Origin: Verrucomicrobiota bacterium
Lineage (GTDB): Bacteria > Verrucomicrobiota > Verrucomicrobiia > Opitutales > Opitutaceae
Direction: 5' to 3'
Assembly (NCBI GenBank): GCA_018239675.1
Contig: JAFEGX010000142.1
Location: 1-35,278, forward strand
Length of the DNA stretch: 35,278 nt
Part shown: one piece after another, positions 1 through 35,278 of the stretch
Numbering within the stretch: position 1 is the first letter of the stretch
Layout: every line of letters starts with the position of its first letter
The notes under the pieces: generated by a model
Told to the model about the DNA's origin: nothing
Seen by the model: only the letters and a program-made list of their open reading frames with translations
Databases searched by the model: none
Translations under genes and position numbers: made by a program

Positions 1-481
1 CGGGAAGATGCCGCGTGAGATTCACGACGTGGATGCCGTTGGCGAGCGGCTCGGCCAGGGCGGCCGCCTCGGCGGCGAGTTGCTCGGGCCACGGGATCAG
101 GCAGCGCGCCGGCACGTTCACGTACTCCGCGAACGCACCCGGACGGTGCATGCCGAAGATCTGCCGCTCCGCGCAGAGGTGGGTGTCGCCGCGATGGCAG
201 CGCACGCAGTGCCCGCACGGCACGAGCGAATTGCTCACAACCTTCGCCCCCGGCCGCCAGTCGCGGACCTCGCCGCCGATCGCGTCGATCACGCCGCAGA
301 ACTCATGGCCCATCACCAGCGGCGGCGGCCGGCGTGGGCTGTGATTCTTGAACGACTCCAGCTCGCTCCCGCAGAGACCGCAGGCCACGACGCGGAGCCT
401 CACCTCGTCCGGGCGCGGGGGCGTCGAGTCGAGATCGCGGATTTCCAGCCGGTCAAACTCGGGGTAATGGAGGACGCGCAT
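1..481 (-). CDS. Zinc-dependent alcohol/polyol dehydrogenase (MDR family), C-terminus cut by window edge
   Basis: About 160 N-terminal residues, starting at an ATG (481-479) and running off the left edge. It is a medium-chain zinc alcohol dehydrogenase of the sorbitol/threonine/galactitol-phosphate dehydrogenase type, which oxidises a sugar alcohol or sugar with NAD(P). Visible are the catalytic-zinc motif CGLCGSE (Cys37), GHE (His59-Glu60), and the four structural-zinc cysteines C89, C92, C95 and C103 in CGHCVRC...C, then GMHRPGAFAEYV, typical of this group. The Rossmann NAD-binding half lies outside the window. It is downstream of the AGE-type epimerase on the same strand, separated by a large inverted repeat, so both may serve one sugar pathway. 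The exact substrate cannot be told. Confidence 0.88.
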   Translation of the reverse strand, partial: MRVLHYPEFDRLEIRDLDSTPPRPDEVRLRVVACGLCGSELESFKNHSPRRPPPLVMGHEFCGVIDAIGGEVRDWRPGAKVVSNSLVPCGHCVRCHRGDTHLCAERQIFGMHRPGAFAEYVNVPARCLIPWPEQLAAEAAALAEPLANGIHVVNLTRHLP

Positions 482-550
482 GGGCAGGTGCTGGGTTGGC
501 CCCCGCCGCTCCGCTTGGCAAGGCGAAGCAGCGTGAAATTTCGAAAACAG

Positions 551-700
551 GGGCGGACGCACAGGAGGCAACGGAGGAAACGGAGGAGAGCCAGCGATCG
601 GGTGCTGACCGAAACCGGCTCTGGCTTGCTTTGACGTGGTGTTGCGCCACCCCTCGACGGCTTGCCTCAGTTTCCTCCGTTGCCTCCTGTGCGTCCGCCC
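551..700. repeat. Large inverted repeat, 36-bp arms, between epimerase and dehydrogenase genes
   Basis: Arms at 551-586 and 665-700 are reverse complements over 36 bp with one mismatch; 551-580 against 671-700 is a perfect 30-bp match. The arm is purine-rich on the + strand on the left (GGGCGGACGCACAGGAGG...) and pyrimidine-rich on the right. The spacer is 78 bases. The right arm ends three bases before the epimerase stop codon, so a transcript of that gene would fold into a long hairpin. It may act as terminator, mRNA stabiliser or dispersed repeat. It is the main content of the 222-base gap between the two genes; no ORF was supported there. Confidence 0.85.
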
Positions 701-703
701 GGG

Positions 704-1894
704 TCAGCCCGGTTCTGCGAGGAGCTGCCAGCTGTACCACTGCATGCGCGGGAGATGGAACGGACCCTTCCAGGTCCCGCCCTTGAGCTGGGTTGAGACG
801 GTGCCGTCGCGATGGAGGTAGCCGTACCACTCGCCGTGCTCGCGGTCCGGAAAATGGGCATACGCCCAGTCGTGCACCTGACGGTGCCAGTCGAGGTACT
901 TCGCGTCGCCGGTCAGCTGCCACGCGAGCAGCGTGGCGATGATGGTCTCGTTGTGCGGCCACCAGAATTTCATGTCGTGCCAATATTCCTGCAGCGGGCG
1001 GCCCAGCGCATCGATGTGGTAGAGCATGCCGCCGTGCGCGGAATCCCAGCCGCGGGCCCACATCCAGTCGAGGATGGTCGTTCCCAGCCGGACCAGCCGC
1101 GGATCACGCCCGCGATGCTTTGCCTCGTGCAGGATGAACCAGGCCGCCTCGATCGCGTGCCCGGGATTGAGCTGCCGGCCGTCGAAATGGTCGAGAAATT
1201 CGCCGTTCGGCCCCGCGACTTCCAGCAGCACCTGCAGGTCGGGCTTGAGGAAGTAGCGCTCGATCTCGCCGATCGCGCGGTCGATCCACTCGGTGCAGGT
1301 CGCCCCGCCCACCCTCACCTCGCCGAGGTGCGCGCGCAGTTCCTGCGCGGTGACCATCGTGATCATGCGCGGCGCGACCCCCTGCATCGGGCGCGTCGCC
1401 GGGTCGGTCTTCGGCGGCATCACCCCCGGCGTGAACGTGTGGTGCAGGTAGGTCGCCCACGCCGCCGCCGCGTCCTCCGCCGAGCGCGCGTCGCCGGTCG
1501 CCTTCGCATGCGCCGCGAATGCGATCGCCGCGAAGCATTCGCTGTAGACGTAACGGCGCATCCGCAGCGGGCGGCCCTCGCGGGTCACGGTGAAGTACAT
1601 CTTGCCGTCCGCCGCGCGGCCGTGGCGGCGGATGAAATCGAGGCACGAGGCGGCGAACTCCAGCCACTCGGGCCGGCGCTCCACCGTGAGGTACGTGGTC
1701 GCATACATCCACGCCGCGCGGCCCTGGAACCACATCGCCTTGTCCGTCTCCACGATCCGGCCGACGCGGTCCAGGCCCGTGATCACGCCGCCGTGCTGGC
1801 GGTCCCAGCCGTGCCGGAGCCAGAACGGCAGGACATCGAGCAGCAGTCCGTCGCGGTAGGTCTGGATCAGTTCGGCACGGCGCGTGGGGGTCAT
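704..1894 (-). CDS. AGE-family sugar 2-epimerase / isomerase (N-acylglucosamine 2-epimerase-like)
   Basis: 396 residues, the usual length for the AGE (RenBP) superfamily, an (alpha/alpha)6 barrel that epimerises or isomerises free sugars at C2 (GlcNAc/ManNAc, cellobiose, mannose/fructose). Family hallmarks are LNPGHAIEAAW with His246, WWPHNE with His314, and GGTWKGPFHLPR with His380. His246 and His380 match the catalytic histidine pair of pig renin-binding protein and cellobiose 2-epimerase. No signal peptide, so cytosolic. The start has a plausible Shine-Dalgarno (GGAG about 10 bases upstream of the ATG). It is divergent from the putative glycoside hydrolase at 2048 and upstream of a zinc dehydrogenase. 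The exact sugar cannot be assigned; mannose isomerase or cellobiose epimerase are alternatives. Confidence 0.88.
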   Translation of the reverse strand: MTPTRRAELIQTYRDGLLLDVLPFWLRHGWDRQHGGVITGLDRVGRIVETDKAMWFQGRAAWMYATTYLTVERRPEWLEFAASCLDFIRRHGRAADGKMYFTVTREGRPLRMRRYVYSECFAAIAFAAHAKATGDARSAEDAAAAWATYLHHTFTPGVMPPKTDPATRPMQGVAPRMITMVTAQELRAHLGEVRVGGATCTEWIDRAIGEIERYFLKPDLQVLLEVAGPNGEFLDHFDGRQLNPGHAIEAAWFILHEAKHRGRDPRLVRLGTTILDWMWARGWDSAHGGMLYHIDALGRPLQEYWHDMKFWWPHNETIIATLLAWQLTGDAKYLDWHRQVHDWAYAHFPDREHGEWYGYLHRDGTVSTQLKGGTWKGPFHLPRMQWYSWQLLAEPG

Positions 1895-2047
1895 GGCAGC
1901 TCCGCACCATGTCCGGCCGCCGGGCGCCGGTCAGCCAGAATCTCGCCACCGCTGGTCGCCGGTCACAGTTGGTGGTAAATAATCATTGGGGCTGAGGGAC
2001 GGCGCTTGAGTTTTCGGCCAAGCCTCTTTCGCGTGTTGCTCCCTTTC
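1895..2047. promoter_or_regulatory. Divergent intergenic region (epimerase / putative glycoside hydrolase)
   Basis: A 153-base gap between two divergent starts. It is mostly GC-rich but holds one AT-rich island at about 1973-1987 (GGTAAATAATCATT), the likeliest place for a -10 element of the rightward gene. No convincing -35 or operator palindrome was identified. The promoter assignment is inferred from position and base composition only. Confidence 0.3.
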
Positions 2048-4372
2048 ATGAGCACCGCCCCTTCGCCCGCCGTCACGCTGTCGCTGCGCCGCGTGACCCA
2101 TCCCGCCAAGGGCCATCCGGTCGAGCAGACCGCGGCCCAGGAACTTGCCCGCCTCGCGGGCCTGACGGCGACCGCCGCCGCCCGGCCGGGTGCCGGCGTG
2201 AACGTCGCGCTGGCCGCCCGCCGGTGGGCCCGCGTCCCGGGCGCGCCCGCGGACGGCGCCTGGATCTGGCTGCGGATCACCGAGGCCGGCACCGGCGAGG
2301 TGGTCGCGAACGAGCCCGCCTTCCTTTTCGCCGCCGTCCGCCTGCTGGCGCACGGCCTCTCCGACGCAACGCGCGCCAAGCTCGACCGCGGCGTGCTGCT
2401 CAAGGGCGCCTTCCGCTGGCACCGGCCGCACTGGGACAGCTGCTACACCCAGTACTGGCGCACCGCGCGGAAGTTCGACCCGGAGCAGTACGTCGCCACG
2501 CTCGCCGAGAACGGCTTCACCCACATCGAGGTGAACGGCCTCGCGGAGCACATGCCGTACGAGGACAGCGTGCCGTCGGAGTACTACTCGCAGTTCTACA
2601 CCTACTGCCCCGGCTTCAATCACTTTGTCGACACGCCCCTCACCGAGGGCCTGTGGCCGACCCACTATCTTGAGGCGAACCGCACGCACCTCGGCGCGCT
2701 GGCGAACCTCGGCCGCCGCTACGGCCTGCGTCCCGGCGTGTGCATGTTCGAGCCCCGCACGCTGCCGGAGCGCTTTTTCCAACGCTACCCGACGCTCCGC
2801 GGCGCCCGGGTCGACCACCCGTTCCGTTCGCGCCTCCCCCGCTACACGCTCGCGCAGGACCACCCGGTCACCAAGCAGCACTACCGCGCGGCGATCCAGG
2901 CGATGATGAAGGAGGTGCCGGACCTGAGCTACATGTCGGTCTGGACGAACGACAGCGGGGCGGGCTTTGAGCACACCGGCTCCCTCTACGTGGGCCGCAA
3001 CGGCGGCCCGTACATGATCCGCGAGTGGCGCAGCCACGAGAACATCGCGAAGGCCGCGGGCGAGAGCATCGGCCGCTACCTGCGCAACCTCCAGACCGCC
3101 GCCGCCGAGATCAATCCCGACTTCGACGTCATCCTCCGCATCGAGCCGTTCAAGCTCGAGCAGGACCACGTCAAGGCCGCGATGGGCGACCACGTCACGT
3201 GGGAGGCCCCGACCCTCCTCGTCCGCGGGTACGCGCTCCCGTACAAGCATTTTCGCTACGACGACATGGGCCACGTGGCCGGCAGCGCGCAGCAGCCGGA
3301 CATCGACCCGAGCGAGCGCGCCGTCCTGCGCGAGTCGCGCGCCAAGGGCATCGACCCCGTCCTGCAGTACTCGGCGGGCCCGGTGATGAACCACGAGCCG
3401 CTGCTCGGCATCCCGTACGCGCGCCTGCTGCACCGCAAGCTCACCGCGATGCGGAAGCTCGGCCTCAACCGCATCAGCGCCCTCGGCGGCCTGGCCAACA
3501 CCACGGCCACGCCGTACTGGCCGAATCCCGCGGTCCTCCGCGCCGCGCAGTTCACGCCGCAGCGCGCGATTGACGACGTGCTCCGCGACACCGCGCGGCG
3601 CTTCGTCGGCGATGCGCACGCCGCGGCGCTGGTCGACGCCTGGGACCGGTTCGAGGAGGCGCTGAGCTGGCAGCCGCCGGTGCCGCTGTTCACGGGCTTT
3701 GGCTTCTGCTGGCAGCGCACCTTCGACCGCCCGTACGTGCCCGACATCGAGGCCATCCCGGCGGCGGAGCGCGCGTACTACGAGCGGCTCGGCTGCTTCC
3801 AGCACAATAATCCGGGCCTCAATGACCTTGGCAAGGACGTGCTCTTCGACCTCGTGCCGCAGGCCTACGGCGCGCTCGCGACCGAGCGCTTCGACCGCAA
3901 TGTCTTCCCGCGCCTCGCGCGGCTGCTGCGCGACCTCGAGAAACTGCAGGCCAGGACCGCCGGCACGCCCGCGGTGCAGGCGGTGTTCACCGACCTCCTC
4001 GACCGCGTCCGCGCCTACCGCGCGTGGTGCGGCTCGCTCCGGACCGTCTGCGCCTGGTGCGCCCACGTCCACGGGTACCTGAACAGCACCTCCGCGGCGG
4101 CCCGCCGCGAGCACGAGCGGCAGCTGCAGGCGGCCATCGACTTCGAGCTCGCCAACACCGCGGACCTGATCGCGCTGCTCGAGGGCGCGCAGACCGAGGT
4201 CATGGTCCTCTCCGCCGTCGGCAACAACACGTTCTTCTACGGCGAGAACCTGCCGACGCTGCTCCGCGAGAAAATTCGCCTCATGAAAAAGTATCGGCAC
4301 CGCCGGCCCCGCATCGACCGCGACATTCTCTGGCGGCCGATCCCGGGGGCGCAGTGGCCGAAATTCGACTGA
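2048..4372 (+). CDS. Putative TIM-barrel glycoside hydrolase with hexosaminidase/glucuronidase-like N-domain
   Basis: 774 residues from ATG 2048; an in-frame TTG at 2006 would add 14 residues but gives a poor N-terminus. Residues about 1-115 look like the small alpha/beta domain that precedes GH20/GH67/GH84-type barrels (HPVEQTAAQELARLAGL, then NEPAFLFAAVRLLAHGL). From about 115 on there is a barrel-like region rich in aromatic and acidic residues: LLKGAFRWHRPHWD, ENGFTHIEVNG, MSVWTNDSGAGFEHTGSLY (297-314) and LRIEPFKLEQDH. The C-terminal third is helical. No signal peptide is seen, so cytosolic or exported by another route. It may act on a uronic-acid- or amino-sugar-containing glycan, but the catalytic residues cannot be fixed. 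I could not place it in a numbered GH family with confidence. Confidence 0.55.
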   Translation: MSTAPSPAVTLSLRRVTHPAKGHPVEQTAAQELARLAGLTATAAARPGAGVNVALAARRWARVPGAPADGAWIWLRITEAGTGEVVANEPAFLFAAVRLLAHGLSDATRAKLDRGVLLKGAFRWHRPHWDSCYTQYWRTARKFDPEQYVATLAENGFTHIEVNGLAEHMPYEDSVPSEYYSQFYTYCPGFNHFVDTPLTEGLWPTHYLEANRTHLGALANLGRRYGLRPGVCMFEPRTLPERFFQRYPTLRGARVDHPFRSRLPRYTLAQDHPVTKQHYRAAIQAMMKEVPDLSYMSVWTNDSGAGFEHTGSLYVGRNGGPYMIREWRSHENIAKAAGESIGRYLRNLQTAAAEINPDFDVILRIEPFKLEQDHVKAAMGDHVTWEAPTLLVRGYALPYKHFRYDDMGHVAGSAQQPDIDPSERAVLRESRAKGIDPVLQYSAGPVMNHEPLLGIPYARLLHRKLTAMRKLGLNRISALGGLANTTATPYWPNPAVLRAAQFTPQRAIDDVLRDTARRFVGDAHAAALVDAWDRFEEALSWQPPVPLFTGFGFCWQRTFDRPYVPDIEAIPAAERAYYERLGCFQHNNPGLNDLGKDVLFDLVPQAYGALATERFDRNVFPRLARLLRDLEKLQARTAGTPAVQAVFTDLLDRVRAYRAWCGSLRTVCAWCAHVHGYLNSTSAAARREHERQLQAAIDFELANTADLIALLEGAQTEVMVLSAVGNNTFFYGENLPTLLREKIRLMKKYRHRRPRIDRDILWRPIPGAQWPKFD

Positions 4373-4390
4373 CGCGGGGCGTCAGTCGAA
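4364..4390. terminator. Perfect 12-bp hairpin spanning the glycoside-hydrolase stop codon
   Basis: Arms 4364-4375 and 4379-4390 are perfectly complementary (TTCGACTGACGC / GCGTCAGTCGAA) with a GGG loop. The TGA stop (4370-4372) lies inside the left arm. There is no T-tract, so it is not a canonical intrinsic terminator, but it is a strong RNA hairpin at the 3' end of the message. Confidence 0.55.
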
Positions 4391-4412
4391 CTTCAGGAGC
4401 GAGGCTCCGGGA

Positions 4413-4491
4413 GTTGGTAGATTGAAGATGGGAGATGGAATACCGGTGTCGCTGCGGACGGTGTTCCATCGCCCAACTCCCATCTCCCAAC
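4413..4491. repeat. Imperfect inverted repeat between convergent genes
   Basis: Arms 4413-4445 and 4459-4491 pair over 33 bp with about six mismatches around a 13-base loop. The right arm reads CCCAACTCCCATCTCCCAAC and the left carries GATGGGAGATGGAATACCG. It lies between convergent genes (hydrolase on +, AraC on -), where it could serve as a bidirectional terminator. Its form also resembles dispersed REP-like intergenic repeats. Confidence 0.65.
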
Positions 4492-4510
4492 ACCCGACGG
4501 CAGTCAGCGG

Positions 4511-5362
4511 TCATCCGCCCCGGACTTTCCGGCGGAATTCCGACGGCGTCGCGCCCGTGATCTGCTTGAAGACCTTCGAGAAATGGAACACGTCGCAGAA
4601 CTGGAGCTCCTCCGCGAGCTGCTTGAGCGTGTGGTCGCCATGGTAGATCGCCGACTGCGCGCGCTCGATCCGCTTGCGCTTCTGGAACTGGCCGGGTGAG
4701 ACGCCGGTGCGCGCGGTGAACTGCTTCCGGAAGTTCTCGTAGCTGAGCCCGACCGCCCGCGCCACCTGCTGCGGGGTCACCCAGCCCTTCGCGTCCAGGC
4801 CCGCCAGCAGGCGCTGGCTGTCCTCGAGCCACAACCGGTCGGCCGGGTCGCGGGTGTCGGTGTCGCGCAGCGCCAGCAGCGCGCCAAGGGTCCCGAGGAA
4901 CCGCCCGAGGGTGCGCAGCGCCGCCGCGCGCCCATGGCCCTTCTCGGGCCGCACCGTTTCCTCCAGCTGGCGCGCCCAGAAGTCGACGGGCTCCGCGCGC
5001 CACACTGGCCGCGCCGGGTCGAGCAGGCCCGCCTTGCGCCACAGGTCGAACTGCGGGCCGGTGAACACGAAGTAGAGATGCTTCCAGGACGTGCCCGGAT
5101 TCGGCCCGTAGGCATGCCCGAGTTCCGGGAAGATCAGCGCGACATCGCCCGTCACCAGTTCGCGCCGGACCCCGCGCACATCGGCGTAGTAACCCTGCGC
5201 CGCGACCATGTAGATCAGCGCGTAACTTCCCAAAACACGCATGGCTCCGGGATCAATGCCCGGATTGTCCTGCAACGCGCCCGCGAGCTGCACGCCGCCC
5301 GCCTGTGTCAGAAGTGGGCTTTCCAGCCACGGTTGCGCACGAAAAGTTTGGAGATAAGCCAT
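4511..5362 (-). CDS. AraC-family transcriptional regulator
   Basis: 283 residues. The N-terminal half (about 1-160) is a cupin-type sensor domain (VTGDVALIFPELGHAYGPNPG, a typical sugar-binding AraC pocket region). The C-terminal 100 residues are two helix-turn-helices of the AraC type: VTPQQVARAVGLSYENFRKQF, then the signature FCDVFHFSKVFKQITGATPSEFRR. It probably activates nearby sugar or oxidoreductase genes on binding a small ligand. The start has a good Shine-Dalgarno (GGGAGA, 3 bases before the ATG), unlike most genes here. It is divergent from the PhyH-type dioxygenase, with only 48 bases between starts, so control of that gene and of itself is the simplest expectation. Confidence 0.92.
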   Translation of the reverse strand: MAYLQTFRAQPWLESPLLTQAGGVQLAGALQDNPGIDPGAMRVLGSYALIYMVAAQGYYADVRGVRRELVTGDVALIFPELGHAYGPNPGTSWKHLYFVFTGPQFDLWRKAGLLDPARPVWRAEPVDFWARQLEETVRPEKGHGRAAALRTLGRFLGTLGALLALRDTDTRDPADRLWLEDSQRLLAGLDAKGWVTPQQVARAVGLSYENFRKQFTARTGVSPGQFQKRKRIERAQSAIYHGDHTLKQLAEELQFCDVFHFSKVFKQITGATPSEFRRKVRGG

Positions 5363-5410
5363 GCTTCTCCCATAAATTACATGCCTTTTCCCACTTCAAC
5401 TATTTTGTGC
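5363..5410. promoter_or_regulatory. Short divergent promoter region (AraC regulator / PhyH dioxygenase)
   Basis: A 48-base AT-richer gap between divergent starts. It holds a partial dyad CATAAATTACATG (5372-5384) and the sequence TATTTT just before the dioxygenase start. It is a likely target of the adjacent AraC protein; no specific half-sites can be assigned. Confidence 0.35.
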
Positions 5411-6358
5411 ATGCGGGCCCCCGTGTATGTTCAACGGGTGAGCACCGCCACCGTTCCCCAGATCTATTCCTATGGCCACGCCCTCGACATGGGCGAGGAC
5501 AAGTTTGGCCGCCTGCGCGACTCGTCGGACGCGGCGAAGGACTTCGCCGAGCTGCGCCGGCGGTTCGCGACCGACGGCTATCTCTACATGAAGGGCTACC
5601 TGGACCGGGACCAGGTGCTTGAGGCCCGCGCGAGCCTGACGGAGCGGCTCGCCGCGGCCGGCGTGCTGGATCCGTCCTACCCGCCCCTGGAGGCGGTCGC
5701 GCGCAAGGACGCCGGCTACCTCTTCAAGCCCGACCTCACGACCGGCAACGAGCAGGTGCAGCGCCTCCTGTACTCAGGCCGGCTGACCGACTTCTATCGG
5801 AAGTTCTACGGGGAGGAGATCCGCCACTACGATTTCACCTGGCTCCGCGCGATCGGTCCCGGCAAGGGCACGAATCCCCACTGCGACCTGCCCTACATGG
5901 GCCGCGGCACGCACAAGCACATGACCTGCTGGCTGCCGTACGGGGACGTCTCGTACGAGCTCGGCGGGCTGATGATCCTCGAGGGATCGTTCAAGCGCAT
6001 GGATCTGCTCCAGAACTACGTCTACCGCGACGTCGACGCCTACTGCGAGAACAAGCCGGCGGACGTGACGAAGGTGAAGGAGGGCAAGTGGACCTTCACG
6101 GGCACGCTCTCGCACAATCCGCCCGCGGTCCGGAGCAAGTTCGGCGGCCGCTGGCTGACGACCGAGTACGAGGCCGGCGACTTCCTCACGTTCGGCATGT
6201 TCCTGGTGCACGCCTCGCTCGACAACCGCACCGAGAACCGCCTCCGGATCTCGAGCGACACGCGCTACCAGCGCGCGTCGGAGCCGATCGACGAGCGCTG
6301 GATCGGCGTGAACCCGCCGGCGCACGGCCCGAACGGCAAGCGCAACCTGATCTGCTGA
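5411..6358 (+). CDS. Phytanoyl-CoA dioxygenase (PhyH) family Fe(II)/2-oxoglutarate oxygenase
   Basis: 315 residues from ATG 5411; an in-frame GTG at 5438 or ATG at 5489 are alternative starts. The PhyH family is a double-stranded beta-helix of non-heme Fe(II)/2-oxoglutarate-dependent hydroxylases. The metal triad appears as NPHCDLPY (His157, Asp159) and LVHASLDN (His267); the following Arg277 or Arg279 (ENRLRISSDTRYQ) is the expected 2-oxoglutarate-binding arginine. No signal peptide. It is followed after 77 bases by a di-iron ferritin-like protein on the same strand and is divergent from an AraC regulator. The substrate is unknown; bacterial PhyH proteins hydroxylate varied small molecules. 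Family call is firm, function is not. Confidence 0.87.
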   Translation: MRAPVYVQRVSTATVPQIYSYGHALDMGEDKFGRLRDSSDAAKDFAELRRRFATDGYLYMKGYLDRDQVLEARASLTERLAAAGVLDPSYPPLEAVARKDAGYLFKPDLTTGNEQVQRLLYSGRLTDFYRKFYGEEIRHYDFTWLRAIGPGKGTNPHCDLPYMGRGTHKHMTCWLPYGDVSYELGGLMILEGSFKRMDLLQNYVYRDVDAYCENKPADVTKVKEGKWTFTGTLSHNPPAVRSKFGGRWLTTEYEAGDFLTFGMFLVHASLDNRTENRLRISSDTRYQRASEPIDERWIGVNPPAHGPNGKRNLIC

Positions 6359-6360
6359 TC

Positions 6361-6400
6361 CCGGCCCGACCTTTCCCGGGGCCGGGCCGCCAGCCGGCCC
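6361..6400. terminator. GC-rich hairpin region between dioxygenase and ferritin-like genes
   Basis: A 7-bp stem GGGCCGG (6379-6385) / CCGGCCC (6394-6400) with an 8-base loop, followed by GTTGTTCC. An alternative stem uses CCGGCCC at 6361. It may attenuate read-through between the two genes. No strong T-tract, so weak evidence. Confidence 0.35.
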
Positions 6401-6435
6401 GTTGTTCCCGTCCGCCACCGCGCCCTTCTCACCCG

Positions 6436-7761
6436 ATGTCCACCCCGTCCACCTCCACCCGCCCCGCCCCGTCCGCCGCCGGCCGCATGGCCGCCGTCAA
6501 CGAGATGACCCGCCTGCTGCGCCTGCTGTTCGAGGTCGAGCGCGACTTCGTGCGCAGCGCCGCGACGCTCGTCTACCGCGTCGGCGAGCCGGAACTGAAG
6601 TACCTCGTCTGCCAGCACGTCTGGGAGTCGGCCGGCCACGCGCGCTTCCTGCGCGAACGCGGCCGCGAGCTGACGTCGTTCGGCACGACCGACACGGTGC
6701 GCGACCCGATCCGGCGGATCTTCTCGGAGGCCATCGGCGGCGGCGGGGCCAATCCGCTGGTGATCGTCGCGGGCTTCTACGGGGTCCTGAAGCCCGCGCT
6801 GCTCGCCGCGTACCGCCATTATCTCAAGGTCACCGACCCGCTGGCCGACTGGCCGTCGAAGAAGCTGGTCGAGGAGTTCATCGCCGACGAGGAGCGCCAC
6901 CAGCGCGAGATCGCCCCCTACCTTGCGGGCGTCGAGGCCCGCGAGTGGAAGCTGCACCTCCTGCAGGCGCTCGACGATCTCGGCGGCTGGCTCGGCCAGG
7001 AGACCCGCCTGCCCCTCGCCGCCGGCTACGTCTGGCAGCACGAGCAGACCCCGTATGCGCACCCCGCCACCTGCAACCGCGGCAAGTACCCGGTGTGTTC
7101 GAGCGTGTTCGGCTTCGACCCGCAGGAGGATCCGATCGTCCGGCCCTGGCTGACCGACCCGAAGACCGACGCGCGCGTCATCCGCCTCATGGTCTACGTC
7201 TGGCTGATGATGGAGATGGACGCGATCGACTACCTCGCAACCGTGTTCCCCGACACGCCGCACGCGCCATTCGACCTGCACTACGACCTCGCCCGGCACC
7301 TGTGGGACGAGTCGCGGCACAGCCAGTTCGGCTTCCGCCAGCTGCCCAAGCTCGGGGTCGACCTCATGACGGTGGAGCACTCGCTGGACCTCTACAACAT
7401 CCTCGTCCAGATGCCGCCGCACGAGCGGTACGCGATGATGACGATGGAATTCGAGGCGAACAGTTTTCCGACCAAGGCGACCGTGATGGACCGCGTGCGC
7501 GAGCTGAACGACTTCGAGGCCGACACGCTCCTGGCGTTCGACCGGAACGACGAGCAGAACCACGTCCGCTACGGCCACCGCTGGCTGCCGGAGATGATGG
7601 CGATGTTCGGCGAGACGCGGCCGACCGAGGAGTTCGTGAACGCGACCCGCGAGAAGTTCAACCGGCTCGCCGGCCTGTACGGCGGCCGGACGCCGCACTC
7701 GCTCCCGCGCGAGCAGCGCCTCACCGGCGACCGGATCCGCCGCCTCGCCGGCGTGGCCTGA
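6436..7761 (+). CDS. Ferritin-like superfamily di-iron protein (two ferritin-like halves)
   Basis: 441 residues from ATG 6436. The second half shows the full di-iron helix-bundle pattern: Glu260 (WLMMEMD), E292-x-x-H295 (WDESRHSQFG), Glu340 (EFEANSF) and E373-x-x-H376 (DEQNHVRYGHRW). The first half shows a partial pattern: Glu34/Glu36, Glu64 with His68, and E152-x-x-H155 (DEERHQ). This suggests two fused ferritin-like bundles, at least one able to bind a di-iron centre. The DEQNHVRYG segment recalls DUF455-type proteins. Likely role: oxygen-dependent oxidation or hydroxylation of an unidentified substrate, possibly with the PhyH protein encoded just upstream. No signal peptide. Confidence 0.7.
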   Translation: MSTPSTSTRPAPSAAGRMAAVNEMTRLLRLLFEVERDFVRSAATLVYRVGEPELKYLVCQHVWESAGHARFLRERGRELTSFGTTDTVRDPIRRIFSEAIGGGGANPLVIVAGFYGVLKPALLAAYRHYLKVTDPLADWPSKKLVEEFIADEERHQREIAPYLAGVEAREWKLHLLQALDDLGGWLGQETRLPLAAGYVWQHEQTPYAHPATCNRGKYPVCSSVFGFDPQEDPIVRPWLTDPKTDARVIRLMVYVWLMMEMDAIDYLATVFPDTPHAPFDLHYDLARHLWDESRHSQFGFRQLPKLGVDLMTVEHSLDLYNILVQMPPHERYAMMTMEFEANSFPTKATVMDRVRELNDFEADTLLAFDRNDEQNHVRYGHRWLPEMMAMFGETRPTEEFVNATREKFNRLAGLYGGRTPHSLPREQRLTGDRIRRLAGVA

Positions 7762-7858
7762 GGACCGGCCCGGGCCGCCGCTGAACGTTCGCGTCGGCCT
7801 GAATGTTCGGAGGCTCACCGCTTGAAACGCGGGGGGGCCTGCCCTTTCCTGCAGCTGG
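7762..7858 (+). promoter_or_regulatory. Leader of the symporter gene with possible operator half-sites
   Basis: A 97-base gap. It contains the 8-bp palindrome GAACGTTC (7783-7790) and a near copy of its flank, TGAATGTTCGG (7800-7810), 18 bases further on, as well as a GGCCCGGGCC palindrome. CG-centred palindromes of this kind are typical of LacI-type operators, but this is suggestive only. Confidence 0.25.
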
Positions 7859-9949
7859 ATGCCAGCCCCTCTCCTGCGCGGGCTGCTTCTGGCCTGCCTC
7901 CTGGCCGTCACCGCCCGCGCCTCCAGCCTTGTCTCGGTCTCGACCACCCCGCTTTCCCCGGCGGACGTCGCGGCGCGGACCGCGGAGCCGGCGCCCGCGG
8001 AGTACACGCTGCAGGGGACCTCGTTTCCGCTCGGCGTCCCGCTGGCCGGGACGCCGCTGCCGGGCCTGGCCCCGGGGCTCACGCCCCTGACCGCGGCGGT
8101 GCAGGACAGCGCGCTGTTCGTCCTGGCCCGCGCGCCCGGCGGCGGCGAGGTCCTCCTGCGCCGGGGAACCGGCGGCTGGGAGCCCCGGTCCCCGCCGCCG
8201 GCGGGGGTCTATCCCGCCGCCCTGGTGGTCGGCCAGTCCCACCTGTGTTTCCTCGAGCCCGACCCTGCGGCGCACCGGACCCGGGTCGTGACCTACCACG
8301 CCATCACGGACACGTGGGCCGAGCTGGGCGCCTGGGCGGGGGCGGGCGAGATCACCGGGGTCCGCCCCACCGCGGACGGCTGCATCGTGCAGGCGCGCGA
8401 CGCCCGCGGCGCGCCGCTGGCGTGGCAGGTCGTGCTGGTGGCGCCCAAGCGCTCGCTGGGCTGGATCGACTGGACGATCATCGTCGTCTACCTCGCCGGC
8501 TCCGCCGCCGTGGGCCTGTATTTCTACGCCCGCGCCAAGAAGCAGGACAACGCGGACTTCTTCCTGGGCGGGCGCAGCATCCCGTGGTGGGCGGCCGGCG
8601 TGAGCCTCTACGCCACCGGCACCAGCGCCGTCAGCTACATCGCGATCCCCGCCAAGTCGTACGCGACGAACTGGCTGTATTTCGCCGCCAACATCCTCGG
8701 CCTCTTCGGCACGGTGTTCACGGCGGTGTGGGTCGTTCCGCTCATCCGGCGGCTGAACCTGATGTCGGTGTACCAGTACCTCGAGCTGCGGTTTCACCCC
8801 AACATCCGGGTGCTGAGCAGCGCCATCGCGATCGTCCTCCAGCTCGGCGGCCGCATGAGCATCGTGCTGTTCCTGCCCTCGCTCGCGATGTCGGCGGTCA
8901 CCGGCGTCGGGGTGATCCCGAGCATCCTGATCATGGGGGTGGTGACCATCCTCTACACGGCGCTCGGCGGCATGCGGGCCGTGATCTGGACTGACTTCAT
9001 CCAGGCGTTCGTGATGCTCGGCGGCGCGTTCTACGCCATCGCCTACATCGTCCTGCACGTCCCGGGCGGCGTCGGCGGCTTCCTGCACACGGCGCTGGCG
9101 GACCAGAAATTCCGGACCTTCGACTGGAGCCTCGACCTCACGCAGGCGACCGTCTGGGGCTTCCTGCTCGTCACGGTCCTGGGCGTCCTCACCTACCCGC
9201 AGGACCAGGTGATGATGCAGCGGGTGCTGGCGACGAAGTCGGACCGCGAGGCCGGGTGGTCGATGTGGACGCTCGCGGCGATCGTGGTCCCGGGCAGCCT
9301 CACGTTCTTCGGCATCGGCACGGCGCTCTACGTCTACTACAAGGCTCATCCCGAGCGGCTGAACCCGCTGCTGCCGACCGACTCGGTCTTCCCGCAGTTC
9401 ATCGCGGCCGAATTGCCCGTCGGGGTCACGGGCCTGATCATCGCGGGCATCTTTGCCGCCTCGATGTCGACCCTCGCCAGCTGCATCAACAGCGTGGCGA
9501 CGCTGGTCTCGGTGGATTTCTACGAACGGTACGCGCGGAATCCGACGCCGGAGCAAAGCGTGCGCCTGGCGGAGTGGATGACCCTCGTCGCGGGCGCGGT
9601 CGGCGTCGGGGCGGCCGTGCTGCTCGCGCTGGTCGACATCCAGTCGGCTCTGGACAAGTCCTACGAGCTGACCTTCCTCTTCGGCGGCGGCTTCGCGGGC
9701 TGCTACGCGCTGGGCCTCTTCACCCGGCGGGCGAACTGGCAGGGCGCCGCCGTGGGCGTGGGCTGCAGCATCGTCCTCACGTTCATCGCCTGGGTGTGCC
9801 ACCTCGTGCACCCCTACTTCTACTCGGTCATCGCGATCGCGAGCTGCATCCTCGTGGGCTACGCCGCCAGCTACCTGTTTCCCCCGCCCACCCAGTCGCT
9901 GCTGGGGCTGACGGTGTTCACCCCGCGGCCGGCGGCCCGGGAGCCGTGA
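7859..9949 (+). CDS. Sodium:solute symporter (SSS family) with exported N-terminal kelch-like domain
   Basis: 696 residues. Residues 1-21 are a signal peptide (LLRGLLLACLLAVTARA). About 22-200 form an extracytoplasmic domain with kelch/beta-propeller-like strands (LLRRGTGGWEPR, VVTYHAITDTWAELG). From about 203 to the end lies a complete SSS transporter core of some 13 membrane segments, starting GWIDWTIIVVYLAGSAAVG and FFLGGRSIPWWAAGVSLYAT, with SAVSYIAIPAK and TYPQDQVMMQR. It probably imports a sugar, sugar acid or sialic-acid-like solute with Na+. The ectodomain may bind or prepare the substrate; in some bacteria SSS transporters are fused to or paired with kelch mutarotases. It precedes a Gfo/Idh dehydrogenase by 48 bases, so imported substrate is probably oxidised next. 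Confidence 0.88.
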   Translation: MPAPLLRGLLLACLLAVTARASSLVSVSTTPLSPADVAARTAEPAPAEYTLQGTSFPLGVPLAGTPLPGLAPGLTPLTAAVQDSALFVLARAPGGGEVLLRRGTGGWEPRSPPPAGVYPAALVVGQSHLCFLEPDPAAHRTRVVTYHAITDTWAELGAWAGAGEITGVRPTADGCIVQARDARGAPLAWQVVLVAPKRSLGWIDWTIIVVYLAGSAAVGLYFYARAKKQDNADFFLGGRSIPWWAAGVSLYATGTSAVSYIAIPAKSYATNWLYFAANILGLFGTVFTAVWVVPLIRRLNLMSVYQYLELRFHPNIRVLSSAIAIVLQLGGRMSIVLFLPSLAMSAVTGVGVIPSILIMGVVTILYTALGGMRAVIWTDFIQAFVMLGGAFYAIAYIVLHVPGGVGGFLHTALADQKFRTFDWSLDLTQATVWGFLLVTVLGVLTYPQDQVMMQRVLATKSDREAGWSMWTLAAIVVPGSLTFFGIGTALYVYYKAHPERLNPLLPTDSVFPQFIAAELPVGVTGLIIAGIFAASMSTLASCINSVATLVSVDFYERYARNPTPEQSVRLAEWMTLVAGAVGVGAAVLLALVDIQSALDKSYELTFLFGGGFAGCYALGLFTRRANWQGAAVGVGCSIVLTFIAWVCHLVHPYFYSVIAIASCILVGYAASYLFPPPTQSLLGLTVFTPRPAAREP

Positions 9950-9997
9950 CGATTTTCCTCCTGTTTCCCTCCGCTTTCCCTTCTCCTCACCACCCCC

Positions 9998-11092
9998 ATG
10001 AAAACGTATCGCGCAGTCATCGTCGGCACCGGCGGAATCAGCGAGGCGCACGTCCGCGCCGTCGAAGCCACCCAGGGACGCGTCGCGCTGGTTGCGGCCT
10101 GCGACATTGACGCGGGCCGGGCCCGCGCCTTTTGCGACCGGTTCGGGATCCCGGCCGCGCACACCGACTATGCCGGCATGCTCAAGGCCGAGCGTCCCGA
10201 CCTGGTTCTGATTGCCGCGCCCCCGGGGCTGCACGCCGACATGAGCATCGCCGCGATGGAGGCGGGCGCCTGGGTCCTCTGCGAGAAGCCGCTGTGCGCC
10301 TCGCTCGCGGAGTTCGACCGGATCGCCGCCGCCGAGCAGCGCACCGGCCGCCGCACGGCCTGCGTGTTCCAGATGCGGTTCGCCTCCTCCAACCGGCACG
10401 TCCGGTCGCTGCTCGCCTCCGGGCAGCTCGGCCGCCCGCTGGTCGCCATCTGCCACACGCTGTGGTACCGCGACGCCGCCTACTACGCCGTGCCGTGGCG
10501 CGGCAAGTGGTCCACCGAGCTGGGCGGGCCGACGATGAGCCAGGGCATCCATGCCATGGACCACATGCTCAACCTCCTCGGCGACTGGACGGAAATCCGG
10601 GCGGTGGCCGACACGCTGTACCACCAGATCGAGGTGGAGGACGTCTCGATGGCCCTCGTCACGTTCGCCAGCGGCGCCCGCGCCTCGTTCGTCAACAGCG
10701 TGCTCTCGCCGCGCCAGGAGACCTACCTCCGCCTCGACTGCGAGCACGCGACCGTGGAACTCACGCACCTCTACGCCTACAAGGGGGAGAATTGGAAGCT
10801 CACCCCCGCCGTGCCCGAGACCGCCGCCGGCCTCCTGGCCGCCTGGAACGCCTTCCCGCCCGACGTGGGCTCGACCCACGGCGCGCAGCTGGTGGAGCTC
10901 GTCCGGAACATGGACACGGACACCGCACCGCTCACCAGCGGCCCGGAGGCCCGCCGCACGCTCGAGTTCCTCACCGCGATCTACAAGTCGGCCTACACCG
11001 GCACGGCGGTCACCCGGGGCTCCATCCAGCCCGGCGATCCGTTCTACACCCAGATCAACGGCGGCCGGGCGCCCAAGCGACGGAAGGGCTGA
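9998..11092 (+). CDS. Gfo/Idh/MocA family NAD(P)-dependent oxidoreductase
   Basis: 364 residues, the usual length. N-terminal Rossmann fold with GTGGIS (10-15), AACDID for the adenosine ribose, and the conserved CEKPL (Glu96-Lys97-Pro98). The C-terminal substrate domain carries GGPTMSQGIHAMDHM with His185 and Asp188-His189, the usual catalytic histidine region. These enzymes oxidise or reduce sugars, inositols or related compounds in the cytosol. It follows the SSS symporter by 48 bases and its start sits after a long pyrimidine-rich leader (9953-9997) with no Shine-Dalgarno. The substrate cannot be read from sequence. Confidence 0.92.
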   Translation: MKTYRAVIVGTGGISEAHVRAVEATQGRVALVAACDIDAGRARAFCDRFGIPAAHTDYAGMLKAERPDLVLIAAPPGLHADMSIAAMEAGAWVLCEKPLCASLAEFDRIAAAEQRTGRRTACVFQMRFASSNRHVRSLLASGQLGRPLVAICHTLWYRDAAYYAVPWRGKWSTELGGPTMSQGIHAMDHMLNLLGDWTEIRAVADTLYHQIEVEDVSMALVTFASGARASFVNSVLSPRQETYLRLDCEHATVELTHLYAYKGENWKLTPAVPETAAGLLAAWNAFPPDVGSTHGAQLVELVRNMDTDTAPLTSGPEARRTLEFLTAIYKSAYTGTAVTRGSIQPGDPFYTQINGGRAPKRRKG

Positions 11093-11105
11093 GGTTTCGG
11101 CCCGG

Positions 11106-11127
11106 CTCCGGGATCACTTTCCCGGGG
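11106..11127. terminator. Small hairpin after the Gfo/Idh gene
   Basis: CCGGGA (11108-11113) and TCCCGG (11120-11125) form a 6-bp stem with a 6-base loop, 16 bases past the stop. There is no T-tract, so it is only a possible terminator. The remaining gap up to 11223 holds nothing recognisable. Confidence 0.3.
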
Positions 11128-11223
11128 CGCGTCAAGCGGGTTATGACCAAGCAGCCGCACCTCTGGGCTTTCCTCCGGTCCTGATCTTCCTACAACTCCC
11201 GCCGTCGGGCCCCGGCCCGGTCC

Positions 11224-12987
<1,764 letters not shown>

Positions 12988-13048
12988 TTTCCCGGCACCT
13001 CCGCCGCGGCCGCTTGTCCCAGCGACCCATCGCGTCCAATCTTTCCCC

Positions 13049-13582
13049 ATGAAAAAGCTCATCCCCTGCCTCCTCCTGTTCGCCGCCGTCGCCGCCGCCC
13101 AGACTCCGCCGCCGGAAACCTTCCCCGGAATCAAGGCCGTGATGACACCGGAGGACTTCGCGCGGTCCGGCCTCTCCGCCCTCACCCCCGACCAGCTGGG
13201 GCTGATCGACGCCGCCATCATCCGCCATTACACGCGCACGGTGAAGACCGCCGCGACCCAGCAGGCCAACCAGATCGTGCAGCAGACCCAGGCCGCCAAC
13301 GAGGCCGCCCTCGCCGAGCGCAAGCAGTCCTTCCTCTCGAAGTTCGGCATCCCCGACTTCGGCAGCGACTGGCAGGATCTGCCGTCGCTCAAGGCCAAGT
13401 GCACCGGCTGGGTCAGCGGCAACGCCTTCAAGCTCGACAACGGCCAGGTCTGGGAGGGCTTCGAGCCCATCACGGTCGACGTCGAGGGCAAGGACATCGA
13501 GATCCAGGCCCGGCCGGGCGGCCAGTTCTGCCTCTACGTCGACGGCGAGAACACGACCCTGCGGGTGCACCGGATCAAGTGA
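13049..13582 (+). CDS. Exported protein of unknown function with short coiled coil
   Basis: 177 residues. A clear Sec signal peptide (MKKLIPCLLLFAAVAAAQ, cleavage after AAA-Q region) puts it in the periplasm or outside. Residues about 64-95 form a Gln/Ala-rich helix likely to be a coiled coil (TQQANQIVQQTQAANEAAL). The C-terminal 65 residues look like a small beta barrel with LDNGQVWEGF, a motif I know from short uncharacterised secreted proteins. The start follows a CTTTCCCC leader. It sits 61 bases after the ABC exporter on the same strand, so could be co-transcribed. Function unknown. Confidence 0.8.
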   Translation: MKKLIPCLLLFAAVAAAQTPPPETFPGIKAVMTPEDFARSGLSALTPDQLGLIDAAIIRHYTRTVKTAATQQANQIVQQTQAANEAALAERKQSFLSKFGIPDFGSDWQDLPSLKAKCTGWVSGNAFKLDNGQVWEGFEPITVDVEGKDIEIQARPGGQFCLYVDGENTTLRVHRIK

Positions 13583-13732
13583 TTCCGGATTTTGGATTCC
13601 GGATTCTGATTTCTCGGCCGCAGGTGTGGGTTCGGTAGCCCGCATGCCGAACATCGGGCTCTTTCCACGCTGAGCTCGATCCGACACCACGTAGCGCCAT
13701 GCTCCGGAATCCGGATTTCGGAATCCGGAATC
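13581..13732. repeat. Large nested inverted repeat between small exported protein and mutarotase genes
   Basis: Outer arms 13581-13607 and 13706-13732 pair over 27 bp with five mismatches (GATTCCGGATTTTGGATTCC type, itself built of tandem GATTCCGG units). An inner stem AGCCCG (13637-13642) / CGGGCT (13655-13660) is nested inside. The left arm overlaps the last two bases of the upstream stop codon, and the right arm ends 7 bases before the next start. It fills almost the whole 157-base gap. It could be a folded RNA element, a terminator, or a non-autonomous mobile repeat. Confidence 0.75.
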
Positions 13733-13739
13733 AACCAAC

Positions 13740-14606
13740 ATGCTCCAGCTCTCCCATTCCTCCCTGCAGGTTGATCTCCTCGATCCCGCCGATCCCGCCG
13801 ACCGCGCCCGGCAGGGGACGCGTTACTGCTGGGGCGGCTACGTCTGGCAGGTTACGGATCCGGTCGCCGGCCCGCTGCTGGCCGGACCCGAATGGCCCGA
13901 GCCGCGGCCCACGGCCTTCAACGGCCAGGGCCTGCCCGAATCGTTCCGCCATGGCGAGTTCGGCACCGGCAAGCCGCTGATCCTGGAAGACCGCCGGGGC
14001 TTCATCATCGGGATCGGGGACGTGGCTCCCGGCGCCGACGGCGAGCTGGCCGTGACCCGTCCCTGCGACTGGACCGTAACCCGCAGTTCCGACGCGCTGG
14101 AGTTCTGCACGGCCCAGGCGGGCCTGGGCTACGCCTGCCAGCTGACCCGGCGAATCTCGCTGGCCGGCCGCGCCCTCTTGTCCGCCACGGCGCTCGCGAA
14201 CACCGGCAGCCGGCCGCTCCCGCTGCACTGGTTCGCCCATCCGTTCTTCGCGCTCACCGATCGCCGGCTGACCTGCACGCTGCCCGCGAGCTGGGGCATG
14301 GCGGTCAACGTCGGCTACGCCCTCGAGGCGGGCAACACGATCACGTTTCGCCGGCAGTTCCAGCACAAGGACGACGGCCACTTCGAGCAGCTGCGCGTCG
14401 GGGCCCGCACGCCGCTGCGCGCGGTGCTCTCGCACCCGCGCCTGGAGGGAATCATCTTCTCGACCGATTTCACGCCCGACCAGTGCCCGATCTGGGGCAA
14501 CAGCAACACCTGGTCGATCGAACCCTACCTCACCACCGAGCTCGCGCCCGGCGCGCGGCGGGAATTCACGCTGCGCTACGAGTTCGGCGCCGTCCGGGCG
14601 GCCTGA
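13740..14606 (+). CDS. Galactose-mutarotase-like protein (aldose 1-epimerase fold)
   Basis: 288 residues. It shows the beta-supersandwich pattern of aldose 1-epimerase relatives: GGYVWQVTD near the N-terminus, LHWFAHPFFALTD (the His region, about 160-172) and, near the end, WSIEPYLTTELAPGARREFTLRYEF, where the Glu of SIEPY matches the catalytic glutamate of GalM. It probably interconverts sugar anomers or binds a sugar in the cytosol; no signal peptide. The start lies 7 bases after a large inverted repeat, which could influence its translation. It is the last gene of the + strand block and converges on peptidase E. Confidence 0.72.
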   Translation: MLQLSHSSLQVDLLDPADPADRARQGTRYCWGGYVWQVTDPVAGPLLAGPEWPEPRPTAFNGQGLPESFRHGEFGTGKPLILEDRRGFIIGIGDVAPGADGELAVTRPCDWTVTRSSDALEFCTAQAGLGYACQLTRRISLAGRALLSATALANTGSRPLPLHWFAHPFFALTDRRLTCTLPASWGMAVNVGYALEAGNTITFRRQFQHKDDGHFEQLRVGARTPLRAVLSHPRLEGIIFSTDFTPDQCPIWGNSNTWSIEPYLTTELAPGARREFTLRYEFGAVRAA

Positions 14607-14619
14607 CCACCGGTCCCGC

Positions 14620-15471
14620 TCAGGCGGGATGCACGAGCGCCGTCAGCTCGGGCGAAAAACCCTCGGGCAGCGGGTGATGCTCGCCGGCGTGGTAGTAGAA
14701 CGCTGGACCAACTTCGATGGTCACGCGCCCCTGGTGCAGCCGCGCCACCGCCGCGTTGCCGATGCCGATCACCGTCTCGGCAGGATTGAGCCGGGTGTAA
14801 ATCAGGATCTTGTTCACGCGCCCGCCGTAATCGGGCTCGGTGACGGTCGGATGGTGCGGGTTCACCACCGCCGGAAAGATGCCGAAGGCGGCCCGGGTCG
14901 GCACGTCCACCACCGGGAAGTCGTTCGTCGTGCCGATCACCGGTCCCGCCACGTTGGAGCCGGCGCTCGAGCCGTTGTACGGGACGCCGGCCAACACCCG
15001 CTCGCGGATCAGTCCGAGCTGACCCGTCTCGATCAGCGTGCGCAGCAGCAGGAAAGTCTCGCCGCCTCCGACGAAGAACGCCTCGGCCGTCCGGATCTTC
15101 TCCAGCGCCTCGTCACCCTGCCAGTGGTGCAGCGACTCGACCTCGAAGTTGTCGTCCGCGAAGAGCACCCGGAGCTTCCGCTCGTCGAGGTCGCGCTTCT
15201 CCGGCTCGGTCGCATGGAGAATCAGCAGGATCTTCTTCCGGTCGCCATAGTGGAGCCGGTGCGCGGCGCGGACCGCGTCGGTGAACTTGCCGTCCTTCGT
15301 GATGGTGCCGCCGCTGATCATCACCGAGGCTTGGGGGCTGGTGTGAAAGTTGGGCGCGGCCGGGAACTTGCCGTTGGCCGGCACAAAACCCTGGTGCAGG
15401 CACCCGGGCAGCGTTGCGGCGGCCCCGGCAAGGGCGGCCGTTTTGAGAAACTGGCGGCGCGAAAGGTCCAT
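14620..15471 (-). CDS. Peptidase E-like S51 serine peptidase, Tat-exported lipoprotein
   Basis: 283 residues. N-terminus SRRQFLKTAALAGAAATLPGC is a twin-arginine signal ending in a lipobox with Cys24, so it is predicted to be folded, exported by Tat and lipid-anchored. The rest is family S51 (aspartyl dipeptidase PepE / cyanophycinase): FVGGGETFLLLRTL (133-146), nucleophile Ser169 in YNGSSAGSNVAGP, TTNDFPVVD, and NPHHP with His206. PepE hydrolyses Asp-X dipeptides; cyanophycinase cleaves beta-Asp-Arg. The closeness to PepE is greater. Enteric PepE is cytosolic, so the export signal is unusual. It follows the M28 peptidase by 118 bases on the same strand. Confidence 0.85.
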   Translation of the reverse strand: MDLSRRQFLKTAALAGAAATLPGCLHQGFVPANGKFPAAPNFHTSPQASVMISGGTITKDGKFTDAVRAAHRLHYGDRKKILLILHATEPEKRDLDERKLRVLFADDNFEVESLHHWQGDEALEKIRTAEAFFVGGGETFLLLRTLIETGQLGLIRERVLAGVPYNGSSAGSNVAGPVIGTTNDFPVVDVPTRAAFGIFPAVVNPHHPTVTEPDYGGRVNKILIYTRLNPAETVIGIGNAAVARLHQGRVTIEVGPAFYYHAGEHHPLPEGFSPELTALVHPA

Positions 15472-15589
15472 GGTTGGTCAGGGAGTTTGCGGTCGGATTG
15501 GAAGGTTGTTCAGGCGGGGTCCGTCGCGGCGCGGGTTCACGTGGAGACGCGGGATGGGGCGGTTTGGGTTACGGGGAGCAGCCGGCGAT

Positions 15590-17062
15590 TCACGGCGTCC
15601 GGGCCGGCGCGGGGGGCGCGGCGGGTTCGGCGGGCGGCTCGGCGAAGGGCCACAGGCCCACGCCCTTCATGCGGGTCTCGAGCGCGAACTTCCGGAACAG
15701 CGCCTCCGTGTCGGCGGCTGACACCCGCGTGGTGGCCAGGCCGGGTTCGTTCGCGAGACGGTAGGCAAGCGTGGCGATCGCGGCGGTCGCCTCCGGGATC
15801 AGCTTCGGGTCGACCTTGTCGAGCGTGTCGCCGAAATCGTGGTAGAACCGCACCGATTCCGGCGGGATAAGGCCGCCGAAGGTGATGCTGCGGATGCCCT
15901 CCAGCTGGAATGGCGTGTGGTCGCTGCCGAACCAGTTGATGTTGCCGACCCCCTGCTTCAGCTGGTTCGCGCCGAGCGAGGCATTGTAGCGCTGGAGCAG
16001 CGGGACGAGATCGTCGTAGCCGAGCGAATTCACCGAGAGCGGGAAACCAACCATGTCGAGGTTGATCATCGCCGCCACCGGCCGGCCGCGCAGCGTCGGA
16101 GCGTGGAACCGGGAGCCCCACAGGCCCTGCTCCTCGCCGTTGAACCACACGAGCTGGATCGTGCGGAGGTTCCGCGGCGCATGCGCCTGCAGGACCTTCG
16201 CGATCGCGTACAGCTGCCCGGTGCCCGTGCCGTTGTCCATCGCGCCCTGGCCAAGGTCCCAGGAGTCAAAGTGCGCGCCCACGACCACCAGGTCGGGCGT
16301 GCGGCCCGGGAACGTCGCCACGATGTTGGCCGTCTCGATCGGCTCGCAGTGGGAGCGCGTCTCGACGCTCACGCGCACCGGCACGCCGCGGTGCAGCAGC
16401 CGGAGCATCCAGTTTCCCTCCTCCTGCGTGATGCTGTAGACGGGAATCCGGAGCGGCTCGCCGTTGAACGACCCGGTCCGGGCCAGCAGCTGCCCGCCGT
16501 TGACGCGGTCGATGAACAGGATGCCGCGCATGCCGTGCTTCACCGCGGCCGCCTCGTACTGGCCGCGCGGCACGGTGGTGTTGGGCGCGAGCAGACCGAC
16601 CTTGCCTTTCGCATCGAGGGGCGCGATGTCCTCCTCCCGGCCGTCGCCTATGTCGACGACCTCGGCCTCGAACCGCGGGTGCGGCTGGGTGTAGCTCAGC
16701 GAGGCGACGCGCAAAACCCGGCGCACCGGCGCCAGCAGCTCGACCTCGTCCCGGCCGCGCACCCAGCCCGGCATGCGGAACGTTTCGAGCTTCGCGTCCA
16801 CGCCGAGCGCCTGCAGCCGTTCCAGCGTGCGCTCGAGCGCGGCGCGGTTGTTGGGCGAGCCGGTGAGGCGGCCACCGAAATCGTCGCAGAGGTCGCGCAG
16901 GAACTCGTAACCGGCCGGGTCGGCCTTCGCCTCCGCGTAAATGGCGTCCTGCACCGCCTGGTCCGGCTGGGCCCGCAGGTTCGTTGCGGGTCCGGTCAGG
17001 GCCAGCAGGGACAGGCCGCCGAGGAGGCCGCGAATGAGGGGAATGACGTGGCTTGGTCTCAT
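15590..17062 (-). CDS. Exported M28-family zinc aminopeptidase
   Basis: 490 residues starting at ATG 17062, inside an ATGA overlap with the GH127 stop; this start gives a proper signal peptide (about 1-31, GLLGGLSLLALTGPATNLRAQ). A protease-associated-like insert (about 100-235) precedes the M28 core. Zinc ligands and catalytic residues are visible: His264 and Asp266 (GAHFDSWD), Asp276, catalytic Glu310 with ligand Glu311 (WFNGEEQG), Asp336 (INLDMVG) and His408 (FYHDFGDT). The C-terminus is a Pro/Ala-rich tail (PPAEPAAPPAPA). It removes N-terminal residues from peptides outside the cytosol. Translational coupling to a beta-L-arabinofuranosidase suggests glycopeptide use. Confidence 0.9.
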   Translation of the reverse strand: MRPSHVIPLIRGLLGGLSLLALTGPATNLRAQPDQAVQDAIYAEAKADPAGYEFLRDLCDDFGGRLTGSPNNRAALERTLERLQALGVDAKLETFRMPGWVRGRDEVELLAPVRRVLRVASLSYTQPHPRFEAEVVDIGDGREEDIAPLDAKGKVGLLAPNTTVPRGQYEAAAVKHGMRGILFIDRVNGGQLLARTGSFNGEPLRIPVYSITQEEGNWMLRLLHRGVPVRVSVETRSHCEPIETANIVATFPGRTPDLVVVGAHFDSWDLGQGAMDNGTGTGQLYAIAKVLQAHAPRNLRTIQLVWFNGEEQGLWGSRFHAPTLRGRPVAAMINLDMVGFPLSVNSLGYDDLVPLLQRYNASLGANQLKQGVGNINWFGSDHTPFQLEGIRSITFGGLIPPESVRFYHDFGDTLDKVDPKLIPEATAAIATLAYRLANEPGLATTRVSAADTEALFRKFALETRMKGVGLWPFAEPPAEPAAPPAPARTP

Positions 17063-18987
17063 GATTCGTTGATCCAGACGCGCATCTCGCCCTCGCCGCG
17101 GTTGGCCCACAGCGCGTAGGGGATCGCCCGCAGCGCCTGCGGCACCGTGGCGGGCGGCTCGGTCTGGTACAGGCTCGCGCTCCGCCGGGTCCGCACGCCC
17201 TGGCCCTCGATCACGACGCAGCCGCCCAGCAGGCCGGGTTCCGCCCGCGCCGTGAGCACCGCGGTCCGCGGCAGCGCGACGGCCGCGAGGTTGTCGCCGT
17301 GGTCGGGCTCCTCCAGGCAGTACACCACCGGCCCGCGCTGGAGCGCGACCCGCCCCGCCACCGGCGCCACGCGCGGGTCCGCGTACACGCGCTCGACCGG
17401 CATCGGCAAGGTCAGGTTCACCGTGTCGCCCGCGGTCCAGGTCCGGCCCAGCGCCAGGTAGCCGTCCACGGGCGCCGCCGCGACCGGCTGGCCGTTGACC
17501 GTCGTGGTCGCCCCGCGGCACCAGCCGGGAACGCGCAGGCGCAGCGTGAACTCGGCGGGCTGCGCCGGGCAAACCTCGATCGCCACCGTCTCGGTCCACG
17601 GATAATCGGTGCGCACCGCCAGCCGGACGTCCCGGCCCGCCGCCGTGAAACGCAGCTCGCCCTCGGCGTAGAGGTGCAGCGCGAGGCCGTCGGGCAGCTG
17701 CGACGCGAGGTATTCGCCGAGCGAGGCGAACAGCCGCGCAAGGTTCGGCGGGCAGCAGGCGCAGCCGAACCAGCCGACGCGCTGGGTCTTCACGAGGTGA
17801 CACTCGTAGCGGCGCTTGGCGACGGCCGGGATGAGCTCGAGCGGGTTGACGTAGAAAAATCTCGTGCCGTCGAGCGACATGCCGCTGAGCACGTTGTTAT
17901 AGAGCGCCCGCTCCATCACGTCCGCGTACTCGCCGCGCAGCCCGAACTCCATCATGCGGCGCGCGAAGAAGATCACGCCGATCGCGGCGCAGGTTTCCGC
18001 GTAGGCCCGGTCGGGCGGCAGGTCGAAGGGCTCGGTGAATTTCTCGCCGTAAGGCTCCCCGCCCACGCCGCCCGTCAGGTACAGGTGCCGCTGCACGATG
18101 CTTGTCCAGAGCGTGGCGCACGCGCGACGCAGCGAGTCGTCGCCGAGGTCCCGCGCCAGGTCCGCCATCGCCGCCAGGAGGTACATCTGGCGCACGGCAT
18201 GGCCGACGGGCTCGGTCAGCTCCCGCACCGGCCGCGCCGCCTGCAGCGTGGCCAGCCCATCGAAATACATGTGCCAGGGCAGCTTCTCCTCCCCCCGGCG
18301 GCGGGTCTCCGCCAGGAGGTAGTTCGGCTCCCGGCCGCGCTGGTCGATGAAATAGGCGGCGAGCCGGGCGTAGCGCGCCTCGCCGGTTGCCCGCGCCAAC
18401 TTCACCAGGGCGAGCTCGACTTCCTCGTGACCGCAGTAGCCGGGAATCTGTGCCGGCCCGAGCCCGAAAGTCCGCTCGATCAGGTCCGCGAGCTTGCAGA
18501 CGATGGCGAGGAGCGAGCGCTTGCCCGTCGCCCGGAAATGCGCGACGCCCGCCTCGATCAGGTGGCCCGCCACGTAGAGCTCATGGCAGTCCCGGAGATT
18601 CGCCCAGCGGTTCTGCGGCTCGACGAGCTGGAAATAGGTGTTGAGGTAGCCGTCGGCGGCCTGCGCCTTGCCCAGCGTGGCGATCAGGCGGTCGAGCTCC
18701 GCCTCAAGCGCGGCGTCGGGATGGGTCGCGAGCCGGTACGAGGCCGCCTCGATCCATTTCGCCAAGTCGGAGTCCTGCCAGAACAGCCCGTAGAACTTCC
18801 CGGGCTTCTCCCCGGCCGCGACCTGGAAGTTGTGCACGCAGCCGCTGGGCTCGGCACCCGGCACGCGGTCGTTCAGCGCCTCCCACTGGTACGGGATCAC
18901 GACGTCGCGCACCAGGCGGGCACGCTCGGCCAGGAACCCGCGGGTGAGGCGGACGTGCGCCAGAGGAAGGGCGGAGGGATAATTCAC
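17059..18987 (-). CDS. GH127-type beta-L-arabinofuranosidase (DUF1680)
   Basis: 642 residues from GTG 18987, chosen because the family starts with a ...PLPLxxVRLTxGFxxER-like stretch (here PLAHVRLTRGFLAERA); an in-frame ATG at 19053 would add 22 unconvincing residues. GH127 enzymes are cysteine-nucleophile, zinc-containing retaining glycosidases. All key residues of HypBA1 have counterparts: acid/base Glu315 (YGEKFT), zinc ligands Glu331 and Cys333 (ETCAAIG), and Cys411-Cys412 (CACCPPN), one being the nucleophile. HypBA1 releases arabinose from hydroxyproline-linked beta-L-arabino-oligosaccharides. No signal peptide, so acts on imported oligomers. It lies between GH51 and the M28 peptidase, overlapping the latter by 4 bases. 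Confidence 0.9.
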   Translation of the reverse strand: MNYPSALPLAHVRLTRGFLAERARLVRDVVIPYQWEALNDRVPGAEPSGCVHNFQVAAGEKPGKFYGLFWQDSDLAKWIEAASYRLATHPDAALEAELDRLIATLGKAQAADGYLNTYFQLVEPQNRWANLRDCHELYVAGHLIEAGVAHFRATGKRSLLAIVCKLADLIERTFGLGPAQIPGYCGHEEVELALVKLARATGEARYARLAAYFIDQRGREPNYLLAETRRRGEEKLPWHMYFDGLATLQAARPVRELTEPVGHAVRQMYLLAAMADLARDLGDDSLRRACATLWTSIVQRHLYLTGGVGGEPYGEKFTEPFDLPPDRAYAETCAAIGVIFFARRMMEFGLRGEYADVMERALYNNVLSGMSLDGTRFFYVNPLELIPAVAKRRYECHLVKTQRVGWFGCACCPPNLARLFASLGEYLASQLPDGLALHLYAEGELRFTAAGRDVRLAVRTDYPWTETVAIEVCPAQPAEFTLRLRVPGWCRGATTTVNGQPVAAAPVDGYLALGRTWTAGDTVNLTLPMPVERVYADPRVAPVAGRVALQRGPVVYCLEEPDHGDNLAAVALPRTAVLTARAEPGLLGGCVVIEGQGVRTRRSASLYQTEPPATVPQALRAIPYALWANRGEGEMRVWINES

Positions 18988-19105
18988 GGATGGCAGGAGC
19001 GGCGGCACGCATGCCGGACACCGAGAGTCTGGCCGGGCGGATTGCGGCGCCACCCATTCGGCACCAAGCGATCGACGGTGGACCGGGATCCGGCGGCGGG
19101 ATGGA

Positions 19106-20602
19106 TCATGCGAAACGCAGCGCGGCCACGGAGCCCGGAGGCAGCGTGACCGTCGTGGTGGAGCCGCTCACCCGCGCACCCGCCAGCGGCCGGGTCGTCA
19201 CGGCACGGGGCTGGTCGTAGGTGTTGCACGTCGTCAGGACCGGCGTCGCGAGCAGGCGCGCGTCGGCGAGCTTCGCCGCGCGGCCGGCGAGCTCGATCGC
19301 GAGCTCGGCGGGGGCGGCGGGATCGGTGTTGCAGGCTGTGACGTTCACGGCGCCGTCCGCCGCGAGCGAGGCGGTGGCCGAGACGCCCGGATAGTCGATG
19401 CCCTCGTGTCGCGCGTGGGCGGCGTCGCAGAACACCGGGAGGCGCTTTGCGTCGTGGTGCGCGAGGTACAGGGCGAACACGTCCCAGGTCGGCGTGAGCA
19501 CGAGCCGGCCGGCGCCCTCCTCGGTGAGGGCCACGGCCTGGAGCACGTTGACCGTTTGGGCGAGATTGGCGAGGCGGACGCGCTCGCAGTGGTTGATGAA
19601 GATGTTGAGGGTGAGCGAGGCGAGCACGGCGTCGCGGATCGTCTGCTGCTGGTGGAGAAAGCCCGGGTTGGTGCCGGGCTCGACCGCGTACCACGAACCC
19701 CATTCGTCGACCACCAGGGCGGTCTTGGCGTCGGGGTCGTAGCGGTCCATGGCGGCGCGGTGGCGGCGGACGTAGTCATCCATCTTCCATCCGAGGGCCA
19801 TGACCGACTTCCAGCCGGCGTGGTCGAAGCCCGTGGCCGGGTGCCGCGGCGGCCAGTCGCCCGGCACGGTGTAGTAGTGCAGCGAGAGCCCCTGCATCAT
19901 CGAACCGCCGATCGGGCCCTTGAAACACTCGCGCATCATCACGTCCGTCCAGTGGTAGTCGTCGTTGCGCGCACCGCTCGCGACCCGGTACAGCGGGGCG
20001 TTCGGGAAATCCCGGGTGTAGGTGGCGAAGCGCCGGTACTCGTGAGCGTAGTACTCGGCAGTCATGTTGCCGCCGCAGCCCCACGTCTCGTTGCCCACGC
20101 CCCAGAGCCGGACCTTCCACGGGTCGCGGCGCCCGTTGGCCGCGCGCTGCTCGGCCAGCGAGCCGCCGGCGGCGTTGCAGTACTCGACCCAGTCGCGCAG
20201 CTCGGCCGGGGAACCACTGCCGACGTTGCCGGCGAGATAGGGCTCGCAGCCGACCTGCTCGCACAGGTCGAGGAACTCGTGCGTGCCGACGGTGTTGGGC
20301 TCGATCACGCCGCCCCAGTGGGCGTTGATCCGCCGCGGCCGGCGGTCGCGCGGGCCGATGCCCTCGCGCCAGTGGTAATCGTCCGCGAAGCAGCCGCCCG
20401 GCCACCGGAGGTTGGGCACCCGGATCTGGCGGAGCGCGGCCACCAGGTCGCTGCGCCAGCCGCGGACATTCGGGACCCGCGCGTCCTCGCCCACCCAGAG
20501 ACCGTCATAGATGCAGCGGCCCAGGTGCTCGGAAAAATGACCGAAGATATGGCGGTCGATCGTCGGACCGGGCTCGCCGGCGTGAATGCAGAGGCGGGGC
20601 AT
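19106..20602 (-). CDS. GH51 alpha-L-arabinofuranosidase
   Basis: 498 residues, the normal length. N-terminal IDRHIFGHFSEHLGRCIYDG and LRWPGGCFADDYHW are strong GH51 signatures. Acid/base Glu172 lies in GVGNETWG and nucleophile Glu300 in VVDEWGSWY. C-terminal residues form the usual beta-sandwich. It cleaves alpha-L-arabinofuranosyl residues from arabinan, arabinoxylan or arabinogalactan oligomers; without a signal peptide it acts in the cytosol. It is 53 bases downstream of toroid protein A and 118 bases upstream of GH127, so the three are probably co-transcribed. The ATG follows a CU-rich leader (CCACCCCCGCCTCCCC). Confidence 0.94.
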   Translation of the reverse strand: MPRLCIHAGEPGPTIDRHIFGHFSEHLGRCIYDGLWVGEDARVPNVRGWRSDLVAALRQIRVPNLRWPGGCFADDYHWREGIGPRDRRPRRINAHWGGVIEPNTVGTHEFLDLCEQVGCEPYLAGNVGSGSPAELRDWVEYCNAAGGSLAEQRAANGRRDPWKVRLWGVGNETWGCGGNMTAEYYAHEYRRFATYTRDFPNAPLYRVASGARNDDYHWTDVMMRECFKGPIGGSMMQGLSLHYYTVPGDWPPRHPATGFDHAGWKSVMALGWKMDDYVRRHRAAMDRYDPDAKTALVVDEWGSWYAVEPGTNPGFLHQQQTIRDAVLASLTLNIFINHCERVRLANLAQTVNVLQAVALTEEGAGRLVLTPTWDVFALYLAHHDAKRLPVFCDAAHARHEGIDYPGVSATASLAADGAVNVTACNTDPAAPAELAIELAGRAAKLADARLLATPVLTTCNTYDQPRAVTTRPLAGARVSGSTTTVTLPPGSVAALRFA

Positions 20603-20655
20603 GGGGAGGCGGGGGTGGAAGCGGACGGGACGGCTGCCCGGGCGGCGCCGCGCCC

Positions 20656-22563
20656 TCAGGGCACGACGCTGTCGGTGATCGTCAGGGTGTTGAAGTCGAG
20701 CACGCGCTTCAGGTGGCCGTGGGTGAGGGTGAGCCGACGCGAGTATTTCGCGGCGTTCAGATAGGGACCCTCAAAGAGCTGCCAGCGCGAGTAGTCGACG
20801 GTCTGACCGTCCACCTGGGGCGGCTGGCCGTAGGTTGCGACGACCTGCTTGCCGCGGAGCGTGGTGAACTTCACCGTCGGGTTCGGCTCGAGGCTGAACG
20901 CGAGCGGCAGCGCCCGGATGGCGGCCTTGAACGCGTCGAAGCTCGGGAACTCGTCCATGCTGGCCGCCTGGACGATCGTGCCGTTCTTCAGGTGCGGGCT
21001 GTAGAGGCGGCGGTCGCCGGTCTCGGCCCGCTCGCCGGTCCACGACGACTTGATGGCGGCGATCGGCTGCAGCTCGTATGGCGCGAGCGGCCGGTAGGCG
21101 AGGTAGGCGCGGCCGCCCTGCGCGAAGATCCAGCCGGACGAGTCGACCGCAAAATGCTCGAGGTCCTTCGAGAAGAAACCGTTGATGTGAGGGAAGCGCG
21201 TGCCGGGCGGAATGTTGTACAGCGCGATCACCGTATCGAGATCCTGGAACACCTGCTCGAAGCGCGAGCCGCCGAGCAGCTTGTCCGGGGAGTCGTAGGA
21301 GGCTTTGCCCTCCTTCGTGACGCCCTGCATCATGTGGTCCGGCAGCTCGCAGAAGTAGGTCTGCATGTCGAACGACGACGACACCGGGTGCATCGAGAAC
21401 ATCGTGTTGTGGCGGCCGCGCGGATCGGGCACGTCCCAGGTCACGTCCCAGATGTGGGTCTGGATCGGGTCGGACATGCCGCCCTGGTAGGAGCCCACGG
21501 CGTAGTCGCGGCGCGTGTAGTTCTGCTTGTAGATCGGAGCCATCAGCACGTCGCTGTTGCGCCAGCGGCGGCGGGTCCGCTTGAGGTCGCGCTGGAGGAA
21601 GTCCTGGTCGCGGTCGACGCCGATGCGGTAGATCACCTCGGGCAGCTCGTAGTTCCTCGCGGCGGCGGCGAAGTAGATGCCCCAGCCGCCGTAGCCGGCG
21701 GGCGGCGGCGTGTTGCCGAGAAGCAGCCAGCTGAAGAACGACGACAGGCAGTTCCAGCGCTCGAGGACGCTGACGTCATCGGTGCGGGCGTTGGCGCCGT
21801 GCAGCACGCCGTTGAGCGAGTTCGCGAACTGGTCGGCGAACAGCCAGTCGAGCATCATGTGCCCGCGCTGCCGCATCGCCGGGTCCTGCGCCCAGGAGCT
21901 GAGGAAGAGCATCGGGATCGCGTACTCGCCGATGTAATGGCTGCAGGTGAACTCCCCCTGCCCGATCGTCGTCGCGAGATCCATCCAGTGGATGAGGTAG
22001 TCGCGCGACTCGGCGAGGTTCTCGGCCGAGCTCTTGCCGTTGTACCAGCTCGAAGCCGGCTCGTTCGGGTACAGCTCGGAGATCAGGTACAGCGACGTGT
22101 AGTACATCGCCCAGTGGTTCTCGGTGTCACCGCGCAGCTGCATCTGCGAGGTCCACGCCGTGCGGATGGCCTGCTTGGCGTCGGCCGACAGCTGGTCGCG
22201 CCCGAGGTAGGCCACGCCCACCACCGGGAACATCCAGAACGGCCCGCTGCCGGGCTCCTTCATCTGGGCGATCACGCTCCGCGAGCACAGGTCGGCGTCC
22301 TCGTGGCGCGCCAGCTTCGCGGCAATCGCGCCCATGTCGGGGAGGAGTTCGCCGGGCTTGAGCTGCCCGACGCGCCACGCCAGCACCTCGTCGATGCGGC
22401 GGAAGTATTCCTGGCGGCGGAGCGCCGGATCGGTCACGACGGCCCGCGAGGGCGGCGGCGCTTCAAAGGACGGCTGGGCGGAGAGCGGGACCGAGGCCAT
22501 GGCCAGGGAGGAGGCGAGGAAAAGGAACGATTTCATGGGCGGCAAGAGGAGGGCGCGGTTCAT
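20656..22563 (-). CDS. Toroid protein A: exported lyase-like (alpha/alpha)-toroid protein, paralogue of 31130-33043
   Basis: 635 residues from ATG 22563, in an ATGA overlap with the propeller gene; an internal start at 22536 (MKSFLFLASSLAMASVPLSAQ) gives the cleaner signal peptide. I do not recognise a named family. The N-terminal 330 residues are helical, with FWMFP, GDTENHWAMYY (Asn149-His150), WYNGKSSAENLAE, HWMD, GQGEF and HYIGEY (Tyr210). The C-terminal part is beta-rich, with LLGGSRFEQ, GWIFAQGGRAYLAYRP and VDGQTVDYSRW. Asn-His followed about 60 residues later by Tyr matches the catalytic layout of PL12/PL15/PL17 toroid lyases. Prediction: an exported polysaccharide lyase or hydrolase. 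Function is inference; the paralogy is directly visible. Confidence 0.6.
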   Translation of the reverse strand: MNRALLLPPMKSFLFLASSLAMASVPLSAQPSFEAPPPSRAVVTDPALRRQEYFRRIDEVLAWRVGQLKPGELLPDMGAIAAKLARHEDADLCSRSVIAQMKEPGSGPFWMFPVVGVAYLGRDQLSADAKQAIRTAWTSQMQLRGDTENHWAMYYTSLYLISELYPNEPASSWYNGKSSAENLAESRDYLIHWMDLATTIGQGEFTCSHYIGEYAIPMLFLSSWAQDPAMRQRGHMMLDWLFADQFANSLNGVLHGANARTDDVSVLERWNCLSSFFSWLLLGNTPPPAGYGGWGIYFAAAARNYELPEVIYRIGVDRDQDFLQRDLKRTRRRWRNSDVLMAPIYKQNYTRRDYAVGSYQGGMSDPIQTHIWDVTWDVPDPRGRHNTMFSMHPVSSSFDMQTYFCELPDHMMQGVTKEGKASYDSPDKLLGGSRFEQVFQDLDTVIALYNIPPGTRFPHINGFFSKDLEHFAVDSSGWIFAQGGRAYLAYRPLAPYELQPIAAIKSSWTGERAETGDRRLYSPHLKNGTIVQAASMDEFPSFDAFKAAIRALPLAFSLEPNPTVKFTTLRGKQVVATYGQPPQVDGQTVDYSRWQLFEGPYLNAAKYSRRLTLTHGHLKRVLDFNTLTITDSVVP

Positions 22564-23573
22564 TGCCCCTTCCGGGGCACAAAGACGAAGTCATATACGG
22601 TCGAGCCCTCGAGGCCCGCCGTCTGCCAGGTGCGGCCGAAGTCGGACGAGACGTGGATCGTTCCCTGGTAGAAGCTGAGGTAAAGTCGCCCGTCATCCGG
22701 GTCGATGCCGACGCGGAACAGGTGGTCCTCCGGCGGCAGGCCGGCCGTCCGCGCCGTCCAGGTGCGGCCGCCGTCCTCGCTCACCAGCAGCCCGTAGTGC
22801 CAGCTCGCGATCGCGAGGCGCTGTGGGTTGGTTGGGTCGAACGCCACGTTGTAGAGCGCCTCGGCCGCCGGCACCGCGGCGAGCTTCTGCCAGGTGCACC
22901 CGCCGTCGCGCGACTCAAACGCCCCGTCGCTCTGCGTCACCGCCAGCCAGCGCCGCGGGTCGTGCGGCGACTGCTGGATGTCGTCCACGGTGGCGCTCGT
23001 CGGGAGCACCCGCCGCCAGTTCGCGGCGCCGTCCTCGGTGAGGTAGATCCCCGACTCGCAGCCGGCCAGGACGCGGCCCGCCTGCGTGCGGTCGACCTCG
23101 ATGGTCTGGGTGTATTTGCCGCGGTCCGGCAGCCCCTGCTCCCGCCGCGGCCAGGTCGCGCCGGCGTCGGGCGACACGGCCACGCCGTCGGGCAGCGCGA
23201 GGTAGATGTGGTCCGGGGCGTTTGGATCCAGGCAGATGTCCTTCGGCTCGGTCATGTCCCAGCTGGTCGCGACGCGCCACCGTTCGCCGCCGTTCCGGGA
23301 GGACATCGCGCCGTTCAGCGTCGCGGCGTAGCAGACCTGCGGGTTCCGCGGGTCGGCCGTGAGCGCGAACAGGCCCGTGAAGTTCGAGCCAAGGTGCTGG
23401 AACGTGCCGTCGGGCTGGCGGCGATAGAGGCCGTTGAGCGTGACCAGCTTCGAGCCGATGACGTAGTTCTTGTTAATCGCCGCGCAGAGGTAGAGGTCGT
23501 GCGCGGGCGCGGCGGATAACGCCGTGCCCGCAAGCAGGGCAAACACGGCGAGGGCGGATGGCAGGGAGGTCAT
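22560..23573 (-). CDS. BNR propeller A: exported Asp-box beta-propeller protein
   Basis: 337 residues from ATG 23573, which gives a signal peptide (SALAVFALLAGTALSAAPA). The rest is a beta-propeller of the BNR/Asp-box, sortilin/Ycf48-like type, with at least six Asp-box-like turns: SRNGGERW, SPDAGATW, TEDGAANW, SRDGGCTW, SEDGGRTW and SSDFGRTW. No sialidase arginine triad is visible, so a binding or scaffold role is more likely than hydrolysis. It ends VYDFVFVPRKG, like propeller B (AYDFVFLPG). Its stop overlaps the start of toroid protein A (ATGA 22560-22563), implying the two proteins are made together and probably work together in the periplasm or at the cell surface. Confidence 0.78.
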   Translation of the reverse strand: MTSLPSALAVFALLAGTALSAAPAHDLYLCAAINKNYVIGSKLVTLNGLYRRQPDGTFQHLGSNFTGLFALTADPRNPQVCYAATLNGAMSSRNGGERWRVATSWDMTEPKDICLDPNAPDHIYLALPDGVAVSPDAGATWPRREQGLPDRGKYTQTIEVDRTQAGRVLAGCESGIYLTEDGAANWRRVLPTSATVDDIQQSPHDPRRWLAVTQSDGAFESRDGGCTWQKLAAVPAAEALYNVAFDPTNPQRLAIASWHYGLLVSEDGGRTWTARTAGLPPEDHLFRVGIDPDDGRLYLSFYQGTIHVSSDFGRTWQTAGLEGSTVYDFVFVPRKGQ

Positions 23574-23635
23574 GACGGGGAAAGGTGTTCTGGCATTGCG
23601 GCGGCGGGGGCGGGCGGGCATTGCTGGCACCGCAC
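23574..23635. promoter_or_regulatory. Divergent gap between BNR propeller A and exported RidA
   Basis: A 62-base, very GC-rich gap that must hold the promoters of both genes. The only feature seen is an 8-base direct repeat GGCATTGC at 23592-23599 and 23617-23624. No -10/-35 elements are evident. Confidence 0.2.
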
Positions 23636-24166
23636 ATGAAAAAGCTACTGGTGGTCCTGGGTTGGGTGATGGCGGGCGTGACCAGCCTGCCGGCAACGGA
23701 GTCGGCCACGCCCGAGCAGAAGCTCGCGGCGCTGGGCCTGGCGCTGCCCGCGGTGCCGCCGGCCGTGGCGAACTACGTGCCGGCCGTGCGCAGCGGCCGG
23801 CTGGTGTTTCTCGCCGGCCAGATCGCGCGCGGGCCCGATGGGAAGTTTCTCGCGGGCAAGGTCGGGGCCGACTGCACCGAGGCGCGGGCGGCCGAGGCCG
23901 CCCGGACCTGCGCCCTGCAGCTGCTCGCCGCGCTGAAGGCCGAGATCGGCGACCTCAGCCGGGTCGCGCGGATCGTGCGCGTCGGCGGCTTCGTGAACTG
24001 CACGCCGGACTTCACCGCCCAGCCCAAGGTCATCAACGGCGCCTCCGACCTGCTCGTCGCCGTGTTCGGGGACCGCGGCCGCCACGCGCGCGCCGCGGTG
24101 GGCGTCGCCGCGCTGCCCGCCGGCGCGCCGGTCGAGGTCGAGATGGTCGTCGAGGTCGCGGAGTAG
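23636..24166 (+). CDS. RidA/YjgF-family protein with Sec signal peptide
   Basis: 176 residues from ATG 23636, the start that gives a signal peptide (MKKLLVVLGWVMAGVTSLPA). The remainder is a RidA-type domain: NYVPAVRSGRLVFLAGQIAR, GDLSRVARIVRVGGFVN, INGASDLLVAVFGD, RHARAAVGVAALP and VEVEMVVEV. Aligned by eye to E. coli RidA, Arg152 matches Arg105, Glu167 matches Glu120 and Tyr47 matches Tyr17, the residues used for imine/enamine hydrolysis. RidA proteins clear reactive 2-aminoacrylate-type products of PLP enzymes and normally lack export signals. It converges on an exported class-V PLP enzyme (15-base gap), suggesting the pair works outside the cytosol. It is divergent from propeller A. Confidence 0.85.
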   Translation: MKKLLVVLGWVMAGVTSLPATESATPEQKLAALGLALPAVPPAVANYVPAVRSGRLVFLAGQIARGPDGKFLAGKVGADCTEARAAEAARTCALQLLAALKAEIGDLSRVARIVRVGGFVNCTPDFTAQPKVINGASDLLVAVFGDRGRHARAAVGVAALPAGAPVEVEMVVEVAE

Positions 24167-24181
24167 CACCGGCGCCATCGG

Positions 24182-25477
24182 CTAGAGGTCGTGCGCCGCC
24201 GCCCGCAGCGCGGCGATCACCCGGTCGCAGTCCGCCCGGGAGTTGAACACGTGGGTGGAGACCCGCACCGCCTGCAGGCCCTGCTCCGTCACCGGCCGCG
24301 TGCGCAGCCGGTGCCGCTTCCCGAGGTAACGCGTCAGCCGGCCGGCGGTGACGTGGCGGAGGCTGAAGGTGACCATCGCGCTGCGCAGCACTGGATCGCG
24401 CGGCGACAGCACCGTCAGGCCCGGGATGTCCTCGATCCCGGCGGCCAGGCCGGTGGCCAGCCCGCGGCTCCACGCCGCGATGCGGTCGCGCCCGAGCTCG
24501 AGCTGGAACCGGATCGCCTCGGCCAGCCCGGCGATGAGCCCGAGGTTGCGCGTGCCGTACTCGTGCCGCACCGCGCTGTCCTCAAGCTTGATCACGCCCG
24601 GCAGGAACGGCAGGTCGCCGCTGTACGAGCCGATCTCCACCGGCGCCACCTGCTCCAGGCGGTCGCGCCGGATGAAGAAGCCGCCGGTCTCGTGCGGCCC
24701 GCCAAGCCACTTGTGGCCGCTGAAGGCGTAGGAGTCGCAGCCCAGCGCGCCGACGTCCACCGGGATCATGCCCACCGCCTGCGCACCATCCACGTGGAAC
24801 CAAGCGCCATGCTGGTGGGCAAGGTCGGCGATCGCCCGCACCGGCAGCACCAGGCCGGTCGTGCAGACGATGTGGCTCACCTGGATCACCTTCGTGCGCG
24901 GCGTGATCAGCGCCGCGATGCGGGCCACGTTGGCCTCGGCGCTGGTGACGTCGGGCTCAAACAGCTTCACCACGACGCCGTGCCGCTGCACCTGGTTGAA
25001 CCAAGGGTAGGAGCCGCCCGGGTGGGCGTGGGTCTCGAAGATCACCTCGTCGCCCGGGTTCAGCGCGAGTCCGGCCGCGACGATCGAGTTGCCCTCGGTG
25101 GTGTTGCGCGTGAAGCACACCTCGTCCGGGCGCGCGCCGAGGAACGAGGCCAGCGCGCGCCGCGCCGGCTTGATGCGGCGCTCGTGCTCCGGCTCGGAGT
25201 GCTCCTGCATCTCCGTCATGGTCCCGTACACGCGGTCGAGCACGCGCTGCGGCGTGGGCCCGAGGCCGCCGGTGTTGAGGTACAGCGGGTCGTCGCGGAG
25301 CGGGTACTGCGCCCGGACGGCCCGCCAGTATTCATCCGGGTGGGCCGGGTCGTAGGCTGGCAGGGCCGGAGCCGGGGCAACTGGGGCGGGCAGGGCCGAC
25401 AGCGGGCCCGCGGCGGCTAAGGCGCCGAGGGCGCCGAGGCCCATGCGGTGGACAAAAGTGCGACGATCAAGCGACAT
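24182..25477 (-). CDS. Tat-exported class-V aminotransferase-like PLP enzyme (copy 1)
   Basis: 431 residues from ATG 25477. The N-terminus DRRTFVHRMGLGALGALAAAGPLSALPA is a twin-arginine signal. The body is a fold-type I, class-V PLP enzyme of the isopenicillin-N-epimerase/cysteine-desulfurase-like group: LYLNTGGLGPTP, FTRNTTEGNSIVAAG, HAHPGGSYPW, FHVDGAQAVG (Asp230, pyridine nitrogen) and SGHKWLGGPHETGG with Schiff-base Lys256. Such enzymes load PLP in the cytosol before Tat transport. Reaction unknown: amino-acid epimerisation, lyase or transamination are all possible. It lies 58 bases after a close paralogue and converges on the exported RidA, which could treat its imine products. Confidence 0.88.
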   Translation of the reverse strand: MSLDRRTFVHRMGLGALGALAAAGPLSALPAPVAPAPALPAYDPAHPDEYWRAVRAQYPLRDDPLYLNTGGLGPTPQRVLDRVYGTMTEMQEHSEPEHERRIKPARRALASFLGARPDEVCFTRNTTEGNSIVAAGLALNPGDEVIFETHAHPGGSYPWFNQVQRHGVVVKLFEPDVTSAEANVARIAALITPRTKVIQVSHIVCTTGLVLPVRAIADLAHQHGAWFHVDGAQAVGMIPVDVGALGCDSYAFSGHKWLGGPHETGGFFIRRDRLEQVAPVEIGSYSGDLPFLPGVIKLEDSAVRHEYGTRNLGLIAGLAEAIRFQLELGRDRIAAWSRGLATGLAAGIEDIPGLTVLSPRDPVLRSAMVTFSLRHVTAGRLTRYLGKRHRLRTRPVTEQGLQAVRVSTHVFNSRADCDRVIAALRAAAHDL

Positions 25478-25535
25478 GGGAAAAGAAGGGCGGAGGGACG
25501 GCGGCGCCGTAATGACGCCGCGGGACGGAGGGAGG

Positions 25536-26831
25536 TTACGCCTTGCGGAGCACCTCATCGAGCGCGCCCACCAAGCGGTCGCACTCCTCGGGTGAATTGA
25601 ACAGGTGGGTCGAGATCCGGATCGCGTTGAGATCCACCTCGGAGACCGGGCGCGTGCGCAGGTGGTGGTCGCCGAGCAGGCGGCCAAAGATCTGCTCGTA
25701 GGAGAGCCGCGGCGTGCGGAAGGTGATCATCGAGCCGCTCAGCGCGGGATCGGCCGGCGTGAGAATCTCGACGCTGTCGATCCGCTCGAATCCGGCGCGC
25801 ACGCGCTGGGCCAGCGCGCGGCCGCGGGCGGCGATGCGGTCGCGGCCGATCTCGGTCTGAAACCGCGTGGCCTCCGCGAGCGCCAGCACCGAGGCCGCAT
25901 TGCGCGTGCCGTACTCGAAGCGGTGCGCGCCCGGCGTGTAGGTGAACGGACCCGGATTCTTGAGGTTCATGTCGTCGCTCGAGTAGGCGCCGACATGCCG
26001 CGGCGTGACCTCCGCAATCCGCTCCTCGCGGATCCAGAGGATGCCGGTCTCATGGGGCCCGCCGATCCACTTGTGGCCGCTGGTGGCGAACGAGTCGCAG
26101 CCCAGCGCGCGCAGGTCCACCGGGATCATGCCCGCGGACTGCGCGCCGTCGACGTGGAACCAGAGCCCGTGCCGGTGCGCGAGCTCGGCGATCGCGGGCA
26201 CCGGCAGGAGGATGCCGGTCGGCGACGTGACGTGGGAGACCTGGACGACGCGCGTGCGGGGCGTGATGAGCGCGGCGATGCGCTCGACGTTCCCCGCGGC
26301 ACTCGTCGGGTCGGGCTCGAAGGTCTTCACCACGATGCCGTCGGCGCGCTGGCGGTTGAGCCATGGGAACGAGCCGCCCGGGTGGGCGTGAGACTCGAAG
26401 ATCACCTCGTCCGCCGCCTGCAGCTCGAGGCCGCCCGCCACGATGCAGGTGCCCTCGGTGGTGTTGCGCGTGAAGCAGATCTCCGCCGGGCGGGCGCCGA
26501 GGTAGGCGGCGACCAGCACCCGGGCCTGCGCGAAAAAGTCGTGGCCGGTCTCCACGCGTTCCTGCAGCTGGCGGCTCGCGAGGGTCAGCATGTCGAGCAC
26601 CCGCCGCGGCGCGGGCCCGAGACCGCCGGTGTTGAAATAGATCCGCTCTGGGGTCATCGGGAACTGCGCCCGCACCTGGCGCCAGAAGCCCTCGGGATCG
26701 TCGCCGGTCCAGGTCGGGGTCGCGGCCGACTGGTAGCCGTCGGCCTCCATGGCGCTGCGTCCCCCGGTCGCGAGCAGCCCGAGGGCGCCGGCACCCAGCC
26801 CGCGGAGAAAGGTTTTGCGGTCAACGTTCAT
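25536..26831 (-). CDS. Exported class-V aminotransferase-like PLP enzyme (copy 2)
   Basis: 431 residues, starting at ATG 26831 in an ATGA overlap with the DUF6807-like gene. It is plainly a paralogue of the next gene, sharing NTGGLGPAPRRVLD, FTRNTTEGT, SHAHPGGSFPW, WFHVDGAQSAGMIPVD (Asp228) and SGHKWIGGPHETG (Schiff-base Lys254). Its signal begins DRKTFLRGLGAGALGLLA: the Tat second arginine is replaced by lysine, a change that some Tat substrates tolerate but that may lower or alter export. The two copies differ most around residues 270-310 (substrate loop, NLKNPGPFTYTPGAHRFEYG here), which suggests different substrates. Reaction not assignable. Confidence 0.87.
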   Translation of the reverse strand: MNVDRKTFLRGLGAGALGLLATGGRSAMEADGYQSAATPTWTGDDPEGFWRQVRAQFPMTPERIYFNTGGLGPAPRRVLDMLTLASRQLQERVETGHDFFAQARVLVAAYLGARPAEICFTRNTTEGTCIVAGGLELQAADEVIFESHAHPGGSFPWLNRQRADGIVVKTFEPDPTSAAGNVERIAALITPRTRVVQVSHVTSPTGILLPVPAIAELAHRHGLWFHVDGAQSAGMIPVDLRALGCDSFATSGHKWIGGPHETGILWIREERIAEVTPRHVGAYSSDDMNLKNPGPFTYTPGAHRFEYGTRNAASVLALAEATRFQTEIGRDRIAARGRALAQRVRAGFERIDSVEILTPADPALSGSMITFRTPRLSYEQIFGRLLGDHHLRTRPVSEVDLNAIRISTHLFNSPEECDRLVGALDEVLRKA

Positions 26832-27688
26832 AAGGAGCGGAAGGTCAGGGTGTGGTCGATCACCAGGTCCGCTCCGGGGGCCAGCGGGAGATCCTGGTCG
26901 AACTGCACAGGCAACGCCGCCAACGGGTAGTTGCGGCGCACGAACCAGTGCAGCGGTCCGGGATGGTTCTCAAAGCGAATGATAACGCGGTGCAGCGTTT
27001 CATCAAGCTGCCCGTGCCATTCCATCCAGCGGGCCGCCGCGCCGTGCACGGCGGGGACCCCCTCGCGCCCGCCCTCGGCCACCACCTTGATCGTCGGGTC
27101 GAGGTGGTCGTCCAGCAGTTCGCGCGCGCCGCGGAATTCGAGCCCGGTGTAGTGCGAGCCGGCCAGGCCGCCGCCCGAGTGGGGATTGCCCAGCACCAGC
27201 GTCCCGGCCGTGACGTTCCGGATCCGGGCCTGCCAGTGCAGCGCCCAGGTCCGCGCCGCGGCGTCCACCGTGACCCCCAGCGTGCGCGTCTCGCGCAGGA
27301 GTGTCTCCGCCAACCGGCGCCACTCGAGCGTGTGCGCGAGCGTCGCCGCCGCGCCCGCCGCCTCGAGCCGCTCCCACGCCACATGCTGCTGCACGCCGTG
27401 GTCGTCGCGCCACTTGTAGCCATCGGGCCGGAGGCAGGTCGGGCCGCCCCAGAAGTTCGCGCCGGAAACCTGGTTGAGCGTGAAGCAGAGCCCGTGATGC
27501 CACGGGTGGTCGTTCGGGCGGAAGTTTGTCAGGGTGTCGCCGTCGAGCGAGTTGAGCGGATGGAAGTACGGCTTCGGCGACTCCTTCAGGTCGACCTCGG
27601 GCACGTAGACGTAGCGCGCGAGGAGGTCCCCGCCCCAGAACAGGCGGACGGACCGGCCGGTCTCGTGCTCGAGGCGGAGGCGGCTCAT
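26828..27688 (-). CDS. DUF6807 / PmoA-like protein
   Basis: 286 residues. It resembles the DUF6807 family, often annotated as PmoA family although unrelated in evidence to methane oxidation. Diagnostic segment: PYFHPLNSLDGDTLTNFRPNDHPWHHG (first 20: PYFHPLNSLDGDTLTNFRPN), then ENHPGPLHWFVRRNYP near the C-terminus. The conserved HPWHHG histidines could bind a metal or sugar. Members are common beside Gfo/Idh dehydrogenases and glycoside hydrolases in Planctomycetota, Bacteroidota and Verrucomicrobiota. No signal peptide. It is coupled on both sides by 4-base ATGA overlaps, with GH78 upstream and the PLP enzyme copy 2 downstream, so it belongs firmly to this operon. Biochemical role unknown. 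Confidence 0.75.
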   Translation of the reverse strand: MSRLRLEHETGRSVRLFWGGDLLARYVYVPEVDLKESPKPYFHPLNSLDGDTLTNFRPNDHPWHHGLCFTLNQVSGANFWGGPTCLRPDGYKWRDDHGVQQHVAWERLEAAGAAATLAHTLEWRRLAETLLRETRTLGVTVDAAARTWALHWQARIRNVTAGTLVLGNPHSGGGLAGSHYTGLEFRGARELLDDHLDPTIKVVAEGGREGVPAVHGAAARWMEWHGQLDETLHRVIIRFENHPGPLHWFVRRNYPLAALPVQFDQDLPLAPGADLVIDHTLTFRSL

Positions 27689-30120
27689 GCCAGGGCCACG
27701 GCCTCCTCAAACCGTCCGCCGGTGAAGCTGCGGCGGGTTCCGCCCGGGAACGTGACGGCGGCCTCGACGCCGGCGGGCACACTGGCCGCAAGGTGGAACC
27801 GGTCCCCGGCGATCCGCCAGGCAACCTCGACCAGGCCGAGCGGCGTGCAGACGCTGCCGGCGGCATGGGTGAGGCCGAAGCGGTGCGGCTCGATCCGGAT
27901 CTTTGCAAAGCCGGGCTCGGCCGGCGTGACCCCGAGGATCCGCTGCTGGAACTCCAGCACCGGATGGGCGCTCCACGCGTGGCAGAGCGAGCGCCAGTAG
28001 CTGTTTTCCTCGACGAAGGTGGAGAGCCCGTAGCCGATCGATTCATGCCACGGCCCGAGGTGCTGCGGCACGTCGTCGGCCCGGCCGCAGCGGGCGAGCG
28101 CCGCGAAGCCGGTGTGCCACCAGAAGAAGGAGCCCGGCGCAAGCTGCGGATCGGTCGGGAACCGGCGCAGCATGATCGCGCGCTCCCGCTCCCCCGCCAC
28201 GCCCGCGACGATCGCCCAGGCGTTGCCGTACTGGCTGATCTCGGGTCCGCCCGGGCGGTCGAAATAGAGCCCCTCGGCCTCCGACCAGAAGCGGGCATGC
28301 GCCTGGCGGCGGGCGGCGTCGGCCTCCCGCGCATAACCTTCCGCCTCCGCGGTCGCGCCCACGTGCCGGAGCAGCAGCGCCGCCTCGTCGAGGGCGTTGA
28401 TGTACTGCGCGGCATGGATGCAGGTCGGCCCGGTGTCGGCGCCGGGCACCACGCCGCGCGGCCACCACGGGCACCAGTCGGTGATGTTCCAGTAGGGCAT
28501 CCTCGCCGGCAGGCCGTCCCCGTCGGTGTGGCGGCGGTACCAGTCGAGCACCGCCCGCACGCCCGGGAGCAGGTCGCGCAGCGTGGCGCGGTCGCCGGTG
28601 CAGTAGAAGTAATCCTTGAGGTTCGTGATCCAGTGGATGCTCCACGCCGGGATGACCTGCACGAGGCGCGACGGGTAGCGGGCCTGGGTGAGGCCGTCGG
28701 AGAGGCGCGACCAGTCGAAGTGGTACAGTGCCTGGCGGCTCAGGCGGTAGTCGCCGGTGGTGAGCATGCCGAGCTTCGACGTGATCATCGTGTCCCCGGC
28801 GTACTGCATCTGCTCGTAGTGCGGGCAGTCCTCGAAGGTCTCGTGCGAGCACATCCGCATGGTGTGCAGGCCGACCGCCCAGATCCGGTCGAGCGCGGGA
28901 TCCGACGAACGGAAAGTCGCCGTGACGCGGTACGGGTAGGCGGTGAACCGGTGCTGGATCCCGTGCAGCGTGAGCGGCGCGGATCCCACCTTGACCTGCA
29001 GCCCGATGTAGCGGAACGCCCGCCAGTGCAGCGGCTCGAACACCTCGTCGCGCCCGGACGGCTCCCAGATGTCCGACCAGCCGGTCACCTCGCCGCGGCG
29101 GTCGAAGGTCCAGCCGCGGCTCTCGTCGGCAAAATGCGAGGCGAGGTTCGCGAGCGACTGCTGGCGGCCGAGGAGCTTCGCGCCCGGCGTGTCCCAGCGC
29201 AGGCGCAGCGCCTCCGCATAGGTGAGCCGCACGACGCTCCCGGCGCCGCCCGCGGCCGTGAGCCGCGGATAGGCCGTGGTCAATACGGCGGCGTCGAGCA
29301 CGAGCGTGACGGCGGTGCCGGGCGCCAGCGTCAGGGGCCGCCCCTGGGTGAGCAGGTCGTGCCATCCGGCCGGGACCGGCGCCCCGCCGGTGAGGAAGGC
29401 GTCGGTGAAAGGGACCGGGGCGCCCTCCTCGAGCATTGGCACCATGCGCGGCATCAGGCCGTACGGGCTCGCGGGGTCGCGCCGATTCTCGAGCAGTTCC
29501 GCCCGGAACAGCACATGCGCCGCGGGCCACGCGGTGTCGTCAAACTCGGGCGTGTTCCAGCCGACGGGGATCAGCCGCGACACGCGGTGCTCGAAGTAGC
29601 CGAGGTAACCCTCGAAGGTAGTGTTCTCGTTCTGAAACCGGTGCGCCCGGTCGACGGCGACCTTCCACGCGGCGTCGGTGCGCAGGTCGGTGGTGGCGGC
29701 GCCCTGCCGCAGCATGCCTTCGAGCACGAAGCCGCCCGTGTAGGTCATCACCGAGCACGGCGGGCCAAGCAGCGCGGGCCGGTGCGCAACGCGCGACATG
29801 TCGAGCACGAGCGCGGCCAAGACGTTGCGGCCGCGGCGCAAGTGCGGCGCGAGGTCGAAGGTCTCGTAGAAGTGGTGGTTGACGTCACCCTTCGCCGGTC
29901 CGCGCCCCACCAGCACGCCGTTGCAGAAGAACAGGTACCGGCTGTCGGCCGACACGTGCACCGTGAGCGCGGCCGCGGCGGGATCCGCCACCTCGAACGG
30001 GCGGCGGAAGTAGCGGACCTGGTAGTGCGACGGCGAGGCCGCCTCGGGCGGCGGCGCCGAGTGCGAGCCCTCGGCGGACCAGATCCAGGAGGCGGAATTG
30101 ACGAAGGGTTTTTCGGACAC
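27685..30120 (-). CDS. GH78-type alpha-L-rhamnosidase
   Basis: 811 residues from GTG 30120, chosen because the family starts with ...SASWIW near the N-terminus; upstream in-frame codons reach into the propeller gene. Domains: carbohydrate-binding-like beta domains (about 1-395; HYQVRYFRRPFEV, DSRYLFFCNGVLVGRGPAKGD), then an (alpha/alpha)6 barrel from about 400 with the conserved TFEDCPHYEQMQYAGDT (428-444), whose Glu436 is in the position of the GH78 catalytic acid region. A short beta-sandwich ends it (GGTRRSFTGGRFE). It cleaves terminal alpha-L-rhamnose from pectin side chains or glycosides; no signal peptide is seen. It is 14 bases after propeller B and overlaps the DUF6807 gene by 4 bases. 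Confidence 0.87.
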   Translation of the reverse strand: MSEKPFVNSASWIWSAEGSHSAPPPEAASPSHYQVRYFRRPFEVADPAAAALTVHVSADSRYLFFCNGVLVGRGPAKGDVNHHFYETFDLAPHLRRGRNVLAALVLDMSRVAHRPALLGPPCSVMTYTGGFVLEGMLRQGAATTDLRTDAAWKVAVDRAHRFQNENTTFEGYLGYFEHRVSRLIPVGWNTPEFDDTAWPAAHVLFRAELLENRRDPASPYGLMPRMVPMLEEGAPVPFTDAFLTGGAPVPAGWHDLLTQGRPLTLAPGTAVTLVLDAAVLTTAYPRLTAAGGAGSVVRLTYAEALRLRWDTPGAKLLGRQQSLANLASHFADESRGWTFDRRGEVTGWSDIWEPSGRDEVFEPLHWRAFRYIGLQVKVGSAPLTLHGIQHRFTAYPYRVTATFRSSDPALDRIWAVGLHTMRMCSHETFEDCPHYEQMQYAGDTMITSKLGMLTTGDYRLSRQALYHFDWSRLSDGLTQARYPSRLVQVIPAWSIHWITNLKDYFYCTGDRATLRDLLPGVRAVLDWYRRHTDGDGLPARMPYWNITDWCPWWPRGVVPGADTGPTCIHAAQYINALDEAALLLRHVGATAEAEGYAREADAARRQAHARFWSEAEGLYFDRPGGPEISQYGNAWAIVAGVAGERERAIMLRRFPTDPQLAPGSFFWWHTGFAALARCGRADDVPQHLGPWHESIGYGLSTFVEENSYWRSLCHAWSAHPVLEFQQRILGVTPAEPGFAKIRIEPHRFGLTHAAGSVCTPLGLVEVAWRIAGDRFHLAASVPAGVEAAVTFPGGTRRSFTGGRFEEAVALA

Positions 30121-30134
30121 GATCGCGGGGCGGC

Positions 30135-31133
30135 TCAGCGGCCGGGCAGGAAAACGAAATCGTAGGCATAGGCGCCGTAGAGGCCGCCATCGCGCCACGT
30201 GACGCCGAGGTCGTCGGAATAGAAGGTGCCCTCCTCGAAGGTTGAGGCCCAGAGCCGGCCGCGCACGTCGGGGTCAAAGGCCACGACGAAAACATTGCGC
30301 ACGGGCAGGCCCGCGGTGCGGTCGGTCCAGGTCGCACCGCCGTCGGTCGAGACCCGCACGCCGGCCCCCCACCCGCCCACGGCCATCCGGGCCGGATCCT
30401 GCGGCGCGAGCGTGGCGGTGTACAGATTCGCGGTCGCCGATCCGGGATCGGTCGCGGTCCAGGTCGCACCACCGTCGCGCGACAGCCAGGCGCCGCGGCC
30501 CTGGGTGGCGGCCAACAGCAGGCGCGGGTCCGCCGCACTCTGCACGAGGCGGAGCACCGTGACGTCCGGGAATGCGACGCGCTGCCACGAGCGCGCCCCG
30601 TCCGTGGAAACCGCGAGACCGTGCTCGAGGCCGAGCAGCACGCGCCCGGGCTTCGTCGTGTCCGCGACCAGCGTCTGGCAGAAAAGGCGGTCGAGTCCGG
30701 CCTGCGCGAGCGTCCACGTCGCGCCCCCGTCGGTGGAGCGCAGCGGCCCCCACGCCGTCGCGGCGTAGACCTGGTCCGGGTTGCCGGCGTCGTACGCGAA
30801 AGCGCGCACGTCGGCGACCTCCCAGCCCGTGGTCTTGCGCCAGGTGCGGCCGCCGTCGGCGGTGCGCACGACCCCGTCGGCACTTGCCAGCAGCATCACC
30901 TCGGGGTGGGACGGACTCCGCGCGACGCTCAGCACCCCGAGGATGCGCGGACCGAACAGCGTCCACTGGCCGGCGGCGTCGCGGACGTAGATTCCGGAGT
31001 CGAGCGGCGTCGGCGAGTTCCGCTGCGCCTTGGTCATCGCGACGGCGGCATACAGGCGGCTGGCCGGCGTGGCGGCGACGGCGACCGAGGCGGAACCCAG
31101 CAGGGCAAGGAGCAGCAGCGCGCGGCGGATCAT
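30135..31133 (-). CDS. BNR propeller B: exported Asp-box beta-propeller protein
   Basis: 332 residues from ATG 31133 (signal peptide MIRRALLLLALLGSASVAVAA). Six Asp-box turns are visible: TADGGRTW, STDGGATW, STDGARSW, SRDGGATW, STDGGATW and SDDLGVTW, marking a BNR/sortilin-like propeller. It shares overall organisation and its C-terminus (AYDFVFLPG) with propeller A at 22560-23573, so the two are paralogues. The start overlaps the stop of toroid protein B (ATGA 31130-31133); it is followed closely by GH78. No sialidase catalytic residues were found. A substrate-binding or complex-forming role in the periplasm or at the surface is likely. Confidence 0.78.
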   Translation of the reverse strand: MIRRALLLLALLGSASVAVAATPASRLYAAVAMTKAQRNSPTPLDSGIYVRDAAGQWTLFGPRILGVLSVARSPSHPEVMLLASADGVVRTADGGRTWRKTTGWEVADVRAFAYDAGNPDQVYAATAWGPLRSTDGGATWTLAQAGLDRLFCQTLVADTTKPGRVLLGLEHGLAVSTDGARSWQRVAFPDVTVLRLVQSAADPRLLLAATQGRGAWLSRDGGATWTATDPGSATANLYTATLAPQDPARMAVGGWGAGVRVSTDGGATWTDRTAGLPVRNVFVVAFDPDVRGRLWASTFEEGTFYSDDLGVTWRDGGLYGAYAYDFVFLPGR

Positions 31134-33043
31134 GGCTGGGTGGAGACCGCGGACTCGGTCCGGGCATTGTGGTTGAAGTCGAGGAGGAGGCGGTCCGCGC
31201 CGTGCCGGATCTCGAGCTGGCGGCTGCCGCGGGCCGACTGGCCGAACGGGCTGTCGAAGAGCGGCCAGTGCGGGTAATCCACCGCCTGGCCGTTGACCGC
31301 GGGAGTCTCGCCGTAACGCGCGCGCACCACGTGGCCGTCGAGCGTGGTGAAGGTCGCCTCCGGCACCGCCGCCACGGAGAACCGCAGCGGCAGGGCGCGC
31401 ACCGCGGCCTTGAACGCGTCGTACGAGGCGAAATCGCGGCGCGGCGCGACCTGCACGACATAGCCGTTGCGGAGCGCGGAGCTGACGTAGCACCGGTGAC
31501 CGGTGCCCCAGTCGGAGAAGCCGGTGCTGATGAATCCGCCCGCTCCGCCGCGGAGCAGGCCGGTCCAGTCGTTGGGCTTCCACTCGCCGGCGGCGAACGG
31601 CCGGTACGCGATGTAGGCGGGGCCGCCCTGGGCGAAGATCCAGCCCGAGGCGTCCTCCTCGACCTGCTTGAGATCGCGGGAGAAGAACACCGTCACGAGC
31701 GGAAACCGGGAGCCCGCGGGAATATCGTAGAGCGCGACGAGCGCGGCGCCCTGCTGGCTGATCTGCTCGTAGCGCGAGCCGCCGGGCAGCTTGTCCGGCG
31801 TGTCGTAGTCGGCCTTGGAGCGGGCGATGAGGTCCGTGACCGTGTCCCAGTCGCTGTTGAAGAACATCGTGCCCTCCAGCGGCGAGGAGTAGGGCTGCGT
31901 GCCGAAGAAGGTGTTTGCCGCGCGCTTGGCCGGCAGGTCGGTCTTCCAGATCAGGCTCCAGGTCTGCTGCTGGATCGGCTGGAGCAGGCCGCCCTGAGAG
32001 GAGCCGAGGACAAAGTCAGGGTCGACGTAGGTGTACTTGTAGACCGGAACGGTGCGCTTGTCGCCGACCACAAAGGAATCGGGCCCCGCATGGCGCATCC
32101 GCCACCGGGTGCGCTTGAGCTCGCGCTCAACGTACGGGTGCGAGCGGTCGCGCGCGATGCGCTCCAGGATCGGCGGCGGCGTGTAGCCGCTGAGGGCGAG
32201 CAGCTGGACGGTGCCGCTCTGCACCCGTTCGCCGAATCCAAACAGCAACCAGGCCAGGGCCTGGGACGGCGTCTGGCCGGGGGACACGATCTGTCGCGGA
32301 TAAATGCGGCTGTGGGCGCCGCCATAGTACCCGTCCAGCGACTCGACCGCGTAATCATATATAATGTAGTCGAGCAACTGGTGGGCCCGCAGGCGGAGCG
32401 GGACATCCTCGGCCCAGCCGGCCAGCAGCGAAAGGGCGATGACGTACTCCTCGATGTAGTTCGGCGAGTCGTACTCCCCCTGCCCGTGGGTGACCGTGAC
32501 ATCCATCCAGTGCTCCAGGTACCCGCGCGCCTCCGCGAGGTTCTCGGCCGAGGAGCGACCGTTGAACCACTGCTCCGGCCCGGCGCCGGGGGCATACTGG
32601 GCGGCCAAGTAAAGGGACGAATAGTACATGGCCCAATGGTTCTCGGTGTCGCCGCGGCTCGGCCAATAGGTCCGCCACAACTCGGCGATCCGGGCCCGGG
32701 CCGCGGCATCGAGGGTCTTCCCGCCATTCATCATCACTGTCACCATCGGGAACATCCAGAACATGTTCCCGTCCTGCTTGCCCGAGGTGAGGCGCATGAA
32801 CCGCGCCAGGGCGGCCTCGCGCTTTACATCCCGCTGGAGGCAGGCGGCGACGTCAAAGTGGCTGCCCTTGGCTGGGTCGGCCGGGTCGATCGCCGCCACC
32901 GAGGCGGCCAGAACCTCCTGCTGACGGTCCTGATATCCCCGGAGAATCTCGGCATCCGTCGCCGCCCGCAGGCCGGGGAGGCTGGCGACGGCCACCATGA
33001 CCAAACTCATGATGCGACGCCTGTTTGCCGGGTGCAGAATCAT
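31130..33043 (-). CDS. Toroid protein B: exported lyase-like (alpha/alpha)-toroid protein, paralogue of 20656-22563
   Basis: 637 residues from ATG 33043; the n-region NRRRIMSLVMVAVASLPGLRA is a signal peptide. It matches toroid protein A along its length: FWMFP, GDTENHWAMYYSSLYL (Asn135-His136), WFNGRSSAENLAE, HWMD, HGQGEY, NYIEEY (Tyr196), GGLLQPIQ, TPDKLPGGSRYEQ, GWIFAQGGPAYIAYRP and VNGQAVDYPHW. The Asn-His to Tyr spacing is 61 residues from the Asn in both proteins. I cannot assign a described family. The inferred fold is a helical toroid plus beta-sandwich, as in PL12/PL15/PL17 lyases. It is the first gene of its operon and overlaps propeller B by 4 bases. Divergent from the isomerase-like gene. 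Confidence 0.6.
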   Translation of the reverse strand: MILHPANRRRIMSLVMVAVASLPGLRAATDAEILRGYQDRQQEVLAASVAAIDPADPAKGSHFDVAACLQRDVKREAALARFMRLTSGKQDGNMFWMFPMVTVMMNGGKTLDAAARARIAELWRTYWPSRGDTENHWAMYYSSLYLAAQYAPGAGPEQWFNGRSSAENLAEARGYLEHWMDVTVTHGQGEYDSPNYIEEYVIALSLLAGWAEDVPLRLRAHQLLDYIIYDYAVESLDGYYGGAHSRIYPRQIVSPGQTPSQALAWLLFGFGERVQSGTVQLLALSGYTPPPILERIARDRSHPYVERELKRTRWRMRHAGPDSFVVGDKRTVPVYKYTYVDPDFVLGSSQGGLLQPIQQQTWSLIWKTDLPAKRAANTFFGTQPYSSPLEGTMFFNSDWDTVTDLIARSKADYDTPDKLPGGSRYEQISQQGAALVALYDIPAGSRFPLVTVFFSRDLKQVEEDASGWIFAQGGPAYIAYRPFAAGEWKPNDWTGLLRGGAGGFISTGFSDWGTGHRCYVSSALRNGYVVQVAPRRDFASYDAFKAAVRALPLRFSVAAVPEATFTTLDGHVVRARYGETPAVNGQAVDYPHWPLFDSPFGQSARGSRQLEIRHGADRLLLDFNHNARTESAVSTQP

Positions 33044-33131
33044 AATAGGGGTTGTCTAGCGAAGGCGAAGATTCAACATGAGTCCGCTTCGTTCAGTATT
33101 TCAACCTGCTTTTTCTATGAAATTTCAACCC
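33044..33131. promoter_or_regulatory. Divergent promoter region (toroid B operon / isomerase-like gene)
   Basis: An 88-base, relatively AT-rich gap between divergent starts. The hexamer TTCAAC occurs three times in direct orientation at 33072-33077, 33100-33105 and 33124-33129. A weak dyad CGAAG/CTTCG (33066-33070, 33087-33091) is also present. It is the likely control point of the - strand operon, possibly for the LacI protein encoded 1 kb away. Confidence 0.35.
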
Positions 33132-33995
33132 ATGAATACCCCGAAGAAATCAACCGGTCCCCGCCTGATCCAGTGCGCCACCCCGTGGTCAATGATGCAG
33201 TATCCCAGCCCCGGAAAGGAGTGGTCGCTCGAGCGGAAAATGACGGAGATGAAGGCCGCGGGCTTTGACGGCATCGCCGCCGTGGTGAACCCCGAGATCC
33301 AGGCGATCGCGCAACGGCTGGGCCTAGTGATGATGGGCGGATTTGACGGCTCGAAAGTCAGTTCCGCGCGGAAGCAGATCATCGCCCAGCGCGACCTGGG
33401 GGTGCACTACATGAACGTGCAGCTCCTCGACCACGACACGCCGCCGGCGGTGGCGGCGAAGCTCGCGGTGCGCCTGATCGAGATGTCGGACGAGCTCGGC
33501 GTGGGCGTGCACGTCGAGACGCACCGCGACACGGCGACGGAAACGCCGGAGAAATTCGAGGAGATCGCCCGCCTCTTCCAGCGGGCGACCGGCCGCCTGA
33601 TGCCGGTCACCTGGGACCATTCCCACTTCGCGGTCTCGAAGCACATCCTGCCGCAGCACTACTCCGCCCGGCTGCTGGCCTGGCCGAAGCTGATCCAGCA
33701 TTCCTCGCTGTTCCACCTGCGGCCCTTCAACAGCCAGCACTGCCAGATCCCGGTGACGAACGGCCGCGGCCAGCTCACCCCGGAGTTCAAGGACTACCTG
33801 GCCTTCGTGGAGGATCTTTTCACACTCTGGCTGCAGGGTCCAAAGCCGCGCGGCGAGCTCTGGACTTGCCCCGAACTCGGCATGAGCCACGGCTACCACG
33901 TGAGCACCAACCCGCACCCCTGGCCCGACGCCATCCGCGCCCGCCAGGAGTACGCCGGCGCCTGGCGCCGCGCGCTCAAACGGGCGAAGAAATAA
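33132..33995 (+). CDS. Xylose-isomerase-like TIM-barrel protein (sugar phosphate isomerase/epimerase family)
   Basis: 287 residues from ATG 33132; upstream in-frame ATGs at 33078 and 33117 would add up to 18 residues that do not look like family sequence. It is an AP-endonuclease-2/xylose-isomerase-like TIM barrel. Candidate metal ligands fall in the expected order: Glu129 (VHVETHRDT), Asp162 (TWDHSHF), His195 (LFHLRPFN) and Glu248 (CPELGMSHG). Such proteins isomerise or epimerise keto/aldo sugars or inosose derivatives in the cytosol. It is divergent from the toroid B operon and 117 bases upstream of the LacI regulator. Precise substrate unknown. Confidence 0.8.
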   Translation: MNTPKKSTGPRLIQCATPWSMMQYPSPGKEWSLERKMTEMKAAGFDGIAAVVNPEIQAIAQRLGLVMMGGFDGSKVSSARKQIIAQRDLGVHYMNVQLLDHDTPPAVAAKLAVRLIEMSDELGVGVHVETHRDTATETPEKFEEIARLFQRATGRLMPVTWDHSHFAVSKHILPQHYSARLLAWPKLIQHSSLFHLRPFNSQHCQIPVTNGRGQLTPEFKDYLAFVEDLFTLWLQGPKPRGELWTCPELGMSHGYHVSTNPHPWPDAIRARQEYAGAWRRALKRAKK

Positions 33996-34051
33996 TCAGG
34001 TCGTCCCAGGCCAGAACCCAGACGCAACCCCGCCGGCTGGTTCAAAACTGC

Positions 34052-34089
34052 TTGACTGGGGTCCGTAGTTTTCAGAATTGTTCTCTGAA
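34052..34089 (+). promoter_or_regulatory. Candidate promoter and operator of the LacI gene
   Basis: TTGACT (34052-34057) is a good -35 match; a poor -10-like AGAATT (34074-34079) lies 16 bases on. It is overlapped by the dyad TTCAGA (34071-34076) / TCTGAA (34084-34089) with a 7-base centre. A dyad on the promoter of a LacI-family gene suggests autoregulation. The rest of the 117-base gap shows nothing further. Confidence 0.35.
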
Positions 34090-34112
34090 TATTTCACGGC
34101 GAACCCCAAGCC

Positions 34113-35153
34113 ATGCTCATCGCGGAAATTGCCCAACGGGCCAAGGTCTCCCCGGCCACGGTCTCTCGTGTCATCAACCAGCCTCACCTCGTAGCGCCTG
34201 ACCGGCTGGCCCGGGTTCAGGCGGTCATGAACGCGGTGAACTACGTCCCGACGCCGTTGCACCGGCGGCGCGGGCCAAAGTCGCGGCTCGCCGCCCCGAA
34301 GAAAATCGCGGTGTGGTTTGTCGGCGCGAAGAAGAACACGAGCCACAACTGGTTTCAGGATCAATTGCTGCAAATTCAGCCCTCCACCGAGCGCCAGCGG
34401 GTTGAGCTGAGCGTGCTCTTCTCTGACACGCCCGATGACCTGCCACGCGCCCTGGCGGACCGACAGGTGGATGGCGTCATCATCCAAGGCATGGAGCCCT
34501 CGGCCTCCTGCATGCAAAAACTGGGGACTCTTCCCCATGTCTGGTTCATGACCCGGCGCACCGCGAACTTCCCGGGCGACTATGTCGAACCCGACAACGA
34601 CCTGAATGGCCGGCTGGCCGCCGACTTCCTGCATGGCCGGGGACACAAGACCCTCGCCGTGGTTTCGACCGATCCGGCGTACAGTGCGGTGGCTTGGCGC
34701 GTGAAGGCTTTCTGCGAGCGGGCCCGGGAGCACGGGCTCACGGTCCACACCATCCTCGGCAAGTCGCGTCCCGGGACCAGCTTCCTCGAAATTGCCCCGT
34801 TGCACGAGGAGATCGACACGCTGGTCCGCCGGATGATGCAGGCGGCGCCCCGGCCGACGGGCCTTTACATGCCGGTCGACCACTTCTGCGGCTCGCTTTT
34901 CCGGTCCTTGCGCATGGCGGGGCTGAAGTCGGAACGGGATTTCGAGGCCGTGGTCGGCAACTACAACCCGGTAATCTACCATAATCTTGACCACCATCCG
35001 GCCGTGTTGGACATCAACCTGCCGACGCTGGTACGCAAGGTGGTGGACCACTTGGTCTGGCGCATCGAGAACCCCCAGGCGATCGGGCGCATCGGCGTCA
35101 GCATCGCACCAACCCTGATCACGATGGCGCAATCCAAGCAGCTGATAGCCTGA
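34113..35153 (+). CDS. LacI-family transcriptional regulator
   Basis: 346 residues. The N-terminal helix-turn-helix and hinge are classical: IAEIAQRAKVSPATVSRVIN, then VQAVMNAVNYVPTPLHRRRG. The remaining about 280 residues form the periplasmic-binding-protein-like sensor domain (VDGVIIQGMEPS, LAADFLHGRGHKTLAVVS, TGLYMPVDHFCGSLFRSLRMAG). It probably represses local glycan-use genes until a sugar binds. The usual position of such regulators next to their targets makes the divergent toroid B operon and the isomerase-like gene the best candidates. Translation stops 70 bases before the poly-C end of the sequence; no terminator was seen after it. Confidence 0.93.
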   Translation: MLIAEIAQRAKVSPATVSRVINQPHLVAPDRLARVQAVMNAVNYVPTPLHRRRGPKSRLAAPKKIAVWFVGAKKNTSHNWFQDQLLQIQPSTERQRVELSVLFSDTPDDLPRALADRQVDGVIIQGMEPSASCMQKLGTLPHVWFMTRRTANFPGDYVEPDNDLNGRLAADFLHGRGHKTLAVVSTDPAYSAVAWRVKAFCERAREHGLTVHTILGKSRPGTSFLEIAPLHEEIDTLVRRMMQAAPRPTGLYMPVDHFCGSLFRSLRMAGLKSERDFEAVVGNYNPVIYHNLDHHPAVLDINLPTLVRKVVDHLVWRIENPQAIGRIGVSIAPTLITMAQSKQLIA

Positions 35154-35223
35154 ACATTCAGGAAATCTGGTAAAAGACGCTCTTGCTAAAATTTCGTCAG
35201 TTCCCTTTGCTCCACAGGACTGT

Positions 35224-35278
35224 CCCCCCCCCCCCCCCCCCCGCCCCCCCCCCCCCCCCCCCCCCCCCCCTCCCCCCC
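35224..35278. other. Poly-C homopolymer at the sequence end, probable artefact
   Basis: Fifty-five bases, all C except G at 35243 and T at 35271, forming the very end of the sequence. Read on the other strand this is a poly-G run, the usual signature of no-signal cycles in two-colour sequencing carried into a contig end. It is unlikely to be genomic. The 70 bases before it (35154-35223) are AT-richer than the window but show no feature. Confidence 0.8.

Follow-up and report, generated by a model that had tools for sequence, protein, structure and literature searches.

The window (the whole stretch of DNA analysed, 35,278 nucleotides from a Verrucomicrobiota bacterium) carries two copies of a two-gene module that couples a protein with a predicted lyase superfold, here called the toroid, to a BNR/Asp-box propeller. 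This pairing is old and widespread: in a neighbourhood survey with wider limits, a propeller adjoins 87 of 90 full-length toroids. On balance we favor the view that toroid and propeller are the exported subunits of a two-part uronate lyase or epimerase system, for which activity, substrate and interface are predicted. The two modules bracket part of one sugar-degradation gene block, with the following features:

14620-15471, minus strand: S51 peptidase with a Tat signal
15590-17803, minus strand: ORF of an M28 peptidase; the ORF exceeds the gene
17059-19053, minus strand: beta-L-arabinofuranosidase (GH127)
19106-20602, minus strand: alpha-L-arabinofuranosidase-like protein (called GH51 here)
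20656-22563, minus strand: toroid A (T_A), 635 aa, PIQTHIW motif, signal-like N-terminus; belongs with toroid B to one family
21454-21456, minus strand: codon of T_A H370, aligned with T_B Q360 (coordinate calculated by hand from the residue number)
22560-22563, minus strand: 4-base ATGA stop/start overlap, P_A to T_A
22560-23573, minus strand: propeller A (P_A), BNR/Asp-box type with a signal-like N-terminus; the ATG at 23573 is used as its start
24182-25687, minus strand: class-V aminotransferase-like PLP protein 2, paralogue of PLP protein 1; the ORF exceeds the gene
25536-26831, minus strand: class-V aminotransferase-like PLP protein 1
26828-27688, minus strand: DUF6807 protein
27685-30198, minus strand: alpha-L-rhamnosidase (GH78-like) between the modules; ORF with a provisional start codon
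30135-31133, minus strand: propeller B (P_B), 332 aa, BNR/Asp-box type with a signal-like N-terminus
31130-31133, minus strand: 4-base ATGA stop/start overlap, T_B to P_B
31130-33043, minus strand: toroid B (T_B), 637 aa, lyase-superfold protein with a signal-like N-terminus; PIQQQTW instead of PIQxHxW
31964-31966, minus strand: codon of T_B Q360, the His position in A-type toroids (calculated by hand likewise)
32456-32458, minus strand: codon of T_B Y196, candidate catalytic Tyr (calculated by hand likewise)
32639-32641, minus strand: codon of T_B N135, candidate catalytic Asn (calculated by hand likewise)
33078-33995, plus strand: divergent conserved protein, read as a sugar-phosphate isomerase/epimerase; Pfam gave no match at 0.001
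34113-35153, plus strand: divergent LacI-family regulator

Read 5' to 3' on the minus strand, toroid B comes first and propeller B second, followed by propeller A and finally toroid A. By alignment, the toroids (40.4% identity, 629 columns, E 1e-141) and the propellers (39.1%, 322 columns, E 3e-69) are full-length paralogues, and both junctions are ATGA, which bears out the paralogous pairs, 4-base overlaps and opposite orders described in the initial annotation. Its six-Asp-box propellers were likewise recovered by a pattern search that found six or more boxes per propeller, namely six in propeller A and six plus one degenerate box in propeller B. With a TTG start the propeller A ORF extends to 23696, and this protein was analysed as 22560-23576, one codon beyond its ATG start. 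The ATGA start of toroid A, preceded by GGAAGGGG, is possibly one of two starts, the second candidate lying 27 bases inside. Judging by ORF ends, 4-base overlaps also join GH78 to DUF6807 (27685-27688) and DUF6807 to the aminotransferase (26828-26831); such overlaps are a habit of this operon and are not special to the toroid/propeller pair. The labels given to minus-strand ORFs in 1931-14435 were discarded, these being mostly shadow ORFs in a region of plus-strand genes. The neighbour tally used 79 of the 99 picked ORFs, the 20 omitted being mostly minus-strand or short.

The coupling extends well beyond the window. The three full-length toroids that lack an adjacent propeller comprise two at contig edges and one propeller-less paralogue, and a propeller lies within 150 nt of the matched part in 100 of 110 toroid matches, a set that takes in partial matches and repeats from the same genome. 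Toroid homologues mostly lacking a BNR neighbour, the outcome against which the initial annotation had set its two-protein unit, were thus not what the survey returned. The propeller is adjacent in 23 of 23 core loci (L081-L103), a set to which the window's own locus belongs. The same 23 of 387 sampled genomes carry both the core toroid (E 1e-240 or better) and the core propeller (E 1e-99 or better) when the two lists are compared by eye. The pair was found under the record titles Verrucomicrobia/Opitutae, Bacteroidetes, Ignavibacteria, Rhodothermales and KSB1. Fusions occur in both orders and, together with the adjacency, support the proposed unit well: toroid-propeller in L012, where an Ala/Pro linker replaces the signal peptide of the propeller, and in L127-L129, and propeller-toroid in L065, a single case from one MAG. 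At 21 loci outside the A and B clades the adjacency also holds (L023 among them ends before the propeller position); in their scanned flanks an aminotransferase was matched at five loci and GH78 and DUF6807 at none. The arrangement shows variations. For instance, some toroids in L132 and L089 adjoin other toroids without a propeller of their own, several Ignavibacteria loci have two propellers per toroid, propeller-less relatives of the toroid exist, and P-T-P-T arrays (P, propeller; T, toroid) point to repeated duplication of the unit. Literature searches, confined to open-licence PMC papers, brought up the pair in none of the titles and abstract openings that they listed.

The toroid was rejected as a member of a named family: it had no Pfam match, no significant PDB match by sequence (one at E 0.46), and only one stray NCBIfam match (E 0.088). 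Profile comparison, which covered PL8 and heparinase-type sets, was not significant either (hhalign probability 0.6 and 3.7%), and assignment to these two types by profile was dropped. In contrast to this lack of sequence and profile matches, the AlphaFold2 model (pLDDT 92.8, pTM 0.92) resembles dermatan sulfate epimerase and the PL8/PL33/PL35 lyases in fold. Its best Foldseek match is human dermatan sulfate epimerase 1 (DS-epimerase 1; E 1.1e-8), and the remaining 20 matches that reach E 0.001 are lyase chains, several of which are multiple entries for a single enzyme; they include xanthan lyase (2.4e-7), PL33 (3.8e-7) and GAGase II (7.8e-7); TM-scores over all 21 are modest (0.23-0.42). The predicted two-domain architecture, an (alpha/alpha) toroid with an antiparallel beta fold, agrees with the PL8/12/15/17/21/33/35 superfold (Foldseek E 1e-8 to 5e-5).

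Four residues, N135, E190, Y196 and R246 in T_B numbering, do not vary among the aligned members (71 of 71), nor among the propeller-less relatives (10 of 10). N135 pairs with an invariant Asn, which we take to be the catalytic one, in both the PL8 and the heparinase-type profile alignments, neither of them significant. The His of the PIQxHxW motif is present in 44 of 44 A toroids and 25 of 27 outgroup members, and in none of 18 B toroids. A second His, at T_B position 383, shows nearly the same split (31/36 A, 19/22 outgroup and 0/13 B rows), and each is a candidate for the catalytic one. Two reports give the active sites of PL33 and PL35 as N238/Y291/H444 (PMC11848413) and Asn192/Tyr246/His401 (PMC12088678), with the beta-domain His (H444, H401) as base or activator. 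The Asn-Tyr and Tyr-His spacings of those enzymes are 53-54 and 153-155, compared with 61 and 164 in the toroid, whose candidate beta-domain His is placed by this spacing only. The toroid would share with these lyases and DS-epimerase 1 the predicted fold, a comparably spaced Asn and Tyr and, in A-type copies, a His in the beta domain; it differs in its fixed propeller partner and in the B-type copies that lack the His. Because of the 44/44 and 0/18 split, the aligned toroid copies, which the initial annotation had treated as equivalent, are not so, and they probably do different jobs. Five further residues near the candidate catalytic Asn in sequence (R130, D132, W137, Y141 and Q188) hardly vary among toroids coupled to a propeller, whereas toroids without one seldom or never have them.

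Both propellers pass the Pfam gathering cut-offs of PF15902 (55.2 and 50.6 bits against 33) and PF02012 (35.3 and 43.5 against 27). By sequence and fold, their nearest solved relatives include enzymes (GH74) as well as protein-binding factors (Ycf48 and DAIP); the substrate recruitment suggested in the initial annotation is a possible role. GH74 xyloglucanases, the F510_1955 glycosylhydrolase family NF045728 and Reut_B4987 (3b7f) share the BNR/Asp-box propeller through sequence or fold matches. However, the catalytic cleft of GH74 is made by two tandem propellers, whereas the single propeller here (~335 aa) is too short for two, GH74 chains in the fold search having ~680-780 aa, and it lacks that GH74 architecture. 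The scores against NF045728 (98.3 and 105.4 bits) are far under the NCBIfam cut-off of 175. Ycf48 and DAIP are single propellers of similar size whose PDB entries carry a bound protein piece in their titles (D1 peptide, thermolysin fragment), although their partners and context are different. The rhamnose-alpha-1,4-glucuronate lyase FoRham1 of PL42 is also a beta-propeller and acts on glucuronate capped with rhamnose (PMC8377490), a kind of substrate that would be plausible here. Homology to PL42 and PL24 was examined through library searches only.

Contact between the partners was addressed with a model of a natural toroid-propeller fusion, an indirect check on the other outcome that the initial annotation had set against its proposal, predicted complexes lacking a confident interface. 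Its pTM of 0.84, compared with about 0.61-0.67 expected for a floating propeller, suggests defined docking of the propeller on the toroid, the figure being one summary number for one natural single-chain fusion with unpaired alignment rows. An alignment of the fusion with toroids and propellers (A4) was discarded when its propeller rows fell on the toroid, and row sets were varied until the propeller rows aligned with the propeller half (A5), a choice that preceded the first look at a structure.

Under the reading we favor, the toroid and the propeller would be exported proteins that make up the two subunits of a single glycan-degrading unit. The toroid would probably abstract the C5 proton of a uronic acid, with Asn neutralising and Tyr assisting, leading to beta-elimination or epimerisation, while the docked propeller would shape the active site or hold the chain. 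Module A has all of the candidate catalytic residues, and module B would probably be a specialised or non-cleaving partner, since the beta-domain His is lost in every B member seen. A stricter version, which we hold only tentatively and judge unlikely, is an obligate two-subunit lyase in which the propeller completes or gates the active site of a new toroid family and module B, its toroid deprived of a catalytic His, is a non-cleaving or differently specific partner, so that the two modules would form a catalytic/pseudo-catalytic pair. On that version the pattern of the five coupled residues would place the interface at the active-site rim.

A different account, doubtful yet the one we take most seriously among the rivals, is that the two proteins are co-inherited and co-expressed to act on one polymer without contact, the propeller being a separate enzyme (GH74-like or a PL42-type lyase) or a glycan-binding protein. 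GH74 enzymes are indeed among its best sequence and fold matches, a propeller lyase of PL42 removes rhamnose caps (PMC8377490), and GH78, DUF6807 and the aminotransferase are also conserved in Verrucomicrobiota, some with 4-base overlaps. However, the adjacency persists outside the A/B clades, where GH78 and DUF6807 are unmatched in the scanned flanks, fusions in both orders and the fusion pTM point to contact, and the propellers fall short of the NCBIfam glycosylhydrolase cut-off. A toroid that works as a C5-epimerase-like protein or as a binding protein, and not as a lyase, seems improbable to us: DS-epimerase 1 as its best fold match and the B-type toroids without the motif His speak for it, but the other 20 matches, repeated entries included, are lyases, and the candidate catalytic positions are kept in A-type toroids.

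It is very improbable that the copies are redundant duplicates and their swapped order a random rearrangement. Such redundancy would suit two copies in one operon at 40% identity and the repeated duplication seen in P-T-P-T arrays; against it, A and B form separate clades in quick trees with SH-aLRT support only, for toroids (44 and 18 rows) and propellers (54 and 20 rows) alike, and the motif His divides them. The state 'no propeller upstream' of the toroid changes four times on the tree, which we read as a single change in the B clade plus separate ones for L026, L061 and L076, and a single inherited event is the best reading of the swapped order. Because of this, and since overlaps are common in the operon, neither the order nor the 4-base overlap alone is a sign of strong selection, and the initial annotation's argument from coupling despite reversed order lacks support in that form, the tree showing no series of inversions through which the coupling was preserved. 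Ignavibacteria T-P-P-T arrays were rejected as the ancestor of the window's order, because those of L073 and L076 are taken to be P-T units plus one additional propeller. Two further ideas were dropped: that tandem modules form matched units (at loci with two P-T modules, agreement is seen in 41 of 55 locus pairs; at the nine Verrucomicrobiota loci in 29 of 36, all 7 disagreements involving L058), and that modules can be assigned to A or B by similarity (75 of 96 agree, and the 21 that do not are loci belonging to neither clade).

Since a rhamnosidase and arabinofuranosidases adjoin the modules, the target is likely a glycan or glycoprotein that contains uronate and bears rhamnose and arabinose. 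Two GH88 genes lie elsewhere in the genome, and none was found in the scanned part of the operon itself.

The toroid thus represents a probably exported family that occurs under record titles of five phyla, is absent from Pfam and NCBIfam descriptions, and is tied to one fixed protein partner, the propeller. The residues described here and the natural fusions offer handles on whether the propeller controls a lyase-fold enzyme. If the favored reading is true, it would add a two-subunit design to the uronate-degrading enzymes and would aid the reading of rhamnose/arabinose/uronate operons in Opitutaceae.

The window carries two modules, each pairing a toroid of predicted lyase superfold with a BNR/Asp-box propeller, on a minus strand whose genes are listed below in order of transcription, followed by those of the plus strand.

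31130-33043, minus: toroid B
30135-31133, minus: propeller B
next in order, minus: GH78, then DUF6807
24182-26831, minus: two adjacent class-V aminotransferase-like proteins
22560-23573, minus: propeller A
20656-22563, minus: toroid A
next in order, minus: arabinofuranosidase (called GH51 here), GH127, M28 peptidase, S51 peptidase
beyond toroid B, plus: divergent conserved gene and LacI regulator
4934-14435, plus: PhyH, sodium:solute symporter, GFO/IDH/MocA dehydrogenase and ABC transporter genes

The initial annotation of a duplicated two-gene module is borne out by alignment: the toroids are paralogues with 40.4% identity over 629 columns, the propellers with 39.1% over 322 columns, and both junctions read ATGA, as do 44 of 116 toroid/propeller junctions in the fetched loci. 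The four-base overlap is not a special mark of the pair; it is ordinary in this operon, since the GH78/DUF6807 and DUF6807/aminotransferase junctions overlap likewise. Long antisense shadow ORFs lie on the minus strand opposite the plus-strand genes at 4934-14435. The best matches of the aminotransferase-like PLP proteins, including NCBIfam SufS and periplasmic PvdN, all fall below cut-off.

A scan of genome contigs gave 101 confirmed matches, of which the best 80 were kept, so that the resulting 73 loci are biased to near relatives. Their record titles name Opitutaceae and other Verrucomicrobia, Bacteroidetes, Rhodothermales, Ignavibacteria and KSB1; such titles are labels of MAGs and cannot all be trusted, the toroids of L021 (KSB1) and L023 (Bacteroidetes) being nearly identical. 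For 100 of 110 toroid hits, partial hits and own-genome repeats counted, a same-strand propeller lies no more than 150 nt from the matched part. When the limits are widened, a propeller neighbor is present for 87 of the 90 full-length toroids. Two of the remaining three, L064 and L023, sit at contig ends. The last, L003, also close to a contig end, is a third paralogue from the genome that the window belongs to; its same-genus counterparts L112 and L113 show no propeller in about 7 kb on each side. At L111 (contig C116 of the own genome, 327-2582) the third paralogue has no propeller within the 9 kb examined; it keeps the N, E, Y and R residues and, by eye, the motif histidine, and lacks the RGD stretch.

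Among 387 genomes sampled from the phylum, apparently one and the same draw for both profiles, the toroid profile matched 55 at E 1e-10; 23 of them score 1e-240 or better, and the strongest of the rest reaches 1.3e-36. The propeller profile matched 25 genomes (listed to 1e-40), 23 at 1e-99 or better and two at 5e-50 and 5e-44. Compared by eye, the two sets of 23 genomes are identical, an agreement favored by the derivation of the propeller profile from toroid-linked propellers. All 23 core loci fetched from this sample, the window's own included, contain the propeller, but none of the seven distant relatives has one in the flanks examined, nor do L114-L117 within 15-18 kb. Coupling is therefore a trait of one clade within a larger toroid family. 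Exceptions inside this clade are toroid-toroid neighbors (L089 and L132) and several Ignavibacteria loci with two propellers preceding one toroid. In the local toroid array of L132, toroid genes at 2496-4421 and 12658-14570 are split into two frames, with intact copies alongside.

The initial annotation took the pair's coupling in reversed order as a sign of strong selection for making the two exported proteins together. In quickly built trees, B-type toroids form one clade (18 rows) and A-type toroids another (44 rows), each starred, with matching propeller clades of 20 and 54 rows. Absence of an upstream propeller costs four changes on the toroid tree, which, on a reading of the row list, fall once on the B clade and once each on L026, L061 and L076. 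The swap thus looks like a single inherited event rather than repeated re-coupling. Where loci are long enough, B modules mostly stand at the 5' end of a GH78-DUF6807-aminotransferase-A module series, an arrangement that L012 and L015 do not show.

Of the sequence evidence, fusion in both orders speaks most strongly for a joint function. In L012, toroid B and propeller B share one frame, an Ala/Pro-rich linker replacing the propeller's signal peptide, and L127-L129, each from a further genome, are fused in the same way. All four are B-type and may share one origin. The reverse fusion, propeller then toroid, is a single case (L065, an Ignavibacterium MAG) that could be a sequencing error. The fused genes of L127-L129 have no obvious signal peptide by eye, and the 12-14 kb examined contain no match to GH78, DUF6807 or an aminotransferase; these proteins may act inside the cell. 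One model of the 957-residue L012 fusion reached pLDDT 87.4 and pTM 0.84, against about 0.61-0.67 expected for a freely floating propeller; given assumed intra-toroid errors, 0.84 would imply a mean error of about 4-7 Å in the propeller's position relative to the toroid, an indirect sign of docking. Among the 50 PDB matches listed, which include 3b7f, GH74, Ycf48 and DAIP for the propeller fold, no chain is described with both parts.

The toroid B model (pLDDT 92.8, pTM 0.92) is helical first and then mostly beta. Foldseek returned 21 PDB matches at E 0.001 or better (TM-scores 0.23-0.42), led by DS-epimerase 1 (1.1e-8); the other 20 are lyase chains, including xanthan lyase (2.4e-7), PL33 (3.8e-7), GAGase II (7.8e-7) and chondroitin AC lyase. 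Profile comparisons with the phylum's PL8 and heparinase-type relatives were not significant, and both alignments place N135 on an invariant Asn of the other family. N135, E190, Y196 and R246 (toroid B numbering) are invariant in 71/71 members and 10/10 propeller-less relatives, some of the latter close kin of one another. R130, D132, Y141, Q188 and R311 occur in 71/71 members and W137 in 69/71, each in at most one of the ten relatives; these six may mark the propeller partner or a different substrate. PL33 and PL35 rely on an Asn, a Tyr and a His of the beta domain, at sequence spacings of 53-54 and 153-155 (PMC11848413, PMC12088678); the toroid spacings are 61 (N135-Y196) and 164 (Y196 to the motif position).

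At that position (360) the PIQxHxW histidine is present in all 44 A toroids (38 by pattern, six read from sequence segments), in 25 of 27 toroids outside both clades and, by eye, in the third paralogue. None of 18 B toroids has it (16 Gln, one Glu, one Ser), and the fused L127-L129 carry Gln. A second histidine, at 383, follows nearly the same pattern (31/36 A, 19/22 outgroup, 0/13 B rows). By these residues the A and B toroids are not equal; if either histidine is the base or activator, module B would be altered or inactive as a lyase.

Neighbors were counted in 75 loci, window and L003 included, many too short to show them: GH78 in 38, DUF6807 in 37, M28 in 25, S51 in 13, GH127 in 11, GH51 in six, and aminotransferase types 1 and 2 in 25 and 23. 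The 79 neighbor ORFs scanned in non-Verrucomicrobial loci include nine GH38 alpha-mannosidases (L061:12781-15765 and eight others), six PhyH, six dehydrogenases, five class-V aminotransferases, four PfkB kinases and three FAA hydrolases. An aminotransferase near the pair is also seen in five loci that belong to neither the A nor the B clade (L019, L021, L022, L023, L025), and it may therefore be a third partner.

No described toroid-propeller system was found among the titles and abstract beginnings searched. Onto the pairing, fusions, predicted fold and residue pattern shown here, a mechanism may be proposed in which both proteins would be exported, judging by signal-like N-termini read by eye, and would be in contact, the toroid performing uronate chemistry. 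Since a rhamnosidase and arabinofuranosidases adjoin the pair, the suggested substrate is a rhamnose- and arabinose-bearing uronate polymer. Near the pair in L019, the ORF at 6750-8135 matches GH88 weakly (22.6 bits, cut-off 26.6); a GH88 enzyme there would fit a lyase product. Two GH88 genes lie elsewhere in the window's genome, and their enzymes could act on lyase products.
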